NCBI RefSeq assembly: GCF_000428845.1
Contig: NZ_AUAS01000013.1
Span: forward strand, 1-64,000
Direction of reading: 5' to 3'
Source of the DNA: Dyadobacter alkalitolerans DSM 23607
Lineage (GTDB): Bacteria; Bacteroidota; Bacteroidia; Cytophagales; Spirosomataceae
Length of the DNA: 64,000 nt
The position numbers and the translations under genes are program-made. Positions 1 through 64,000 of the stretch are shown here, in pieces; position 1 is the first letter of the stretch, and each line of letters opens with the position of its first letter. Below the pieces are notes generated by a model. It was given only the letters and a program-made list of their open reading frames with translations, made no database searches and was not told the origin of the DNA.

Positions 1-189
1 GACGAGCTGCTAAAAAGTGAGGAAGGCATTGTCAAACGAAAGAAGCGGTGCTATGACGTAGAACCCGTCTTTGGCAACATTAAACATAACCACGGCTTCC
101 GCAAGTTTATGCTCCGCGGCAAACAAAAGGTCGAAATAGAGTGGGGATTGATCGCACTAGCCCAGAATATCAGGAAAAGGGCGGCCTAG
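1..189 (+). pseudogene. 3' end of an IS transposase (IS1182-like DDE), cut by the window edge
   Basis: The first 62 codons of frame 1 are open and end in TAG. They encode the C-terminal part of a DDE transposase, with the string VEPVFGNIKHNHGFRKFMLRG followed by an E-W-G-L-I-A-L-A-Q-N-I-R-K tail. The Glu followed by six residues and Lys is the third catalytic block of IS1182/IS4-type transposases, so the last catalytic Glu is present. The rest lies outside the window, so I cannot tell whether the element is intact. It is typed as a pseudogene only because it is a fragment here. Confidence 0.7.
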
Positions 190-318
190 GAGGGCTGTTT
201 ACGCGCCTACCTGGCAAATCCAGTAAGCTAGCTTTTAACGGCGGATTTTGAATCTTAATTCTCAGTTACAAAAACCAGAAACGAAAGAGGGTGCCCCATT
301 TTGAAATGAGACACCCTC
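1..318 (+). mobile_element. Right end of an insertion sequence
   Basis: The transposase remnant is followed by about 95 bp of non-coding DNA and then the string AAATGAGACACCCTC at 304-318. This resembles the terminal inverted repeats (GAGGGTGTCTCA-type) I associate with IS1182-like elements of Bacteroidota. The element would end near 318, just before the convergent gene at 340. The left end and target duplication are outside the window, so the boundary is an inference. Confidence 0.4.
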
Positions 319-322
319 TTTT
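284..322. terminator. Long hairpin between the IS and the minus-strand gene
   Basis: AAAGAGGGTGCCCCATTT (284-301) pairs with AAATGAGACACCCTCTTT (304-321) with only two or three mismatches and a 2-nt loop. A-rich and T-rich flanks on the two sides mean it could stop transcripts from either direction. The right arm coincides with the putative IS terminal repeat, so it may be the IS tip acting as an insulating terminator. Confidence 0.55.
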
Positions 323-339
323 CATTGATTAGCAACGAA

Positions 340-630
340 TTAATTGTTCTCGCTAAATTCAAGTAACATCTCATCAGTTATATTATTCTTCTCTTTGAAG
401 TCAGAAACCGATTCTGTGAAAGAGGTATGAAGACCTTCTACGAGTTCAAGGTTTTTATAAATACCATCGTAGATTTCATTTAATGTTTTATCCAAACCTT
501 GAACATTCAAATTCATGTTCTCCGTCTCGATCTGACCTATTTTTTTGATCACCGCAGTCTCACTGTTTTTCAAATCCTCGATTTCACGAAGGACTTTCTC
601 CATAGTCTTATATTTCTCGATCTTATCCAT
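340..630 (-). CDS. Small charged coiled-coil protein, function unknown
   Basis: This is a 96-residue acidic protein with no Cys, no signal peptide and no membrane segment. Residues 1-60 are rich in Glu, Lys, Ile and Leu in a heptad-like spacing, so a helical coiled coil is likely. I recognise no family. It starts at a plain ATG at 628-630. Its 3' end faces the IS remnant across a strong hairpin, and its 5' end faces the divergent secreted hydrolase. It could be cargo of the neighbouring element or an ordinary hypothetical gene; the base composition (A+T rich compared with its neighbour) fits either. Confidence 0.5.
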   Translation of the reverse strand: MDKIEKYKTMEKVLREIEDLKNSETAVIKKIGQIETENMNLNVQGLDKTLNEIYDGIYKNLELVEGLHTSFTESVSDFKEKNNITDEMLLEFSENN

Positions 631-683
631 AAGTCTTGTTTATAGTTTGCTGTAACACTTAAAATATCATACCAATACGGAAA

Positions 684-697
684 ATTTACCGGTAAAT
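684..697. promoter_or_regulatory. Perfect 14-bp palindrome, possible operator
   Basis: ATTTACCGGTAAAT reads identically on both strands. It lies in the divergent intergenic region, 27 bp before the ATG at 724 and about 55 bp before the minus-strand start at 630. A dimeric repressor could bind there, but no regulator gene is adjacent, so the role is an inference from symmetry and position only. Confidence 0.3.
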
Positions 698-723
698 CCG
701 GTCTTCATTTTCCTTTGTTTGCC

Positions 724-2664
724 ATGATTAAGAGAAATTTAGCATTTATATATTTCGTGCTTTTTGTGACGTCTGGACAGGTTATCCAGGCTCAGTCCAC
801 TGAAAAGACATCATCCTGGAAGGGATTTGCGAAGGTGGAATTCACTTTTGAGAACAGGAATGCCTGGTATGTGAAACCGCAGAAGGCCGCGGCCGGAAAC
901 CCCTGGGTGTGGCGCGCACATTTCCCCACCTGGCATACCGAGATGGATAGTATTCTGCTGTCTCGCGGCTTTCACATTGCTTATATCAACACCAACGACA
1001 TGTTTGCCCATCCCAAAGCCATGGAGGTTTGGGATGCTTTTTATGATTATTTGGTAAACCAAAAACAGTTTGCACCCAAAGTCGCGCTCGAAGGCGTAAG
1101 CCGGGGAGGCTTGTATGTGTACGGCTGGGCCAAGCGAAATCCTGACAAAGTAAGCTGCATTTACGCCGAAGCGCCTGTTTGTGATCCGAAAAGCTGGCCG
1201 GGAGGGAAGGGAAAAGGGCCGGGATCGGAAAAGGACTGGGCTGCATGGCTGAAACTTTTTAATCTTTCGGAAGAGGAAGCCGCAAAATTTACAGACATTC
1301 CTTTGAATGATCTGGCGGGTTTGGCGGCTTTCAAAGTGCCTATAATTCATGTTATCGGATTAAATGACAAGCATGTGCCGGCGGAGGAGAACAGTGATTT
1401 ATTGGTCAAAAATTACATGCAGCTTGGCGGTCTCATCAGCGTTTATCCGATGACACGCGGCGAGCAGGAAATGGAAGGGCATCATTTTCCCATCGAGCAT
1501 CCCGAATATTTTGCGAATTTCATTGAGCAGCACAGTGTTCCAGTGCAAAAGCCATTGTCGCATAAGCCTTATATTCAGGTGAATAAGGGTTTGGGGAATG
1601 CCTTGGAAAAATTCAGAAAAGAGAAAAAGGGCACGGTTGCATTTCTGGGCGGATCCATCACGCACAACCCTGGCTGGCGTGATAAAACGGCTCAATATCT
1701 TCAAGAACATTTTCCGGACACCGACTTTACCTTTATTGCGGCAGGTATTCCGTCGCTAGGGAGCACGCCGCACGCGTTTCGCTTCGAGCGCGACGTGCTG
1801 GCAAAAGGCACGCCCGATTTGCTCTTCCTGGAATCGGCCGTGAATGATCGGGGCAATGGTTTCAGCGAAAAAGCGCAGGTAAGAGGCTTGGAAGGGATTT
1901 TAAGGCATTTATATGCGGTAAATCCGAATGCTAATGTTGTATTGATGGCCTTCGCTGAGCCTACAAAGAATGCGGAATATGAAAAAGGGAAGGAGCCCAT
2001 AGAAGTGGCTGTTCATGAGCGCATTGCCAAACATTACGGCACAGCTTACATTAATCTCGCCAGGGAAGTCTACGACCGTATCACCGCTGGGGAATTTTCG
2101 TGGAAATACGATTTCAGAGACCTCCATCCTTCGCCCTATGGCCAGGAAGTGTATTTCCAAACCATCAAAGAACTGATCAAAACCGACAGCAGCGCCTCGA
2201 CAAACGCCATCAAACTGCCCGCGCCTCTCGACAAATTTTCCTACGAAAAAGGAAGTTACCACGAAGTCGCCGAAGCCAAAAATCTGGCAGGATTCACGCT
2301 CGTCCCCGACTGGAAACCAGCGGACAAAACGCCCACCCGCCCAGGCTTTGTCAACGTCCCCATGCTCGTAGGCGAACAACCCAACGCCTCCCTCGACTTC
2401 GAATTCAAAGGCCGCGGCATCGGCATAGCCATCATTTCCGGCCCCGACGCCGGAAAAATCACCTACACCATCGACAATAACCCACCCAAAACCCTCGAAA
2501 CCTTCACCCCATGGAGCAACCAACTCCACCTGCCCTGGTATCTCATGCTAAACGACGAACTAAAAAGCGGCAAACACAAAGTCCACCTGACCATCGCTGG
2601 GGATAAGAATGAAAGAAGCACAGGAAATGCTTGCCGGATTGTTTATTTTTTAGTGAATGAATGA
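724..2664 (+). CDS. Secreted alpha/beta hydrolase fused to an SGNH/GDSL hydrolase
   Basis: The 646-residue product begins with a signal peptide (hydrophobic run ending near VIQAQ). Residues about 30-270 form an alpha/beta-hydrolase domain with nucleophile Ser126 in the elbow GVSRGG. Residues about 300-480 form an SGNH domain with Ser311 in GGSITHN, Asn374 in AVNDRGN, and Asp466/His468 in DLHPSPYG. The last ~150 residues look like a beta-sandwich accessory domain. Such secreted double esterases would fit removal of acyl groups from plant polysaccharides, which is an inference. An upstream in-frame TTG at 715 exists, but ATG 724 gives a cleaner signal peptide. No sugar-transport (SusC/D) genes are adjacent. 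Confidence 0.8.
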   Translation: MIKRNLAFIYFVLFVTSGQVIQAQSTEKTSSWKGFAKVEFTFENRNAWYVKPQKAAAGNPWVWRAHFPTWHTEMDSILLSRGFHIAYINTNDMFAHPKAMEVWDAFYDYLVNQKQFAPKVALEGVSRGGLYVYGWAKRNPDKVSCIYAEAPVCDPKSWPGGKGKGPGSEKDWAAWLKLFNLSEEEAAKFTDIPLNDLAGLAAFKVPIIHVIGLNDKHVPAEENSDLLVKNYMQLGGLISVYPMTRGEQEMEGHHFPIEHPEYFANFIEQHSVPVQKPLSHKPYIQVNKGLGNALEKFRKEKKGTVAFLGGSITHNPGWRDKTAQYLQEHFPDTDFTFIAAGIPSLGSTPHAFRFERDVLAKGTPDLLFLESAVNDRGNGFSEKAQVRGLEGILRHLYAVNPNANVVLMAFAEPTKNAEYEKGKEPIEVAVHERIAKHYGTAYINLAREVYDRITAGEFSWKYDFRDLHPSPYGQEVYFQTIKELIKTDSSASTNAIKLPAPLDKFSYEKGSYHEVAEAKNLAGFTLVPDWKPADKTPTRPGFVNVPMLVGEQPNASLDFEFKGRGIGIAIISGPDAGKITYTIDNNPPKTLETFTPWSNQLHLPWYLMLNDELKSGKHKVHLTIAGDKNERSTGNACRIVYFLVNE

Positions 2665-2680
2665 TGGTAACTTTGCAATA

Positions 2681-2980
2681 ATGAATCCGAGGGTAAAAAA
2701 AATATTATCGATTGAGCCATTCGTTATCACAGCTTTATGGAGCGATGATAGGGTACGGGCAACCGATTTTGGCTCGTTCCTTTCCGAATATTTTCAAAAA
2801 GAGCAAAGCGTTTATTTCAAAGTCTTGAACGAAAACCAATTCCGCAGGGCAAAAACCGACGGAAAAACAATCTACTGGGAAAACATCGCCGAAATGGTCG
2901 ACTGTGATGGCAAACTAATCCCTGCACCGCTAGATTTCTGCCCGGATGTGCTGCTTCAATATTCGGTTCTGGTGGATTAA
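2681..2980 (+). CDS. DUF2442-family small protein
   Basis: The product is about 99 residues and matches the DUF2442 pattern: an N-terminal strand with IEPF, then ATDFGSFL, then a C-terminal AKTDGKTIYWENIAEM followed by APLDFCPDVL. The function of the family is not established; members often sit next to DUF4160 genes in toxin-antitoxin-like pairs, but no DUF4160 gene is seen here. An upstream ATG at 2657 would overlap the hydrolase stop by 8 bp. I prefer 2681 because homologues start close to the RVKK string. It converges with the next gene with a 1-bp gap and no terminator between them. Confidence 0.65.
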   Translation: MNPRVKKILSIEPFVITALWSDDRVRATDFGSFLSEYFQKEQSVYFKVLNENQFRRAKTDGKTIYWENIAEMVDCDGKLIPAPLDFCPDVLLQYSVLVD

Positions 2981-2981
2981 C

Positions 2982-3890
2982 TCACTTACCAGTCTGGGTC
3001 GTGTACGTACTTTCGAAAATCTTATCGGCGTTGGCGGCTTCGAAGCCGTCTCGGCGGTGTTTTCTGGTGATTTCGGCTGGGGGGATGTTTTGGAATTGGG
3101 GGAGGGCTTTTCTTTCGGCAAATTCTACGTAGGAGCCGGAAATTTCCAGGTGTTCGTTGTTGGCGAATTTGGCGTTGATCATTTCGGCAATGGTGGCACT
3201 TTGTAGCAGGCCGCCGTCTGGGCTGATCTTTATTTTTCCTCCCGAAGTGTTTAAGCGAATGCCATTCTTTTCCAAAAACTCATTAAATGCTGCCACGGTG
3301 TTGTAACCTTCCGGCAGATTATGCACGCTGATCGTGAAGTGGTTGAGATAATAACGATTGTAAATTACCCACGCGGCATACTCGCTTTCCAGCAAAAGGG
3401 ATTTGTAATCTGCCACCGTCGGCGTGCGCCACAAAGGTTTGTGCAGAAATGCGTCGACTTCTGCGCCATTGTCCAGATCCAATGCGTCAACCGGATCGCT
3501 GGTAACTTCATCGGTGTAACTTTTTATAATGCGCTGGCTTTCTTTGGACAGGTCATTTACTCGCAATTCACTTACGAAAATCCGTGGATCAGTTTCTCTG
3601 GGCGGGCTGTACCACCATGCATCGAGCTTTTTGCCTTCGAAAAAATAATGATCGCGCTTTTCGTATCCGTAATGCAGGAAGATCTTCTCAAATGATTGCA
3701 CACCGAGGTTGGCAACGCCCATAGTGCGGAAGGCAATGTGGTCATTTTCAATGTTATCTGCGCTGGTCACAACGCCATCTGCGACCATGGCGTTCAGGAT
3801 TACACCCACGTCAGGAACGCGCTCTTTGTAGCGTCGCATCAGGCCATTTAGTACAATGTCCAGTGTTTCAAGTCTGTGTGTTGCGCTCAT
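2982..3890 (-). CDS. DUF1338 protein, 2-oxoadipate dioxygenase/decarboxylase-like
   Basis: The 302-residue protein carries the DUF1338 signature: NDHIAFRT, HYGYEKRD, KKLDAWWYSPP, PRIFVSELRV and YVEFAER. Characterised members (HglS/YdcJ) are Fe(II) enzymes of vicinal-oxygen-chelate fold that turn 2-oxoadipate into 2-hydroxyglutarate in lysine catabolism. The metal ligands appear preserved as His51, His184 and Glu256. It is much shorter than HglS (about 460 residues), so substrate preference may differ. No other lysine-degradation gene is adjacent; proC lies upstream on the same strand, 70 bp away, hinting at a shared amino-acid theme only. Confidence 0.75.
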   Translation of the reverse strand: MSATHRLETLDIVLNGLMRRYKERVPDVGVILNAMVADGVVTSADNIENDHIAFRTMGVANLGVQSFEKIFLHYGYEKRDHYFFEGKKLDAWWYSPPRETDPRIFVSELRVNDLSKESQRIIKSYTDEVTSDPVDALDLDNGAEVDAFLHKPLWRTPTVADYKSLLLESEYAAWVIYNRYYLNHFTISVHNLPEGYNTVAAFNEFLEKNGIRLNTSGGKIKISPDGGLLQSATIAEMINAKFANNEHLEISGSYVEFAERKALPQFQNIPPAEITRKHRRDGFEAANADKIFESTYTTQTGK

Positions 3891-3960
3891 AGTGTAAGTG
3901 TTTTAATGTTGTGTTAACGTGCAGCCTATGATGTAATTAGCAAGAAAATTCGCTTTGTAA

Positions 3961-4764
3961 TTAGCCTTTTGACAATTCGGTTGACCTTACTTGTGCTGCT
4001 ATGATGCCATTCTTCAAGGTCTCGTCCAGTTTTCCGGCTTCGAATTGCCTTAATGCTGCTTCTGTGGTGCCGCCTTTGGAGGCGACGGCTTTGATCAGCT
4101 CGTCCAGCGATTTATCTGCGGTGTTGATCAAATGAAAAGATCCCAGCATGGTTTGTTTTACCAATAATGCAGCCACAGACTCTTCAAAGCCCATTTGCTT
4201 GCCTGCTTCGATCATTGCTTTTACCACATAAAAGAAATAAGCTGGTCCGCTGCCGCTCAATGCCGTAACCGCATTCAATTGGTCTTCATCTTCCAAAAAC
4301 ACCGAACGCCCCGTCGCATTGATCAAGTTTTCGATTTTTCTTAGTTGATTAATGTCTACTTCCGGCGACGCAGAATAGGCCGTAATGCCCATTCCAAGCA
4401 TGGCAGGCGTGTTGGGCATGGCGCGGATCACCGCTTTATGGTCGAGTGCATTTTGTATAATTTCAATGGTTACACCCGCCATAATAGAAAGGACAACCTG
4501 ATTGGGCTTCACAACATCGCGCAGAGACGCGGAAACGGAAGTAAAATCCTGCGGTTTAACAGACAAAATAATAAGATCATATTCACCGATCTGCGGACCA
4601 ATGATGCCGGTAATGACGCCCGGCTGGAAGCTGTTGAGGCTTTCCATACGGTCTTCGCTTTTCTCAACCAGGAGAAAATCTTCCTTTTTTACCAGATCAA
4701 ATTTCAGGAACGCGCGGGCGAAGGCCATTCCCATATTGCCGCAGCCGATGATTGCAATTTTCAT
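3961..4764 (-). CDS. proC: Pyrroline-5-carboxylate reductase
   Basis: The enzyme performs the last step of proline synthesis, the NAD(P)H-dependent reduction of 1-pyrroline-5-carboxylate in the cytoplasm. The 267 residues start with a Rossmann motif (IIGCGNMGMAF), continue with VIRAMPNTPAMLGMG, and contain the signature GSGPAYFFYVVKAMIEAG and SKGGTTEAAL near the C-terminus, as expected for full-length P5C reductases. The ATG at 4762-4764 gives a start directly at the Rossmann strand. It is divergent from the transglutaminase operon across a 312-bp gap. Confidence 0.93.
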   Translation of the reverse strand: MKIAIIGCGNMGMAFARAFLKFDLVKKEDFLLVEKSEDRMESLNSFQPGVITGIIGPQIGEYDLIILSVKPQDFTSVSASLRDVVKPNQVVLSIMAGVTIEIIQNALDHKAVIRAMPNTPAMLGMGITAYSASPEVDINQLRKIENLINATGRSVFLEDEDQLNAVTALSGSGPAYFFYVVKAMIEAGKQMGFEESVAALLVKQTMLGSFHLINTADKSLDELIKAVASKGGTTEAALRQFEAGKLDETLKNGIIAAQVRSTELSKG

Positions 4765-5076
4765 TGAAGGATAATGTATTTGTATTAAAAGGTTTTGAGC
4801 GAATTACGTAACTTTTATACAATTATCGGCTTTGGAAAAACAAATAGCGAAAATTTCCGGCGGAATGAATCCCGCGTGAGGCATGTTAGAAAACATATGC
4901 CGTTATTGCAGCGCTTAAATCAGGAATTTCGAAATACACAGTGGAGGAAATATAATATTCTGCATATGTATTTTTATCCTGCTTAATATTTTGAAAAATT
5001 GATATAATACATTTTTTTACAAGCACATACATTCTCACGAGCCGAATTAACCTAACACTATTGCAATACTTCAATT
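4765..5076. other. Divergent intergenic region proC / transglutaminase operon
   Basis: This 312-bp A+T-rich stretch must hold promoters for proC (minus) and the operon starting at 5077 (plus). I do not find a good TTG-N19-20-TAnnTTTG promoter on either strand, nor a convincing RNA or coding sequence. A 63-codon open frame at 4795-4986 has no recognisable features. The function beyond spacing is unresolved. Confidence 0.4.
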
Positions 5077-8000
5077 ATGGCTATAAAAGTTGCTATTTCT
5101 CATAAAACCAAATACCAGTTTGACCGGAGCGTTTCCCTTTCACCGCACATTTTCCGACTTCGCCCCGCCCCGCATTCTAGGACAGCCATTGAAGGTTATT
5201 CATTAAAAATCACCCCAGAAAATCATTTCATCAACTGGCAGCAGGATCCCTTCGGCAACTATCAGGCGCGGGTTGTTTTTCCTGAAAAAACGACTGAATT
5301 AAGCGTGGAAGTGGAAGTGATCGCCAAAATGCAGGTGATCAATCCGTTTGATTTTTTTGTGGAAGAATACGCGGAAATGTATCCGTTTGCTTATGAGCCG
5401 ACATTAAAAAAGGAACTTGGCCCTTATCTCGAACCCAGAGAGGCGGGTCCGGCGCTGATGGAATGGGTTGAGAAGGCGAAAGTGAACCGTGATATCAAGA
5501 TCGTAGATTTTCTGGTCTACCTTAATCAGCAGATTTACAACGCTATACACTATAACATTCGCATGGAAGTGGGCGTCCAGACTTGCGAAGAAACATTAAA
5601 CATTAAAAGCGGCTCCTGCCGGGATTCGGCTTGGTTACTGGTCCAGATTCTGAGACATTTGGGCATTGCGTCGCGTTTCGTTTCGGGTTATCTGGTGCAG
5701 CTGACTTCGGACATCAAGTCACTGGACGGTCCGAGCGGCCCGGAAGAAGATTTTACGGATCTGCACGCGTGGACGGAGGCTTATGTGCCAGGTGCTGGCT
5801 GGATCGGCCTCGACCCGACTTCCGGACTTTTTGCGAGCGAAGGCCACATTCCGCTTTGCTGCACGCCCGATTATGCCAGCGCTGCGCCGGTTTCTGGCGC
5901 GACGGACGTTTGCGAAGTGACCTTTGAATTTGATAACAAAGTTTTTCGGATCCACGAAGATCCCCGCGTTACCAAGCCTTATACAGAGGAACAATGGGCG
6001 GCGGTGATGCAGGTGGGGCACGATGTGGAAAAGGATTTGCAGGAAGGTGACGTGCGCCTGACGATGGGCGGCGAGCCAACATTCATTTCGATCGACGACT
6101 TCGAATCGCCAGAATGGAACACGGCTGCGGACGGACCATTGAAAAGACAATTGGCCTATGACCTTTCATTAAGGCTTAAAAAGCGCTTTGCGCATGGCGG
6201 ATTGCTGCATTTCGGTCAGGGCAAGTGGTATCCCGGCGAGCCTTTTCCGAGATGGCAATATGCGCTTTACTGGCGCAATGACGGCGTTCCAATGTGGCGC
6301 AATGATGAGCTGGTAACCAAAGAAGGCCAGACCAAATACACATTCCGTGAAGCTGAAATCTTCACAACAGAACTCACAAAATATCTTGGTTTAGACACCA
6401 ACAACATTACGCCGGCTTACGAGGACCCGATTTACTGGGCGATGGAAGAGGGCAAATTGCCTGTGAATGTGGATCCTTTGAAAGTGAATCTCAAAGATTC
6501 TATTGAAAGACGGACACTGGCCAAATTGCTCGAAAAAGGCCTTAACAATCCTGCTGGCTTTGTTTTACCTATTAAATGGAATGAGAAAGGACAGCATTGG
6601 TCTAGCTCAGCTTGGCAGTTTAAACGCGACCATTGTTTCCTTGTTCCCGGAAATTCGGCAATCGGTTTCCGTTTGCCGCTGAAATCCTTGCCAGAAGTTG
6701 CCAAAGCACATCGCGAGCAGCCGGTGGAGCGCAGTCCGTTTGAAGATTTGCCGACGCTGATCGATTTCAAGCCGGTTGTTGAGTCACGTTATGGGTCGGT
6801 GGCGCCTCCTTATGAGCTGCCGGTGAATGCAATTTTTGAAGAGGAGGAGGATGATGGAAAAAAGACATTAACCGAGAAAGAGACCGAGGATAAGCTGCTT
6901 TTTGAGCTTCCAATCATTAAAACGGCGCTTTGCGTAGAAGAGCGGGAGGGAATCATTTATGTATATCTGCCGCCGACAGATTATCTCGAACATTATCTGG
7001 ACCTGATGGCGTCCATAGAAGCCACGGCCGAAAAGCTGAAAATGCCCGTCCGGATCGAAGGCTATGCTGCGCCAACGGATGCAAGGGTTCAAAAACTGAT
7101 TGTTACGCCCGATCCGGGGGTGATTGAAGTGAACATTCACCCGGCAAAAAACTGGCAGGAACTGGTTGATAATGTGAGTGCGCTGTATGAAGAAGCATTC
7201 TTTTCAAGATTAGGCACGGATAAATTCATGGTTGACGGGCGTCACACCGGAACCGGCGGCGGTAACCACGTGACCATTGGCGGCGCCAAACCTGCCGACA
7301 GCCCCATTCTGCGCCGCCCCGATCTGCTGAGGAGCTTGCTGACTTACTGGCAGCATCACCCTGCATTAAGTTATCTATTTGCCGGACCATTCATTGGCCC
7401 TACAAGCCAGGCGCCGCGCATTGACGAAGGCCGGGATGAGAAGCTTTATGAAGTCGAAATTGCATTTGAGCAAATTCCCGAAGGAGAAGAAGTGCCATTC
7501 TGGATGGTCGACCGCATTTTCAGGAACTTGCTGGTGGACATTACGGGCAATACGCACCGTTCGGAGTTCTGCATGGATAAGCTTTATTCGCCGGATTCCG
7601 CAACGGGGCAACTTGGGATTCTGGAATTCCGGGCATTTGATATGCCGCCGCACAAGCACATGAACCTGGTGCAAACGCTGCTTGTAAGGGCATTGATTGC
7701 GAAGTTTTGGAAAAACCCATATAAGCACAAGCTCATCCGCTGGGGAACGGAACTGCATGACCGCTTCCTGTTGCCGCATTTCGCGTATCTGGACATGGTG
7801 GATGTGGTGAAGGATTTGAAAGATGCGGGCTATAACTTTGACATTTCCTGGTTTGACCCATTCTTTGAGTTCCGTTTTCCACATTATGGCGGTATTACGG
7901 TGGACAACATTCAGCTCGATCTGCGACTGGGCATCGAGCCCTGGCACGTCTTGGGAGAAGAATTGTCCAACAGCGGCACCGCCCGTTTTGTGGACTCTTC

Positions 8001-8505
8001 GCTGGAACGCTTGCAGGTGAAAGTGAGCGGATTTGTAGAAGGAAGGCACATTCTGGTTTGCAACGGCTGCCGTGTTCCGCTGCGCAGTTCGGGAATTAAG
8101 GGCGAGTTTGTTTCGGGAATTCGATACAAGGCCTGGAACCCGCCATCGGCATTGCACCCGACCATCGGGGCGGATGCGCCGCTGGTTTTTGACATTGTGG
8201 ATACCTGGAATAACCGTATATTGGGCGGTTGCACTTACTTTGTTTCGCATCCGGGAGGCCGCGCTTTTGACACTTATCCGGTGAACAGTTTTGAAGCAGA
8301 ATCACGCAAAATAAGCTTATTCCAGGGTTTTGGGCATACGCCATCTGCCAAGCAGGAAGTGCCTATATTGGAAAAATCGACGGGTGCGGTGTCACGGTTT
8401 ATTGCTGAGACGAAAAAAGAAATGAAGAGCGATACGCCGATCGAATTAATCAATCCGGAGTATCCTAATACGCTGGATTTACGTAAATACTGGAAATCAA
8501 AATAG
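5077..8505 (+). CDS. Transglutaminase-like protease fused to DUF2126
   Basis: The 1142-residue protein starts with a bacterial transglutaminase N-terminal beta domain (about 1-90), followed by a transglutaminase/papain-like core (about 135-275). The catalytic triad is Cys181 (SGSCRDSAW), His230 (DLHAWTEAY) and Asp246 (GLDPTSG). From about residue 320 it is DUF2126, with TMGGEPTF (329-336), HTGTGGGNHVTIGG (723-736), HRSEF (827-831) and LEFRAFD (849-855). The DUF2126 motifs resemble those of glutamine-synthetase/GCS-type ligases, which is an inference. There is no signal peptide, so it is cytoplasmic. It is the first gene of a three-gene operon with 30 bp to the next gene. Confidence 0.85.
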   Translation: MAIKVAISHKTKYQFDRSVSLSPHIFRLRPAPHSRTAIEGYSLKITPENHFINWQQDPFGNYQARVVFPEKTTELSVEVEVIAKMQVINPFDFFVEEYAEMYPFAYEPTLKKELGPYLEPREAGPALMEWVEKAKVNRDIKIVDFLVYLNQQIYNAIHYNIRMEVGVQTCEETLNIKSGSCRDSAWLLVQILRHLGIASRFVSGYLVQLTSDIKSLDGPSGPEEDFTDLHAWTEAYVPGAGWIGLDPTSGLFASEGHIPLCCTPDYASAAPVSGATDVCEVTFEFDNKVFRIHEDPRVTKPYTEEQWAAVMQVGHDVEKDLQEGDVRLTMGGEPTFISIDDFESPEWNTAADGPLKRQLAYDLSLRLKKRFAHGGLLHFGQGKWYPGEPFPRWQYALYWRNDGVPMWRNDELVTKEGQTKYTFREAEIFTTELTKYLGLDTNNITPAYEDPIYWAMEEGKLPVNVDPLKVNLKDSIERRTLAKLLEKGLNNPAGFVLPIKWNEKGQHWSSSAWQFKRDHCFLVPGNSAIGFRLPLKSLPEVAKAHREQPVERSPFEDLPTLIDFKPVVESRYGSVAPPYELPVNAIFEEEEDDGKKTLTEKETEDKLLFELPIIKTALCVEEREGIIYVYLPPTDYLEHYLDLMASIEATAEKLKMPVRIEGYAAPTDARVQKLIVTPDPGVIEVNIHPAKNWQELVDNVSALYEEAFFSRLGTDKFMVDGRHTGTGGGNHVTIGGAKPADSPILRRPDLLRSLLTYWQHHPALSYLFAGPFIGPTSQAPRIDEGRDEKLYEVEIAFEQIPEGEEVPFWMVDRIFRNLLVDITGNTHRSEFCMDKLYSPDSATGQLGILEFRAFDMPPHKHMNLVQTLLVRALIAKFWKNPYKHKLIRWGTELHDRFLLPHFAYLDMVDVVKDLKDAGYNFDISWFDPFFEFRFPHYGGITVDNIQLDLRLGIEPWHVLGEELSNSGTARFVDSSLERLQVKVSGFVEGRHILVCNGCRVPLRSSGIKGEFVSGIRYKAWNPPSALHPTIGADAPLVFDIVDTWNNRILGGCTYFVSHPGGRAFDTYPVNSFEAESRKISLFQGFGHTPSAKQEVPILEKSTGAVSRFIAETKKEMKSDTPIELINPEYPNTLDLRKYWKSK

Positions 8506-8535
8506 GTTTTCAGTACAAACCCTACTTACTACATT

Positions 8536-11091
8536 ATGCTTACCGAGGCTCCTGTGGATCTTTTACAATCCTATCAAAACGGACTCACTTCTTACGACGA
8601 AGTGCTGGATCGGAACGGGAATGTAAAGCCGTACTGGAAAGCACTTTTTTCGCAGCTGGAAAGGCTGGGCATGGATGAACTGAAAATCCGGAACCAGGAA
8701 ATCATCAGCAAGCTCCGGGAAAACGGGGTGACTTATAATGTGTACGGCACGCCCGACGGCCTCAACCGTCCCTGGCAGCTGGACCCTATCCCTTTTTTAA
8801 TTGAACAAAAAGAATGGAACGGCATTGCCAAAGGCTTGCAGCAGCGCGCAATCCTGATGGATCTGATCCTGAAAGACCTTTACGGGCCCAGAAAGCTGGT
8901 GAAAGACGGCATTATCCCGGCAGAACTCGTTTTTGACAACACCGGCTTTTTCCGCCCGTGCATCGACATAAAAGTGCCGGGCAATAATCAGCTGACCATG
9001 TACGCGGCCGATATGTCGCGCGGTCCCGATGGGCAGATGTGGATTGTGGACAACCGCACGCAGGCTCCTTCAGGGTCGGGTTATACATTGGAAAACCGTG
9101 TGGTAATGAGCAAGCTGCTTCCTGAATTGGCTGAGGGAATGTATGTTAGCAAGCTGTCGCCTTATTTTAACAGTCTGCAAAACACAGTTTTAAAATTATC
9201 GGATAAAAGAAAAGACGCGCCGAACATTGTTTATCTCACGCCGGGGCCAAATAACGAAGCCTATTTCGAGCACGCTTATCTGGCTTCCTATCTGGGTTAC
9301 ACGCTTGCGCAAGGTGATGATCTGCTGGTGCGGAATGGCAGTGTCTGGCTGAAATCCATTGATGGTTTGCAAAAAGTGGACGTGATCATCCGTCGTATCG
9401 ACGACGACTGGTGCGATCCGCTTGAACTGCGTGAAGATTCCCGTTTGGGCGTTCCCGGATTGTTGCAGGCCATCAGGCTTGGTAATGTGCAGGTTTTGAA
9501 CCCGCCTGGGACGAGTGTTTTGGAGAATCATGCGTTTCATGCCTTTATGGGCAATATTTCCAATTATTTTTTAGGTGAAAAACTGATTATGCCCTCCGTG
9601 GCCACCTGGTGGTGCGGGCATGTGAAAGAGCTCAATTACGTACTGGAACATATGGATGAGCTGATCATTAAGAAAGCAAATCGCAAAACAAAATTCAGGT
9701 CGATTTACGGGAGACTGCTGACTTTTGCAGAGAAAGACGAGCTGAAAAAAATGATCATTCAGCGGCCGCACGAGTTTATCGCCCAGCAGGAAGTGAGCTT
9801 ATCCACAACGCCGTCGCTGATCAATGGCAACATTGAGCCGCGTTATGCTGCATTAAGGGCATTTATGGTGGCCGATGAGAGTGGCTACCACGTCATGCAA
9901 GGCGGACTGACGCGGAGCTCACCGGTGAAGGACCGTTTTGTGATTTCAAATCAATACGGCGGGTTGTCGAAAGACACCTGGATTGTGTCGGACAAAACGG
10001 AAGACATTCAGGAAAAGATCGTTCTGACTTCACCGATCTCGGTTAACAAGCACGTCTCGCTCCCCAGCCGCAGCGCGGAAAACCTGTTCTGGATCGGGCG
10101 TTATTGCGAGCGGACGATGGCGGTGATCAAGTTTATGAACATTACGATCAATGTGCTTAACCTGGACAGGAATTTCGGCGGCTCGGCCAAGCAGGAGCAC
10201 ATTAAGATCCTGCTGCAGTCACTCACACATTTGTCTTCCACTTATCCGGGTTTTCTGGAAGAGGAGGATTTAATGTCAGATCCTTATACTGAGATCATTG
10301 ACCTGATTTCCAACACCAGCCGTCCCGGCACCATTGCGGCCAATATCGGCGCGTTTCTGAATGCTGTTGGAGCGGTGCGGAACCAGTGGGACCAGGAGAT
10401 CTGGCGGATCGTGGATCTGATCGATAATGGTTATCATGAGATCCGCAATGCGTCGTCGATGCATAACAATAACATTCAGAAGACTCTGGATGGATTGTTC
10501 AATAATATGTTCACGTTTTTGGGCGTGATCGCAGAAAGTATGCCGCGCGACAACAGCTTTTTGCTCCTCGAAACAGGCAAGCTGATCGAGCGCATCCTGT
10601 CGCGGATCAGTGTTATCCAATCTAATTTTGGTGTAAAAAACACGCCTGGCGTTGAAAATGAGCTGATCGAGGCGACATTGATCAACCATCATTTGCTGGT
10701 GAATTACAGGCAGATCTATAAGTCACATTTGAGCGTGGAAGCGATGCTGGATATGGTTTTGTTGGAAAAAACATTGCCTTACTCGCTGGTTTATATGCTC
10801 GATGAGCTGAAAAACAACATTAGCAAGCTGCCCGTCACGACCCGGAGCGAGAGGCTTAATGAAGCGCAGAAATTCGTTTTGAAGGCGGCTACAATGGTCA
10901 AGCTGGCTGATGTGAGCGATTTGAGCAAATGTAATGTGGGATTGGAAAGACGGGAATTGTTCAACCTCCTTTCGGAAGTATCCAAGCTCATCAGCTCCGT
11001 TTCGGTGAACCTGACGAACATGTATTTCAGCCACACTTTCATGCATCATTCATTTTACGATCCGATGGATTACGATACGGATGAAATATAA
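8536..11091 (+). CDS. Circularly permuted ATP-grasp protein fused to an alpha-E domain
   Basis: The N-terminal ~490 residues form a circularly permuted type-2 ATP-grasp domain, with MYAADMSRGPDGQMWIVDNR, the string TPGPNNEAYFEHAYLA from residue 235, and PGTSVLENHA. The C-terminal part from about residue 509 (LPSRSAENLFWIGRYCERT) is an alpha-helical alpha-E domain. In many bacteria these are two separate genes, so this is a fusion of 851 residues. ATP-grasp enzymes form carboxylate-amine or carboxylate-thiol bonds through acyl-phosphates; the substrate is unknown for this family. The stop overlaps the next gene by 11 bp, suggesting translational coupling with the second transglutaminase. Confidence 0.85.
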   Translation: MLTEAPVDLLQSYQNGLTSYDEVLDRNGNVKPYWKALFSQLERLGMDELKIRNQEIISKLRENGVTYNVYGTPDGLNRPWQLDPIPFLIEQKEWNGIAKGLQQRAILMDLILKDLYGPRKLVKDGIIPAELVFDNTGFFRPCIDIKVPGNNQLTMYAADMSRGPDGQMWIVDNRTQAPSGSGYTLENRVVMSKLLPELAEGMYVSKLSPYFNSLQNTVLKLSDKRKDAPNIVYLTPGPNNEAYFEHAYLASYLGYTLAQGDDLLVRNGSVWLKSIDGLQKVDVIIRRIDDDWCDPLELREDSRLGVPGLLQAIRLGNVQVLNPPGTSVLENHAFHAFMGNISNYFLGEKLIMPSVATWWCGHVKELNYVLEHMDELIIKKANRKTKFRSIYGRLLTFAEKDELKKMIIQRPHEFIAQQEVSLSTTPSLINGNIEPRYAALRAFMVADESGYHVMQGGLTRSSPVKDRFVISNQYGGLSKDTWIVSDKTEDIQEKIVLTSPISVNKHVSLPSRSAENLFWIGRYCERTMAVIKFMNITINVLNLDRNFGGSAKQEHIKILLQSLTHLSSTYPGFLEEEDLMSDPYTEIIDLISNTSRPGTIAANIGAFLNAVGAVRNQWDQEIWRIVDLIDNGYHEIRNASSMHNNNIQKTLDGLFNNMFTFLGVIAESMPRDNSFLLLETGKLIERILSRISVIQSNFGVKNTPGVENELIEATLINHHLLVNYRQIYKSHLSVEAMLDMVLLEKTLPYSLVYMLDELKNNISKLPVTTRSERLNEAQKFVLKAATMVKLADVSDLSKCNVGLERRELFNLLSEVSKLISSVSVNLTNMYFSHTFMHHSFYDPMDYDTDEI

Positions 11092-11956
11092 GCTGATCCA
11101 TAAGACGGAATATAAATACGCGGAGGCGGTCAATAATTACCATAGTCTGGTGTGCCTCGCGCCGCGCTCGCTGCCGAATCAGCTGTGCCAGAATTTTGAC
11201 ATTAAAATTTCCCCCGAACCTTCGCAGATCATCGACCGGAAGGATTTTTACGGAAATACAACGCATTATTTTTCCCTGCATTCGCCGCACAAAACCCTTA
11301 CCGTGCTCACAACGGCCATGGTGGAACGGCTTACCGAGGAAACGGGCTCTTTGTTTTTGCCCTCCGAAATTTCCTGCGAAGCAGCCCGACAGCAACTTCT
11401 GCGCGACCGGGCATTGAAGATTTCGCTGCTGGAATACATGCTGCCGAGCCCGATGATCAAATGGGACCACGAGGTGCTGAATTTTGCGAAAGATTGTTTT
11501 CAGGAAGGAGTGCCGCTATATGCTTGTGTGGAAGCGCTTTGCGCTAAAATTTTCCATGAATTCGATTTCGTCCCGGATTTTACAACCGTACACACGCCTA
11601 TTAAGGATGTTATTGCAGCTAAAAAAGGTGTTTGCCAGGATTTTTCGCATCTGGCCATTGCCTGCATCCGGAGTTTTGGCTTCGCGGCGCGCTATGTGAG
11701 CGGCTATCTGGAAACGCTGCCGCCGCCCGGAAAGCAGAAATTACAAGGCTCGGATGCGTCGCATGCCTGGATCTCGGTGTACATTCCCGACTTCGGCTGG
11801 TGCGATTTTGACCCGACGAATAACATTGTTCCCGGTGAACGGCACATTGTCACTGCCTGGGGCCGCGATTACAGCGACGTGCCGCCATTGAAGGGCATCA
11901 TTTTCAGTTATGGAAAACACACGCTGAAAGTAGAAGTGGATGTGATTCCGGTGTGA
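11081..11956 (+). CDS. Transglutaminase-family cysteine protease-like protein
   Basis: The 291-residue protein has a transglutaminase N-terminal domain (about 1-85, starting YKLIHKTEYKY) and a core with Cys185 (KKGVCQDFSH), His228 (ASHAWISVY) and Asp244 (FDPTNN), so the triad is intact. There is no signal peptide. It is homologous to the N-terminal part of the first gene in this operon, so the operon carries two transglutaminase-fold enzymes. In this bacterial family, peptidase or amidase activity is more likely than protein crosslinking, which is an inference. The 11-bp overlap with the upstream fusion gene supports a common function. Confidence 0.85.
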   Translation: MKYKLIHKTEYKYAEAVNNYHSLVCLAPRSLPNQLCQNFDIKISPEPSQIIDRKDFYGNTTHYFSLHSPHKTLTVLTTAMVERLTEETGSLFLPSEISCEAARQQLLRDRALKISLLEYMLPSPMIKWDHEVLNFAKDCFQEGVPLYACVEALCAKIFHEFDFVPDFTTVHTPIKDVIAAKKGVCQDFSHLAIACIRSFGFAARYVSGYLETLPPPGKQKLQGSDASHAWISVYIPDFGWCDFDPTNNIVPGERHIVTAWGRDYSDVPPLKGIIFSYGKHTLKVEVDVIPV

Positions 11957-11976
11957 AGAATAGTTAATATAAAGAA

Positions 11977-12007
11977 TTTGAGAATTGGCCTCGTTTCTCT
12001 AATTTTA
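11977..12007 (+). promoter_or_regulatory. Probable promoter of pdhB
   Basis: TTTG at 11977-11980, a 19-bp spacer and TAATTTTA at 12000-12007 match the Bacteroidota -33/-7 pattern with one mismatch (last base of the -7 box). Transcription would start near 12014, leaving a leader of about 115 nt before ATG 12130. It lies just after the transglutaminase operon ends. Confidence 0.4.
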
Positions 12008-12129
12008 CCAGATCATTTTGAAATAAGTATACAAAACGTCTTTTAATGTAACCGAGCAGTTTAAAATCCTACACATCGCATGGATTGGCAATGGTTTCTT
12101 CTAAGAATTAAATAATTATAAAATTACGA

Positions 12130-13110
12130 ATGAAAGAATTAGCATTCAGAGATGCCATTCGCGACGCCATGTCGGAAGAGATGCGCCTTGACAAGAGTAT
12201 TTTTTTAATGGGAGAGGAAGTTGCAGAATACAACGGCGCCTATAAAGCAAGTCAGGGAATGTTGGACGAATTCGGTCCCGAGCGCGTGATCGATACGCCT
12301 ATTGCTGAGCTTGGCTTTGCCGGGATCGCAGTAGGAGCTGCCGGAAACGGACTTCGCCCGATCGTTGAATTTATGACTTTCAACTTCTCTCTTGTTGCGA
12401 TCGACCAGATCATCAACAGCGCAGCGAAAATTCTTTCCATGTCTGCCGGCCAGTATGGCTGCCCGATCGTTTTCCGCGGACCAACCGGTAACGCAGGACA
12501 GTTGGGAGCGCAGCATTCGCAGAACTTTGAAAACTGGTTTGCCAACACGCCTGGTCTGAAAGTGGTGGTTCCTTCGAACCCATACGATGCGAAAGGACTT
12601 TTGAAATCGTCTATCCGCGACAACAACCCGGTGATCTTCATGGAATCGGAAGTAATGTACGGTGATAAAATGCAGGTTCCGGAGGAAGAATATCTGATTC
12701 CGCTGGGCAAAGCAGATGTGAAACGTCAGGGCAAGGATGTTACCATTGTTTCTTTTGGTAAAATGATCCCCCGCGTTGTGATGCCAGCCGTTTTGCAATT
12801 GGAAAAAGAAGGCATTGACGTGGAAGTGGTTGATTTGAGAACAGTTCGTCCTATCGACTATCCTGCTGTAATCGAATCTGTTAAGAAAACAAACCGCTGT
12901 GTGGTTGTGGAAGAGGCCTGGCCGCTTGCGTCTATCTCAACAGAGATCACTTATCACATTCAGCGTCATGCATTTGATTACATGGATGCACCAGTTATCC
13001 GCGTAACCAACCGAGATGTGCCGCTTCCATACGCACCAACATTGATTGAAGAAATCCTGCCTAGCGTTAAGCGTGTGGTGGAAGCAGTAAAGTCGGTGCT
13101 TTACAAATAA
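12130..13110 (+). CDS. pdhB: Pyruvate dehydrogenase E1 component, beta subunit
   Basis: This 326-residue protein forms the heterotetrameric E1 with an alpha subunit and uses thiamine diphosphate to decarboxylate pyruvate, passing acetyl to lipoyl-E2. Family strings are FLMGEEVAEYNGAYKASQGM, DTPIAELGFAGIAVGAA, VFRGPTGNAGQLGAQHSQ and VVVEEAWPLAS. Length is normal. No pdhA or E2 gene is adjacent, so the complex is encoded at dispersed loci, a common arrangement in Cytophagales. A branched-chain 2-oxoacid E1 beta is a less likely alternative because the substrate-region strings resemble pyruvate enzymes. Confidence 0.88.
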   Translation: MKELAFRDAIRDAMSEEMRLDKSIFLMGEEVAEYNGAYKASQGMLDEFGPERVIDTPIAELGFAGIAVGAAGNGLRPIVEFMTFNFSLVAIDQIINSAAKILSMSAGQYGCPIVFRGPTGNAGQLGAQHSQNFENWFANTPGLKVVVPSNPYDAKGLLKSSIRDNNPVIFMESEVMYGDKMQVPEEEYLIPLGKADVKRQGKDVTIVSFGKMIPRVVMPAVLQLEKEGIDVEVVDLRTVRPIDYPAVIESVKKTNRCVVVEEAWPLASISTEITYHIQRHAFDYMDAPVIRVTNRDVPLPYAPTLIEEILPSVKRVVEAVKSVLYK

Positions 13111-13144
13111 GAAGTTAAAGAAAAAGACAAAGCCATTTCTCGTT

Positions 13145-13528
13145 ATGCAAGAAGAACGCACAAGATATTCGGAGGAAGAGTTGAGGGAATTTGAAGAACT
13201 CATTCGCGGAAAACTCGAAGCGACCATGAGTGAGCTTAATTATATCAAGGGAGGTTTAAGTAAGAAGAACGACAGTGGTACAGAAATCACTGCTGGTTCA
13301 GCCAAGCTTGTGGAAGACGGCGCCGATGCCAGCGAACGTGAGAACCTGAGCCAGTTGGCTGCCAGATTACAGAAATACTCGATCCAGCTTGAAAACGCCC
13401 TGGTCCGCATCAAAAACGGCACCTATGGCATCTGCATCGACACCGGCAAGCTGATTCCTAAGGAAAGACTGAGAATCGTTCCTCATACCCAGCAAACCAT
13501 CGAAGCAAAACTGAGAAGAGCGAGCTAA
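13145..13528 (+). CDS. TraR/DksA-like protein lacking the zinc cysteines
   Basis: The 127-residue protein has a long helical N-terminal half, a central NLSQLAARLQKYSIQLENALVRIKNGTYGIC segment (two parts joined here by the family's usual hairpin turn), and the C-terminal DksA-type finger region TGKLIPKERLRIVPH. DksA binds the RNA polymerase secondary channel and modulates stringent transcription. Here only Cys97 of the four zinc cysteines remains, a state I recall as common in Bacteroidota members. It sits 34 bp after pdhB and is followed by a strong terminator, so the two genes may be cotranscribed. Confidence 0.75.
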   Translation: MQEERTRYSEEELREFEELIRGKLEATMSELNYIKGGLSKKNDSGTEITAGSAKLVEDGADASERENLSQLAARLQKYSIQLENALVRIKNGTYGICIDTGKLIPKERLRIVPHTQQTIEAKLRRAS

Positions 13529-13552
13529 TTCAGGCTTCTGAAATTTATTGTG

Positions 13553-13590
13553 AGCGACAAGTGATCTGCGGATCGCTTGTCGCTTTTTTT
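13553..13590 (+). terminator. Rho-independent terminator after the DksA-like gene
   Basis: AGCGACAAGTGATC (13553-13566) pairs with GATCGCTTGTCGCT (13571-13584), with one G-T type mismatch and a 4-nt loop, followed by a run of seven or more T. It separates the pdhB-dksA-like unit from the convergent sbcD. Confidence 0.85.
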
Positions 13591-13595
13591 GTTTG

Positions 13596-14819
13596 TTAGT
13601 TTTCCTCCTCAGTCCCTAAAACCTCCCTAAAAACCGCCATCAAACCCTCCGATGGTTCCTGGCCTTTGTTTTTGGTTTTAAAGTATTCCTGGAAGAGCTT
13701 TTCCATGCTTAGGGAAAGGTCGATTTCGGAAGTGGTGGTTGCTAGCTCGCTTTTTTTGATTTGGGGGATGATCTGGATGATGCCGGGATGGGCTTCGTTC
13801 AGGCGTTTTTTGTCGGTGGCTTCCAAGTAATTGTCGGAAACGATGGTGAGTTCGATGAGGTCTTCGTTGTGCTCGCCGAGCCATTCGATGGCTTTATCAA
13901 TGTCGTTGAAGCTTTTTCTGCGTAGTTTTTTGCCTTTGGTGAGCTCGATCGGGCGGCAGGAAACGAGTTTTCCGGCTTCGGCTTCTATCAGGACCACATA
14001 TTTGGTTTGGTTCGCTTCCGAAAAGCTGTATGCGAGCGGGCTGCTGGAATAAATGGCTGGCGCTGGTGTTTTATCAATAACCTGGTAGCGGTGCAAGTGT
14101 CCCAATGCAATGTAATGAACTTTGTTGGGAAAATTTTCAGTGTAAATGGCTTGTGCGCCACCAATGTGCAGGATAGGGCGTTCTTCCTCAGGCTCTTCGG
14201 GCATCGGCTCGCCTTTTTTCATGACAAACAAATGGGTAATAAGTAAATTGAAGCCCGCATCATCCAGATACTTGTCTGCCAGTTCCTGCCAATGTTGCTG
14301 CAAATGGACACGCAGCGCTTCTTCGGAATCTTCTACACCCAAAAAAGTCTTCAAACGCTGCTCGTTTGCATAAGGCGTGTGCAGAATTCTTAACGGGAAA
14401 CTGACATTAGGAAGCTCTATTTCCACAAATCCTTTCGTAGTCCGCAGAATGTCAACCTTCGCCTGCGTGCAGAATTGCGAGATTTCGGTATTTGGAAAAC
14501 CAACAAAAATGATCCCGCAGACTTTCGCCAGTGCATCCGGAACCTGAATGCGTTCAGGGGAATCGTGGTTGCCTGCAATGGCGATTACGGCGCGGCTTCC
14601 GTTGGCGGAAAGGCGGTGTAATGTGCTGTATAATAGCTCTGTGGCTTCCGAAGAGGGATTGAAATTATCAAACAAATCTCCTGCTACGACAACTGCATCG
14701 ACCTGCTCGGCTTCGGCGATCTTACAAATTTCTGCCAGCACGAGCCGTTGTTCTTCGAGCCTGGAATAATTGTCGAGCTTTTTACCAATGTGCCAGTCGG
14801 CGGTGTGGAGGATTTTCAT
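13596..14819 (-). CDS. sbcD: SbcD-like nuclease subunit
   Basis: The 407-residue protein has the calcineurin-like phosphoesterase motifs of SbcD/Mre11: HTADWHIG at residues 4-11, AGDLFD, AGNHDSPERI and GHLHRYQ. SbcD is the Mn-dependent nuclease subunit that works with the SMC-like ATPase SbcC on hairpins and blocked double-strand ends. No sbcC is next to it: the downstream neighbour is convergent and the upstream neighbour is divergent. The partner is therefore elsewhere or absent. Length is normal for the family. Confidence 0.88.
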   Translation of the reverse strand: MKILHTADWHIGKKLDNYSRLEEQRLVLAEICKIAEAEQVDAVVVAGDLFDNFNPSSEATELLYSTLHRLSANGSRAVIAIAGNHDSPERIQVPDALAKVCGIIFVGFPNTEISQFCTQAKVDILRTTKGFVEIELPNVSFPLRILHTPYANEQRLKTFLGVEDSEEALRVHLQQHWQELADKYLDDAGFNLLITHLFVMKKGEPMPEEPEEERPILHIGGAQAIYTENFPNKVHYIALGHLHRYQVIDKTPAPAIYSSSPLAYSFSEANQTKYVVLIEAEAGKLVSCRPIELTKGKKLRRKSFNDIDKAIEWLGEHNEDLIELTIVSDNYLEATDKKRLNEAHPGIIQIIPQIKKSELATTTSEIDLSLSMEKLFQEYFKTKNKGQEPSEGLMAVFREVLGTEEEN

Positions 14820-14864
14820 TTTGTGTGATTAATTTAGCGAAAATAACATTTCATCCGGTAAGAA

Positions 14865-15689
14865 TTGAAATATTCAACTGCAACATTCCTGCGTCATTGC
14901 TTCCTAAAATGCATTTTTCTATGTGTCGGAATCAGCATGACGCATTGTCGGCAAGACGCTGAAACGCATGAAAAAGCGGGTGTAGCAATTTCCTTCGACG
15001 ATCATTTTATCAACGAGTGGTTTGCATTGCGGCCAATGTTCCGGAAATACAATGCGAAAGTCACTTTTTTCATAACCTGTCCCCACAGCCTGACAGCCGA
15101 CGAAATTTCTAAACTAAAAACATTGCAAGCCGACGGTCATGAGATCGGTTTTCACGGCACAATTCATGGTAAATCAACAGAATTGATTGCGACAGGACCG
15201 GATAATTATAAAAATATAGAACTGACACCCGGCCTTGCACATATGGCCAAAGCAGGCTTTAAACCCACTTCCTACGCGCATCCCGGCGGGAACCATAATG
15301 ACCAGGTCGACTCCGTGTTACTAGCCAGCGGTTTCAAGATCTTACGCGATGTGGCTATATCAAGAAGGAAAATAATGGGTTTTCAAATGTATGCCCTGGC
15401 GCCACGACTAATGCCCTGGATTTACTATAATTTTGATAATGAACGCATTGTGGATGCGCTATTAATCGATGAAGACTCCGGATTAACCGACCCGGAAATG
15501 AAAGAAGCGCTGGAAAAAGCAAAAAATGATAACAAGGCTTTAATGTTATTCGGACACGAGCCTTTGTACGGAAAGCCGCAAAATGGTGAATACGGCTTTC
15601 ATGTGCCGTTTCTCGAAAAAATATTGAAGGAAGCGGCCAGCCAAAATTTGAAATTCTACACCATGTCGGAGTTGGCCGATATGAAATGA
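14865..15689 (+). CDS. Polysaccharide deacetylase family lipoprotein or secreted protein
   Basis: The mature part has NodB-type motifs: SFDDHF (metal-binding Asp-Asp) and EIGFHGTIHG (H-x4-H), plus SYAHPGGN, so a metal-dependent carbohydrate or amide deacetylase is likely. The open frame starts at a TTG; from there residues 1-27 form a hydrophobic leader ending SMTHC, which could be a weak lipobox. If translation starts instead at ATG 14937, the leader is lost. I keep the TTG because the hydrophobic leader is otherwise unexplained. The gene converges with the acyltransferase gene with a 2-bp gap. Confidence 0.7.
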   Translation: MKYSTATFLRHCFLKCIFLCVGISMTHCRQDAETHEKAGVAISFDDHFINEWFALRPMFRKYNAKVTFFITCPHSLTADEISKLKTLQADGHEIGFHGTIHGKSTELIATGPDNYKNIELTPGLAHMAKAGFKPTSYAHPGGNHNDQVDSVLLASGFKILRDVAISRRKIMGFQMYALAPRLMPWIYYNFDNERIVDALLIDEDSGLTDPEMKEALEKAKNDNKALMLFGHEPLYGKPQNGEYGFHVPFLEKILKEAASQNLKFYTMSELADMK

Positions 15690-15691
15690 TA

Positions 15692-16807
15692 TTATCTTCC
15701 GAAGCGCTTGTCTTTGTAGGCCAGCAACGGTTTTTCGAAGTAAGAGTAGGAAAGCGATGCCACTGCAACCGATCCTACGAAAGTCAACACATACAAGCCA
15801 ACATGGTAAGACGTGCCGGTCCAGTTGGGTAGATATTTGTTCAAAACATTGATAATGAACACAATCACAGCTACGTGATATAAGTAAAGTCCATAACTGA
15901 TTTTACCCAAATGATTCATCACATCATTGTTCAGATTGACTATCGTATTTGGATTACAGGAAACATTCAGAATAAAAAAGGCAAAGAAAAGAGCGTACAC
16001 TTCAAGGAAACCGTAAAAATGGATTCCGGAGAGAAACAGGGCGATTAGCAGCGTATAAACGACAATTTGAAGATCTTTTCTGAAAACCACTTGCAGGACG
16101 TTCATTTTTTGCTTGTAAACCAGCCAGGCGCACAACCCACCCAAAGCCATCGTCTGGATCCGGAATTGGCCCAGAAAAGTTGAGATCATCGTGCTTTTTG
16201 TTTCTTCGCCGACATTCACATAATGCAAGCCAATGAACAGGATTGCGGCCGTAATGCCCAGGAAAAGGAGAATGATCGGAATGCGCTTTTTTGGATATTT
16301 GATCAGCCAGGGCCACAGATAGTAAAACTGCTCCTCTACACCGATGGACCACGTTTGAGCGCACCAGTAAGGCAAATCATACAGCACGAAAGCGAAATTT
16401 GGCAAAACCAAAAGCAGTAATGTTAACCGCTCGGCGGCGTGAATGGTGATTTTCTCGTCGGTCCCGGGAAAACTTAGCAACTCAATGTGCGGGAAAACGA
16501 AAAAAGAGAGGCCTATAATGAGGAAGTAAATGGGCCAGATCCGGAAGACCCGTCGCAAGTAGAACTTTTTAGCATCCACATCACCAAAACGCCCGCGTTC
16601 TTCCAATAATAAATAAGTGATCAAAAAGCCGCTAAGCACGAAGAAAAGACCGACGCCAAGCCTACCGGCGTGCTGAATAATGGGGAGCTCGTAAACATTG
16701 GCAATCCCCAAAGCATGTTTGGCCTGCTCCAAATGATGAAAAACAACCAGCATGGCCGCAATGCACCGGATTCCGTTGAGATTTGGGAAGTAACGCTTTT
16801 TTTCCAC
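15692..16807 (-). CDS. Acyltransferase 3 family membrane protein (OafA/YrhL type)
   Basis: The 371-residue protein has about ten membrane segments and starts with the family block NLNGIRCIAAMLVVFHHLEQ, in which Arg and His are the conserved acyl-transfer residues. Other typical strings are GLFFVLSGFLITYLL, and WSIGVEEQFYYLWPW at mid-protein. Such proteins O-acetylate cell-surface polysaccharides. It lies 30 bp downstream of the KdsC-like phosphatase on the same strand, which fits an envelope-sugar theme, but the substrate is not predictable. Confidence 0.87.
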   Translation of the reverse strand: MEKKRYFPNLNGIRCIAAMLVVFHHLEQAKHALGIANVYELPIIQHAGRLGVGLFFVLSGFLITYLLLEERGRFGDVDAKKFYLRRVFRIWPIYFLIIGLSFFVFPHIELLSFPGTDEKITIHAAERLTLLLLVLPNFAFVLYDLPYWCAQTWSIGVEEQFYYLWPWLIKYPKKRIPIILLFLGITAAILFIGLHYVNVGEETKSTMISTFLGQFRIQTMALGGLCAWLVYKQKMNVLQVVFRKDLQIVVYTLLIALFLSGIHFYGFLEVYALFFAFFILNVSCNPNTIVNLNNDVMNHLGKISYGLYLYHVAVIVFIINVLNKYLPNWTGTSYHVGLYVLTFVGSVAVASLSYSYFEKPLLAYKDKRFGR

Positions 16808-16837
16808 TTAGTTAAGCCTGATTTCTGCTTTTGAAGA

Positions 16838-17359
16838 TTATTGAAACCAAGCCATCCATTTGCCCTGAGCCTTCATTACTTGTTCGATCAGGTCGCGTAC
16901 TGCGCCGTGACCGCCGTTTTTAGGAGATATATAGTCGGATAATGCGAGGATTTCATCCACCGAATCTGCCGGGCAAGCGCTCAGCACATTGGTCCGCATC
17001 ACTTCGTAGTCGGGCAGATCGTCGCCCATGAAAACGATTTCGTCTTCGGTGAGATTGGTTTCTGCGAGATATTTTTTGAAAATGGGCAATTTACCGTCAG
17101 GTGAAGTGCCGATGAAAATGTCACTTATGCCCAGATATTCAAGCCGTTTGCGAACACCCATTTGATTTTGTGCAGAAATAATAGCCACCCGGTAACCCAT
17201 CTTAATCGCACGATTGATGCCGTAACCGTCTTTTACATTAAAACTCCGAGGCTGTTCTCCGCTTTCGAGCGCAATCACGCTGCCATCTGTCATGACGCCG
17301 TCGATGTCGAAAATAAAGGTTGTAATGCGTTTAAAGCGGTCTATTAATGCTGCATTCAT
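16838..17359 (-). CDS. KdsC-like HAD phosphatase (KDO 8-phosphate phosphatase)
   Basis: The product is about 173 residues with HAD motifs FDIDGVMTDGS (nucleophile Asp and acid Asp), ISAQNQ, and MGDDLPDYEVM for the metal site, in the capless KdsC arrangement. KdsC removes phosphate from KDO 8-phosphate in lipopolysaccharide core synthesis. The longest open frame starts at a TTG (17386); I choose ATG 17359 because the HAD core follows after a usual short N-terminus. It is 65 bp downstream of the DUF2520 gene on the same strand. Confidence 0.85.
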   Translation of the reverse strand: MNAALIDRFKRITTFIFDIDGVMTDGSVIALESGEQPRSFNVKDGYGINRAIKMGYRVAIISAQNQMGVRKRLEYLGISDIFIGTSPDGKLPIFKKYLAETNLTEDEIVFMGDDLPDYEVMRTNVLSACPADSVDEILALSDYISPKNGGHGAVRDLIEQVMKAQGKWMAWFQ

Positions 17360-17424
17360 GAAAAATCCGAATAATGAATCCCGCAAATATAGCCTAACTT
17401 TTCAGGAGACAGCACGGGTTCCTA

Positions 17425-18228
17425 TTATTTTGAAATGTAGAAGTTCCTGATTTTATCCGTCAGCAGCCTGTAAATCTCAGTCCAATCCTCATTGGTTTCC
17501 TGCAAATATTCCAAATGCCGGTTGGTCGTTTTCCAGTCGCCCCGCCTTGCCGGGCCGGTCTGGCCCAGCGAAGGATCATTGGAAAGTAATGCTTTGTGGA
17601 TGGTGGTTTGGATAAGGGGTTTTAGTAAATCAAAATTCAGCTGTTCGCTTTCGAGCATATTTTGGGAAACAGTGAGGAGATAATTGGTAAAGTTGCTGGC
17701 AAATACGGCTGCCACATGCAGGATAAAACGCTCATCGGAATCCATGCGGCTTACATTGTCACTCACGCTCTGCGCCAATTGAATGAGCTTATTCTCAATC
17801 AGTTCGTTTTTTGATTCAATGCAAAATGGAAGTTCTTTGTAATTCATTTCCAATCCTTTTGTGAAGGTTTGAAGCGGGTAAAAAACACCGGTATGCACAT
17901 ATACGTCGCTGTAAATCTCGACCAGGTTCTGGAATTCTGCTAGTGATCTGGTTCCTGAGGTGTGGACCAGCATTACGCCTTCGGGGAGCACGATGCGTTC
18001 GATCACACTTTCCAGAGCATCATCGGAAACGGCTATCACGATGAGATCAGCTTCACTCTCAGCAAAATTAAGGTCCGGCTGAATGTTGGTATCATACAGG
18101 TAGGAAGCCAGTTGACGGGCTTTCTGGGTGTCGCGGCTATATACTTCACAAATCCAGTGCCCGGCATCTTCAAAGGCCTGGGCAAGGTGCCAGGCCACGT
18201 TTCCGGAACCAACGAAAGAGATTTTCAT
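17425..18228 (-). CDS. Rossmann-like plus DUF2520 domain protein
   Basis: The 267-residue protein starts with a dinucleotide-binding motif (FVGSGNVAWHLAQAF) and a second strand block LIVIAVSDDALESV, followed by HTSGTRSL. The C-terminal half (about 125-265) is helical DUF2520 with FASNFTNYLL and TGPARRGD. The family resembles ketopantoate reductase or NADP-dependent dehydrogenases; its substrate is unknown. In Bacteroidota it commonly sits next to the KdsC-like phosphatase, as here, so they may share a pathway. Confidence 0.83.
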   Translation of the reverse strand: MKISFVGSGNVAWHLAQAFEDAGHWICEVYSRDTQKARQLASYLYDTNIQPDLNFAESEADLIVIAVSDDALESVIERIVLPEGVMLVHTSGTRSLAEFQNLVEIYSDVYVHTGVFYPLQTFTKGLEMNYKELPFCIESKNELIENKLIQLAQSVSDNVSRMDSDERFILHVAAVFASNFTNYLLTVSQNMLESEQLNFDLLKPLIQTTIHKALLSNDPSLGQTGPARRGDWKTTNRHLEYLQETNEDWTEIYRLLTDKIRNFYISK

Positions 18229-18278
18229 TCACAAAACGTTATATCCGCCTAAGATATGGCATAAAGTTAATTTCACAA

Positions 18279-18998
18279 TCAGTTGACGAGTGGGGCGGTT
18301 TGTGCTGCGCTGGTAATGCCATCGGGCAATTCCATAATGCGCATGTTACGGAAATGGATTTCAGCGCCTTCCGCTTCCAGACAAATGTAGCCGCGTTTTC
18401 TTTCAGAGTTCCGCAAACCATTGACAAACTTGCCATTAACAGAAAGCTTCACAGTCCCGTCTACGCACACCACTACATATTTATTCCACTCGCCTTTGCC
18501 TTTACAGCGCTTTTCGAGGGATTTGCTTCTGATTCCGCGGGGGTTATCCGGAATGGCTGTCATACCCATGGTCGGGAACAGCTCGCCGTGCACGTAATCT
18601 TCTGTCGCATTGTGCTGGGGCGCGTAATCCAGTTCCAGCATTTGGACCTCAATGGCCTTGGTAAGCGGATCATGCTCCTGGGGCGTGCCTTCGCTCCATA
18701 CGAAAATGCCCGAATTGCCGCCCGCTTCCATATGTTTCCATTCCACTTCCAGGATAAAATTTTCATACTGCTTGTCAGATCGCATCACGCCTATGGGCTT
18801 GCCGGAACAAATGAGCGTACCGTTTTTTACCTTCCATGTGTCTTTGGAGGTGTTTACATCAATCCACCCGTCCAGGTTTTTGCCGTTAAAGAGCGGCCGG
18901 AATGATAGGTTTTCCGCATTCTGAGCAAGGCTCATGTGAAGCGACAGCGCGAAAGCCAGCAATGTCATTGCTAAATGTTTGGGAGAAGTGTTTTTCAT
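18279..18998 (-). CDS. Secreted DUF1080 (3-keto-disaccharide hydrolase-like) protein
   Basis: From ATG 18998 the protein is 239 residues, with a signal peptide ending near LSLAQ and the DUF1080 concanavalin-like domain: [13 protein letters not shown], then NGTLICSG, then NSGIFVW, and [15 protein letters not shown]1080 proteins are periplasmic or exported and several act on 3-keto-glycosides. A longer frame to 19049 adds 17 residues with no signal-like properties, so I reject it. The gene lies 50 bp upstream of DUF2520 on the same strand, and whether it is in the same transcript is unclear. Confidence 0.82.
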
Positions 18999-19068
18999 GT
19001 TAATAATTTTACGTTTAAGGTTTAGGATCGGAAAGGTGCAATATCGCAATTCTTCAAATGCTGTAAAC

Positions 19069-19076
19069 TATATTTG
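19069..19076 (+). promoter_or_regulatory. -7 box before the outer-membrane protein gene
   Basis: TATATTTG fits the Bacteroidota -7 consensus exactly. A TTG 20 bp upstream is not present, so the promoter is only half supported. The expected start site near 19083 leaves a leader of about 46 nt to ATG 19129. Confidence 0.35.
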
Positions 19077-19128
19077 AATCCAGGTTGATTTGTTTAAAAT
19101 AATTTCTCACACTAAAAATTTAATTAAA

Positions 19129-19842
19129 ATGTTTAGAATGAAGGTTTTCTGCTTTTTCGCAGCGATTACAGCAGCCCTCGGCACAGTTCAGGTTTATGGC
19201 CAAGGCCAATCACAGCTCAGTGCGGTTATTGACGTCGGTACCGGTTTCAGCGATGATAGATCTTGGGCACCCTCTGTATTGTATTATGAGCAGATAGGTC
19301 TGAACCGTGTTCCATGGTTCCGGCTTGGGCTGGGGATAAGAGCATGGGGTTATTATGCCAACCGGACCAATTTATATACAAAAACCGGCTCTCCGCAGGA
19401 TTACCTGGAATACAGAAAAGTATCTGCCAATGGGTTAAGCTTTGTGGTTGGGGCAAACCTGCGATTCTGGAAAATTGATCTTGGCGTTAATACCGACGTT
19501 ATAGGAGCTTCTTTTGGATCAAAAAGGAGGGCTTTTTATGAAAAAACGACAGCCACGCCAGGCACCGGCGCGCCTCATTTCAATCAATGGTTATCGACCT
19601 CTCCGGTAATTTTCAACGCGGCTCCCTTGTTTTTGGAAAACTACAACGGGCAGTCCGAAGCATACGCACGCATTTATCTGACCAGGGGAATTGGCCTTAA
19701 AATCGGATATCTCTATGGGCACATTGCGTATCGCACACACAATGCAGATGACCGCAAGGTGTTCCTGGACAACAAGCAGCGCCGCGTTTCACAAAACTAT
19801 GGCATGCCGTATGCGGCGCTGAGTTTCCCGTTGCAACATTAA
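19129..19842 (+). CDS. Putative outer-membrane beta-barrel protein, unknown function
   Basis: The protein is about 237 residues with a signal peptide (hydrophobic stretch ending VQVYGQ) and alternating aromatic/hydrophobic strands such as FRLGLGIRAWGYYA, LSFVVGANLRFW and IGLKIGYLYGHIAY, consistent with a small 8-10 strand barrel. I recognise no specific family. The open frame extends upstream to a TTG at 19090, but ATG 19129 fits the -7 box at 19069 and gives a normal signal peptide; ATG 19138 is an alternative. It stands alone between divergent DUF1080 and the ribosomal operon. Confidence 0.6.
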   Translation: MFRMKVFCFFAAITAALGTVQVYGQGQSQLSAVIDVGTGFSDDRSWAPSVLYYEQIGLNRVPWFRLGLGIRAWGYYANRTNLYTKTGSPQDYLEYRKVSANGLSFVVGANLRFWKIDLGVNTDVIGASFGSKRRAFYEKTTATPGTGAPHFNQWLSTSPVIFNAAPLFLENYNGQSEAYARIYLTRGIGLKIGYLYGHIAYRTHNADDRKVFLDNKQRRVSQNYGMPYAALSFPLQH

Positions 19843-19904
19843 GCGCCCTACAACCTGAAACAGGCGTTGATTCCCCGCAGCCAGGTGAAATTTCACAAAC
19901 ATAC

Positions 19905-19935
19905 TTGTTATTCAATTTGTTAAACTCTATATTTG
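19905..19935 (+). promoter_or_regulatory. Promoter of rplM-rpsI
   Basis: TTG at 19905-19907, a 20-bp spacer and TATATTTG at 19928-19935 are a full match to the Bacteroidota housekeeping promoter. The start site should be near 19942, giving a leader of about 67 nt to the GTG at 20009. Confidence 0.65.
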
Positions 19936-19938
19936 CAC

Positions 19939-19971
19939 TCCCATTTTGCGATGGGACTGTCTTGTTACAGT
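19939..19971 (+). promoter_or_regulatory. Two small hairpins in the rplM leader
   Basis: TCCCAT (19939-19944) pairs with ATGGGA (19951-19956), and ACTGT (19956-19960) pairs with ACAGT (19967-19971). They are back to back at the 5' end of the predicted leader. In Escherichia coli, L13 represses its own operon through the leader; whether this leader does the same is an inference. Confidence 0.3.
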
Positions 19972-20008
19972 GTAATTTATTGAAAATCAATTAAAATTTT
20001 TGTTAATC

Positions 20009-20452
20009 GTGGATACGTTAAGCTACAAAACCATCTCGGCGAACAAAAACACAGTGAACAAGGAGTGGGTTGTTGTGGATGCTCAGGATGCAATTTTAGG
20101 CCGTTTGGCTAGTGAGGTTGCGAAAATTATCAGAGGCAAGCACAAGGCAAATTACACTCCTCATGTGGACTGTGGTGATAATGTTATCATTATCAACGCC
20201 GATAAAATCAAGTTGACAGGTAAGAAAATGACCGACAAAATTTATGTTCGTCATACAGGTTACCCAGGAGGTCAGCGTTTTCAAACTCCTCGTGAGTTGC
20301 TCGAAAAACACCCAGGTCGTGTAATCGAGAAAGCCGTAAGAGGCATGCTTCCAAAGAACCGTTTGGGACGTCGTTTATTCACAAATCTGTTTGTTTATGC
20401 TGATGCAACACACCCGCACAGCGCTCAGCAACCAAAAGAAATCCAGTTGTAA
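20009..20452 (+). CDS. rplM: 50S ribosomal protein L13
   Basis: The product is 147 residues and starts MDTLSYKTISANKNTV, the usual Bacteroidota N-terminus, from a GTG codon; the longer TTG-initiated frame at 20000 adds three residues and is less likely. Family strings are WVVVDAQDAILGRLAS, the central VRHTGYPGG, and VRGMLPKNRLGR. L13 is an early 50S assembly protein. rpsI follows after 3 bp, the conserved rplM-rpsI pair, and a full promoter lies 74 bp upstream. Confidence 0.95.
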   Translation: MDTLSYKTISANKNTVNKEWVVVDAQDAILGRLASEVAKIIRGKHKANYTPHVDCGDNVIIINADKIKLTGKKMTDKIYVRHTGYPGGQRFQTPRELLEKHPGRVIEKAVRGMLPKNRLGRRLFTNLFVYADATHPHSAQQPKEIQL

Positions 20453-20455
20453 TTC

Positions 20456-20842
20456 ATGGAAGTTATCAACACAATAGGTAGAAGAAAAACAGCCGTGGCC
20501 CGTATTTATATGACGCCCGGTAAAGGAGATATCAAAGTAAACGGTCGCGATTACAAAGAATACTTTCCATTTGAAGTTCACCAGATTGTTCTTCAGCAAC
20601 CTTTTGCTGTGATCAGCGGAGGCAATGGTTATGATCTTAAAGTAAATGTAAGAGGCGGTGGAATTTCAGGACAGGCGGAAGCAATCCGTATGGCTGTTTC
20701 CCGCGCACTTTGCGAATACAACGGAGAATTCCGTGGCGCGTTGAAAAAAGAAGGATTCCTTACCCGTGACCCTCGTATGGTTGAACGTAAGAAATACGGT
20801 CGCGCTAAGGCTCGTAAGAGATTCCAGTTCTCGAAACGTTAA
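20456..20842 (+). CDS. rpsI: 30S ribosomal protein S9
   Basis: The 128-residue protein has the S9 signature GRRKTAVARIYMTPGKGDIKVN split by the typical loop, GGGISGQAEAIRMAVSRAL, and the basic C-terminus KKYGRAKARKRFQFSKR that reaches the P-site tRNA. It follows rplM by 3 bp and precedes rpsB by 87 bp. No terminator is visible between rpsI and rpsB, so readthrough into rpsB is plausible. Confidence 0.96.
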   Translation: MEVINTIGRRKTAVARIYMTPGKGDIKVNGRDYKEYFPFEVHQIVLQQPFAVISGGNGYDLKVNVRGGGISGQAEAIRMAVSRALCEYNGEFRGALKKEGFLTRDPRMVERKKYGRAKARKRFQFSKR

Positions 20843-20929
20843 TATTCAAATGTCCAGACAGTACTTATCGTGCCCGATGTGCTGTGCTGCGTAATTTATT
20901 AAGACATTTTTTCAAAACATTAATCTGTA

Positions 20930-21760
20930 ATGGCACAAATAGAATATAAAGAACTATTGGATGCAGGTGTACACTTTGGTCACCTTACCCGCAAGTGGGA
21001 TCCACGTATGGCTCCATACATCTTCATGGAGAAGAACGGGATCCACATCATTGACCTGAACAAAACATTGAGCTGCATCAACGACGCTGAGGCTGCGTTG
21101 AAGCAAATCGTTCGTTCAGGACGTAAGATCATGTTTGTTGCTACTAAAAAACAAGCGCAGGAAATCGTAACGGAAGAGGCGAAACGCCTTAAAATGCCTT
21201 ACGTAACTGATCGCTGGTTGGGTGGTATGCTTACAAACTTCGGCACAATTCGCAAGTCTTTGAAAAAAATGCAGACTCTTGAGAAGATGCTAAAAGACGA
21301 AACCACGGTTAGCAATATAGCGAAGAGAGAACGCCTGATGCTTACACGTGAAAAGGATAAATTGGAAAGAGTGTTAGGTGGTGTAGCTGACTTAACACGT
21401 CTTCCTGCTGCCCTTTTCATCGTTGATGTAAAACGCGAGCACATTGCAGTTTCAGAAGCAAAAAGATTGAACATCCCCATTTTTGCAATCTGCGACACCA
21501 ACTCAAACCCAGAACTGGTTGACTTCCCAATCCCAAGCAATGACGATGCTTACAAAGCAATTTCATTGATCACTTTGGCGATCGGAAAAGCAATCGAAGA
21601 AGGTTTGATGGAACGCAAACAAGATAAAGACGATCAGCGCCTGGTAGAGGAAGAAGAAGCGAAACGTCAGGTTGATAAAGGCAATGAGGAAACTGCAGCA
21701 GCAGCTCCTCGCGCCGAAGCTCCTGCGGAGACAAGTGTTGCTGAAAGTGATGAAGAGTAA
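20930..21760 (+). CDS. rpsB: 30S ribosomal protein S2
   Basis: The 276-residue protein has the S2 strings LLDAGVHFGHLTRKWDPRM, IHIIDLNKTL, TDRWLGGMLTNF and PIFAICDTNSNPELVDFPIPSNDDA. The last ~45 residues form an acidic, Ala/Glu-rich tail longer than in Escherichia coli but common in Bacteroidota. S2 is a late-binding small-subunit protein. A terminator follows 50 bp downstream and separates it from tsf, the gene it is usually cotranscribed with. Confidence 0.96.
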   Translation: MAQIEYKELLDAGVHFGHLTRKWDPRMAPYIFMEKNGIHIIDLNKTLSCINDAEAALKQIVRSGRKIMFVATKKQAQEIVTEEAKRLKMPYVTDRWLGGMLTNFGTIRKSLKKMQTLEKMLKDETTVSNIAKRERLMLTREKDKLERVLGGVADLTRLPAALFIVDVKREHIAVSEAKRLNIPIFAICDTNSNPELVDFPIPSNDDAYKAISLITLAIGKAIEEGLMERKQDKDDQRLVEEEEAKRQVDKGNEETAAAAPRAEAPAETSVAESDEE

Positions 21761-21810
21761 TCAGGGCGATACGGAATAGGTTTCTGACCTTTCCTGTCTG
21801 AACAGATAAA

Positions 21811-21847
21811 GTAGCCCATAGCCTATTGCTATGGGCTACAGTTTTTT
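21811..21847 (+). terminator. Rho-independent terminator between rpsB and tsf
   Basis: GTAGCCCATAGC (21811-21822) pairs perfectly with GCTATGGGCTAC (21828-21839), with a 5-nt loop, and is followed by a run of six T from 21842. It is strong enough to end the ribosomal transcript, so tsf probably has its own promoter or depends on readthrough. Confidence 0.85.
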
Positions 21848-21944
21848 AAAATTCTACCGGATGATGATTTGTTAATCGTTTTCTAACACAGCATTAACAG
21901 CCGTTTCCTTTCAAATCAGTAATAACCAATATTAAAAATAGATC

Positions 21945-22781
21945 ATGGCAATTACCGCACAAGATGTAAACAAACTCCGCCAAATGACCGGCGCGGGCAT
22001 GATGGATTGTAAAAAAGCACTTCAGGAAGCTGATGGCGATTTTGACAAAGCCGTTGATATTCTTCGTAAGCAAGGACAAAAAGTAGCAGCGAAACGTGCT
22101 GATAATGCAGTTTCAGAAGGAACAGTGGTTGTACAGATCAGCGCTGACGGAACAAATGGTAAATTGATCGCCTTTGCTTGCGAGACTGAGCCGGTTTCTA
22201 ATGTTGAAGATTTCAAAAACCTTGCACAAAGCATTTTGGACAAAGCCGTAGCAGACAACATTGCTGACAAAGACGCTTTGCTTTCCGCTACATTGCCTGA
22301 CGGCCGTCCGGTTAGCGAGCACATCGTGGATCTGGTAGGTAAATTGGGAGAGAAACTTGAAATCACTGCTTACGAAAATGTAACAGCTGACAAAGTTGTT
22401 CCTTATATCCACTCCAATGGCAAATTGGGCGTTCTGGTAGCGTTCGAAGGCGTAAACGGAACAGACGTTAGCGACCTTGGCAAAGACGTTGCTATGCAGA
22501 TCGCTGCTATGAAGCCTATCGCTTTGGACAAAGACGAAGTGGATTCTGCAACTGTTGAGCGTGAAATCGAAGTAGGTAAAGAACAAGCAAGAGCAGAGGG
22601 TAAGCCAGAAGCAATGCTTGAGAAAATTGCACAAGGAAAATTGCAAAAGTTCTACAAAGACAACACTTTGTTGAACCAGGAATTCGTAAAGGATTCTTCG
22701 CTAACAATCCGTCAGTTATTAGAGAAAACCGCTAAGGGCTTAACGGTTAAATCTTTCAAAAGAGTGTCAATCGGCGCTTAG
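21945..22781 (+). CDS. tsf: Elongation factor Ts
   Basis: EF-Ts exchanges GDP for GTP on EF-Tu. The 278 residues start with the family block VNKLRQMTGAGMMDCKKAL, followed by DFDKAVDILRKQGQK and AFACETEPVSNVEDF; the second block is the TDFV-like element that contacts EF-Tu, here in a diverged form. Length is normal. It follows rpsB in the conserved order, but a terminator lies between them and a second terminator lies directly downstream, so it may be a single-gene transcript. Confidence 0.95.
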   Translation: MAITAQDVNKLRQMTGAGMMDCKKALQEADGDFDKAVDILRKQGQKVAAKRADNAVSEGTVVVQISADGTNGKLIAFACETEPVSNVEDFKNLAQSILDKAVADNIADKDALLSATLPDGRPVSEHIVDLVGKLGEKLEITAYENVTADKVVPYIHSNGKLGVLVAFEGVNGTDVSDLGKDVAMQIAAMKPIALDKDEVDSATVEREIEVGKEQARAEGKPEAMLEKIAQGKLQKFYKDNTLLNQEFVKDSSLTIRQLLEKTAKGLTVKSFKRVSIGA

Positions 22782-22807
22782 AAGCCACTTTTTATAAAAT
22801 AATATTG

Positions 22808-22848
22808 ACAACGCCTGGTATCTATTTGTATACCAGGCGTTGTTTTTT
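22808..22848 (+). terminator. Rho-independent terminator after tsf
   Basis: ACAACGCCTGGTAT (22808-22821) pairs perfectly with ATACCAGGCGTTGT (22830-22843), with an 8-nt loop, followed by a T run. It is one of the strongest hairpins in the window. Confidence 0.9.
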
Positions 22849-22917
22849 AATATTTACAAAAAATTAATTAATCCATTAATTTTTTGGACACGCGCTATAC
22901 AGTGATTTTGAATTAAA

Positions 22918-23520
22918 ATGGTTGACAAACTTGCAAATTATGCAGCGCATAATGTAACAGACGAGGAATTGGTTAAGCTTTTTCTGGAATCCGGGGAAAA
23001 CCGATATTTTGAAAAACTCTACGACCGATATGTGCTGAAAGTATTCAAAAAATGCCTTTCACTTACGCGCGACGCCTCCAAGGCAGAAGACATTACCCAC
23101 GACGTATTTCTTAAATTGGTATTTAAAATGAATACTTTTAAGAAAGGAGCAAAATTCTCCACCTGGCTTTACACTGTTACGTATAACCACTGCATGGATC
23201 TCATGCGATCCAACAGAAAGAAAGTGATCATTGTGCATGCAGAAGATGCGGACTGCATTGAGCACATAGATCTGGACAGCGCTTTTACCACCGAGGAGGT
23301 CGATACCAAGATACTAAAACAAGCGCTCGACCAATTACCTGCGGAGGAAAAAGCCTTACTTTACATGAAGTATATGGATGACCGGAGCATCCGGCATATT
23401 GCAACAATGTCCCAAATAACAGAAAGTGCGGTTAAAATGAGGCTCTTACGCTCCCGCGAAAAGCTGAGAATTATATATCTGGAAATATCATACGCCGTGA
23501 ATTTCGGGCAAGAGTTATGA
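22918..23520 (+). CDS. ECF-type RNA polymerase sigma factor
   Basis: The 200-residue protein has sigma-70 region 2 (YDRYVLKVFKKCLSLTRDASKAEDITHDVFLKL, read here as two helices), a linker, and region 4 with LPAEEKALLYMKYMDDRSIRHIA followed by the helix-turn-helix ESAVKMRLLRSREKLR. It lacks regions 1 and 3, as in extracytoplasmic-function factors. No anti-sigma gene or SusC/D pair is adjacent, so its signal and regulon are unknown. It is flanked by terminators of tsf and, further down, mscL. Confidence 0.88.
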   Translation: MVDKLANYAAHNVTDEELVKLFLESGENRYFEKLYDRYVLKVFKKCLSLTRDASKAEDITHDVFLKLVFKMNTFKKGAKFSTWLYTVTYNHCMDLMRSNRKKVIIVHAEDADCIEHIDLDSAFTTEEVDTKILKQALDQLPAEEKALLYMKYMDDRSIRHIATMSQITESAVKMRLLRSREKLRIIYLEISYAVNFGQEL

Positions 23521-23708
23521 ATTCTGGTAATCTATTGATTACTTACCGTTGCAGTTTCTCTTCCTACGAGCCAGAGTTGAGACTCTGCATTTGAGCTTGT
23601 TTTCAACGCGCTTAATGAAAAAGATTAAAGGCGCAAAGTGCAGTTTGCTCAGGCTTAAAACATCGGATTTTTATACTCATTTAATCTTCTAACTAACCTC
23701 AACTTGTT

Positions 23709-24041
23709 ATGCTCCAGGAGTTCAAAATTTTTATTGCAAAGGGAAATGTCCTCGATCTGGCCGTCGGTGTGGTCATTGGTGCTGCTTTTGGAAAGATCAC
23801 AACCTCCCTGGTTGAAGACATTATCAATCCGATTTTGGGTCTGATTATCGGCGGAGTGGATTTCACTCAGCTGAAAATTGTGTTAAAAGAAGCAGTGGGC
23901 GATACGCCCGAGGTGGCCGTTAAATACGGTAATTTCATCCAGATTCTGATCCAGTTTATCATCATCGCATGGGTGATTTTCATGATCGTAAAACTGGCTA
24001 ACAGGCTCAGGATTTCGGAATCACTGGTTAGAAAAGAATAG
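23709..24041 (+). CDS. mscL: Large-conductance mechanosensitive channel
   Basis: The 110-residue membrane protein starts with the MscL block [26 protein letters not shown] (pore-lining TM1, residues about 10-40) and has a second helix around [17 protein letters not shown] (about 75-95). The C-terminal bundle is shorter than in Escherichia coli (136 residues), ending shortly after TM2. MscL opens under hypo-osmotic shock. The gene stands alone and ends in a strong terminator. Confidence 0.93.
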
Positions 24042-24064
24042 TCGGTTTTATATAGAAAAATGGC

Positions 24065-24097
24065 AAAACGAGGCGCATTTAATGTGCCTCGTTTTTT
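24065..24097 (+). terminator. Rho-independent terminator after mscL
   Basis: AAAACGAGGCGCAT (24065-24078) pairs with ATGTGCCTCGTTTT (24082-24095), with one G-T pair and a very small loop, then more T. It isolates mscL from the division cluster that starts next. Confidence 0.85.
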
Positions 24098-24189
24098 ATT
24101 GAGTTATTAGTTCAATAGGCAAAACTTTTTTCTGGAAAAGATTTACCTTCGTGTTCAATGCTGTTTGTTCAACGTTTAAAAGAAGTCTT

Positions 24190-25542
24190 GTGCGAAAAAG
24201 GGTCGTTATTTTGGGTGGGGGAGAAAGTGGCACCGGCGCTGCAATCCTTGCCAAATCAAAAGGTTTTGACGTGTTTTTATCAGATCGTGGCCAATTGAAC
24301 CAAAAATACATTGACGTCCTTGACCGCGAGCAGATTTCGTTTGAACAGGGAATGCATTCAGAGTCAAGGGTTCTTGAAAGTGACCTCGTTATAAAGAGTC
24401 CCGGCATTCCGGATACGGCCGCGCTGATCGTTGCATTGAAGGAAAAAGGAATTCCTGTTATCTCTGAAATCGAGTTTGCTTCCCGCTACACTGATGCCAG
24501 GATAATTGCCATTACCGGCAGCAATGGTAAGACCACTACAACGCTGCTCACGTATCACCTTTTGAAAAATGCAGGAATAAATGTTGGCCTGGCAGGCAAC
24601 ATTGGAGACAGTTTTGCATGGCAGGTTGCTGAAAAGGAATTTGACTATTATGTGCTGGAAATCAGCAGTTTTCAATTAGATAATATCCAGGATTTTCATC
24701 CGCAGATCGCCGTTCTGCTGAACATTACACCCGATCACCTAGATCGGTATGGCTATGATTTCCAGAACTATATCAATTCAAAATTCAACATTGTTCAAAA
24801 TCAGACTGCGGAAGATCATCTGATCTTTTTTGAAGACAGCGAAGTGATCGCCGCCGAGCTTTCCAAACGCAACATTGATTCTCATCAGATAAAAGTATCG
24901 CTTGCGCATAAACCTGCGGAAGGCGCTTTTCTGCATGAAGGAAAATTGATTTCAAATGTTGCCAACGGCTCGTTTGAACAGGTTTTTGATGAATTACCCA
25001 TTAAGGGCCCGCATAATGCAATCAATGCAATGTCCGCAATAGCAGTTGCGCAGCTTGTCGGCATTAGTTCCGAGAAGATTTCAGAGGGCTTGAAATCCTT
25101 TACCAACGCGCCGCATAGGCTTGAATCAGTGGAAGTTATCGATGGTGTGACTTACATTAATGATTCAAAAGCAACCAATGTTGATTCTGTATTTTACGCA
25201 TTGGGCAGTTTTGAAAAACCGATCATTTTAATTGCAGGCGGAGTGGACAAAGGCAATGATTATAGCCAGATAGAAACGCTTGTACGTAATAAAGTGAAGG
25301 GTTTAGTAGTTCTTAGTAAAGATTCCGAAAAGTTGGAAAAATACTTTTCCGGAATTACTCCTCAAATATACATAACCCAGGACGTCCAGGATGCGGTAAA
25401 TAAAGCGCAGGAATGGAGTATTCCGGGGGATATTGTACTTCTTTCTCCTGCCTGCGCAAGTTTTGATTTATTTAAAAACTACGAGGACCGGGGTGAAAAA
25501 TTTAAAGCTGCTGTCAGAAACCTTACCATTCATAATAACTAA
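24190..25542 (+). CDS. murD: UDP-N-acetylmuramoylalanine--D-glutamate ligase
   Basis: MurD adds D-glutamate to UDP-MurNAc-L-Ala in peptidoglycan precursor synthesis. The protein (about 450 residues) has the N-terminal VVILGGGESGTGAA, the Mur ligase P-loop ITGSNGKTTTT, then LEISSFQLD, NITPDHLDRY, and YINDSKATN in the C-terminal domain. The open frame begins at a GTG at 24151, but GTG 24190 starts right before the N-terminal Rossmann-like strand as in homologues. It is the first gene of the local division cluster, with ftsW 21 bp downstream. Confidence 0.93.
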   Translation: MRKRVVILGGGESGTGAAILAKSKGFDVFLSDRGQLNQKYIDVLDREQISFEQGMHSESRVLESDLVIKSPGIPDTAALIVALKEKGIPVISEIEFASRYTDARIIAITGSNGKTTTTLLTYHLLKNAGINVGLAGNIGDSFAWQVAEKEFDYYVLEISSFQLDNIQDFHPQIAVLLNITPDHLDRYGYDFQNYINSKFNIVQNQTAEDHLIFFEDSEVIAAELSKRNIDSHQIKVSLAHKPAEGAFLHEGKLISNVANGSFEQVFDELPIKGPHNAINAMSAIAVAQLVGISSEKISEGLKSFTNAPHRLESVEVIDGVTYINDSKATNVDSVFYALGSFEKPIILIAGGVDKGNDYSQIETLVRNKVKGLVVLSKDSEKLEKYFSGITPQIYITQDVQDAVNKAQEWSIPGDIVLLSPACASFDLFKNYEDRGEKFKAAVRNLTIHNN

Positions 25543-25563
25543 TAAGCATTACCGGTTACCATT

Positions 25564-26718
25564 ATGGATTTCTTGCTCAAATCAAGAGAAGACACGCAGG
25601 CATGGTTCAGCAAAAATCTGAAAGGCGATCCCTGGATCTGGGGGATCTGCATTGTAATGCTGATGTGGAGCATTGTGGTGGTGTACAGCGCAAGTGTAAA
25701 GGACGCGTACAGCCAGATGGACGGGAACACCGAATACTATCTTTACAAGCACGTCCTGTTGTGCTTTCTGTCGCTGATGGTTATGTATTTCGTCCATCGC
25801 ATTCCCTATATCAAATTTGTTTATGTGACCCGGCTCGCCGTCTGGAGTTCAATTTTGCTCTTGATTTTTACAATGTTCTTCGGGACGTCGGTGAATGATG
25901 CAGCCCGGTGGATAGAAATTCCTGTTATAGGCCAGCGCTTTCAGCCTTCCGAGTGGGCGAAAGTGGCTTTGATTGCGCATTTATCATTGATCCTGGCCAG
26001 GCACATCAAAGGCGGCTGGAACACGCGGGAGCTTTTTACAGAGCCGCTGGCATTGGTAGGAATCGTTTGCGGGCTGATTTTTACAAGTAATGTTTCTACG
26101 GCAGTTATGCTGGCGGGCATTTGCTTTCTTTTAATGTTTGTAGGCAAAGTGCCGTTACACTATCTGTTTTTCACCGCACTAGGGCTCGTTTTCTTCGCGA
26201 CCATTGCCATTTTGCTTAATTCAACACAACGATCGGGAACGGCCCAAAACCGGATTTCCGCTTTTTTTGATAAAGATGTTGTGGTATATCAATCTCAGCA
26301 ATCTTACATGGCCATGGCCCGAGGCGGATTGTACGGAGAAGGCGTCGCGAAAAGCCGTCAGCGCCGCTTCCTGCCTGAGCCTCAAAAAGACTTTATTTTC
26401 GCTGTTGCCGTGGAAGAATACGGCACATTAGGTGGCACCATTCTGATCATTCTCTATCTCATTCTTTTATACAGGGGCTTAAAAGCCATTGAAGCAACAA
26501 AACGCCCGTTTGGCGGGCTGCTTTCCGCCGGACTCACATTCATTGTCGTCAGCCAGGCATTCTCGGCTATGGCCGTTACGGTAGGGCTGGTGCCGGTTAC
26601 GGGGCAAACATTACCATTTTTTAGTCAGGGCGGAACGTCTTTGCTCTTCACCGGGATCGCGATGGGCATGATCCTGAGCGTAAGCCGCGGGGAAACAGTA
26701 GAAGAGAAAAAGATTTAA
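25564..26718 (+). CDS. ftsW: Septal peptidoglycan polymerase FtsW
   Basis: The 384-residue SEDS-family membrane protein has about ten membrane segments. Diagnostic strings are GTSVNDAARWIEIPVIGQRFQPSEWAK split over the second loop, MARGGLYGEGVAKSRQ, KDFIFAVAVEEYGTLG and the C-terminal LVPVTGQTLPFFSQGGTSLL. FtsW polymerises lipid II at the septum with its PBP partner. Between murD and murG it follows the classical cluster order. The murG start is 1 bp after its stop. Confidence 0.93.
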   Translation: MDFLLKSREDTQAWFSKNLKGDPWIWGICIVMLMWSIVVVYSASVKDAYSQMDGNTEYYLYKHVLLCFLSLMVMYFVHRIPYIKFVYVTRLAVWSSILLLIFTMFFGTSVNDAARWIEIPVIGQRFQPSEWAKVALIAHLSLILARHIKGGWNTRELFTEPLALVGIVCGLIFTSNVSTAVMLAGICFLLMFVGKVPLHYLFFTALGLVFFATIAILLNSTQRSGTAQNRISAFFDKDVVVYQSQQSYMAMARGGLYGEGVAKSRQRRFLPEPQKDFIFAVAVEEYGTLGGTILIILYLILLYRGLKAIEATKRPFGGLLSAGLTFIVVSQAFSAMAVTVGLVPVTGQTLPFFSQGGTSLLFTGIAMGMILSVSRGETVEEKKI

Positions 26719-26719
26719 A

Positions 26720-27817
26720 ATGTCAAAAAAGGTCATTATCAGCGGCGGCGGCACGGGCGGACACATTTATCCGGCCATTGCAATAGCCAATGCTTTGCAA
26801 AAAAAGGATCCGGATCTCGAAGTGCTTTTTGTGGGTGCTTTGGGAAAAATGGAAATGGAAAAAGTGCCGCGCGCAGGTTACGAGATCGTAGGTTTGCCCA
26901 TAGCGGGTTTAAAAAGATCCTTGTCTTTGGATAATCTCCTGGTTCCGTTTAAGCTTTTAAACAGCCTATCCAAAGCAAAACGGATCATAGCAGATTTTAA
27001 ACCCGACGTTGCGGTAGGAGTGGGCGGTTTTGCGAGTGGTCCCTTGCTCATGATGGCGTCACTGGCGGGCATCCCGACATTGATCCAGGAGCAGAACTCT
27101 TATGCGGGCATTACCAATAAGTTTTTGGGTAAAAAAGCAAATAAAATCTGCGTGGCATATCCGGGAATGGAGGCATTTTTTCCTGCCGAGAAGATAGTGC
27201 TTCTGGGCAATCCGGTAAGGAGCGACATTGTGGATGTTTCTGCCAGAAATAAGGAAGGGCTGGTTGAATTTGGCCTCAATGGTGCGCATAAGACTTTGTT
27301 TGTCATGGGTGGAAGCCTTGGAGCCAGATCAATTAATGAGGGCATTAATGCAGGCTTGCCCCGGTTGCTCGAAGCGGGTTATCAGGTTTTGTGGCAAACG
27401 GGAAGAAGTTACATTGATACGGCCAAGCAAACCATTGCAGACCTTGGAACAGATAAAATAAAAGCTTTCGACTTCATATATACGATGGACCTGGCTTATG
27501 CGGTTGCCGATGTCGTGATTTCCAGAGCAGGCGCATTGTCTGTTTCGGAGCTATGTCTGGCTGCAAAACCATCGATCCTGGTGCCATTTCCGGCCGCGGC
27601 TGAGGATCATCAGACGAAAAACGCATTGACATTGGTGGAGCAGGATGCAGCATTAATGATCAAAGATTCAAAAGCCATGCAAGATCTTGTTCCTCAGGCG
27701 CTTCAATTGTTAAAGGATATTGCAAAACAGGAGGAGTTGAGGCTAAACATCAGGAAGCTGGCCCGGCCCAATGCTGCTGATGACATTGCAGCGGAAGTTT
27801 TTAATTTAATTAAGTAA
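26720..27817 (+). CDS. murG: Lipid II synthase MurG
   Basis: MurG transfers GlcNAc from UDP-GlcNAc to lipid I on the inner membrane face. The 365-residue GT-B protein has the glycine-rich ISGGGTGGHIYPAIAIANAL at the N-terminus, VGVGGFASGPLLMMASLAGIP, QEQNSYAG, VMGGSLGARSIN, and the UDP-binding SRAGALSVSELCLAAKPSILVPFP at mid C-terminal domain, followed by AEDHQTKNA. All motifs are in order and length is normal. Confidence 0.96.
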   Translation: MSKKVIISGGGTGGHIYPAIAIANALQKKDPDLEVLFVGALGKMEMEKVPRAGYEIVGLPIAGLKRSLSLDNLLVPFKLLNSLSKAKRIIADFKPDVAVGVGGFASGPLLMMASLAGIPTLIQEQNSYAGITNKFLGKKANKICVAYPGMEAFFPAEKIVLLGNPVRSDIVDVSARNKEGLVEFGLNGAHKTLFVMGGSLGARSINEGINAGLPRLLEAGYQVLWQTGRSYIDTAKQTIADLGTDKIKAFDFIYTMDLAYAVADVVISRAGALSVSELCLAAKPSILVPFPAAAEDHQTKNALTLVEQDAALMIKDSKAMQDLVPQALQLLKDIAKQEELRLNIRKLARPNAADDIAAEVFNLIK

Positions 27818-27838
27818 ATAATCTCAGGAATTGATCTT

Positions 27839-29242
27839 ATGTCGTCATCTATGACAAATTGGAAATACGTATATTTTGTTGGAATCGGCGGAATAGGCAT
27901 GAGTGCATTGGCGAGATGGTTTAAGGCCAATGGTTTCAATGTAGCAGGTTATGACAAGACATTGACAACATTAGTCCAAAAGCTCCAAGATGAGGACATT
28001 ACTGTAACGCTTGAAGACGAAATTGGCACTATTCCAGCCGAGTTCGCGGCAAATCCTGATGAAACGCTTGTGATCTACACGCCGGCAGTTCCTGTTCAGC
28101 ATAAGCAAATGATCTATTTCCGGGATAATAACTTCCTGATTTTAAAGCGTTCGCAGGTTTTAGGATTGTTAACCAAAAATCTGAGAACAATTGGTGTTGC
28201 CGGAACGCACGGAAAAACAACAACTTCCTCGCTGGTAGCACACATATTACGTCATGCGAAGGTGAACAGCACTGCTTTTCTTGGAGGAATTACGCAAAAT
28301 TATGGAACAAATCTCCTCCTTAATGAGCCAACAGACAACCTGGAAGAGGTTTTTTGTGTGGTGGAGGCCGATGAGTTTGACAGATCCTTTTTAACCTTGT
28401 TTCCAGAGATCGCGATTGTTACTTCCACCGACGCGGATCATCTGGACATTTATGGAAAGCATGAAAATGTGCTCGAATCGTTCCGGGATTATGTAAGCCA
28501 GATTGACGACAACGGTGTACTTTTTATGCGGGAAGGATTGGAGCTGGCTTCATCAACAAAAGCAAAAGTGCTGACCTATTCGCTCAATTCAGGAGATTAT
28601 CATTCAGCAAACATTCACATTGAAAACGCCCGTTTTGTTTTTGACGTCATTCATCCTGACGGTAGAATCGAAGGGATTGCGATGAAAATCCCAGGTTACC
28701 ATAACATTGAAAATTCCATCGCAGCTAGCGCGGTGGCTTTGCATTTGGGTGTGGATCCGGAAAAAATCAAGGAAGCACTCGAAAATTATGGCGGCGTAAA
28801 ACGGCGCTTCGAATATCAGCTTGAAGAGGACGGCCACATTTACATTGACGATTACGCCCATCATCCGACGGAAATCGAAGCATTTCTCTCGTCTGTAAAG
28901 GGCCTGTATCCGGGAAGACATGTAACGGCGATTTTCCAACCGCACCTGTTCACCCGCACACGCGATTTTGCGGACGGATTTGCCGAGAGCCTCTCACTGG
29001 CTGATCGGCTTCTTCTGCTGGAAATTTACCCGGCGAGGGAACAGCCTATTGAAGGAGTGAATTCGGGAATGCTGATGGCAAAGATTACTGCAAAGGAGAA
29101 ACAACTTATCACAAAAGATAAAGTTTTGAACGTTTTAGCTGATTTAAATACGGATATTGTGGTGACAATAGGGGCCGGAGACATTGATACATTGGTAGAA
29201 CCGATCAGGAACTTGCTGAAAAATTCAATTGTGAATAATTAG
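27839..29242 (+). CDS. murC: UDP-N-acetylmuramate--L-alanine ligase
   Basis: MurC adds L-alanine to UDP-MurNAc. The 467 residues begin with YFVGIGGIGMSALARWF, then have the ATP P-loop GVAGTHGKTTTSSL, VVEADEFDRSF, TSTDADHLDIYG and the C-terminal IDDYAHHPTEIEAF. These are the family-specific strings that separate MurC from Mpl and MurD. It lies 21 bp after murG and 25 bp before ftsQ, in normal cluster order. Confidence 0.96.
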   Translation: MSSSMTNWKYVYFVGIGGIGMSALARWFKANGFNVAGYDKTLTTLVQKLQDEDITVTLEDEIGTIPAEFAANPDETLVIYTPAVPVQHKQMIYFRDNNFLILKRSQVLGLLTKNLRTIGVAGTHGKTTTSSLVAHILRHAKVNSTAFLGGITQNYGTNLLLNEPTDNLEEVFCVVEADEFDRSFLTLFPEIAIVTSTDADHLDIYGKHENVLESFRDYVSQIDDNGVLFMREGLELASSTKAKVLTYSLNSGDYHSANIHIENARFVFDVIHPDGRIEGIAMKIPGYHNIENSIAASAVALHLGVDPEKIKEALENYGGVKRRFEYQLEEDGHIYIDDYAHHPTEIEAFLSSVKGLYPGRHVTAIFQPHLFTRTRDFADGFAESLSLADRLLLLEIYPAREQPIEGVNSGMLMAKITAKEKQLITKDKVLNVLADLNTDIVVTIGAGDIDTLVEPIRNLLKNSIVNN

Positions 29243-29267
29243 TCAAAGCATTTTTAATATTACTAAG

Positions 29268-30044
29268 ATGTTACGTAAATTTGACTATCCATGGCTTTTG
29301 TTAAAACGTAGTTTATGGCTCATTTTGCCAATAGCCGGGATAGGCATGGCAGAAAATAAGCTTGGTAATCAGCGTTGTACAAATCTTGTGATATCCATTG
29401 AAGGAGATTCGGGAGCAAGGTTCCTTAATCAGATGGATGTACGCATGCTGGTAACTGAAAACGGAGCAGATCCGCTGTTAGGCAGCAGGTTAAGTGACGT
29501 TGCACTCAATGATTTAGAGCATCGGGTGCGCAGGAACAAACTGATCAGGAAGTGTCAGGTTTATCGTGACTTGAAAGGGAATGTGGTGGTAGAAGTGGAG
29601 CAGGAACGGCCGCTGGCCAGATGGATCAACACTTCTGAAAATGGCGAAATGCGCAATTCATCTGGTTACTATATCAGTGATGAGGGCGTTTTTTTTCCGT
29701 TATCGGATAGTTACTCGGCCAGGACATTGCTGGTTTCCGGTTCATTTTTCAATGATCCTGAAAAATTAAAGACAACCAAAGGGGCTTCATTGATGGAGCT
29801 TTTGCGCTTTATAAATGCAGATCCCTTTTGGAAAGCACAGGTAGCACAGCTGGACGCTGACAAAGATGGTGAAATTCATATGATGACGGTCCTGGGGGAC
29901 CAGCGCATTGAGTTTGGATCGGCAGAAAATTATGAATCCAAATTCGATAAGCTCAAAATGTTCTATAACAAGATATTGAGCCAGGACTGGAGCCGGTATA
30001 AAAAAATTAGTATTAAGTTTCAGAATCAAATAGTTTGTGAATAA
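29268..30044 (+). CDS. ftsQ: Cell division protein FtsQ-like
   Basis: The 258-residue bitopic protein has a short cytoplasmic N-terminus, one membrane helix (about 13-28, LILPIAGIGMA region), a POTRA-like domain around residues 40-120 (with RRNKLIRKCQVYRDLKGNVVVEVEQERPLAR as its end), and an FtsQ beta domain. FtsQ scaffolds the divisome. Identity rests mainly on size, topology and the position between murC and ftsA, because FtsQ sequences diverge strongly. Confidence 0.82.
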   Translation: MLRKFDYPWLLLKRSLWLILPIAGIGMAENKLGNQRCTNLVISIEGDSGARFLNQMDVRMLVTENGADPLLGSRLSDVALNDLEHRVRRNKLIRKCQVYRDLKGNVVVEVEQERPLARWINTSENGEMRNSSGYYISDEGVFFPLSDSYSARTLLVSGSFFNDPEKLKTTKGASLMELLRFINADPFWKAQVAQLDADKDGEIHMMTVLGDQRIEFGSAENYESKFDKLKMFYNKILSQDWSRYKKISIKFQNQIVCE

Positions 30045-30059
30045 TAATTCACCATCAGC

Positions 30060-31421
30060 ATGGCACACGAAAAAATTGTAGTAGGCGTAGATATTGGGAG
30101 CACGAAAATTACCGTGGTTGCTGCACAGGGAGCCGCGTCGGGTTCTCGTCAAAACAATATTGAAATTTTAGGTTTTAGCGAAGTCCCTGTTCCCAAAGGC
30201 GCAGTTGTAAACGGAGCCGTTGAAAATATAAAACAAGTTGGAACCGCAGTTCGTGAAGCACTCGCGGAAGCATCTTCCCGCTCGGACCTGGACATTGCCG
30301 TTGTGAATGTTAGTTTTGGCGGCACACAGGTAAAGGTAAGTCAGCATAATGATGGCGTGATCCGGCCTTCGGCGTCTTCCGGCGAAGAGGTTACACAAAG
30401 AGATGTGGACCAGCTTGTTGACGATATGTACAGGGCTAAAATTGAGCCTAATTACGATGTTCTGCATGTTTTACCCATGGAGTTTGTCGTAGACAATTCT
30501 ATGAATGTGCGGGAACCTGTGGGCAGGACGGGTATTAAACTGGGCGGTAACTTCCTGATTATCTCGGCAAACAGTCAGTCTGTTCTGCGTACGAAAAAGA
30601 GTCTGGCAGATGCAGACCACAATTTGAAATGCGACAAGATGGTTTTTGCGCCGTTGGCGACCAGTCTTGCGGTTTTAACAGACAATGAAACAAAAGCCGG
30701 CATTGCGCTGGTGGATATCGGGGACCATACGACGGACCTCGTCATATATCATGACAGCATTGTACGCCACATTGCTACTTTCCCGATTGGCGGCAGGCAT
30801 ATTACGAATGACCTCGCAACAGGTTGTGGCATTCAGGTGGAAAATGCAGAGCGGTTGAAACACGAATACGGCGTGGCCATTGCTGCCGACGTTCCGCTAA
30901 ACATTGAAATCCTGGTTAACTTCCTGGCCGGGCGTGCTCCTAAGGCGGTTTTAAAGAAAAATGTAGCATTGATCATTGAAGAGCGATTGAAAGAGATCGC
31001 AGCGATGGTTTATGCAGAAATTATCAAATCAGGATATCTGGATAAGCTTATCGGCGGCATAGTGCTTACGGGCGGGTCTGCGAATATTGATGAGATTGAA
31101 AAGCTCTTTGAGAAAGTAACCAACATGTCAGTTCGGGTTGGGTATCCTGAAAACCTGGAAAGAACCGCCAAAGCAGATGCGGTCAGCAATTCTTCATATA
31201 GCACAGCGATCGGTCTGGCCTGGGCCGGACTTCGTAATATAGATCCCCGGGTAAAATCGGTTTGCAAGCCTACGACTTCATTTAACACAGGTGCTGTTGT
31301 GCAACGTGAAAAGGTAAAGGAAATTCCCCCTAAGGAAGAGCCAGGTAAGAAAGTCGGGACTTTTTGGGATAGCTTTAACAGCATTATTCGCAAAAAAGAT
31401 GATGGTCTGAGTGACTATTGA
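30060..31421 (+). CDS. ftsA: Cell division protein FtsA
   Basis: FtsA is the actin-like protein that tethers FtsZ to the membrane. The 453-residue protein has the phosphate-1 block VGVDIGSTKITVV at 8-20, an SHS2 (1C) insertion at about 85-165, the phosphate-2 block GIALVDIGDHTTDLVIY and the adenosine block IVLTGGSANI. The C-terminus ends with FWDSFNSIIRKKDD, an amphipathic stretch that fits a membrane-targeting helix although it is not at the extreme end. It lies 15 bp after ftsQ and 34 bp before ftsZ. Confidence 0.95.
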   Translation: MAHEKIVVGVDIGSTKITVVAAQGAASGSRQNNIEILGFSEVPVPKGAVVNGAVENIKQVGTAVREALAEASSRSDLDIAVVNVSFGGTQVKVSQHNDGVIRPSASSGEEVTQRDVDQLVDDMYRAKIEPNYDVLHVLPMEFVVDNSMNVREPVGRTGIKLGGNFLIISANSQSVLRTKKSLADADHNLKCDKMVFAPLATSLAVLTDNETKAGIALVDIGDHTTDLVIYHDSIVRHIATFPIGGRHITNDLATGCGIQVENAERLKHEYGVAIAADVPLNIEILVNFLAGRAPKAVLKKNVALIIEERLKEIAAMVYAEIIKSGYLDKLIGGIVLTGGSANIDEIEKLFEKVTNMSVRVGYPENLERTAKADAVSNSSYSTAIGLAWAGLRNIDPRVKSVCKPTTSFNTGAVVQREKVKEIPPKEEPGKKVGTFWDSFNSIIRKKDDGLSDY

Positions 31422-31455
31422 AAACAAAGCATAAACGCATTCAATCTCCGAAAAT

Positions 31456-32880
31456 ATGAATAAAAGCTTGTTGCAATCTTTAGACCAGGACTACATTGTG
31501 AACGAAATAATTAAAGACCAGCCCACCGGCGAACACCAGGTAGAGCCAGCCATTATCAAGGTGATCGGTGTTGGAGGTGGAGGAAGCAATGCGGTCAACT
31601 ACATGTTTGAGAGAAAGATCAAGGATGTAGAATTTGCAGTGTGTAATACCGACCGCCAGGCGCTTGCGAACAGCCCGGTGCCTGTAAAAATCCAGCTTGG
31701 TGCAACATTAACGCAAGGCTTGGGAGCCGGAACGGATGCTACCAAAGGCAAGGAGGCTGCGTTGGAAACGATTGAAGAAATTAAAAGCCTGCTCGGCGGA
31801 TCGACCCAAATGGTGTTTATCACGGCGGGTATGGGTGGTGGAACAGGAACAGGCGCCGCGCCAGTGATTGCACAGCTTGCAAAGGAAATGGGCAAGCTTA
31901 CAGTGGCGGTAGTAACTGCGCCTTACACCTGGGAAGGACTTGATAAAAAGGAACAGGCACTCGAAGGGATTGAGCAATTAAAGGAGTTCAGTGACACGGT
32001 GCTGGTGGTTTTGAATGATAAGCTGGAAGAGCTTTATGAGGATATGACCCTGACGCAGGCATTCGCCGAGGCAGACGGAATTCTTCTTAATGCTGTAAAA
32101 AGTATTTCTGAGATCATCACGACAAACGGAAATATCAACACGGATTTTAAAGATGTTGAGAAAGTCCTTAAGAATGCAGGCCAGTCGGTAATGGGAACTT
32201 CTGAGGCGACCGGAGCTGATCGTGCTTCAATGGCCATTAAGGAAGCGCTGGATTCGCCGCTTTTGAATGACAGGGATATCCGCGGAGCAAAACGCATCCT
32301 GGTAACGCTTGCTACAAGCAAGAAAAAGGAAGCGACCATGAAGGAGCAGCGCGAAATCTGGCGTTATGTGCTTTCACAAGTGGGCGGAGAAGCGCGGATG
32401 TTTAAGCTGGGAACTATTACAGATGATTCTTTAGGCGATAAATTACGCGTAACGATTGTTGCAGCGGGATTTGATAGCATTGAGTCACCTATTCCGGGAA
32501 TCGAGCTTAGAAACGGCATTAAATCCAAAACACCGGACGCTAAGCCTGTTATAGAAGAAATTAAAGCGCCGGAATACGAAACAGAATTGGTTGTGACCAG
32601 CGAACTGGAAGAAAGCACGCCAACCGGCCCGATTGATCTGATCATTGACCGGGAAATTGAACCAAGCGGATTTGCTCAGTTGCCGATCACAGATGTTGAA
32701 GGCAATAGTGACTGGGACAATGAAGAAATTGGAAAACTGGATGTAATGATCGCTTCGTTCAAAGACGGGCTGGTTAAATTCGGAGATCTAGAAGGCCCCG
32801 CATTCCGCCGGAGCCGCGTGGAGCTCTGGAAACGCCCGACAGTTCCAGCGACTGAAATGGAGCAGCACTGGTTGAAATAA
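31456..32880 (+). CDS. ftsZ: Cell division GTPase FtsZ
   Basis: FtsZ forms the tubulin-like division ring. The 474-residue protein has GVGGGGSNAVNYM for nucleotide binding, the tubulin signature GMGGGTGTGAAP at 125-136, and NTDRQAL and the T7-loop region as expected. The globular part ends near residue 340, followed by an acidic linker of about 100 residues. The C-terminal peptide is unusual: LEGPAFRRSRVEL is followed by about 15 more residues rather than ending the protein. It is the last gene of the cluster, closed by a terminator. Confidence 0.97.
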   Translation: MNKSLLQSLDQDYIVNEIIKDQPTGEHQVEPAIIKVIGVGGGGSNAVNYMFERKIKDVEFAVCNTDRQALANSPVPVKIQLGATLTQGLGAGTDATKGKEAALETIEEIKSLLGGSTQMVFITAGMGGGTGTGAAPVIAQLAKEMGKLTVAVVTAPYTWEGLDKKEQALEGIEQLKEFSDTVLVVLNDKLEELYEDMTLTQAFAEADGILLNAVKSISEIITTNGNINTDFKDVEKVLKNAGQSVMGTSEATGADRASMAIKEALDSPLLNDRDIRGAKRILVTLATSKKKEATMKEQREIWRYVLSQVGGEARMFKLGTITDDSLGDKLRVTIVAAGFDSIESPIPGIELRNGIKSKTPDAKPVIEEIKAPEYETELVVTSELEESTPTGPIDLIIDREIEPSGFAQLPITDVEGNSDWDNEEIGKLDVMIASFKDGLVKFGDLEGPAFRRSRVELWKRPTVPATEMEQHWLK

Positions 32881-32888
32881 TTGAATAC

Positions 32889-32916
32889 AAAAAAGGGAGC
32901 AAACGCTCCCTTTTTT
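32889..32916. terminator. Bidirectional terminator between ftsZ and the FMN reductase gene
   Basis: AAAAAAGGGAGC (32889-32900) pairs perfectly with GCTCCCTTTTTT (32905-32916), with a 4-nt loop. A runs on one side and T runs on the other let it work for ftsZ (plus) and for the convergent gene ending at 32919 (minus). Confidence 0.88.
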
Positions 32917-32918
32917 GT

Positions 32919-33461
32919 TTAGAAATGGATCATTTGTCCGGCTTGAAGTTCTAGTAGTTCTTTGTACAACGCATTAGATATTACATTATCATGATAATGC
33001 GAGCGGATCTGCCCTAACTTCACCCGTAATGCCAATGTGTTCATGCCGAGATAACTAAATACATCATTCAAATGGCTCAATGCTAATGCAGCCCCTTGCA
33101 TATTAGAAGATAAGCCCACCAGCGCGGCCTTCTTATTGGTAAAGCTGTTTGGATAGGGAAGTCCGTCAATAAATGCTTTGAGAACGCCTGGATAGGAACC
33201 ATTGTACTCGGGAACGATAAAGATAAATTTGTCCGTTTGTTCCAGCAGGGATTTGAGATTATTAAAATCTGAGTTTTTTCCTGAATTTTCGTACATCGCC
33301 GACACGGTGAAATCATGCGGCAGGTTTATCAGATCAAGGATTGTACTGGGAACATTGAGCTTATTGAATATTTCCTGATAATAGTCGGCTATTTTTCGTG
33401 ACATGGAATTGGGCCTGTTAGTGCCCACAATGATCACGATAGGAGAAGAAGTTGTTGTCAT
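32919..33461 (-). CDS. NADPH-dependent FMN reductase family protein
   Basis: The 180-residue flavodoxin-like protein has the FMN phosphate loop GTNRPNSMSRK at about 13-23 and the family motif VPEYNGSYPGVLKAFIDGLP at about 82-101. Members reduce FMN, quinones, azo dyes or chromate using NAD(P)H. The specific substrate cannot be read from the sequence. It stands alone, convergent to ftsZ and divergent from accD. Confidence 0.88.
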   Translation of the reverse strand: MTTTSSPIVIIVGTNRPNSMSRKIADYYQEIFNKLNVPSTILDLINLPHDFTVSAMYENSGKNSDFNNLKSLLEQTDKFIFIVPEYNGSYPGVLKAFIDGLPYPNSFTNKKAALVGLSSNMQGAALALSHLNDVFSYLGMNTLALRVKLGQIRSHYHDNVISNALYKELLELQAGQMIHF

Positions 33462-33594
33462 GAAAGTAAGGTAAATAGGCGGATAGCGCCCGTAAGTCGC
33501 CCCTTAATGGGCTGATTTAGTAACAAATTAAGGACAAAATTGTTCAAGATAGTGCCGTAAACAGCTTATCAATGTAATGCTGCTGCATAGTTCA

Positions 33595-33627
33595 TTTTAC
33601 TATGCTTGACATTTATTGCTATCTTTG
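33595..33627 (+). promoter_or_regulatory. Possible promoter of accD
   Basis: TATCTTTG at 33620-33627 matches the -7 consensus. A TTTT at 33595-33598 stands 21 bp upstream where TTTG is expected, so the -33 element has a mismatch. The start near 33634 would leave a leader of about 66 nt. Confidence 0.4.
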
Positions 33628-33699
33628 AGGCCAACATTCATCATGAAAAGCAGTTAAAAATCTGATATTCAGATTTTTAGAATTAACTCACGTAATAGT

Positions 33700-34542
33700 A
33701 TGTCCTGGTTTATTCGTAAAGAGAAAGGTATTAATACACCCACCGAAATGAAGCGTGAAGCTCCTGACGGTTTATGGTACCAGTGTTCTAATTGTAAAAA
33801 AATTACGCCTACCAGAGAGCATAAGCAGAATGCGTTCACTTGTCCGCATTGCAATTATCACGAAAAGGTGGGTTCTGATGTTTATTTCAACCTGTTATTC
33901 GATGATAATGAATTTATAGAGCTCGACGAAAATCTCATGTCGGGCGACCCGCTTCATTTTGTTGATACAAAAGCTTACCCCGACCGCATTAAGTCAACAA
34001 TACAGAAAACGGGTTTAAAAGATGCGGTCAGGACGGGTCACGGCAAGATGAATGAGCTGGACATTGTGATCGGTTGTATGGATTTCAATTTCATTGGCGG
34101 ATCTATGGGTTCGGTTGTAGGGGAGAAGATTGCCCGGGCGATCACTTATGCATTGGAGCACAAGCATCCGTTCCTGATGATCTCAAAATCAGGTGGAGCG
34201 CGTATGATGGAGGCAGGATTTTCATTAATGCAAATGGCAAAGACTTCTGCGCGCCTGGCCCAACTATCAGATGCTAAAATACCTTATATATCATTGCTGA
34301 CGGATCCTACAACGGGTGGTGTTACTGCATCCTACGCAATGTTGGGAGACTTCAACATTTCAGAGCCGGAAGCGTTAATTGGTTTTGCAGGACCGCGTGT
34401 TATTCGTGAAACGATTGGTAAAGATTTGCCAAAAGGATTTCAAAGCGCAGAATTTGTGCTGGAACACGGCTTCCTCGACTTCATTGTGGACCGCAAAGAC
34501 CTGAAAGATAAATTAACCAGCCTGCTTACCATGCTTCGTTGA
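33700..34542 (+). CDS. accD: Acetyl-CoA carboxylase carboxyltransferase subunit beta
   Basis: AccD with AccA moves the carboxyl group from biotin to acetyl-CoA, giving malonyl-CoA for fatty acid synthesis. The 280-residue protein has a zinc ribbon (CSNC and CPHC, residues about 28-50), then [25 protein letters not shown], then [21 protein letters not shown] and the [18 protein letters not shown] block. Length is normal. The radical SAM gene starts 1 bp after its stop, suggesting translational coupling. Confidence 0.95.
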
Positions 34543-34543
34543 T

Positions 34544-35521
34544 ATGCGTTTGATTTCTCATCCGGTCCTTTGCAATTACTATGTGACTTATCGCTGCAAT
34601 GCATCATGTAGTTTCTGCGACATTTGGGAAAAGCCTTCGCCCTACATTACGGTTGAAAATTTAAGAGAAAATTTAAGGGATCTCAAAAAGCTTGGCGTTA
34701 AGGTCATCGACTTTACCGGCGGCGAACCATTGCTTCACCGGCAGCTGGATGCGCTCTTAAAAGAAGCCAAGAATCACGGCATGATCACCACCGTGACCAG
34801 CAACGGCCTGCTTTATCCAAAACAAGCGGAAAAGCTTCGCGGCCTCATCGATATGCTCCACTTCTCGCTAGATTCCCCGGACCGCGATGAGCATGATAAA
34901 TCGAGAAATGTCAAGTGTTTTGATAAGGTGATGGAATCGATAGCGATCGCTAAATCTCTAGGCGAGCGTCCAGACATCATTTTCACGGTTTGTGAAGATA
35001 ATGTTGGTAAAATCCGGCAGCTTTGGGAAGAAGTTTGTTTACCCAATGATCTGATCCTAATCCTGAATCCGGTTTTTGAATATAATAAGGTCGGTTCCAA
35101 TCTTTCCAAAGAAACATTGAACGAGCTGACGTGGTGGGGAAAACAGAAGAACATTTACCTTAATGATGCTTTTGTGCAACTTAGGTTGGATGGCGGAAAC
35201 CATGTCGATGATCCCGTCTGCAAAGCTGCCAGCACAACCATTGTCATTTCTCCTGAAAACAAGCTCGTTTTGCCTTGCTATCATTTGGGCCTGAAAGATT
35301 TTGAGATTGAAGGAAATCTTTATGATCTCTATCATTCAGACGAAGTTCAGAAACTCGTAGCGCTCGAGGGGAAACTTCCCGCTTGCGAAAGCTGCGCGAT
35401 CAACTGCTATATGCAGCCTTCCTTTGCAGTTGAGATGAATAAATACTGGTGGAAAGCGCTCCCGAGCACCATTAAGTACAACCGCATTAAAGGCACCTGG
35501 AAGCAAATGGTGCGGTTTTAG
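34544..35521 (+). CDS. Radical SAM protein with C-terminal cysteine cluster
   Basis: The 325-residue protein has the radical SAM motif CNASCSFC at about 19-26, the GGEP block (DFTGGEPLLHR) and a TSNGLL strand. The C-terminal region has Cys residues in DDPVC, LPCYH, ACESC and INCYM, arranged like a SPASM or twitch site for an auxiliary iron-sulfur cluster. Substrate and product are unknown. It is apparently cotranscribed with accD (1-bp gap), but that does not prove a role in lipid metabolism. Confidence 0.83.
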   Translation: MRLISHPVLCNYYVTYRCNASCSFCDIWEKPSPYITVENLRENLRDLKKLGVKVIDFTGGEPLLHRQLDALLKEAKNHGMITTVTSNGLLYPKQAEKLRGLIDMLHFSLDSPDRDEHDKSRNVKCFDKVMESIAIAKSLGERPDIIFTVCEDNVGKIRQLWEEVCLPNDLILILNPVFEYNKVGSNLSKETLNELTWWGKQKNIYLNDAFVQLRLDGGNHVDDPVCKAASTTIVISPENKLVLPCYHLGLKDFEIEGNLYDLYHSDEVQKLVALEGKLPACESCAINCYMQPSFAVEMNKYWWKALPSTIKYNRIKGTWKQMVRF

Positions 35522-35524
35522 TTT

Positions 35525-36004
35525 TCAAAAAGAGCATTCCTTTCTTCGGGTATCCGTAACGGAAGTAATTTTCCACCCACCGCTCAGTTTAATCAAGGTA
35601 AAGACATTAACCCCGCAGTGCGAAAATTTATCTCCTAAAAAGAACTTGTAAGGTGCCCACACGATAGCCATTGGTCCGTCGACCGAAATCTTAGGTTGGA
35701 AAATCTGCTCATCCCACTTTTCAGAATGTGGCTTTCCAACTGCTTTCACAAAGCCATCGATCGAACTTTTCTTTACAGCAATTGAATCTTGTGGATTTTC
35801 CGGCACCGACATCATCGTTGCACCCAGCGCAAAAGCATTTCGCACCTTTGTTGAATCTCCGGCTCGCATTCCATCGAACAATGCATTAACAGTGCCCATA
35901 ATGCCGGGATCATATTGCTGGCTAAACGCGCTGTTTGCAAGGAAAAACATTGATATCATCGTCAGGACTAATCTCAGACGGTTCATGCGTGCGTGCTTTT
36001 TCAT
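35525..36004 (-). CDS. Secreted NTF2-like (SnoaL/DUF4440-type) protein
   Basis: From ATG 36004 the protein is 159 residues with a signal peptide (hydrophobic run ending ANSAFSQQ). The mature part has the cone-shaped NTF2 pattern: GTVNALFDGMRAGDSTKVRNAFA, a central SVDGPMAIVWAPYKFFLG strand and a C-terminal GGWKITSVTDTRR. Such domains bind small ligands or act as enzymes in many contexts, so no function is assigned. ATG 35986 is an alternative start. The open frame continues upstream to 36295 but overlaps smpB and is not credible. Confidence 0.78.
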   Translation of the reverse strand: MKKHARMNRLRLVLTMISMFFLANSAFSQQYDPGIMGTVNALFDGMRAGDSTKVRNAFALGATMMSVPENPQDSIAVKKSSIDGFVKAVGKPHSEKWDEQIFQPKISVDGPMAIVWAPYKFFLGDKFSHCGVNVFTLIKLSGGWKITSVTDTRRKECSF

Positions 36005-36007
36005 TAA

Positions 36008-36038
36008 TTGGTATAGTTTTAACAAAAGCTTAATTTTG
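36008..36038 (+). promoter_or_regulatory. Promoter of smpB
   Basis: TTG at 36008-36010, a 20-bp spacer and TAATTTTG at 36031-36038 are a full match to the Bacteroidota consensus. The start site near 36045 leaves a leader of about 20 nt to ATG 36065, which also argues against the upstream TTG at 36047 as start codon. Confidence 0.65.
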
Positions 36039-36064
36039 AGCCCCTTTTGAATTTGAGAATTAAT

Positions 36065-36523
36065 ATGTCTGAAAAAATAGTTAAAAAAGTAGATATAAAA
36101 AACCGCAAGGCCTCCTTCGAATATTTCTTCCTGGAAGAGTTTACGACCGGAATGGTGCTGACGGGAACTGAGATAAAGTCGATCCGGCAAGGCAAAGTGA
36201 ATTTCCAGGATGCATACTGTCTGTTTATGGACGGGGAGCTTTATATAAGGAGCCTGCACATTTCCCCCTACACCGAAGGAACACATTACAATCACGACCC
36301 AATGCGTGACCGTAAGTTGCTAATTACCAAGAGAGAACGACGGAAATTGAATGAGAACCTGAAAGATCAGGGCTTAACGATCATTCCGGTGAGGCTTTTT
36401 ACCAGCGAGCGCGGGTTAGCGAAGTTGCACATTGCCTTGGCCAAAGGTAAAAAGTTGTATGACAAGCGCGATTCCATCAAAGAAAAGGACATGAAGCGCG
36501 AAACGGATCGCATGAATCTCTAG
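36065..36523 (+). CDS. smpB: SsrA-binding protein SmpB
   Basis: SmpB delivers tmRNA to stalled ribosomes. The 152-residue protein has the oligonucleotide-binding beta-barrel strings KNRKASFEYFFLEEFTTGMVLTGTEIKSIRQGKVN (read as successive strands), RDRKLLITKRERRKL, and the basic C-terminal tail KGKKLYDKRDSIKEKD that becomes helical in the mRNA channel. ATG 36065 is chosen because the family starts shortly before the KVDIKNRKA string and because of the promoter just upstream. No ssrA gene is seen nearby. Confidence 0.95.
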   Translation: MSEKIVKKVDIKNRKASFEYFFLEEFTTGMVLTGTEIKSIRQGKVNFQDAYCLFMDGELYIRSLHISPYTEGTHYNHDPMRDRKLLITKRERRKLNENLKDQGLTIIPVRLFTSERGLAKLHIALAKGKKLYDKRDSIKEKDMKRETDRMNL

Positions 36524-36667
36524 GTCATTATTCTTTACTCTAAAAACAGCTAAACGGGTGATACAGGGCATCTTCTGCAAATTATTTTTTCACAATAATT
36601 GAATTTGCGGGCGCGTTTTGTAAGGTAAAAATTCCTATATTGTCGGAATTAAATACCTCTAGGGCTC

Positions 36668-37177
36668 ATGGGTAAAGTACTGGTTCTTAATCAAGATTAT
36701 AGTGCGTTAAGTGTTTGCACCGTTCCAAAGGCGTTTTTATTAGTCTACATGAACAAGGCCGAAATGCTGGCCGAATCGCCGAGACATTATCTCCGAACGG
36801 TCAACGATCAGTTTCCCATGCCCGTTGTCATCCGCCTCAACCGCTACATTCATATTCCTTACAGAGGTGTCGTCATGACAAGGCAGAACCTTTTTAAGCG
36901 GGACAGTAACCGGTGCCAATATTGCGGAACACACGATAATCTCACACTTGATCACGTTATCCCGAAATCGCGCGGCGGAAAAACTACCTGGGATAACCTC
37001 GCCACTGCCTGCAAGCGCTGCAATTCAAGAAAAGGAGACCATACACCAGAAGAAGTAGGCATGCCACTTCGCCAGCGCCCTTTCCGTCCTTCCTTCCTTA
37101 TGTTCATCCGGGATTTTTCCGGTTTAGCTGATGCAGAATGGCTTCCGTATCTGGGTGTTAAGGAAAGATCATATTAA
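36668..37177 (+). CDS. HNH endonuclease family protein
   Basis: The 169-residue protein has an N-terminal domain with VLVLNQDYSALSVCTVPKAFLL and a C-terminal HNH finger: RCQYCG, then LTLDHVIPKSRGG, then NLATACKRCNSRKGD. Both zinc CxxC pairs and the catalytic His are present. This architecture is widespread and chromosomal in Bacteroidota and Cyanobacteria, and its function is unknown; it is not obviously a homing or defence enzyme. It sits alone between smpB and rpsA. Confidence 0.87.
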   Translation: MGKVLVLNQDYSALSVCTVPKAFLLVYMNKAEMLAESPRHYLRTVNDQFPMPVVIRLNRYIHIPYRGVVMTRQNLFKRDSNRCQYCGTHDNLTLDHVIPKSRGGKTTWDNLATACKRCNSRKGDHTPEEVGMPLRQRPFRPSFLMFIRDFSGLADAEWLPYLGVKERSY

Positions 37178-37280
37178 ATTTATAGCCTGAATTTTCCCTC
37201 CCGAGAGCTTCATTTCTTCCCGTCTATTATTGATTTCAAAAAAATCCGTTCTTACTAGGGATTTTATTTTGAATAATGCG

Positions 37281-37288
37281 TACTTTTG
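37281..37288 (+). promoter_or_regulatory. -7 box of the rpsA promoter
   Basis: TACTTTTG matches the consensus exactly, but no TTG is present 19-21 bp upstream. The predicted start near 37295 gives a leader of about 82 nt, which contains a weak stem-loop, TCAGCT at 37328-37333 with AGCTGA at 37346-37351. Confidence 0.45.
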
Positions 37289-37376
37289 CGCTCTATTTTT
37301 TCAAAAAATACTTGTTTAACTAATTTTCAGCTATTTAGCTCGGAAGCTGATGTACACAGAGCAGTAATTCCTATTT

Positions 37377-39203
37377 ATGTCTAAGGAAATTCAACATCAA
37401 CCTCTTCCTGATTTCGATTGGGATAAAGCAGCAGACAAAGGTTTCGGTACTGGCTATTCAAACGCCGACCGTGATCGTTTCGAACAAATGTATGAGACTA
37501 CAATTTCTCCTGTTCAGGAAAAAGAAGTAGTAAAAGGTATTGTAGTAGGTATTACAGACCGCGAAGTGATCCTTAACATCGGTTTCAAATCTGATGGTAT
37601 CGTATCTTCAAATGAATTCCGCGATTTGCCAGGAATGAAGATTGGCGACGAAGTGGAAGTTTACGTAGAAAACCAGGAAGACGCACAGGGTCAGCTTGTT
37701 CTTTCACGCAAAAAAGCAAAAGTTATTACTGCATGGGATAACATTCAGAAATCGTTTGATGAGGATGTGGTTATTGATGCGAACGTGAAAAGAAGAACCA
37801 AAGGTGGTCTTATTGTTGATATATTCGGCATCGAGGCTTTCTTGCCAGGTTCACAAATCGATGTTAAACCTATCCGCGATTTCGACATTTTTGTTGGAAA
37901 GCGTATGGAGGTTAAAGTTGTTAAGATTAACTACGCAAATGATAACGTAGTTGTATCTCACAAAATATTGATCGAAAAAGATCTTGAAGCACAACGTCAG
38001 CAAATCCTGAACAACCTTGAAAAAGGTCAGGTTCTGGAAGGCGTTATCAAGAACATGACAAACTTCGGTGTGTTCATTGACCTTGGTGGTGTAGATGGTC
38101 TTCTTCACATTACAGATATTTCATGGGGCCGTATCAACCACCCATCTGACCTGCTTGCGCTGGATCAGAAATTGAATGTGGTTGTGTTGGATTTCGACGA
38201 AGAGAAAAAACGTATTTCTCTTGGCTTGAAACAACTTCAGTCTCACCCATGGGATTCTCTTGCAGAAGAGATGCAGGTTGGATCAAAAGTTACAGGACGT
38301 ATTGTTAATGTTGCTGATTACGGCGCATTCCTTGAAATCAAACCGGGTGTTGAAGGTTTGATCCACGTTTCTGAAATGTCATGGTCTCAGCACCTGCGCA
38401 ATCCTCAGGAGTTCATGAATGTTAATGACGAAATCAGTGCAGTAGTGTTGACACTGGATCGTAACGAGCGTAAAATGTCTCTTGGTATTAAGCAATTGAC
38501 TGAGGATCCCTGGACACAAGCTTCGTTGAAAGACAAGTATGCAATCGGAACACGTCACAAAGGAGTAGTTCGTAACCTTACTAACTTTGGCTTGTTCATC
38601 GAGCTTGAAGAAGGTATCGACGGTCTTGTTCACGTTTCCGACCTTTCATGGACTAAGAAAATCAAACATCCTTCTGACTTCGTGAAAGTAAATGACGAGC
38701 TTGAAGTTGTTGTTCTTGAACTGGATGCGGACAACCGTCGTCTGGCTCTTGGCCACAAACAACTTGAAGAAAACCCATGGGATACTTTCGAAAGCATCTT
38801 TGAAGTGGGTTCTGTTCATAAATCTACGATCGTTGCAAAAGGTGATAAATTCGCAACTCTTGAACTTCCTTACGGAATCGAAGGTGTTTCGGCTATCAAA
38901 AACCTGACGAAAGAAGACGGCACAGTGGCAGAAGTAGGTGAAAGCCTTGACTTCACTGTTCTTGAATTCCTGAAAGACGAAAAGAAAATCGTTCTTACGC
39001 ATTCCAAAGTAACGAAAGCGGCGCCTGCTCCTGAGGAGAAAAAAGAAGACCGTCCTGCAAAGGCACAATCTTCTGCTCCTGCGAAAAGCGCTCCTTCTTC
39101 GGACTCAACAAAAGAAGGTGAGAAATCAACTTTCGGAGATCTGAGCGTTCTTTCAGCATTGAAGGAACAGATGGAAGAAAGCGAAAAGAAAGGAAAAAAG
39201 TAA
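37377..39203 (+). CDS. rpsA: 30S ribosomal protein S1
   Basis: The 608-residue protein has six S1 (OB-fold) repeats, each beginning near GIVVGI, DANVKRRTKGG, GVIKNMTNFG, GRIVNVADYGAF, GVVRNLTNFG and STIVAKGDKFA. S1 unfolds and holds mRNA on the small subunit. Repeats 3-5 are the best conserved, with GVDGLLHITDISW-type strings; repeats 1 and 6 diverge, as usual for ribosome-binding and terminal repeats. A low-complexity tail rich in Ala, Pro, Lys and Glu follows from about residue 545. tRNA-Cys follows downstream. Confidence 0.95.
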   Translation: MSKEIQHQPLPDFDWDKAADKGFGTGYSNADRDRFEQMYETTISPVQEKEVVKGIVVGITDREVILNIGFKSDGIVSSNEFRDLPGMKIGDEVEVYVENQEDAQGQLVLSRKKAKVITAWDNIQKSFDEDVVIDANVKRRTKGGLIVDIFGIEAFLPGSQIDVKPIRDFDIFVGKRMEVKVVKINYANDNVVVSHKILIEKDLEAQRQQILNNLEKGQVLEGVIKNMTNFGVFIDLGGVDGLLHITDISWGRINHPSDLLALDQKLNVVVLDFDEEKKRISLGLKQLQSHPWDSLAEEMQVGSKVTGRIVNVADYGAFLEIKPGVEGLIHVSEMSWSQHLRNPQEFMNVNDEISAVVLTLDRNERKMSLGIKQLTEDPWTQASLKDKYAIGTRHKGVVRNLTNFGLFIELEEGIDGLVHVSDLSWTKKIKHPSDFVKVNDELEVVVLELDADNRRLALGHKQLEENPWDTFESIFEVGSVHKSTIVAKGDKFATLELPYGIEGVSAIKNLTKEDGTVAEVGESLDFTVLEFLKDEKKIVLTHSKVTKAAPAPEEKKEDRPAKAQSSAPAKSAPSSDSTKEGEKSTFGDLSVLSALKEQMEESEKKGKK

Positions 39204-39233
39204 TAAATAGTGCGGAGTAGCGAATTTTTTTGA

Positions 39234-39241
39234 TACTTTTG
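39234..39241 (+). promoter_or_regulatory. -7 box before tRNA-Cys
   Basis: TACTTTTG fits the consensus. A TTG at the -33 distance is lacking. The start site near 39248 would coincide with the first base of a perfect 11-bp stem, so the tRNA precursor would begin with that hairpin. Confidence 0.4.
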
Positions 39242-39246
39242 CACCC

Positions 39247-39279
39247 GGATTAGCTGCCAGCGAGAGCAGCAGCTAATCC
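39247..39279 (+). other. Perfect 11-bp hairpin in the tRNA-Cys leader
   Basis: GGATTAGCTGC (39247-39257) pairs with GCAGCTAATCC (39269-39279), with an 11-nt loop. No T run follows, so it is not a standard terminator. It lies 5 bp before the tRNA and just after the -7 box, so it would form the 5' end of the precursor. It could also end rpsA mRNA as a stabilising structure. Confidence 0.55.
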
Positions 39280-39284
39280 AAATT

Positions 39285-39355
39285 GGTTCCGTGGCCGAGT
39301 GGCTAGGCAGAGGTCTGCAAAACCTCGTACAGCGGTTCGAATCCGCTCGGAACCT
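39285..39355 (+). tRNA. tRNA-Cys (GCA)
   Basis: Acceptor arms GGTTCCG (39285-39291) and CGGAACC (39348-39354) pair perfectly. The anticodon stem GAGGT/ACCTC encloses loop CTGCAAA with anticodon GCA. The T arm has GTTCGAATC. The discriminator base is T, the known identity element for cysteine tRNAs. CCA is not fully encoded. Confidence 0.95.
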
Positions 39356-39394
39356 CCCGTGCCTCGATGAAATTGGCACACAAATTTATAGTAG

Positions 39395-39447
39395 AAAAAT
39401 GCCATTTGTTTGAAACCCAGAAGCTGGTTTCCAAATGGCATTTTTTG
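39395..39447 (+). terminator. Terminator after tRNA-Cys
   Basis: AAAAATGCCATTTG (39395-39408) pairs with CAAATGGCATTTTT (39432-39445), with an inner GAAACC/GGTTTC helix making a long interrupted stem, followed by T residues. It closes the tRNA-Cys transcript before the act-cox cluster. Confidence 0.8.
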
Positions 39448-39560
39448 TTGCTAAGTATCTGAAAATCAGCGAAAAATTCCATCATTCATTGATCTAAAAT
39501 ATGTATACAAATTAGACAAATTATAAATAAGATAGGTGCCCAAAATATCCCTTAAATACT

Positions 39561-39591
39561 TTTGTGGATAAAAAATCGTGAACTAGTTTTG
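39561..39591 (+). promoter_or_regulatory. Promoter of the act-cox cluster
   Basis: TTTG at 39561-39564, a 19-bp spacer and TAGTTTTG at 39584-39591 match the Bacteroidota consensus fully. The start near 39598 leaves a leader of about 22 nt before ATG 39620. A second -7-like TACTTTTG at 39557-39564 overlaps the -33 element and may give an upstream start. Confidence 0.6.
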
Positions 39592-39619
39592 TCTGTTGAA
39601 GAATAATGAATAGTTGATT

Positions 39620-40936
39620 ATGAATATACCATTCCGAAAGGGCGCTAAGTTTTGTTCCTTCTTTAGTTACTCAAAAACATTTATAGCTGCCATCGCCGTG
39701 GCTATATTATTAAGTGTACCAAGCTTAATATATGCTCAGGACAGCACTGCTGCTGCGGGAGCTGCACCGGCTGCTGGTGCGCCAGCTGGCGGTGGAGATG
39801 CTGCCAAAGGCGAGGCACTTTTCAAAAATAACTGCGCGCAATGCCACGCTGTTACGGATGAACGTGTGGTTGGTCCGGGTCTTAAAGGGGTGAGCGGACG
39901 TCATGACTTTGCATGGCTTTCAAAGTGGGTTCGCAACTCCCAGGCTGTCATTGCTTCCGGCGATCCTTATGCCGTTAAGATCTACAATGAGTATTCAAAA
40001 GCGCAAATGACAAGCTTTCCTAATTTATCAGATGATGATATAAAAGGAATCTTCGCTTATATCGATCAAGCTGGAACCGCTGCTCCTGCGGCTGCCGGAG
40101 CTCCTGCTGCTGGTGGCGCTGCTGCCGGTGGTGCTTCTGCACAAGGCGATGGTCCTTCTGATTTGTTTGTGATTGTGCTTGCGGCACTTGTAGTGGTCAT
40201 GCTTTTGGTGCTGGGTGTTCTTTTAGTGATTGTATCATTGCTTTCCAAAGCAGTGAGCGGTGAGCCGGGAACAACGGTTGAAAAAGGGGATTTTATGAGT
40301 CGCCTGGGCAACTCGCTGAAAAGAATCGCTTCTGATCCTGCCATTCGTTCTGCTACTATCTGGATCTTTGTTCTGCTTGTTTTAAAAGCAACATTGGACG
40401 GTGCGTATAGTGTAGGTGTGCAACAAGGTTACGCACCAAAACAACCGATTTCATTCTCTCACAAATTGCATGCAGGCGAATATAAAATTGACTGTAACTA
40501 TTGCCATACTGGCGTAAACCGCGGTAAATCAGCACATATTCCTTCTGCTAACATTTGTATGAACTGCCACGGCGTCATCAAAAAGGAATCACCTGAAATT
40601 CAAAAAATTTATACTTCTATTGAAAACAACCAGCCTATTGAATGGGTAAGGGTGCATAACCTTCCTGATCTGGCATATTTCAATCACGCTCAGCACGTTA
40701 ATGTGGGTGGACTTGAATGCCAGAACTGTCACGGAGAGGTTGAGAAAATGGAAGTTATCCAGCAACGCTCATCCTTGACAATGGGATGGTGTATTGACTG
40801 TCACCGTAAAACGGAGGTTAATACAAAAGACAACAAGTACTACGATAAGTTGGTACAACTGCACGCTGGCGAAAGCAAAGAAGCATTGAAAGTTGCTGAT
40901 ATAGGTGGGTTGGAATGTTCTAAATGCCACTATTAA
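39620..40936 (+). CDS. actA: Alternative complex III subunit ActA, six-heme cytochrome c
   Basis: ActA receives electrons from ActB in the quinol-oxidising alternative complex III. The protein (about 438 residues) has a signal or anchor segment ending LIYAQ, an N-terminal monoheme cytochrome c domain with CAQCH at about 72-76, Ala/Gly/Pro-rich linkers, a membrane helix near residues 180-205, and a C-terminal multiheme part with CNYCH, CMNCH, CQNCH, CIDCH and CSKCH. The last motif is one residue from the stop. ATG 39620 is preferred over the TTG at 39614. It leads the act operon. Confidence 0.92.
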   Translation: MNIPFRKGAKFCSFFSYSKTFIAAIAVAILLSVPSLIYAQDSTAAAGAAPAAGAPAGGGDAAKGEALFKNNCAQCHAVTDERVVGPGLKGVSGRHDFAWLSKWVRNSQAVIASGDPYAVKIYNEYSKAQMTSFPNLSDDDIKGIFAYIDQAGTAAPAAAGAPAAGGAAAGGASAQGDGPSDLFVIVLAALVVVMLLVLGVLLVIVSLLSKAVSGEPGTTVEKGDFMSRLGNSLKRIASDPAIRSATIWIFVLLVLKATLDGAYSVGVQQGYAPKQPISFSHKLHAGEYKIDCNYCHTGVNRGKSAHIPSANICMNCHGVIKKESPEIQKIYTSIENNQPIEWVRVHNLPDLAYFNHAQHVNVGGLECQNCHGEVEKMEVIQQRSSLTMGWCIDCHRKTEVNTKDNKYYDKLVQLHAGESKEALKVADIGGLECSKCHY

Positions 40937-40982
40937 TCAAAACAATATTACCTGATACAACTCATTTGTATTGAATAGTTTT

Positions 40983-43900
40983 ATGGAAAATACTAATAAA
41001 AGATACTGGCGGGGACTAGAAGAGCTGCGGAATGACGAGAAATTTGTAAAAGAAGCGCGTTCTGAGTTTTCCGACGGTCCGACCGAAAACCAATACGAAA
41101 GTTTGGTAGATGGAGCCGGAACCCACCGCCGAGATTTTTTGAAAGTGCTGGGTTTTGGAATGGCTGCAGTATCATTGGCAGCTTGCGAAGCACCTGTAAA
41201 GAAAGCAATACCGTACGTTAATAAGCCTGAGGGCGAATTCCCAACCATAGCCAACTGGTACGCATCGACATATGCGGAAGGTGGCGATTACGCAAGTATC
41301 CTCGTTAAGACACGCGAAGGGCGTCCTGTTAAAATTGAAAGCAATTCACTTTCCAAAACATCTTTTGGTGTCAGCGCTCGCGCTCACGCTTCGCTTTTGG
41401 GATTATATGATAACGAGAAATTAAAAGGCCCTAAAAAGGGTTCGGATACAAAAATTAGCTGGGACGCAGTTGACAAAGAGATCTTAGATCAACTTACCAA
41501 AATTTCAGCGCAGGGCGGAGCGATCAGAATTCTTTCTTCTACGATCATGAGCCCTTCCACAAAGTCGGTTATCGCCGATTTTACCACAAAATATCCTACG
41601 ACTACGCATGTCATGTACGACGCTAACTCGTCGTCAGCGATTTTAAAAGGAAATGAGCTTTCATTTGGCAAAGCAGTTTTCCCATCTTACGATTTTAGCA
41701 AAGCAAAGGTTATCGTTGGCATTGACGCTGATTTCCTTGGAACCTGGGTTTCACCGGATACATTCTCGGCCCAGTTTGCTGAAACACGTAGACTAGGCAG
41801 CGACAAAGAAGGCAAGAAAGAAATGTCCCGTCATTATCAGTTTGAAGCGATTCTTTCTGTAACGGGTTCAAACTCAGATTATCGTACAGCAGTTAAGCCA
41901 TCACAACTGGGTTTGGTTGCAGCTGCTCTTTACAATAAAGTAGCCGCTAAATTAGGCGGATCGCCCATTTCAACGGCTGCAATTAATGTTCCTAATCTCG
42001 ATAAAGCAGCAGCTGATTTGGTAGCTGCAAAAGGACAGGCGTTGGTTGTAAGCGGTATCAATGATGCATCTGTTCAAGTAGTTATCAATGCTTTGAACGG
42101 CTTGCTTGGAAGCTACGGAACGACCATTAACCTAGATAAGCCTGCTAATTACCGTCAGGGTAATGACGTGGCAATGAATGGCTTGGTTGACGAAGTGAAG
42201 AGTGGAAAAGTGGCGGCATTGATCTTATTCGGTGCTAATCCGGTTTACGATCACCCTCGCGGTGCAGAACTGGCAGCAGCTTTACCACAAGTTTCACTGA
42301 GCGTTTCATTTAATGACCGCGCGGATGAAACCTCTTCATTGCTAAAATACATTTGCCCAGCTCCACATTACCTGGAATCCTGGAATGACGCAGAGCCGGT
42401 TGCAGGATCTTACAGCCTTGGACAGCCTGCTATCAGCATGATTTTCAGCACACGTCAGGCGCAAGTTAGCTTGTTGAAATGGGCTGGATTGCCTACTGAC
42501 TATCACGAATATGTTAAGGCATATTGGAAAAAGAATGTTTATACTCAGGGTGGAACAGGAGATTTCGAGAAATTCTGGATTAAGTCCCTTCATGACGGTG
42601 TGTATGACGTGCCTGCAACTTTGATGGCATCGGGAGCAACATTCTCAGGTGACTTAAGTGCAGCAGCAGCAGGAATTGCAAAAAAATATAAAGCTTCTAC
42701 TTCCGGAATAGAACTTGCCTTGTTCGAAAATGTCGGCCTTGGTAACGGATTTGCGGCAAATAACCCATGGCTTCAGGAATTGCCTGAGCCGGTTACCAAA
42801 GCATGCTGGGATAACCACGCATGTGTTTCCCAGAAGACAGCGGCAGATCTAAGCCTTGCACAGGGAGATGTGGTAAAAGTGGATATTAAAGGTAAAGCGG
42901 TTGAAGTACCGGTTATCATTCAGCCAGGTCTGGCCAATGGCACAGTTGCTATTGCAATTGGATTTGGTCGCGAAAAAGCAGGGAAATCTGCAAATGGAGT
43001 TGGAAAGAATGTTTATCCGCTTGCAGCGTTCGCTGACGGTTATCTGACATTCGCTCCTGGTGAAGTAACTGTTTCTAAAACAGGTGATACAAGAGAAATA
43101 GCACAGACTCAGACGCATAATACGGTGATGAACCGTAAGTCAGTTTTGCAGGAGACTGTGTTGGCTCATTTCCAGAAAGATCCAATGGCGGGCCGGTTCG
43201 TTCCGAAAATCCCGACATCAGACGGCGTAGTAGATGCGACTGATCTGTCTCTTTGGAATGGACATAAATACAAAAACCATTCATGGGGAATGGTCATTGA
43301 CCTGAACACATGCTTTGGCTGCGGCTCATGCGTGGTTAGCTGCCAGGCTGAAAACAACATTCCGGTTGTAGGACGTCAGGAAGTAATCAATGCGCGTGAA
43401 ATGCACTGGCTGCGTATCGACCGCTATTACAGCAGTGACGCAGACGTTGAAGATTTGAGAGGATTGGAAATCGCTTCTGAAAATCCGGAAGTTACATTCC
43501 AGCCGATGCTTTGCCAGCACTGTAACAATGCGCCTTGCGAAACGGTTTGTCCTGTTTTGGCCACTACGCACAGTTCAGAAGGGCTTAACCAAATGACTTA
43601 CAACCGTTGCGTTGGTACGAGATATTGTGCGAATAACTGCCCATATAAAGTACGTCGTTTCAACTGGTTCAAATATTTTGATAACGAAAACTTTGATTAC
43701 CACTTCAATAATGATCTTGGAAAAATGGTGATCAACCCTGACGTGACTGTACGTTCAAGGGGAGTTATTGAGAAATGCTCAATGTGTGTTCATAGAATCC
43801 AGGAAGCGAAGCTGACTGCTAAGAAAGAGAGAAGACGCATCGTAGATGGAGAGGTAAATGTGGCTTGTGCTTCGTCTTGTCCTACCAATGCAATCACTTT

Positions 43901-44075
43901 CGGAGATATGAACGATCCGGAAAGCAGAATTTCGAAATTGCTTGAAGTAGAGAAAGAAGGCCGCGCATTCCACATGCTGGAAGAGATCAATGTTCGTCCT
44001 CAGATCTCTTATTTAACCAAGGTTCGTAACAAAGATGCTGCTGCGAAGGCTCCTGAAAAAAAGGAACACGCTTAA
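40983..44075 (+). CDS. actB: Alternative complex III subunit ActB, molybdopterin-like/iron-sulfur
   Basis: The protein is 1030 residues. It starts with a twin-arginine leader (THRRDFLKVLGFGMAA) that ends LAAC, suggesting Tat export and lipid anchoring. Residues about 60-690 resemble a molybdopterin oxidoreductase domain, though ActB does not bind the cofactor. The C-terminal part has ferredoxin-like cysteine clusters: CFGCGSCVVSC, CQHCNNAPC, CVGTRYCANNC and CASSC, holding four Fe-S sites in family members. Start moved to ATG 40983 from a TTG 12 bp upstream. It lies 46 bp after actA. Confidence 0.94.
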   Translation: MENTNKRYWRGLEELRNDEKFVKEARSEFSDGPTENQYESLVDGAGTHRRDFLKVLGFGMAAVSLAACEAPVKKAIPYVNKPEGEFPTIANWYASTYAEGGDYASILVKTREGRPVKIESNSLSKTSFGVSARAHASLLGLYDNEKLKGPKKGSDTKISWDAVDKEILDQLTKISAQGGAIRILSSTIMSPSTKSVIADFTTKYPTTTHVMYDANSSSAILKGNELSFGKAVFPSYDFSKAKVIVGIDADFLGTWVSPDTFSAQFAETRRLGSDKEGKKEMSRHYQFEAILSVTGSNSDYRTAVKPSQLGLVAAALYNKVAAKLGGSPISTAAINVPNLDKAAADLVAAKGQALVVSGINDASVQVVINALNGLLGSYGTTINLDKPANYRQGNDVAMNGLVDEVKSGKVAALILFGANPVYDHPRGAELAAALPQVSLSVSFNDRADETSSLLKYICPAPHYLESWNDAEPVAGSYSLGQPAISMIFSTRQAQVSLLKWAGLPTDYHEYVKAYWKKNVYTQGGTGDFEKFWIKSLHDGVYDVPATLMASGATFSGDLSAAAAGIAKKYKASTSGIELALFENVGLGNGFAANNPWLQELPEPVTKACWDNHACVSQKTAADLSLAQGDVVKVDIKGKAVEVPVIIQPGLANGTVAIAIGFGREKAGKSANGVGKNVYPLAAFADGYLTFAPGEVTVSKTGDTREIAQTQTHNTVMNRKSVLQETVLAHFQKDPMAGRFVPKIPTSDGVVDATDLSLWNGHKYKNHSWGMVIDLNTCFGCGSCVVSCQAENNIPVVGRQEVINAREMHWLRIDRYYSSDADVEDLRGLEIASENPEVTFQPMLCQHCNNAPCETVCPVLATTHSSEGLNQMTYNRCVGTRYCANNCPYKVRRFNWFKYFDNENFDYHFNNDLGKMVINPDVTVRSRGVIEKCSMCVHRIQEAKLTAKKERRRIVDGEVNVACASSCPTNAITFGDMNDPESRISKLLEVEKEGRAFHMLEEINVRPQISYLTKVRNKDAAAKAPEKKEHA

Positions 44076-44123
44076 TTTGAAAATAGAGTTTTAGAAGATT
44101 AAATCATTATAAATTATAGTAGT

Positions 44124-45557
44124 ATGCATGTTACTTCACCTGTAAGAGAACCGCTGATTCAAGGTGGGAAAACGTACGCAGACGTAACGGAAGACATATG
44201 TCGGCATGTTGAAGGAGCCCCAACCAAGGAATGGAAAATTGCTTTTGGGCTTTCTCTGATTGTGTTGGCTTATGGATCGGTTTGTCTTGCATGGACTTGG
44301 TGGGAAGGGCTTGGCGTATGGGGTCTTAACAAGACAGTTGGCTGGGCATGGGATATCACTAACTTCGTTTGGTGGGTTGGTATCGGTCACGCCGGAACGC
44401 TGATCTCTGCGATCTTGCTTTTGTTCCGTCAGAAATGGAGAACATCTATCAACCGTGCAGCAGAAGCGATGACAATTTTCGCGGTTATCTGCGCAGCATC
44501 ATTTATCCTGATGCACATGGGCCGTCCCTGGATGGCATACTGGGCGCTTCCGCTTCCAAACGCATTCGGATCTCTTTGGGTTAACTTCAACTCGCCGCTG
44601 GTTTGGGACGTGTTTGCGATCAGTACATATTTCTCAGTTTCATTGGTGTTCTGGTATATTGGTCTTATTCCTGACCTAGCTACAATCCGCGACCGTGCAA
44701 CAAGTAAAGTGTCTCGTTTAATGTACGGAACATTCGCAATGGGATGGGACGGATCAGCAAAAACATGGGCCCGTTATGAATACATCAGCTTAATTCTTGC
44801 CGGTCTTTCTACACCACTTGTACTATCAGTTCACACGATTGTGAGTATGGACTTTGCAACGTCGGTTATTCCAGGATGGCATACAACTATTTTTCCTCCA
44901 TACTTCGTTGCGGGTGCAATTTTCTCCGGGTTTGCAATGGTGCAAAACCTGATGCTGATCACAAGGGTTGTTTACAAGCTTGAAGATTACATTACCCTTG
45001 AGCACATTGAAACAATGAACAAGGTTATCACATTGACCGGTTCTGTGGTTGGTGTGGCATACATTACCGAGTTCTTTATTGCTTGGTACTCAGGTGTTGA
45101 ATACGAATATTATGCATTCTTCAACCGTATGACAGGTCCTTACTGGTGGGCATACTGGGCGATGATGACCTGTAACGTAATCTCTCCACAACTTTTCTGG
45201 TCGAGAAAACTACGTAGAAGCATCACCTTTACATTCTTCATTTCAGTAGTTGTAAACATTGGTATGTGGTTCGAGCGTTTTGTAATCATTGTTACGTCAC
45301 TGCACCGTGACTACATTCCTTCTAGCTGGGCAATGTTCTCGCCTACACGCTATGATATCGGTGACTACATCTTCTCATTCGGTTTGTTCTTTACTCTATT
45401 CCTATTGTTCTCCAAATATTTGCCGGTGATCAATATGGCGGAAGTTAAGGCAGTGATTCGTTCTACATCTGCTAATCTGCCTACCAAAATTGCTGGTGTG
45501 GCGAAGGTGAGACAGCGTGGTACAGCTGAACCGGCTTTTGATAAGGACAAAGAATAA
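44124..45557 (+). CDS. actC: Alternative complex III subunit ActC (NrfD-like quinol-binding)
   Basis: The 477-residue integral membrane protein has about ten helices of the NrfD/PsrC type, with WVGIGHAGTLISAILLLFRQKWRTSINRAAEAM (two parts of one loop and helix), SVHTIVSMDFATSVIPGWHTTIFPPYFVAGAI and ERFVIIVTSLHRDYIPSSW. In the known complex ActC binds the quinol and contacts ActB. It follows actB by 48 bp. Confidence 0.94.
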   Translation: MHVTSPVREPLIQGGKTYADVTEDICRHVEGAPTKEWKIAFGLSLIVLAYGSVCLAWTWWEGLGVWGLNKTVGWAWDITNFVWWVGIGHAGTLISAILLLFRQKWRTSINRAAEAMTIFAVICAASFILMHMGRPWMAYWALPLPNAFGSLWVNFNSPLVWDVFAISTYFSVSLVFWYIGLIPDLATIRDRATSKVSRLMYGTFAMGWDGSAKTWARYEYISLILAGLSTPLVLSVHTIVSMDFATSVIPGWHTTIFPPYFVAGAIFSGFAMVQNLMLITRVVYKLEDYITLEHIETMNKVITLTGSVVGVAYITEFFIAWYSGVEYEYYAFFNRMTGPYWWAYWAMMTCNVISPQLFWSRKLRRSITFTFFISVVVNIGMWFERFVIIVTSLHRDYIPSSWAMFSPTRYDIGDYIFSFGLFFTLFLLFSKYLPVINMAEVKAVIRSTSANLPTKIAGVAKVRQRGTAEPAFDKDKE

Positions 45558-45591
45558 TTAGACTGACAGGTATTTTAATATAAGTATTGAT

Positions 45592-46122
45592 ATGGCAGAA
45601 TTATCTGGTAAATATTTGGTCGGAGTTTACGACGATGACGATACTGTTCTTCATGCAGTGCCAAAGCTCAGAAAAGCAGGAGTAAAAATAAAAGAAGTGT
45701 ATTCTCCATTTCCGATTCACGGATTGGACGAAGCATTGGGTCACCCAAGAACAAGAATCGGGATTGCCGCATTCATGTTTGGTGTAACAGGATGCTGCGT
45801 TGCATTAACGCTGATGATCTGGACGATGGGAATTGACTGGCCGATGATTGTCGGTGGTAAGGATCCTATTTCAATTCCTAATTACATTCCGATCACATTT
45901 GAGCTTACTGTTCTATTCACAGCTTTTGGAATGGTTACAACATTCTTTATTTCAAATGGCCTGGGACCCGGTACGCATTTCCATCCAAGATTTGATTTGC
46001 GCTCAACAGATAACAAGTTTGTAATGGCGATTGATCTGGGAAGAAATTCAATGTCAGAAGATGAAATTTCACGAGCATTGAAAGACAGCGGAGCAGAAGA
46101 AGTCAACATTAAGCAATTTTAA
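45592..46122 (+). CDS. actD: Alternative complex III subunit ActD (DUF3341)
   Basis: The 176-residue protein has a soluble N-terminal part with VGVYDDDDTVLHAVPKLRKAG and YSPFPIHGLDEALG, two membrane helices (about 60-80 and 100-125), and a C-terminal tail. These are the DUF3341 hallmarks. ActD is an assembly or peripheral subunit without cofactors. Its stop codon TAA shares a base with the ATG of actE (TAATG), implying coupled translation. Confidence 0.93.
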   Translation: MAELSGKYLVGVYDDDDTVLHAVPKLRKAGVKIKEVYSPFPIHGLDEALGHPRTRIGIAAFMFGVTGCCVALTLMIWTMGIDWPMIVGGKDPISIPNYIPITFELTVLFTAFGMVTTFFISNGLGPGTHFHPRFDLRSTDNKFVMAIDLGRNSMSEDEISRALKDSGAEEVNIKQF

Positions 46123-46745
46123 TGGAGTTTGAGAAAATGAAATTTAAAAATTTATATAAATATCTGTTAGTTGCTGCTGTAATCCTTACTGCTGCGGCTG
46201 GTTGCACAAGGGATCCTAATGATCCTGGTAAAGAGTATGCACCAAATATGTACTTACCTGTTGGTTATGAACCATACAAACAGGAAAAGGCGAACCCTAT
46301 TAACCCAATGGGTCTGACGATGAGATTACCTGTGGCCGGAACGGTTGCAAGACGTAATTATCAGACCTCCTTCGGTGAAGCGGATTCTGTAAGTACAGAT
46401 CTGATGGTTTACAACATTCCTGCTGACAGCATTTCCATTTCGGAGCGTGTGTTGAAAAACCCTATTCCATTAAACGAAAATACTTTGGCAGAAGGGAAAG
46501 TGCTTTATGACAGATATTGCCAGCATTGCCATGGCGCAACAGGAGCCGGAGACGGAAAAGTTGCAGCGATGTATAAAGGGGTTCCCAACTATGCAAGCGA
46601 CGCCTACAAAAATCTAAATGAGGGTCACATTTTCCACGTCATTACACATGGAAAAGCACGTATGTGGCCACATGGATCTCAGATCAATCCTGAGGAGCGT
46701 TGGAAGATTGTACATTATGTACAAAAATTGCAGAAGGGAGCTTAA
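46122..46745 (+). CDS. actE: Alternative complex III subunit ActE, monoheme cytochrome c lipoprotein
   Basis: The 207-residue protein has a lipoprotein leader with TAAAGC as lipobox, so the mature protein is membrane-anchored at Cys. The cytochrome c domain has CQHCH followed by GATGAGDGK, and a C-terminal Met-containing HGKARMWPHGSQI that probably supplies the second ligand. ActE is the likely electron exit next to ActA. The ATG at 46122 overlaps the actD stop by one base; ATG 46137 is possible. Confidence 0.92.
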   Translation: MEFEKMKFKNLYKYLLVAAVILTAAAGCTRDPNDPGKEYAPNMYLPVGYEPYKQEKANPINPMGLTMRLPVAGTVARRNYQTSFGEADSVSTDLMVYNIPADSISISERVLKNPIPLNENTLAEGKVLYDRYCQHCHGATGAGDGKVAAMYKGVPNYASDAYKNLNEGHIFHVITHGKARMWPHGSQINPEERWKIVHYVQKLQKGA

Positions 46746-46778
46746 TTAGTTTTTGATAACAGAGAAATAAAATATATA

Positions 46779-48131
46779 ATGGCATCAGCACATTCGATTC
46801 CTTCTATTGAAGAACGGTTTGAATTTACATCGGGGGCTAAAAGAAATTTAATTATTGGTGGTGGCATCGGCATTGCGCTAGTTGCATTAGGTGCTTTCCT
46901 GGCAGCTAATGGTGGCGGACACGAAGCCGTAGCACATGGTGCAGAAGCGGCTGCCGCAGTTGGACATGAGGCAGCAGAACATGGTGCTGCGGGACATGAA
47001 GCTGCTGCTGCAACGGGACATCACGAGGCCGGCTTGATGACTCGCATCTGGGCTAACCTTTGGGTAAATGGTGTTTATTTCACTGGTATGGCCGTTGTGG
47101 GAATGTTCTTTATTTCTTACAATTATCTGGCGCAAGCGGGATGGTCTGCAGTATTCAAAAGAGTTCCTGAGGCATTACCCGCATTTTTGCCGTTTACGGG
47201 GATTGTGATGCTGATCACATTTTTCTTTGGAGGTCACGATTTATTTCACTGGACTCATGAAGGACTTTACGAAGTAGGCGGACCTGAATATGATCCGATT
47301 ATAGCTGGAAAAAGAGGCTTTCTGAATACACCGTTTTTCGTTTTCAGACTTGTATTTTATTTCGCTGTATGGTATTGGTTGTGGCGTGTGATCCGTAATT
47401 TGTCTTTGAAGGAAGATGAAATAGGCGGAACTGAATTTTACGAAAAATCGATTCGTTTCGGGACTGCGTTCCTTGTCGTATTTGGTGTTACTTCTTCGAC
47501 TTCCGCATGGGACTTTGTTATGTCTATTGACACGCACTGGTTCAGCACAATGTTTGGATGGTATACGCTTGCTAGCTGGCACGTAGCTGGCCTTGCAGTA
47601 ATCACTCTGGTTATTGTAATGCTAAGAGAACGTGGATATTTACGAGCAGTGAATTCAAGTCACCTTAGAGACTTAGGGAAATTCGTGTTTGCATTCAGTA
47701 TCTTCTGGACTTATGTGTGGTTTGCGCAATTCCTTTTGATTTACTACGCAAACTTACCGGAAGAAACGATTTACTTTTTGGAGCGTTTTAGAGGTCACGG
47801 TGGGTTTTTCAAGGCGCCATTCTTCATCACGTTGTTCCTGAATTTCTTCTTCCCATTCCTTGTCTTGATGACGCGTGATGCGAAGTATACACATTCAATT
47901 CTTAAAGTGGCTTGCTGGAGTGTGATCATTGGGCATTATATGGATTTTTATACCAACATAATGCCGGGTACGCTTGGGGCAAGTGCAGGTTTCGGTCCGT
48001 TGGAATGGGGATTCTTCCTTGTCTTTATATGTGCGTTTGGTTATTCAATTGCAAGTCAGTTAGAAAAGGCAAACTTGATACCAAGGAATCATCCTATGTT
48101 GGAGGAATCATTGCATCACGATATAGCCTAA
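46779..48131 (+). CDS. actF: Alternative complex III subunit ActF (NrfD-like)
   Basis: The 450-residue protein has about ten membrane helices and is distantly similar to ActC. Signature strings are FFFGGHDLFHWTHEGLYEVGGPEYDPI, SSTSAWDFVMSIDTHWFSTMFGWYTLAS and FLLIYYANLPEETIYF. After the first helix there is an Ala/His-rich loop (residues about 45-85) with five or more repeated GHEA-type units. ActF probably forms the second membrane module with a proton path. It lies 33 bp after actE and 22 bp before coxB. Confidence 0.93.
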   Translation: MASAHSIPSIEERFEFTSGAKRNLIIGGGIGIALVALGAFLAANGGGHEAVAHGAEAAAAVGHEAAEHGAAGHEAAAATGHHEAGLMTRIWANLWVNGVYFTGMAVVGMFFISYNYLAQAGWSAVFKRVPEALPAFLPFTGIVMLITFFFGGHDLFHWTHEGLYEVGGPEYDPIIAGKRGFLNTPFFVFRLVFYFAVWYWLWRVIRNLSLKEDEIGGTEFYEKSIRFGTAFLVVFGVTSSTSAWDFVMSIDTHWFSTMFGWYTLASWHVAGLAVITLVIVMLRERGYLRAVNSSHLRDLGKFVFAFSIFWTYVWFAQFLLIYYANLPEETIYFLERFRGHGGFFKAPFFITLFLNFFFPFLVLMTRDAKYTHSILKVACWSVIIGHYMDFYTNIMPGTLGASAGFGPLEWGFFLVFICAFGYSIASQLEKANLIPRNHPMLEESLHHDIA

Positions 48132-48153
48132 TTGCAAAACCCAGTTTATTATC

Positions 48154-49260
48154 ATGAATATTATTATCGCATTAGTTGCTCTTGTTTTTCTGGTTCTCAC
48201 AGGCGTTGTGATATCCAGGCTTCAAAATGTTCTTAAAAATGTAAATAAAATCGATTCGCCTGATGCGGAGCCGTCGGGTAATAAATGGAATGGTGCCATG
48301 TTTATTGTAATCCTCATTATCGGGGCTATTGCGATTACTTGGTCTTATCTTCATGCCCGTGAGTTCTTTCTGCCTGAGGCATCTTCGATTCACGGAAGAA
48401 GAACAGACGACCTGTTTTGGTTTTCAATGGGTATTTTAACGATTCCTTTCATCATTGTTAACTTCCTCATCTTCTTTTTTGCCTGGAAATATCAGCATAA
48501 GAAAAATCACCGTGCATCCTTTTATCCTGATAACCACCGGCTTGAACTTATCTGGACTATCGTTCCGGCTATTGTAATGGCACTTTTGGTATTTACAGGT
48601 TGGAAAGCATGGTCGGATATAACTTCTGATGCACCGAGAGATGCGGAAGTTATTGAGATCACAGGTAAGCAGTTCAACTGGATTGCCCGCTATGCAGGGA
48701 TGAGCGACAATAAACTGGGAGATTATAACTACAAATTGATCGATTCTCAAAATGAAGTTGGTATAGATCTTTCTGATGAGAATTCTTTTGATGATTTTAC
48801 CAATCCTAGTGAAATGCACATTCCGGTAAATCGCCCCGTGTTGCTTAAAATACGCGCCAGGGATGTTTTGCACAGTGTATTTATCCCTCACATGCGTGTG
48901 AAAATGGATGCTGTTCCAGGTATGCCGACTAAATTCTGGTTCGTGGCGGACAAGACAACAGCCGATATGCGCGCTGAAACGGGCAATGCTAATTTTGATT
49001 ACGAAATTGCATGTACTGAGGTTTGCGGACAGGGACACTTTTCAATGAAAATGCGATTGATAGTTGAAGACGAAGCGTCTTATAAGAAATGGTGTGCTGA
49101 GCAAGCTACTTTCCTTCAAACTTATCCTGAGTATCTTGCGAAAGTGCCAGAGAATTTGAAAGCGAAGGCGATGAAATATGTGCCAGCCGAAGCGGCAACT
49201 CCTGCTGATAGTTCAGCAACTTCCACAGGAGGAGCAGGAACAAGTACAAGTCTACGCTAA
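48154..49260 (+). CDS. coxB: Cytochrome c oxidase subunit II
   Basis: The 368-residue subunit holds the CuA electron-entry site. It starts with an extra N-terminal membrane helix, followed by the two-helix hairpin with HRLELIWTIVPAIVMALL. The CuA ligands are in DVLHSVFIPHMRVKMDAVPGMP (His) and CTEVCGQGHFSMKM (two Cys, His, Met). There is no fused cytochrome c domain, so the enzyme is aa3 rather than caa3 by sequence. A low-complexity Ser/Thr/Ala tail ends the protein. Confidence 0.94.
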   Translation: MNIIIALVALVFLVLTGVVISRLQNVLKNVNKIDSPDAEPSGNKWNGAMFIVILIIGAIAITWSYLHAREFFLPEASSIHGRRTDDLFWFSMGILTIPFIIVNFLIFFFAWKYQHKKNHRASFYPDNHRLELIWTIVPAIVMALLVFTGWKAWSDITSDAPRDAEVIEITGKQFNWIARYAGMSDNKLGDYNYKLIDSQNEVGIDLSDENSFDDFTNPSEMHIPVNRPVLLKIRARDVLHSVFIPHMRVKMDAVPGMPTKFWFVADKTTADMRAETGNANFDYEIACTEVCGQGHFSMKMRLIVEDEASYKKWCAEQATFLQTYPEYLAKVPENLKAKAMKYVPAEAATPADSSATSTGGAGTSTSLR

Positions 49261-49288
49261 TTTGTTAATTTAAATACATTAAAAGTAT

Positions 49289-51169
49289 ATGTCAGCTATT
49301 GAAGGATTGGAAACAGCTCATCACCACGAAACTGAGCATGAACACCACCATGAAGCACAAAACTTTTGGCAGAAATATATATTTTGTGAAGACCACAAAG
49401 TTATAGCGAAGCAATATTTGATCACCGGGATTTTGTGGGCGGTGATCGGGATTTCCATGTCGGTGATTTTCCGTATTCAATTGGGTTTGCCGGACTCTAA
49501 TCTTTCCTGGCTAAAACCTGTGTTGGGCGGATGGATCAGTGATGCTGGTAAATTGGATCCCAATTTCTACCTCGCCTTGGTTACAATGCACGGAACCATT
49601 ATGGTATTCTTTGTATTGACTGCCGGCTTGAGCGGAACATTCAGTAACTTCTTGATTCCTTTGCAGATCGGCGCACGCGATATGGCGTCTGGTTTCATGA
49701 ACATGTTGTCTTACTGGTTTTTCTTCCTAGCCAGCGTTATCATGTTTGCATCATTGTTCTTGCAAGCAGGGCCAGCAGCAGGTGGTTGGGTGATTTATCC
49801 ACCATTGAGCGCATTACCTCAGGCACACCCAGGCTCTGGAATGGGTATGACGCTTTGGTTGGCTAGTATGGCATTTTTCATTGTATCTCAGCTTTTGGGC
49901 GGGATCAACTACATTACTACAGTTATTAACTTGCGTACAAGAGGAATGTCGTTCGACCGTCTTCCGCTAACAATCTGGTCTTTCCTTATCACAGCAGTTT
50001 TGGGTCTGATTTCTTTCCCTGTTCTTTTGTCATCTGTACTGCTTCTGATTTTCGACCGTCACTTCGGTACAAGCTTTTATCTTTCAGATATTTATATCAA
50101 TGGTGAAGCGCTTCCTAATGTAGGTGGTAGCCCGATCTTGTTCCAGCATTTGTTCTGGTTCCTGGGTCACCCTGAGGTTTACATTGTACTATTGCCAGGA
50201 CTTGGTATCACTTCCGAAGTTATTGCAACCAATGCACGTAAGCCGATTTTCGGTTACCGTGCGATGATCGCATCCATGTTGGGTATCGCGTTTCTTGCAT
50301 TTATCGTGTGGGCTCACCATATGTTTGTAACAGGTATGAATCCATTCCTTGGATCCGTATTTATGTTCCTTACATTGATTATTGCGGTTCCATCTGCTGT
50401 GAAAGGCTTTAACTACATTACAACACTTTGGAAGGGAAACATTGTTTTTACACCTGGAATGCTGTTCTCGATCGGTCTTGTTTCGTTGTTCGTATCTGGT
50501 GGTTTGACGGGGATTATCCTTGGAAACAGTGCGCTTGACATTCAGCTACATGATACTTACTTTGTTGTAGCCCACTTCCACCTTGTAATGGGAGCTGCAT
50601 CTGCCTTCGGACTTTTCGCAGGGGTTTATCACTGGTTCCCTAAAATGTTCGGTAGAATGATGAATACGACATTGGGTCAGATTCACTTCTGGTTGACATT
50701 CATTGGTATTTATCTTGTATTTATTCCAATGCACTATGTGGGTATCGCAGGTTTCCCCCGCAGATACTACCAGTTCACCAGCTACGACTTTACGCATAAG
50801 TTTATGGACATGAACATGTTCATATCTATCGCGGCGATCCTCTCATTCCTTGCACAGTTCATCTTCCTATGGAACTTCTTTTACAGCATTTTCAAAGGTA
50901 AGAGAGCCCCACAAAATCCATGGAGATCAAACACATTGGAATGGACTACACCAATTAATCCTGGTCACGGAAACTGGGTTGGAGAGATCCCGGCAGTTTA
51001 CCGCTGGTCTTATGATTACAGCAAGCCTGGCGCTAAGGAAGATTTCATCCCACAAAATGTACCATATTCTCAAACACTGGAATCCAACTTCCCGCATGAG
51101 AATGAACTGATAGCCACAGAAAAGGCGATTGAGTCACAAAATTATAATGACCAGTTCAACGCACATTGA
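49289..51169 (+). CDS. coxA: Cytochrome c oxidase subunit I
   Basis: The 626-residue catalytic subunit carries heme a, heme a3 and CuB. Key strings are GTIMVFFVLTAGLSGTF, WFLGHPEVYIVLLPG (CuB His cross-linked Tyr, with the Glu of A1-type D-channels), WAHHMFVTGMNP and HDTYFVVAHFHLVMG (heme ligands). The N-terminus is unusually His-rich, with HHHETEHEHHHEAQNF. The 3' end overlaps the next gene by 23 bp, so ctaA translation is probably coupled. Confidence 0.96.
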   Translation: MSAIEGLETAHHHETEHEHHHEAQNFWQKYIFCEDHKVIAKQYLITGILWAVIGISMSVIFRIQLGLPDSNLSWLKPVLGGWISDAGKLDPNFYLALVTMHGTIMVFFVLTAGLSGTFSNFLIPLQIGARDMASGFMNMLSYWFFFLASVIMFASLFLQAGPAAGGWVIYPPLSALPQAHPGSGMGMTLWLASMAFFIVSQLLGGINYITTVINLRTRGMSFDRLPLTIWSFLITAVLGLISFPVLLSSVLLLIFDRHFGTSFYLSDIYINGEALPNVGGSPILFQHLFWFLGHPEVYIVLLPGLGITSEVIATNARKPIFGYRAMIASMLGIAFLAFIVWAHHMFVTGMNPFLGSVFMFLTLIIAVPSAVKGFNYITTLWKGNIVFTPGMLFSIGLVSLFVSGGLTGIILGNSALDIQLHDTYFVVAHFHLVMGAASAFGLFAGVYHWFPKMFGRMMNTTLGQIHFWLTFIGIYLVFIPMHYVGIAGFPRRYYQFTSYDFTHKFMDMNMFISIAAILSFLAQFIFLWNFFYSIFKGKRAPQNPWRSNTLEWTTPINPGHGNWVGEIPAVYRWSYDYSKPGAKEDFIPQNVPYSQTLESNFPHENELIATEKAIESQNYNDQFNAH

Positions 51170-52172
51170 TATCAAGGCCAACCGGCGATTTCGTCGGTTG
51201 GCCTTGAATACTGTCATTGTACTCTATTTTCTTATTATAGCGGGTGGGGTAGTGAGGAGCACGGGTGCTGGAATGGGTTGCCCGGATTGGCCACGTTGCT
51301 TCGGACGATGGGTTCCACCGACTGAAATTTCGCAATTACCGGCCAACTACAAGGAAATTTATGGCGCTAAGCTAAAAGGAGAGATTGAATTTAATCCGGT
51401 TAAGACCTGGATTGAGTACCTGAACAGACTTTTAGGCGCTTTCACAGGGGTAATGATCTTCCTCACACTATTAGCCTCCATACCTTTCCTTAAATCGGGA
51501 AACAAGCGAATCTTCTATTACAGTTTGTCAGCGTTCATTCTGGTAGGTTTTCAGGGGTGGCTAGGTGCCAAAGTTGTGTCCTTTGAATTGCTGCCAGTGG
51601 TTGTAACGCTCCATATGCTGTTAGCCATTGTGATCGTATTTCTGCTCTTGTTTCTCTACACCTGGTCGGCTTATGCTGGCAACATTTTACAGTTGAAAGA
51701 GTCAAGTAAGAAGGCAATCGGAGGGATTGGCGTAGTGGTGATTACGTTGTCATTGATTCAAATCTTGCTTGGAACTCAGGTGCGGGAGGCAATTGATGAG
51801 GTCGTTCATAGGTTAGGTTATCAGGCGAGAAGCCAATGGATTGATGAGTTGGGTTTGAATTTTTATATACACCGGTCCTTTTCAATTTTTCTTTTTGTTG
51901 TAAACCTTTATTGGATCAACAAAATTTTAAAAGCAGAAGGCGGGTATTCGATAGCAGGAAGGATTGCAATTGCTTGCTTTTGTATATTGATAATTGAAAT
52001 TGCCACGGGTATTTTGATGGCTTATTTTGGAGTGCCAGCATTTGCCCAGCCATTGCACCTTACATTTGCAATATTATTGATCGGCCTTCAATTTGTGATC
52101 TGGCTTGTCGTAAATGGAAATAAGTATTTAAAGTATTCGTCAGATATTTGTCTGGAAAAGAGTACGATTTAG
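51147..52172 (+). CDS. ctaA: Heme A synthase (COX15/CtaA family)
   Basis: The enzyme oxidises heme O to heme A. The protein (about 341 residues) has eight membrane segments and the family strings GGVVRSTGAGMGCPDWPRCFGRW near the N-terminus, with the conserved Cys pair, and a heme-ligand His in VVTLHMLLAIV and in LNFYIHRSFSIFL. ATG 51147 is chosen over the TTG at 51129, and both overlap coxA. ctaB follows by 18 bp. Confidence 0.93.
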   Translation: MTSSTHIDIKANRRFRRLALNTVIVLYFLIIAGGVVRSTGAGMGCPDWPRCFGRWVPPTEISQLPANYKEIYGAKLKGEIEFNPVKTWIEYLNRLLGAFTGVMIFLTLLASIPFLKSGNKRIFYYSLSAFILVGFQGWLGAKVVSFELLPVVVTLHMLLAIVIVFLLLFLYTWSAYAGNILQLKESSKKAIGGIGVVVITLSLIQILLGTQVREAIDEVVHRLGYQARSQWIDELGLNFYIHRSFSIFLFVVNLYWINKILKAEGGYSIAGRIAIACFCILIIEIATGILMAYFGVPAFAQPLHLTFAILLIGLQFVIWLVVNGNKYLKYSSDICLEKSTI

Positions 52173-52190
52173 AAACAAATAGTTGTAGTA

Positions 52191-53084
52191 ATGATATCAG
52201 CTGAGGGAAGCTTAGGAGGCGTAGGGAAGTTAAGAGAGAGGATAGGCGTTTTATTTGAGTTGCTAAAATTCAGGCTGGCTTCGCTGATCGCGTTTTCTGG
52301 CGCTATGGGTTACTGCCTGGGTGCGAAGGAAGTTGAAACAGGAAAATTGGTGCTTTTCATCATTGCATCAATCGGAATCACCGGAGCAGCAAACATTATC
52401 AATCAGATTCTCGAAAAGGACTTTGATAAATTAATGAAGCGGACTGCCAACCGACCGCTGCCTAGTGGGCGCATTACGGTAGATCAGGCAATCATCTGGG
52501 CGGTTTTTCTGGGAATTACTTCTCTGGCGATTTTCGTGCTGGTATTTAATCTTAGCACAGGTTTAATTTCTCTTTTGTCGCTGGTGCTGTATGGTTTTGT
52601 TTACACACCATTAAAAAGGGTTGGTCCGATAGCGGTTTTTGTCGGAGCTTTTCCGGGGGCATTTCCTCCGATGATCGGCTGGGTTGCAGCGACAAATCAT
52701 TTCGGCTTAGAACCGGGAATCTTGTTCGCGATTCAGTTCTTCTGGCAATTTCCGCACTTTTGGGCGATTGCCTGGGTGCTTGATGAGGATTATAAAAGAG
52801 CAGGGTTTAAATTGCTTCCTGCCAACGGCCTGAAGGACGTTAATACGACATTGCAAATAATGATTTACACGGTGTTCCTGTTACCGATTGGCTGGCTGCC
52901 TTACGAATTGGGCATGACGGGGATCAATTCGGCTTTTGTTGCAACCGTGTTCGGCGTTTTGTTCCTTGCTCAGACGTTCCATTTGATGCGCACTTGCACT
53001 GATAAAACGGCAAAGCAATTGATGTTCGGATCGTTTATATATTTGCCAATTGTGCAGATCGCGTTTTTGTTGGATAAATTGTGA
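52191..53084 (+). CDS. ctaB: Protoheme IX farnesyltransferase (heme O synthase)
   Basis: The enzyme attaches a farnesyl group to heme B, giving heme O for ctaA. The 297-residue UbiA-type membrane protein has the prenyl-binding motif NIINQILEKDFDKLMKRTANRPLPSG (first Asp-rich block, Asn and Asp spaced as NxxxDxxxD), LVLYGFVYTPLKR and the second block WVLDEDYKRAGFKLLP. The length is normal. Its stop is 19 bp before the first subunit III start. Confidence 0.94.
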   Translation: MISAEGSLGGVGKLRERIGVLFELLKFRLASLIAFSGAMGYCLGAKEVETGKLVLFIIASIGITGAANIINQILEKDFDKLMKRTANRPLPSGRITVDQAIIWAVFLGITSLAIFVLVFNLSTGLISLLSLVLYGFVYTPLKRVGPIAVFVGAFPGAFPPMIGWVAATNHFGLEPGILFAIQFFWQFPHFWAIAWVLDEDYKRAGFKLLPANGLKDVNTTLQIMIYTVFLLPIGWLPYELGMTGINSAFVATVFGVLFLAQTFHLMRTCTDKTAKQLMFGSFIYLPIVQIAFLLDKL

Positions 53085-53103
53085 AAATGAAAAATCAGTG
53101 AAA

Positions 53104-53691
53104 ATGGAAAGTGTTCAGCAGTATAAAGTAGATAAAGAACCGCAGGAAACATTGGCTATGGACCCAATGAAATTCATTCTGTGGCTGTTTTTGGTTAGTA
53201 TTATCATGTTATTTGCTTCTCAATCAAGTGCTTATTTGGTGAGAAGAGCCGAGGGGAACTGGTTGGAATTCTCAATGCCACCGATTTTCTGGTATAGCAC
53301 AGGCGTTCTTTTAATGAGCAGCGCAGCTATGCAATGGGCGTTTTATTCGGCAAAAAAAGATCAGTTCAAACAATTGAAAATAGCAATTTCTATTACTTTT
53401 GTACTTGGTCTGGCGTTCCTTTGGATGCAATTTGAAGGATGGAAACAGCTGGTTGCCATGAATGTTTATTTCGTTGGAAATCCGTCTGGTTCGTTTTTTT
53501 ATGTGTTCACAGGATTACACGGTTTTCACATCATTAGCGGATTAATCGTGTTGCTTTATTCCTTGACAGCCGCGTTCAAGTTGAAAGTGCACGCAAAGAA
53601 TTTGAGACGCATTCAGATCTGTGCCACTTACTGGCATTTTCTAGATTTACTTTGGTTATACCTTTTTGTTTTTTTATTGACTTTTAATTAA
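53104..53691 (+). CDS. Heme-copper oxidase subunit III (first copy)
   Basis: The 195-residue membrane protein has five helices. Strings are DPMKFILWLFLVSIIMLFASQSSAYLVRRAEGNW (split over one helix and loop), GNPSGSFFYVFTGLHGFHIISGL and ATYWHFLDLLWLYLFVFL, typical of short CoxC-like subunits. The longer frame starting at 53050 overlaps ctaB and lacks family similarity, so ATG 53104 is used. A second subunit III follows 10 bp downstream. Confidence 0.9.
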   Translation: MESVQQYKVDKEPQETLAMDPMKFILWLFLVSIIMLFASQSSAYLVRRAEGNWLEFSMPPIFWYSTGVLLMSSAAMQWAFYSAKKDQFKQLKIAISITFVLGLAFLWMQFEGWKQLVAMNVYFVGNPSGSFFYVFTGLHGFHIISGLIVLLYSLTAAFKLKVHAKNLRRIQICATYWHFLDLLWLYLFVFLLTFN

Positions 53692-53701
53692 TACTTTTTC
53701 A

Positions 53702-54472
53702 ATGGCTGCAAATGTAACAACACCTGGCGCGGTAGAACCCAAAATGTGGATGGGGGGAATTGAGCCTATGAGAGCTAGTTATGGTAAACTGATGATGTGG
53801 TTTTTCCTTATCTCGGATACCTTTACTTTCTCAGCCCTGCTCGTTGCCTACGGTACAGCAAGGTTCGCCTTTCCGGCATACTCCGGAAACGTGGATGACT
53901 TTACATTTTCAAACATGTATTGGCCGATTCCAGAGAAGGTTTACGAGGCGGTGCCTTTCCTTCACGGAATTTCTCTTCCCCTGGTCTTTGTAGGGATCAT
54001 GACATTCATCCTGATCGCGAGTAGCGTGACGATGGTTCTTGCAGTAGAAGCAGGTCACCGTATGGACCGTGCCAATGTTGAAAAATATATGCTTTGGACT
54101 ATCCTTGGCGGATTTACTTTTCTGGGTTGCCAGGCTTGGGAATGGGCTCACTTTATCCATGGAACGGATACAGGAAGTGTAATGAAAGTGATCGAGAATG
54201 GAGCTTGGGTCGAAAAGACAATATTCGGGGCAAACCTCACGGAAAACCAGTATGGCCCGCCTGCATTTGCTGACTTCTTTTTCTTTATTACAGGTTTCCA
54301 CGGAACGCACGTATTTAGTGGTGTGATCCTGAACATTTTGATCTTCTTCCGTACCGCCACAGGTTTTTATGATAAAAGAGGAAGCTACGAAATGGTCGAG
54401 AAAGTTGGACTTTACTGGCACTTTGTAGACTTGGTGTGGGTATTCGTATTTACATTCTTTTATCTGGTTTAA
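53702..54472 (+). CDS. coxC: Heme-copper oxidase subunit III (second copy)
   Basis: The 256-residue protein has about six or seven helices. Family strings are KLMMWFFLISDTFTFSALLVAYG, FLGCQAWEWAHFIHG, FFFITGFHGTHVFSGVILNI and GLYWHFVDLVWVFVFTFFYLV. It is longer than the first copy and closer to classical CoxC. The two probably form one oxidase with subunits I and II, or serve alternative forms. Spacing of 10 and 29 bp to neighbours supports cotranscription. Confidence 0.92.
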   Translation: MAANVTTPGAVEPKMWMGGIEPMRASYGKLMMWFFLISDTFTFSALLVAYGTARFAFPAYSGNVDDFTFSNMYWPIPEKVYEAVPFLHGISLPLVFVGIMTFILIASSVTMVLAVEAGHRMDRANVEKYMLWTILGGFTFLGCQAWEWAHFIHGTDTGSVMKVIENGAWVEKTIFGANLTENQYGPPAFADFFFFITGFHGTHVFSGVILNILIFFRTATGFYDKRGSYEMVEKVGLYWHFVDLVWVFVFTFFYLV

Positions 54473-54501
54473 ATCATCCAATAATATTAATTCCTAATCA
54501 A

Positions 54502-54831
54502 ATGTCGGAAGTACACCATATTCATAACCAGGATCCAAACGCAGGTGCTGAGCAACGCAAAGCAATCTGGAAAACCTTTTGGATTCTCCTTATCCTGACT
54601 GCCGTAGAGTTCCTTATCGCATTCACGGTCCCTCACGGAATATTGAAGGTTACCATTTTCATCGTGATGACGATTGTTAAAGCGTTCTATATCGTGGGTG
54701 AATTCATGCACTTAAAGCATGAAACAAAGTCACTGATCTGGTCGATCCTGGTTCCCGTTATCTTTGTAGCCTGGTTAATTTTGGCGCTTATGTTAGAAGG
54801 TAATGCGATTTTTGAAGCCATATTCGATTAA
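54502..54831 (+). CDS. Cytochrome c oxidase subunit IV family protein
   Basis: The 109-residue protein has three helices, with KTFWILLILTAVEFLIAFTVPHG, VMTIVKAFYIVGEFMHLKHE and IFVAWLILALMLEGNAIF. This is the CoxD/COX4_pro pattern. The open frame begins upstream at 54436 inside coxC, but ATG 54502 gives the family N-terminus MSEVHHIH. It is a structural accessory subunit of the oxidase. Confidence 0.9.
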   Translation: MSEVHHIHNQDPNAGAEQRKAIWKTFWILLILTAVEFLIAFTVPHGILKVTIFIVMTIVKAFYIVGEFMHLKHETKSLIWSILVPVIFVAWLILALMLEGNAIFEAIFD

Positions 54832-54840
54832 ATAATACGC

Positions 54841-55464
54841 ATGAAGAATTTTCCCAAGGCCGGATTACTGATCGTAACATTAGTAATACCGGCTTTGATT
54901 TTTGTACTCCTCAGACTTTTTGCAACCAATCATTATGATCTTCCTTACTTTAACCCGGAGATTAATAGTGAGGGAAAGGTGGCAATAGCAAATGGAGATA
55001 CGGTTTTTCGCAAGCAGTCAGTGGTGCAACTGTCATCGGGAAGTTATCATATTGCAAACCAAATTACGGTAATCAGTTTTTTACCAAAAAATTGCCCGGA
55101 TACTTGCAAGCTTGTGCTGTCGAATCTGAAAAGGATCTTTGATATGCGGAGCGAGACCAATAACCTCACTATTAAAACGCTTACCGAAGATAGTTTATCC
55201 GCTTCCTCAACCTATCCAAGTGAGTTAGGTAAGGAAGGATGGGAGACTTGGAAAGCTTCAATAAAGGACGCCGAACGTTTATTGGAGTTGCCATCTTCGC
55301 AAGATACTCCTGAACTTTATCCGATCGAAAGCAGGTTAATGTTGATAGATAGCAGAGGCTACACAAGAGGTTACTACAATGGAGTGGATCCCGAGGAGAT
55401 TGATCGCCTAATGGCGGAAATAAAGATTTTAAATTACGAGAATAAAGCAAGTGCTGACAAATAG
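54841..55464 (+). CDS. SCO1/SenC-like copper-site assembly protein
   Basis: The 207-residue protein has one N-terminal membrane anchor and a thioredoxin-like domain. The copper-binding CxxxC is present as Cys85 and Cys89 in NCPDTCKLV. The distal His that completes the site in SCO proteins is not visible: the matching strand reads ESRLMLIDSRGY instead of a His-containing form. It could act as a thiol-disulfide reductase for CuA rather than a copper chaperone. It is 9 bp after subunit IV and 2 bp before the next gene. Confidence 0.8.
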   Translation: MKNFPKAGLLIVTLVIPALIFVLLRLFATNHYDLPYFNPEINSEGKVAIANGDTVFRKQSVVQLSSGSYHIANQITVISFLPKNCPDTCKLVLSNLKRIFDMRSETNNLTIKTLTEDSLSASSTYPSELGKEGWETWKASIKDAERLLELPSSQDTPELYPIESRLMLIDSRGYTRGYYNGVDPEEIDRLMAEIKILNYENKASADK

Positions 55465-55466
55465 TT

Positions 55467-56006
55467 ATGGCTTCATTAGTATTAGAAAAGAAACCCAAAT
55501 ACGAACGCATTATTAACATTCTCGCCATTGTAATCCCGATTGCAGTTGCGGCGTTATTAGGCATTCGGCAGAAAGTTGAGTTAGGAGCGTGGACGAAGGT
55601 TTTGCCTCATGTTATCGGGGTGATCAATACGCTGACGGCGGTGTTTTTGATTGCAGGATTTTATTTTGTCAAAAACAATAACATTAGTGCGCACCGTAAA
55701 GCCATGACAGGTGCATTCTTGTTGGGCGCTGTATTTTTGGTTTGTTATATTTTATATCACATTTCAAATCAATCCACGCCTTTTGGTGGCGAAGGAGTTG
55801 TGCGGCCGATCTATTACTTTTTATTGATTTCGCACATCACATTGTCTATTGTAGTCGTTTGGTTTGTGTTGCGTGCCGTGTATTTTGGTTATACTAATCA
55901 AATTATTGAACACAGAAAGGCTGTGAAATGGGCTTTTCCTATCTGGCTTTACGTGAGTATCAGTGGCGTTGTGGTTTACCTGATGATTAGTCCTTATTAT
56001 GTATGA
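55467..56006 (+). CDS. DUF420 membrane protein (CtaM-like oxidase assembly factor)
   Basis: The 179-residue protein has five or six helices with the DUF420 strings VIGVINTLTAVFLIAGFYFVK (N-terminal pair), HRKAMTGAFLLGAVFL, ISHITLSIVVVWFVLRA and HRKAVKWAFPIWLYVSISGVVVYLM. DUF420 members such as CtaM are needed for heme-copper oxidase function in Gram-positive bacteria. Its ATGA stop-start overlap with the next gene implies coupling. Confidence 0.87.
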   Translation: MASLVLEKKPKYERIINILAIVIPIAVAALLGIRQKVELGAWTKVLPHVIGVINTLTAVFLIAGFYFVKNNNISAHRKAMTGAFLLGAVFLVCYILYHISNQSTPFGGEGVVRPIYYFLLISHITLSIVVVWFVLRAVYFGYTNQIIEHRKAVKWAFPIWLYVSISGVVVYLMISPYYV

Positions 56007-56284
56007 AAAACTTTAAGATCATATTCGGTTTTGTAATGCTGTTTGTGCTCTCAGGCGTCGATACCTGGGCGCAATGTGCCATGTGCCGCGGTTCTGTGGA
56101 AAGTTCTATGGGAAATGGCAGGAACAATGTAGGGGTTGGGCTTAACACCGGCATTATGTTTCTATTTGTGATGCCTTACTTGTTGGTTGGGGTAATTGGT
56201 TACCTATGGTATCGCAATAGCAAAAAGAATTTACAGGAACGCCAGTTCATCGCTTCGCGTGTGAAGCAGGCTTATCAAGGTTAA
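56003..56284 (+). CDS. Small membrane protein with a CxxC motif, unknown
   Basis: The 93-residue protein has a signal-like first segment (about 5-22, cleavable or anchored), then AQCAMCRGSVESS with a CxxC at residues about 25-28, and a second helix around GIMFLFVMPYLLVGVIGYLWY. A periplasmic CxxC next to the membrane fits metal or thiol handling during oxidase assembly. I recognise no named family. It is the last gene of the cluster, coupled by 4 bp to DUF420, and a terminator follows. Confidence 0.75.
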   Translation: MKNFKIIFGFVMLFVLSGVDTWAQCAMCRGSVESSMGNGRNNVGVGLNTGIMFLFVMPYLLVGVIGYLWYRNSKKNLQERQFIASRVKQAYQG

Positions 56285-56304
56285 AACTGAGAACAGAAAT
56301 CGGC

Positions 56305-56334
56305 AAAGCGAAGCGATAAGCTTCGCTTTTTTTT
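56305..56334 (+). terminator. Terminator of the act-cox cluster
   Basis: AAAGCGAAGC (56305-56314) pairs with GCTTCGCTTT (56320-56329), with a 5-nt loop and a T run to 56334. It is the first clear terminator since 39447, consistent with one long operon with internal promoters possible. Confidence 0.85.
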
Positions 56335-56414
56335 ATGTCCAAATGAATATATAAATAATGTGGTCAAAAGGCGTAGAAAGATTTTTTCATGCCTTTATTG
56401 AGAAACTCGGAATT

Positions 56415-58931
56415 ATGCGACGGATACTTTTTCTTCTCCTGCTTTTTAATTGCACATTAGTTAATGCTCAGATCATTTCGACTTCAAAACCCTGGACTTT
56501 CTGGTGGTGGATGGGCAGCGCGGTGAACGAGAAGAACATTACGGCTCAATTGGAATACTTTCAAAAATCAGGAGTAGGCGGCGTACACATTATCCCAATT
56601 TATCAGGTGAAGGGTTACGAATCACAATCCGTTCCGTTTTTGACGCCAAAATGGCTGGATCTGATGCAGTATACAGTGCGCGAAGGCAAGCGGCTAGGAT
56701 TGGGTGTCGATATGACGACTGGAACCGGCTGGCCATTTGGTGGTCCCAATGTTTCGCCGGAGCTCGGGGCAAAGCAAATGATGGTTAAAAATGGAGCTAT
56801 CGTCATTGAACCCACAAAACAAAAAGTAAAACGTGCGGCGCCAGGTGGAGAAGGACTGGTCCTCGATCCGTTTCATGCGACGGCAATGCCACGCTATCTT
56901 ACAAGGTTCGATTCTGCGTTTGCCGATAGAAAAGATCTGCCGCGCTCCATGTATAATGATTCCTATGAGGCATATGGAGCTAACTGGACCGACGATTTTT
57001 TGCAGGAATTTAAAAAAAGACGCGGTTATGAAGTGGGTGAAAATTTGGCTTTACTGACTGATTCAATTGGAAAAGCCGGCTCAGATCTTGTCCGGATCGA
57101 CTATCATCAAACATTATCGGAGTTATTGAGAGAGCGTTATGCCAAGCCCTGGACCGATTGGAGCACAAAGCACGGTTTTCTGACCAGATATCAGGCGCAC
57201 GGTTCGCCCGGAAACCTGCTCGACTTGTACGACACCGCTGATATTCCGGAAACTGAATCTTTTGGAACGAGTCGTTTTTCAATTCCCGGTTTACGCATTG
57301 ATCCTGATTATTCCATCGACCAGTTTGGGACACCCGATCCTTTGGCAATGAAATTTGCCTCATCGGCAGCGCATTTTTCTGGTAAAAAGCTTGTCAGTTC
57401 CGAAACCGGAACATGGCTTGCAAACCATTTCAAAGTTTCGCTGTCGCAGGTCAAGCCGCAAATTGATGAACTTTTCACGGCTGGCATTAATCACATCTTT
57501 TATCACGGAAGCACTTATTCACCTGCTCAGGAGCCATTTCCAGGCTGGTTATTCTACGCTTCCACGAACTTCGGATCGACTTCACATTTCGCTGAACACT
57601 TTCCCCTGCTAAATAAATACGTACAGCGCTGCCAGGAGCTGCTTCAAAACAGCAAATCGGACAATGATGTGCTCGTGTATTTTCCAATACATGACCTTTG
57701 GGCAACCAAAGCGAAGTCGTCCGGCAATGTGCATTTACTGGAAGTGCATCATGTGGATCGCTGGTTGCTGGACCTGCCTTTTGGTAAGCTTGCACAGCAA
57801 CTTTGGAAAAAGGGTTTTGGATTTGACTACGTTTCGGATTTGCAATTGAGCCGTTTAAACCTTGATAGCAATGGTAATCTTCCCAGCGGAGACGCAGTTT
57901 ATAAATCCATAATCATTCCCGAAAGCACCTATATGCCCGGCGAAACATTAAAAGAATTACAACGACTCGCCAAGAATGGAGCAAAGATCATATTTCAAAA
58001 CCACATGCCGGAAAAAGCAACTGGTTACGGTGTCGAGACTGAAAGGCAAAACAGCTTCGAGAATGGGTTAGTAATGCTAAAAAAAGAAAAGAATGTCCGC
58101 ATTTCGAATGATTTTGAAAAAGAATTGGTGGCAAGCGGAGCACTTAGGGAATCATTCGCAGAAAATGGCTTGACATTTATCCGTAAAAAAACACAAGACA
58201 ACAAACGACTTTACTTTGTCAGTAACTTGGCTGATCAGTTTAAGGAAGGTTGGATTAAGGTTAGCAATGTCGGCGGGTTTGAAAAATTTGATGCACTGGA
58301 TGAAAATGCTACCTGGAAGCCGGTCCCGCGAAATGGAGATGCGATTTATTTAAGGCTTTTGCCAGGACAATCATGTTTTTTAAGAGAAACAGTAAAAAAT
58401 ACAGGCACAGAGAAAATGAACATTGCGGATAAGCAATTTGAGATAAAAGGTAATTGGAATTTAAAATTTCTAAAAGGCCGGCCTTCGATCCCAGCCTCCG
58501 CCAATCTGAACGAACTCAAAACCTGGACGAGTTTGCCTGATTCAGCAGTATACTTTTCAGGAACAGCCAGATACGAGATTCGTTTCGATTGTCCTGACAA
58601 TCTGATGAAGAGTGACGCTAAAATCTTGGACCTTGGTGATGTTAGAGAAGTGGCCACCGTAAAACTGAATGGTAAGCCCATAGGAACAGCTTGGAGCATT
58701 CCTTTTCAATTAGGTTTTACAGATAAGCTTAAATCAAAAGATAATGTGCTTGAAATTGAGGTTACCAATCTTTCAGCCAACTATATGCGCCTGAGAGACA
58801 CGCAAAAGCCCGATTGGAAAAAATTTCATGAGATTAACATTGTCGATATCACTTACAAAAAGTTTGACGCTACAAAATGGGAGCCCATGCCATCGGGTTT
58901 GCTGGGACCAGTGAAAATCCTTTTCCGCTAA
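56415..58931 (+). CDS. Secreted GH106-like glycoside hydrolase
   Basis: From ATG 56415 the protein is 838 residues with a signal peptide ending LVNAQ. The catalytic region has PWTFWWWMGSAVNEKNI, GGVHIIPIYQVKGYE and VDMTTGTGWPFGGP, and further SSETGTWLANHFKV and PFPGWLFYASTNFG, the pattern I associate with alpha-L-rhamnosidases of family 106. The last ~170 residues form a beta-sandwich with GTARYEIRFD and VKLNGKPIGTAWSIPF. An upstream in-frame ATG at 56358 would put 19 extra residues before the signal. No transporter or regulator is adjacent. Confidence 0.8.
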   Translation: MRRILFLLLLFNCTLVNAQIISTSKPWTFWWWMGSAVNEKNITAQLEYFQKSGVGGVHIIPIYQVKGYESQSVPFLTPKWLDLMQYTVREGKRLGLGVDMTTGTGWPFGGPNVSPELGAKQMMVKNGAIVIEPTKQKVKRAAPGGEGLVLDPFHATAMPRYLTRFDSAFADRKDLPRSMYNDSYEAYGANWTDDFLQEFKKRRGYEVGENLALLTDSIGKAGSDLVRIDYHQTLSELLRERYAKPWTDWSTKHGFLTRYQAHGSPGNLLDLYDTADIPETESFGTSRFSIPGLRIDPDYSIDQFGTPDPLAMKFASSAAHFSGKKLVSSETGTWLANHFKVSLSQVKPQIDELFTAGINHIFYHGSTYSPAQEPFPGWLFYASTNFGSTSHFAEHFPLLNKYVQRCQELLQNSKSDNDVLVYFPIHDLWATKAKSSGNVHLLEVHHVDRWLLDLPFGKLAQQLWKKGFGFDYVSDLQLSRLNLDSNGNLPSGDAVYKSIIIPESTYMPGETLKELQRLAKNGAKIIFQNHMPEKATGYGVETERQNSFENGLVMLKKEKNVRISNDFEKELVASGALRESFAENGLTFIRKKTQDNKRLYFVSNLADQFKEGWIKVSNVGGFEKFDALDENATWKPVPRNGDAIYLRLLPGQSCFLRETVKNTGTEKMNIADKQFEIKGNWNLKFLKGRPSIPASANLNELKTWTSLPDSAVYFSGTARYEIRFDCPDNLMKSDAKILDLGDVREVATVKLNGKPIGTAWSIPFQLGFTDKLKSKDNVLEIEVTNLSANYMRLRDTQKPDWKKFHEINIVDITYKKFDATKWEPMPSGLLGPVKILFR

Positions 58932-58934
58932 ATG

Positions 58935-59744
58935 TTACTCCCAAAGCGGGTAGTGTTCAAGCTGGATCTGCCTGCCAAAGAATATGTTTGTCGATTGTTC
59001 GAAGGACAGCGTGTAGTCGGACACATAAAATGCGCGCTTGCCTTCTCCCTTTTCATTGACCAGATAATGTTGTTCCAGCCAGGATTTTAATGAGAAAGCC
59101 ACTATCTCGGATGTGTCGAGGATTTCTACATTGCTTTTATAGAATTCGCCGATCTGGTTTTTGATCAGCGGATAATGCGTGCAGCCAAGAATCAATGCTT
59201 CAATATCTGTCAGCGAAGGATCAGACAAATAGCTGGTTATAATGCTTTCACTAATATTATTGTCGAAAAAACCTTCCTCAATCATGGGCGCCAGCAAAGG
59301 AGTAGCCAGTGACTTCAACTGAATATTCTTACCCAAAGCGTCCACTTTCTTTTTGTATACATTGGAAAGGACCGTTTGCTTCGTCCCGATCAGGCCGATC
59401 GTCTTGCCGTCATAATGTTCCTTAATGTAATCCACCACCGGATCAATTACATTCAAAACCTTCGCCTTGCTGCCCACATATTCCCGCACCAGCTCATAAG
59501 CTGCAGCAGAAGCCGAGTTGCAGGCAATGAGGATAAGCTTGCAATTTTGCTGCAGAAGCATGTTGCAAATTTTGATAGAATAAGCCTGAATTGCCGCCTG
59601 AGACTTATCGCCGTAGGGAAGGTGCGCCGTGTCGCCAAAATAAATTGTATTCTCTTGCGGCAGAAGCCTGGTAACTGCACTGGCAACGGTCATCCCGCCA
59701 ATGCCACTATCAAAAATCCCAATAGGCGCCGAAGAATCAAACAT
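58935..59744 (-). CDS. murI: Glutamate racemase
   Basis: MurI makes D-glutamate for murD. The 269-residue enzyme has the N-terminal IGIFDSGIGGMTVASAV, FGDTAHLPYG, the catalytic Cys in IACNSASAAA, and the second catalytic Cys in ALILGCTHYPLI. All key residues are present and length is normal. It is convergent to the GH106 gene with a 3-bp gap and divergent from the ECF sigma gene. Confidence 0.95.
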   Translation of the reverse strand: MFDSSAPIGIFDSGIGGMTVASAVTRLLPQENTIYFGDTAHLPYGDKSQAAIQAYSIKICNMLLQQNCKLILIACNSASAAAYELVREYVGSKAKVLNVIDPVVDYIKEHYDGKTIGLIGTKQTVLSNVYKKKVDALGKNIQLKSLATPLLAPMIEEGFFDNNISESIITSYLSDPSLTDIEALILGCTHYPLIKNQIGEFYKSNVEILDTSEIVAFSLKSWLEQHYLVNEKGEGKRAFYVSDYTLSFEQSTNIFFGRQIQLEHYPLWE

Positions 59745-59785
59745 AATGGATAGGGGTAAATCTTTTAGTTAAGCGATATTTGATC

Positions 59786-59793
59786 CAAAACTA
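59786..59793 (-). promoter_or_regulatory. -7 box upstream of murI
   Basis: On the minus strand this reads TAGTTTTG, an exact -7 consensus match. No TTG is seen at the -33 distance. The start near 59779 leaves a leader of about 35 nt before the ATG at 59744. Confidence 0.35.
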
Positions 59794-59906
59794 AAGGAAC
59801 GGTACGAATAACTTTTTTAAAAATTAAATCAATTCGTAAATTTTTTAAGATCTGATGCAACCTACCGTTCGGGAAAGAGCATCTTGATATTGAAACCACC
59901 AAATGA

Positions 59907-60497
59907 ATGGGTCGAATTTTATCACTTTTCAGTAACGAGGCACAACTCATCAAAGCGCTTAGGAAGGAAGATCCGAAGGCTCAGCGACAGTTGTACGATA
60001 AATACAGCGCTCGCATGCTGGCTTTATGCTTTCGTTATATCTGTGATGACATGGCGGCTGAGGATGTGATGGTTGAAGGTTTTATAAGAGTGTTTGCGAA
60101 AATAGAGCAGTTCAGCGAAGAAGGCAGTTTTGAAGGATGGATCCGTCGCATTATGGTAAATGAGGCGCTGGGTTATTTAAGAAAACAAAAACGTAGCCTG
60201 GAAGACACGCTGTCAGACGAGGCCAATAACATTCCGGATTATGCACACGCTGATCAGAATCTGGAGACGCAGGAGTTGCTCGCATTGATTGAGTCGCTGC
60301 CCACAGGATACAGAACGGTTTTCAATTTATATGCAATTGAAGGTTATCCGCACATTGAAATTGCACAAATGCTTGGCATAACCGAAAGCACATCCAAGTC
60401 GCAATTGCACCGGGCAAGGGCAATGCTGCAAAAAATGGTGGCGGATTGGGAAAATGATTTTAAAAAAAAAGTAGAATATGAAAAAGCATCCGGTTGA
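59907..60497 (+). CDS. ECF-type RNA polymerase sigma factor
   Basis: The 196-residue protein has region 2 (ALRKEDPKAQRQLYDKYSARMLALCFRYICDDMAAEDVMVEGFIRVF, read as consecutive helices), FEGWIRRIMVNEALGYLRKQ at the region 2 end, and region 4 with LPTGYRTVFNLYAIEGYPHIEIAQMLGITESTSKSQLHRAR. These are the usual Bacteroidota ECF strings. It overlaps the next gene by 20 bp, so a dedicated partner is translated with it. Confidence 0.92.
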   Translation: MGRILSLFSNEAQLIKALRKEDPKAQRQLYDKYSARMLALCFRYICDDMAAEDVMVEGFIRVFAKIEQFSEEGSFEGWIRRIMVNEALGYLRKQKRSLEDTLSDEANNIPDYAHADQNLETQELLALIESLPTGYRTVFNLYAIEGYPHIEIAQMLGITESTSKSQLHRARAMLQKMVADWENDFKKKVEYEKASG

Positions 60498-61278
60498 TGA
60501 TCTTTTCAAGCGCAGGCTTTCGGAGTTGGAAAAAAAGCCATCTGCCGCTGCCTGGGAAAAAATCAAGACAAGCACAAAAAAGGAGCGTAAGCTGGCGGGC
60601 TGGGTCTGGTATGCCGCAGCAAGTGTTGTCATCACGCTTGTAGCAGGTTATATCGTCTGGAATAGCGAGCGCCCAAACATTGAAACCATTGGTAAGGAGA
60701 GGAAACGTGTAATCGTTTCCAAGCCAAAGGAACTTGTCGGGGAACAGGAAAAAGAAACTGTTCAGCAAGTGGAGGTTGAAAAGATTCCCGTGCCTGCTCC
60801 TGAGCTCGCGGGCGATGAGAATAAAAGGGAATTGGAAAAGACTGATCATGCGGAGCACGTTACGAAGGAGCCAATCCATGTTGGTAACCACATTCAAGAT
60901 GCTGAACCCCAAAACGTGGCGAAAATTGATATCGACGTAAAAGAGGAGCCTGTTACAGAGCTGCCTACTATTGAAAAGATTACCCCAAAAGCAGAAGAAG
61001 CCCTTTCCGCGAAGATCACACCAATGCCGGTTGAACAGACTAGGGTTGTTTTAGTGGAAGTGGAAACAAATGATCAGGATGAGGATAAACCTAAATCCTC
61101 CAAATTCTCGAAAGTGTTTCGTCAGCTGAAAAATGCGAGAGCGGGCGAGCGCGTGGATTGGGAAGAAGTGGGTTTTAATCCAAAAAGCCTCGTTGCGAAA
61201 GTAGACGATCGCTTGCGCAACGGAGAAGAAAGAGTGTCGGAAAAGTACCATAACCTCAAAGACAAAACCAAACTTTAA
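60478..61278 (+). CDS. Single-pass membrane protein, probable anti-sigma factor
   Basis: The 266-residue protein has a cytoplasmic N-terminus (1-40, with DDLFKRRLSELEKKPSAAAWEKI), a membrane helix at about 43-60 (WVWYAAASVVITLVAGYIVW) and a long charged periplasmic part rich in Glu, Lys, Pro and Val. The N-terminal string resembles those of proteins following ECF sigma genes in Bacteroidota. I infer an anti-sigma role from topology and the 20-bp overlap with the sigma gene; no zinc motif (HxxxCxxC) is present. Confidence 0.55.
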   Translation: MKKHPVDDLFKRRLSELEKKPSAAAWEKIKTSTKKERKLAGWVWYAAASVVITLVAGYIVWNSERPNIETIGKERKRVIVSKPKELVGEQEKETVQQVEVEKIPVPAPELAGDENKRELEKTDHAEHVTKEPIHVGNHIQDAEPQNVAKIDIDVKEEPVTELPTIEKITPKAEEALSAKITPMPVEQTRVVLVEVETNDQDEDKPKSSKFSKVFRQLKNARAGERVDWEEVGFNPKSLVAKVDDRLRNGEERVSEKYHNLKDKTKL

Positions 61279-61288
61279 AATCACAGCC

Positions 61289-62392
61289 ATGAAACTGAAA
61301 TTGTATATAGTCGGCCTATTCCTCGTTTTTGGAATGAATGTGCGTGCAGGCGGTCTGAAACCTGCGCAACAAAATTCCCCGCAGGAGAAAGATTCAATTA
61401 TCGTGACCTTTGGCGACAGGACAAGACTTATTATTTATGGAGAAGACCGCAAAGAACTCGAAAAGATCATGAAGTATGACCTGAACACATTGTTGAAGGA
61501 CTTGAAAATCAGGCTTGATAGCACCGATGCAGACACAACTTATTTGCGGGAGGAAATTAATGGCAGCAAATACTTAAAAGATAAATCGAATGATGAGGAT
61601 TATGTAAGAATTGGCCTGCGGGGAATCCACATTAAAAATGGGGACACGGAAGTCAAAATTAATTCGAAGGGAGTCGAGGTGGAAGACGAGGATGATGACG
61701 ACGGGAAATCAGATTCAAATTACAGGCGCACGGGCAAGCGCTTCTATCGGTCAGGCGGTGGTTCCAGTCCACGAAAAGGATTCAATATCGCATTAGGCCT
61801 GAATACTTACGGCACAAATGAAACGACGCCAGGCTTCTCCAAGGACGACTACGACCTTAAACCCTTCGGGTCACGATATATCAGCTTAGGCTACATTGCG
61901 AGTACAACCATTGCAAAAGGTAAAAATGCGCGTCTTCACCTTGATTTTGGGGTTGATTTCTCCTGGTACAATTTAATGTTTGATGGGAATAATACGGTTG
62001 CGAAAGATTCTCTACAAATTAGTTTTCCGCTTGTTACCAATGAAAACGGAGAGGAGATTGAGATGAAAAAAAGTAAGCTAACGGTCCCGTACGTAAACAT
62101 CTCTTTCATGCCGACCCTGAGTTTCTCGCGATCATTCATCTCATACATTAGTGCAGGCGTTTATGGAGGTTACCGGTTGGGCAGCTATACCAAGTTAAGA
62201 CGCGAGGGAAGTAAGGACGTGGACCATGTCCGGAAAAACTTTTACATTGAAGATCTGAGATATGGTCTGTCCGCAGAGCTAGGCATCAGAAATTTCCCCG
62301 ATTTCTTTGTCAACTACGATTTCAATAATCTCTATCAGGATGGCAAAGGGCCGTCTGTAAGGATGCTTAGTTTTGGAGTAAGGTTATTTTAA
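61289..62392 (+). CDS. Outer-membrane beta-barrel protein
   Basis: The 367-residue protein has a signal peptide (hydrophobic 5-17, ending VRAGG), a charged N-terminal domain (about 30-160) with an Asp/Glu-rich stretch (EDEDDDDG), and a C-terminal barrel with strings such as GFNIALGLNTYG, SRYISLGYIAST, LHLDFGVDFSWYNLMF and VRMLSFGVRLF. The terminal Phe is typical of barrel proteins. It is 10 bp after the putative anti-sigma gene and ends at a terminator, so sigma, membrane protein and barrel form one unit. Confidence 0.72.
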   Translation: MKLKLYIVGLFLVFGMNVRAGGLKPAQQNSPQEKDSIIVTFGDRTRLIIYGEDRKELEKIMKYDLNTLLKDLKIRLDSTDADTTYLREEINGSKYLKDKSNDEDYVRIGLRGIHIKNGDTEVKINSKGVEVEDEDDDDGKSDSNYRRTGKRFYRSGGGSSPRKGFNIALGLNTYGTNETTPGFSKDDYDLKPFGSRYISLGYIASTTIAKGKNARLHLDFGVDFSWYNLMFDGNNTVAKDSLQISFPLVTNENGEEIEMKKSKLTVPYVNISFMPTLSFSRSFISYISAGVYGGYRLGSYTKLRREGSKDVDHVRKNFYIEDLRYGLSAELGIRNFPDFFVNYDFNNLYQDGKGPSVRMLSFGVRLF

Positions 62393-62411
62393 AAAGCGTT
62401 TAAATGCGCTT

Positions 62412-62458
62412 AATAGCGGTTTAAAACAATGTATTTTGTTTAAGCCGCTATTTTTCTT
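62412..62458 (+). terminator. Terminator after the outer-membrane protein gene
   Basis: AATAGCGG (62412-62419) pairs with CCGCTATT (62445-62452), extended by a TTTAAA/TTTAAG helix, followed by T residues. It closes the ECF operon ahead of the tRNA array. Confidence 0.75.
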
Positions 62459-62477
62459 TATTTTTTTTTCAAAAGAA

Positions 62478-62508
62478 TTTGAGAATTTAAGAAAAGGGTA
62501 TAATTTTG
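62478..62508 (+). promoter_or_regulatory. Promoter of the tRNA-Tyr/tRNA-Gly unit
   Basis: TTTG at 62478-62481, a 19-bp spacer and TAATTTTG at 62501-62508 match the consensus. The start near 62515 leaves a precursor leader of about 47 nt before tRNA-Tyr. Confidence 0.65.
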
Positions 62509-62561
62509 CGACTCCAAAAAGTGAGACAAGCGGTTTTCACGGTTGTGTTGAAATGTTGATT

Positions 62562-62644
62562 GGGGGTGTACCAGAGCGGCCAAATGGGGCAGACTGTAAA
62601 TCTGCTGGTGTATGCCTACGGTGGTTCGAATCCATCCGCCCCCA
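62562..62644 (+). tRNA. tRNA-Tyr (GTA)
   Basis: GGGGGTG (62562-62568) pairs with CGCCCCC (62637-62643), with one G-T pair, and the discriminator is A. The anticodon stem GCAGA/TCTGC encloses CTGTAAA with anticodon GTA. The long variable arm expected of type II tRNA-Tyr is present, and the total length is 83 nt. Confidence 0.95.
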
Positions 62645-62703
62645 CAGTTAATGCCAAAATGAGCTTCTGAGATTACCAGTTTCAGGAGGAGGCAAAAACA
62701 AAT

Positions 62704-62776
62704 GCGGAAGTAGCTCAGCTGGTAGAGCGATAGCCTTCCAAGCTATAGGTCGCGAGTTCGAACCTCGTCTTCCGCT
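62704..62776 (+). tRNA. tRNA-Gly (TCC)
   Basis: GCGGAAG (62704-62710) pairs with CTTCCGC (62769-62775), and the discriminator is T. The anticodon stem ATAGC/GCTAT encloses CTTCCAA with anticodon TCC. The D-arm and T-arm (GTTCGAACC) are standard. It is 59 bp after tRNA-Tyr. Confidence 0.95.
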
Positions 62777-62793
62777 CATTTAAAACACCATCG

Positions 62794-62843
62794 AAGCGAT
62801 TAGCGAAAACATTCATTAGATACTTTTTCGCTAATCGCTTTTT
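62794..62843 (+). terminator. Hairpin with T run between tRNA-Gly and tRNA-Thr
   Basis: AAGCGATTAGCGAAAA (62794-62809) pairs perfectly with TTTTCGCTAATCGCTT (62825-62840), with a 15-nt loop and following T residues. It would end the Tyr-Gly transcript, so tRNA-Thr and tuf probably have a separate promoter that I could not identify. Confidence 0.7.
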
Positions 62844-62897
62844 GGTTGTAATAGCCCAGAATTGCTTAACGTAGCATTTCAAATGTATTGAAATTTT

Positions 62898-62969
<72 letters not shown>

Positions 62970-63095
62970 CGGAAAAGATTTTGATCCTTGTATTTAGTTA
63001 AATTGATTTTGGGGTGCTTGGCTAGTGTAAGCTAAACAGGATCAATCATTAGTGTTTAATAAATTGTAACTTTTAATTTTAAGCGTACTTAAGTC

Positions 63096-64000
63096 ATGGC
63101 AAAAGAGACGTTTGACCGCTCGAAACCCCACGTAAATATTGGTACTATCGGGCACGTTGACCACGGTAAAACTACCCTTACTGCTGCTATCACAACTGTG
63201 TTGGCGAAAAAGGGTTTAGCAGTACTTCGCGATTTCTCATCAATTGATAATGCTCCTGAAGAGAAAGAGCGTGGTATCACGATTAACACATCCCACGTTG
63301 AGTATTCGACAGCAAACCGTCACTATGCTCACGTTGACTGTCCAGGTCACGCGGATTATGTAAAGAACATGGTAACTGGTGCTGCACAGATGGACGGCGC
63401 TATCATTGTAGTTGCTGCTACTGATGGACCAATGCCACAAACTCGTGAGCACATTCTTTTGGCTCGCCAGGTTGGTGTTCCTCAGCTTGTTGTGTTCATG
63501 AACAAAGTGGATATGGTTGATGATCCAGAACTTCTTGAACTTGTTGAAATGGAAATCCGTGAGCTTTTGAGCTTCTACGATTACGATGGAGACAACATTC
63601 CTGTAATCCAAGGTTCTGCTTTGGGTGGTTTGAATGGCGAAGAAAAATGGGTTAAAACGATTGAAGAATTGATGGATGCTGTTGATAGCTACATTCCAAT
63701 TCCTCCACGTATGACTGATCTTCCTTTCCTTATGCCTGTTGAAGACGTATTCTCGATCACTGGTCGTGGAACTGTTGCAACTGGTCGTATCGAAAGAGGA
63801 GTAATCAACTCTGGTGAAGCAGTTGATATCCTTGGTATGGGTGCAGAAGGTCTTAAATCGGTAGTAACTGGTGTTGAGATGTTCCGTAAGATCCTTGACC
63901 GTGGAGAAGCTGGTGACAACGTAGGTCTTTTGCTTCGTGGTATCAACAAAGAAGATATCCGTCGCGGAATGGTAATCTGCAAGCCAGGTTCAGTTAAGCC
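63096..64000 (+). CDS. tuf: Elongation factor Tu, 5' part (runs off the window)
   Basis: EF-Tu carries aminoacyl-tRNA to the ribosome. The 301 complete codons visible include the G1 loop GHVDHGKTT, the switch region [15 protein letters not shown]3 [13 protein letters not shown]4 MNKVDM and GSALGG at G5, then the start of domain 2 with [16 protein letters not shown]. The C-terminal ~90 residues lie beyond 64000. It is preceded by the tRNA array, a conserved context. Confidence 0.97.

Follow-up and report, generated by a model that had tools for sequence, protein, structure and literature searches.

We describe a three-gene operon, within a 64,000-nucleotide stretch of Dyadobacter alkalitolerans DSM 23607 DNA (the window), that, judging from its sequence, appears to be a variant, with a degenerate ATP-grasp domain fused to Alpha-E, of an already predicted system. 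The operon is a member of a widespread, biochemically unproven bacterial system that is presumed to form and cleave bonds of peptide type. Such a system, combining DUF2126, a circularly permuted ATP-grasp, Alpha-E and transglutaminase, was reportedly predicted in the amidoligase survey of Iyer et al. in 2009. A preliminary description of the operon had called it uncharacterised, which holds for its biochemistry; the system itself, however, had that earlier prediction, and related clusters have published nitrogen-limitation data. DUF2126, Alpha-E and Anbu have had this uncharacterised status since about 2008-2009, and to our knowledge neither DUF2126 nor Alpha-E nor these transglutaminases have been assigned a substrate, a product or an activity.

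Operon layout and the predicted ligase

All three genes lie on the forward strand. Gene 1 (5077-8505, 1142 aa) fuses a transglutaminase fold to DUF2126 and is predicted to be a bifunctional amidase/ligase; gene 2 (8536-11091, 851 aa) fuses a degenerate circularly permuted ATP-grasp to Alpha-E; and gene 3 (11081-11956, 291 aa) encodes a second transglutaminase-fold protein with the triad C185/H228/D244. The open reading frame coordinates give a 30-bp gap between genes 1 and 2 and an 11-bp overlap between genes 2 and 3, in agreement with the tight three-gene operon originally described, and Pfam matches in all three proteins likewise bear out the domain content given for it; NCBIfam models returned 0 families for each of the three. 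The flanking genes that we scanned are housekeeping-like. The operon goes far beyond chance: 11/247 genomes sampled in the phylum carry DUF2126, and the three-gene arrangement recurs in other phyla, as in Granulicella and a Nitrospirota bin (L106). Records of Granulicella and Azospirillum, like many of 80 named loci, share the gene order.

The transglutaminase part of gene 1 (5092-5817, forward strand) comprises Bact_transglu_N (residues 6-82) and Transglut_core (residues 146-247), and the gene 3 protein matches the same two Pfam families. Both triads had been proposed to be intact, and alignments that include the window proteins confirm this. In the gene 1 set the triad, Cys181/His230/Asp246 in the window protein, is kept at C in 84/84 sequences, at H in 83/84 and at D in 82/84, the rest being gaps; in the gene 3 set, C, H and D are each present in 46/46.

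The DUF2126 domain, a putative glutamine-synthetase-like amidoligase, occupies 5905-8484 on the forward strand (gene 1 residues 277-1136). It matches PF09899 over the full length of the model (1300 bits, model positions 1-826 of 826), a family that Pfam labels 'putative amidoligase', and its motifs are invariant across 54 aligned domains; one invariant glutamate is E333. The best seven Foldseek matches to a structure model of the domain (pLDDT 80.8) were six glutamine synthetase chains and one gamma-glutamyl-methylamide synthetase, all of them weak (E 0.13-0.31); no PDB entry matched at E <= 0.001, so that the likeness to glutamine synthetase lies below significance, and a DUF2126 profile compared with glutamine synthetases of two types found nothing. 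The preliminary description had recognised DUF2126 in the operon and had assigned it no function, whereas the domain is a predicted ligase and the likelier ligase of the operon, rather than the ATP-grasp. Carriage by phages was rejected, as a search of 50,697 phage records turned up no DUF2126.

The degenerate ATP-grasp domain

Gene 2 carries a CP_ATPgrasp_2 domain at 8791-9918 on the forward strand (residues 86-461; 486 bits against a Pfam cut-off of 32), and its protein has a homologue in PDB 3n6x (E 3e-85). The Alpha-E domain at 10060-11028 on the same strand (residues 509-831; Pfam, 182 bits) is all-helical, retains the conserved ER motif and was modelled with a pLDDT of 92; its best PDB match reached only E 0.23. 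We take the ATP-grasp of glutathionylspermidine synthetase to be a relative of gene 2, the E and N of the ExN motif to be metal ligands, by comparison with that enzyme, and the GGYG loop to have a nucleotide role. Both motifs are lost in gene 2: D172-N173-R174 (9049-9057, forward strand) stands where 55/55 standalone paralogues have E-D-N, and T385-K386-F387-R388 (9688-9699, forward strand) stands in place of the GGYG loop. Among the 56 fused and 55 standalone proteins in which the two motifs were checked, the ExN Glu is found in 1 fused copy and the Asn and the loop in 0, against 55, 55 and 55 standalone paralogues, one of them a motif-bearing ATP-grasp from elsewhere in the window's own genome. 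The lost motifs are also compatible with a different nucleotide reaction.

Fused and standalone proteins form two clades. FastTree gave this split a support of 1.0 on a branch of 0.87 without re-rooting, whereas the midpoint re-rooted version of the same tree printed 0.27 and 0.55; IQ-TREE gave an ultrafast bootstrap of 100 on a branch of 1.10. Tip depths are similar (1.04 fused vs 0.95 standalone), and dN/dS is 0.04-0.15 in 5/7 fused pairs, those with unsaturated synonymous sites. Purifying selection on the fused domain gives it the look of an old pseudo-enzyme that has been retained. Decay in this one genome was rejected on two grounds, the loss of the Asn and the loop from 56/56 fused copies and the purifying selection just described.

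On these comparisons, it is very unlikely that the gene 2 ATP-grasp catalyses bond formation, and the bond-forming role first proposed for this protein is not upheld. As gene 2 lacks the parts needed for ATP use, its product is probably a helper rather than an enzyme. This protein would be the natural choice for an assay in the operon and is probably inactive; attention shifts to DUF2126 and the standalone ATP-grasp. An old pseudo-enzyme under purifying selection in several phyla is also a lead to the workings of the complex.

Anbu, genome distribution and nitrogen

That no Anbu is visible, as the preliminary description had it, is correct for the window and not for the genome. A proteasome-family search of the whole genome gave no match in the window and two on other contigs, one of which is Anbu, and the idea of an Anbu-less organism is thereby rejected. 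The genome holds a second gene set, with an ATP-grasp on contig C6, an Alpha-E/transglutaminase pair on C8 and Anbu on C10.

DUF2126 occurs in 11/247 genomes sampled in the phylum. With fused and standalone forms read from open-frame length, a divergent fused Alpha-E is present in 8/11 of these genomes vs 0/236 others, where G090, a genome without DUF2126 whose Alpha-E match is of classical strength (7.4e-99, 844-aa frame), does not count as divergent fused, and where G151, whose single Alpha-E match falls short of the family cut-off, was left out. Standalone Alpha-E is found in 11/11 vs 84/236, and a standalone-length ATP-grasp in 49/50 genomes of a second DUF2126 set. Anbu is present in 25/50 of the latter and in 6/11 of the phylum sample, as seen with a single protein query that distant copies could escape, which agrees with the earlier statement that homologous gene sets often include it. 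At least one of the two, fused module and/or Anbu, occurs in all 61 DUF2126 genomes (11 + 50), a pool counted without regard to kinship in which one genome may occur twice. In other DUF2126 genomes, the fused module and Anbu seem able, in part, to stand in for each other.

Neighbourhood tallies were taken from tblastn, because the ORF caller can lose genes in GC-rich DNA; it missed every system gene of one locus (L204). The most frequent neighbour families were a Peptidase_Mx metallopeptidase and its zinc ribbon (5 each), citrate synthase and the FAD-dependent oxidoreductase DAO (4 each); glutaminase was seen twice, and the 97 hand-picked ORFs scanned of 280 outside the system gave no substrate clue.

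In a Burkholderia cenocepacia H111 ntrC mutant, four adjacent genes are down by log2 8.2, 9.4, 9.4 and 6.0, annotated in that order as DUF404/407, DUF403, transglutaminase and a large transglutaminase protein (PMC5491218). Another B. cenocepacia strain has the H111 gene order; its large protein is a transglutaminase-DUF2126 fusion, and a sigma-54-like site starts 48 bp ahead of the first ATP-grasp match. In our analysis, the nitrogen-regulated H111 cluster matches a DUF2126 set. In the Anbu operon of Pseudomonas putida, PP_2686-2688 are up 11-37-fold under nitrogen limitation, and PP_2685 of the same operon, likened to a proteasome beta subunit, shows little change in the wild type (1.12); PP_2686-2688 are still induced 14-20-fold in an rpoN mutant (PMC7801951), which argues against simple sigma-54 dependence. 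An Acidithiobacillus copy adjoins ntrC and glnL. Sigma-54-like sites were found in 14/80 upstream stretches, with 5.2 expected; the window operon has none within 400 bp upstream. Because no such site lies upstream and the flanks are housekeeping-like, the nitrogen link of the window operon is by homology only. A role in nitrogen limitation is one that we infer from homologues, which suggest this as the growth condition.

Proposed mechanism and known systems

We read the operon, with about even confidence, as the DUF2126 arm of a system that makes and breaks amide bonds of peptide or gamma-glutamyl type and that, in some Proteobacteria, has a link to nitrogen limitation. DUF2126, being glutamine-synthetase-like, would activate a carboxylate with ATP and then join an amine; the transglutaminase domains would act on that bond by way of a thioester, either hydrolysing or transferring it, and this arrangement of ligase and amidase may work like that of glutathionylspermidine synthetase/amidase. 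The pseudo-ATP-grasp/Alpha-E protein would be a non-catalytic partner that holds the substrate or pairs with DUF2126, or may instead partner the motif-bearing ATP-grasp and the Alpha-E of the second gene set. An amide- or peptide-bond system with both synthesis and turnover, as originally suggested, is still the best reading, although synthesis would fall to DUF2126 and not to the ATP-grasp. A tentative and rather unlikely extension is that the ancient, dead ATP-grasp/Alpha-E serves the DUF2126 ligase as a carrier or docking subunit, taking the place held by Anbu in other lineages, in a two-module tagging or amide-storage machine whose duplicated ligase turned substrate holder. Counting against our main reading, the Yersinia bercovieri ATP-grasp released phosphate from ATP with no stimulation by glutamine or glutamate (PMC6376114).

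Protein tagging, in which the DUF2126 ligase and the motif-bearing ATP-grasp would add amino acids or a short peptide to proteins, the transglutaminases and Anbu would remove the tag or degrade the target, and the pseudo-ATP-grasp would hold target or tag, was proposed earlier for such gene sets (Iyer et al. 2009 as cited in PMC6376114 and PMC5666114). The proteasome relative Anbu in 25/50 DUF2126 genomes and 6/11 of the phylum sample is in keeping with it. The proposal is nevertheless doubtful, given that Anbu was not found in the other 25/50, that the 25 commonest of the 111 Pfam families in 97 neighbours, scanned for proteins of 100 aa and above, include nothing ubiquitin- or Pup-like, and that Y. 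bercovieri Anbu showed neither peptidase activity nor specific binding to operon proteins (PMC6376114). Conjugation of a small metabolite, for example as a polyamine or thiol amide, with no nitrogen link in Bacteroidota and nitrogen control as a proteobacterial addition, would suit the lack of a sigma-54-like site upstream of the window operon, the presence of such sites in only 14/80 upstream stretches, and the name that depositors gave PDB 3n6x, putative glutathionylspermidine synthase. We consider it unlikely, as nitrogen regulation is reported for both versions of the gene set, in Burkholderia and Pseudomonas (PMC5491218, PMC7801951), and the Acidithiobacillus copy lies next to nitrogen genes.

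It is very improbable that the fused ATP-grasp remains catalytic, like some pseudokinases, by means of a rearranged active site with another metal arrangement or another nucleotide. The ExN Glu and Asn, the glycine loop, the DDK motif and the SSQ stretch are all changed together; in fused copies the first DDK position is E in 52/56, followed mostly by N or S and P, and the loop has no replacement consensus, although one Gly is left in 20/56. Strong purifying selection would fit a remaining activity, as would the retained equivalents of E240 (56/56), R436 (55/56), D156 (49/56) and K374 (48/56).

Among known systems, the Pseudomonas rlo/rim operons, in the excerpted account of PMC12239564, also combine an ATP-grasp, a transglutaminase-like protein and a protease. 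RloB is, however, an inactive, membrane-anchored transglutaminase, RloC has 24% identity to RimK, and this account names neither DUF2126 nor Alpha-E; membership was rejected. With the system of Iyer et al. (2009) the operon shares families and operon linkage (glutamine-synthetase-like ligase, ATP-grasp, Alpha-E, transglutaminase, Anbu-type hydrolase); it differs in that its ATP-grasp is fused to Alpha-E and degenerate, while a motif-bearing ATP-grasp and Anbu lie on other contigs. The Anbu operon of Y. bercovieri and Pseudomonas (ATP-grasp, Alpha-E, transglutaminase, Anbu) consists of homologous families, all four scattered in the window's own genome, whereas the operon described here lacks Anbu and has instead DUF2126 together with a fused pseudo-ATP-grasp. 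Glutathionylspermidine synthetase/amidase holds an ATP-dependent ligase and a cysteine amidase in one chain. Under the amide-bond reading that we prefer, gene 1 would likewise unite a presumed ligase and a cysteine amidase in one chain, the ligase being DUF2126 instead of an ATP-grasp and the amidase having a transglutaminase fold.

Operon architecture and the fused ATP-grasp domain

The three-gene operon stands as placed by the preliminary description, with gene 1 (5077-8505, plus strand, 1,142 aa) separated by a 30-bp gap from gene 2 (8536-11091, plus strand, 851 aa), which overlaps gene 3 (11081-11956, plus strand, 291 aa) by 11 bp. Its domain content was also borne out: a transglutaminase fold and DUF2126 in gene 1, a circularly permuted ATP-grasp and an Alpha-E domain in gene 2, and a transglutaminase in gene 3. 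The Cys-His-Asp triads of both transglutaminases are intact and conserved among relatives. At a threshold of E 0.01, NCBIfam offered no matching model for the products of genes 1-3. The flanking genes are ordinary: pyrroline-5-carboxylate reductase (proC) lies upstream on the opposite strand, and the downstream side carries genes for the E1 beta subunit of pyruvate dehydrogenase and for a zinc-finger protein resembling DksA. A gene of the 2-oxoadipate dioxygenase/decarboxylase family (2982-3890; PF07063, 225.6 bits) adjoins proC on the same strand. Genes scanned at 24151-31418 include two Mur ligases, an FtsW-family protein and FtsA, which are ordinary cell-wall and division genes.

In glutathionylspermidine synthetase, and in ATP-grasp enzymes in general, motifs of the E-D-N and GGYG type bind metal and nucleotide. 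We aligned fused ATP-grasp domains with standalone proteins from the named loci, plasmids, Bacteroidota genomes and the organism's own genome. The E-D-N motif and GGYG loop are intact in 55/55 standalone proteins, whereas the fused domains, including that of the window, retain the Glu in 1/56, the Asn in 0/56 and the loop in 0/56; the DDK motif is likewise altered. The two groups form separate clades (FastTree support 1.0; ultrafast bootstrap 100) of similar depth. In 5/7 fused pairs with unsaturated synonymous sites, dN/dS was 0.04 to 0.15 at dS 0.7 to 1.5, indicating that the domain is being kept. Certain other positions are conserved in both groups, which suggests that a pocket may persist in the fused domain. 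No paper describing an ATP-grasp as pseudo-, degenerate, inactive or catalytically inactive turned up in our search of an open-access library.

Across 78 fused and standalone Alpha-E sequences, four positions are invariant (W20, R23, R27 and G182, numbered along the aligned window stretch), and the glutamate of the ER motif is conserved at 90% or more. One Bacteroidota genome without DUF2126 carries a classical-type Alpha-E inside an 844-aa open frame (G090:C12:321752-322708), possibly an independent fusion.

DUF2126 as the candidate ligase

More than 100 columns are invariant across 54 DUF2126 domains, including GGEPTF, GKWYPGE, DGxHxGTGGGNH, GNTHR and ExR; in a separate 15-sequence alignment, the more distant Granulicella DUF2126 deviates at some motif columns. 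The structure model was rated good (pLDDT 80.8, pTM 0.82), and its top seven PDB matches were glutamine synthetases and one gamma-glutamyl-methylamide synthetase, all weak (E 0.13 to 0.31) and followed by an antibody chain at E 0.34. Profile comparison of DUF2126 with glutamine synthetases gave no link. A 2009 survey by Iyer et al. reportedly described DUF2126 as a circularly permuted ligase resembling glutamine synthetase; if that description holds, the permutation would account for the weakness of sequential alignments. The word DUF2126 was absent from the open-access literature searched.

We regard DUF2126 as a probable, predicted ligase. The proposed pairing of a bond-forming ATP-grasp with bond-breaking transglutaminases survives in its second half, while the loss of the ATP-grasp motifs speaks against the first. 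As predicted chemistry, bond making is better assigned to DUF2126 and bond breaking to the transglutaminases, with a supporting role preferred for the fused protein of gene 2.

Anbu and the wider gene set

The preliminary description saw no Anbu, the proteasome-like peptidase often found with homologous gene sets; this is correct for the window but not for the genome. A search of the whole genome (6.29 Mb, 50 contigs) found two proteasome-family matches. One looks like HslV from its sequence. For the other, a 240-aa protein on contig 10, the matching structures include a designed Anbu (E 3e-35) and natural Anbu proteins (E 8e-34 and weaker). Contig 8 carries a second Alpha-E and a transglutaminase side by side, with a further transglutaminase about 6 kb away, and contig 6 a standalone ATP-grasp, while DUF2126 is present only as the window copy. 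The organism therefore has a DUF2126 operon plus a full, scattered Anbu-type set.

Among 247 Bacteroidota genomes, 11 carry DUF2126. Divergent fused Alpha-E occurs in 8/11 of these versus 0/236 others, standalone Alpha-E in 11/11 versus 84/236, and Anbu in 6/11 versus 11/236. A one-genome-per-species scan gave at least 593 DUF2126 matches. Within 10 kb of DUF2126 at the best 80 of these loci, some of them cut by contig ends, tblastn found fused ATP-grasp in 48/80, standalone ATP-grasp in 46/80 and Anbu in 18/80. Whole-genome searches covered 50 of the 80 genomes (57 long-flank loci minus 7 removed by hand) and found standalone-length ATP-grasp in 49/50, fused ATP-grasp in 42/50 and Anbu in 25/50, the last comprising 8/8 genomes without the fused protein and 17/42 with it. 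Pooled with the phylum sample, Anbu was present in 11/11 genomes without versus 20/50 with the fused protein (Fisher p 3e-4, uncorrected for kinship). The sole genome of the 50 lacking a standalone-length ATP-grasp is L118, a public metagenome bin that carries the operon under the title Helicobacter pylori PMSS1, which looks wrong.

Related clusters and nitrogen limitation

Three Bacteroidota genomes have DUF2126 divergent from an adjoining ATP-grasp/Alpha-E/Anbu operon. An Enterobacter plasmid has the order standalone ATP-grasp, Alpha-E, DUF2126 protein, fused ATP-grasp/Alpha-E and transglutaminase, an order shared by Caballeronia with an inserted metallopeptidase gene and by Burkholderia with an additional transglutaminase-like stretch. 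All five Enterobacter genes lie on a 91-kb IncFII plasmid (E. roggenkampii p1_120063, 5775-14966), typed non-mobilizable by PLSDB; transposase genes of the IS6 family flank the set at about 4-5 kb on either side, and arsC is close by. On an Acidithiobacillus caldus megaplasmid, a DUF2126 set is found close to ntrC and glnL and comes with two Anbu-like genes; its transglutaminase stretch is separate from DUF2126 rather than fused, and an APC permease and aliphatic amidase follow further along. A putative zinc metallopeptidase (Peptidase_Mx plus zinc ribbon) lies beside or inside DUF2126 clusters in 5/97 neighbours scanned and, by tblastn, at 7/86 loci (L096:13359-14414, L158:6227-7330, L159:6155-7273, L150:6040-7095, L166:6051-7190, L138:15242-16282 and L093:6995-8050).

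Sigma-54-like sites occurred at 14/80 loci versus 5.2 expected (Poisson p 0.001) in a scan of 400 bp upstream at the 80 of 84 loci with enough upstream DNA; the window operon has none in its 400 bp. Four adjacent genes of B. cenocepacia H111 carry the annotations DUF404/407, DUF403, transglutaminase and large transglutaminase protein. An ntrC mutant shows them lowered by log2 8.2, 9.4, 9.4 and 6.0, in that order, and the cluster is listed among targets common to sigma-54 and NtrC (PMC5491218). Another B. cenocepacia strain has the same gene order, its large protein being a transglutaminase-DUF2126 protein, and a sigma-54-like site starting 48 bp ahead of the ATP-grasp match; from gene order and annotation, we infer that the two clusters are orthologous. 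In P. putida, PP_2686-2688 are raised 11 to 37-fold on nitrogen limitation in three strains, with changes of 1.12, 4.81 and 1.45 for PP_2685, the first gene of the operon, which the authors likened to a proteasome beta subunit; they thought NtrB/NtrC control likely (PMC7801951). Induction of PP_2686-2688 persists in an rpoN mutant (PMC7801951), which argues against simple sigma-54 dependence. PP2685-2687 are also listed as raised on nitrogen limitation (PMC3325844), and in a metagenome study transglutaminase, Alpha-E and ATP-grasp domains are described as co-varying with urea-metabolism domains (PMC3597751). Overall, the window operon is real and belongs to a type of system that had already been predicted, in a version whose ATP-grasp is very probably a pseudo-enzyme of long standing.
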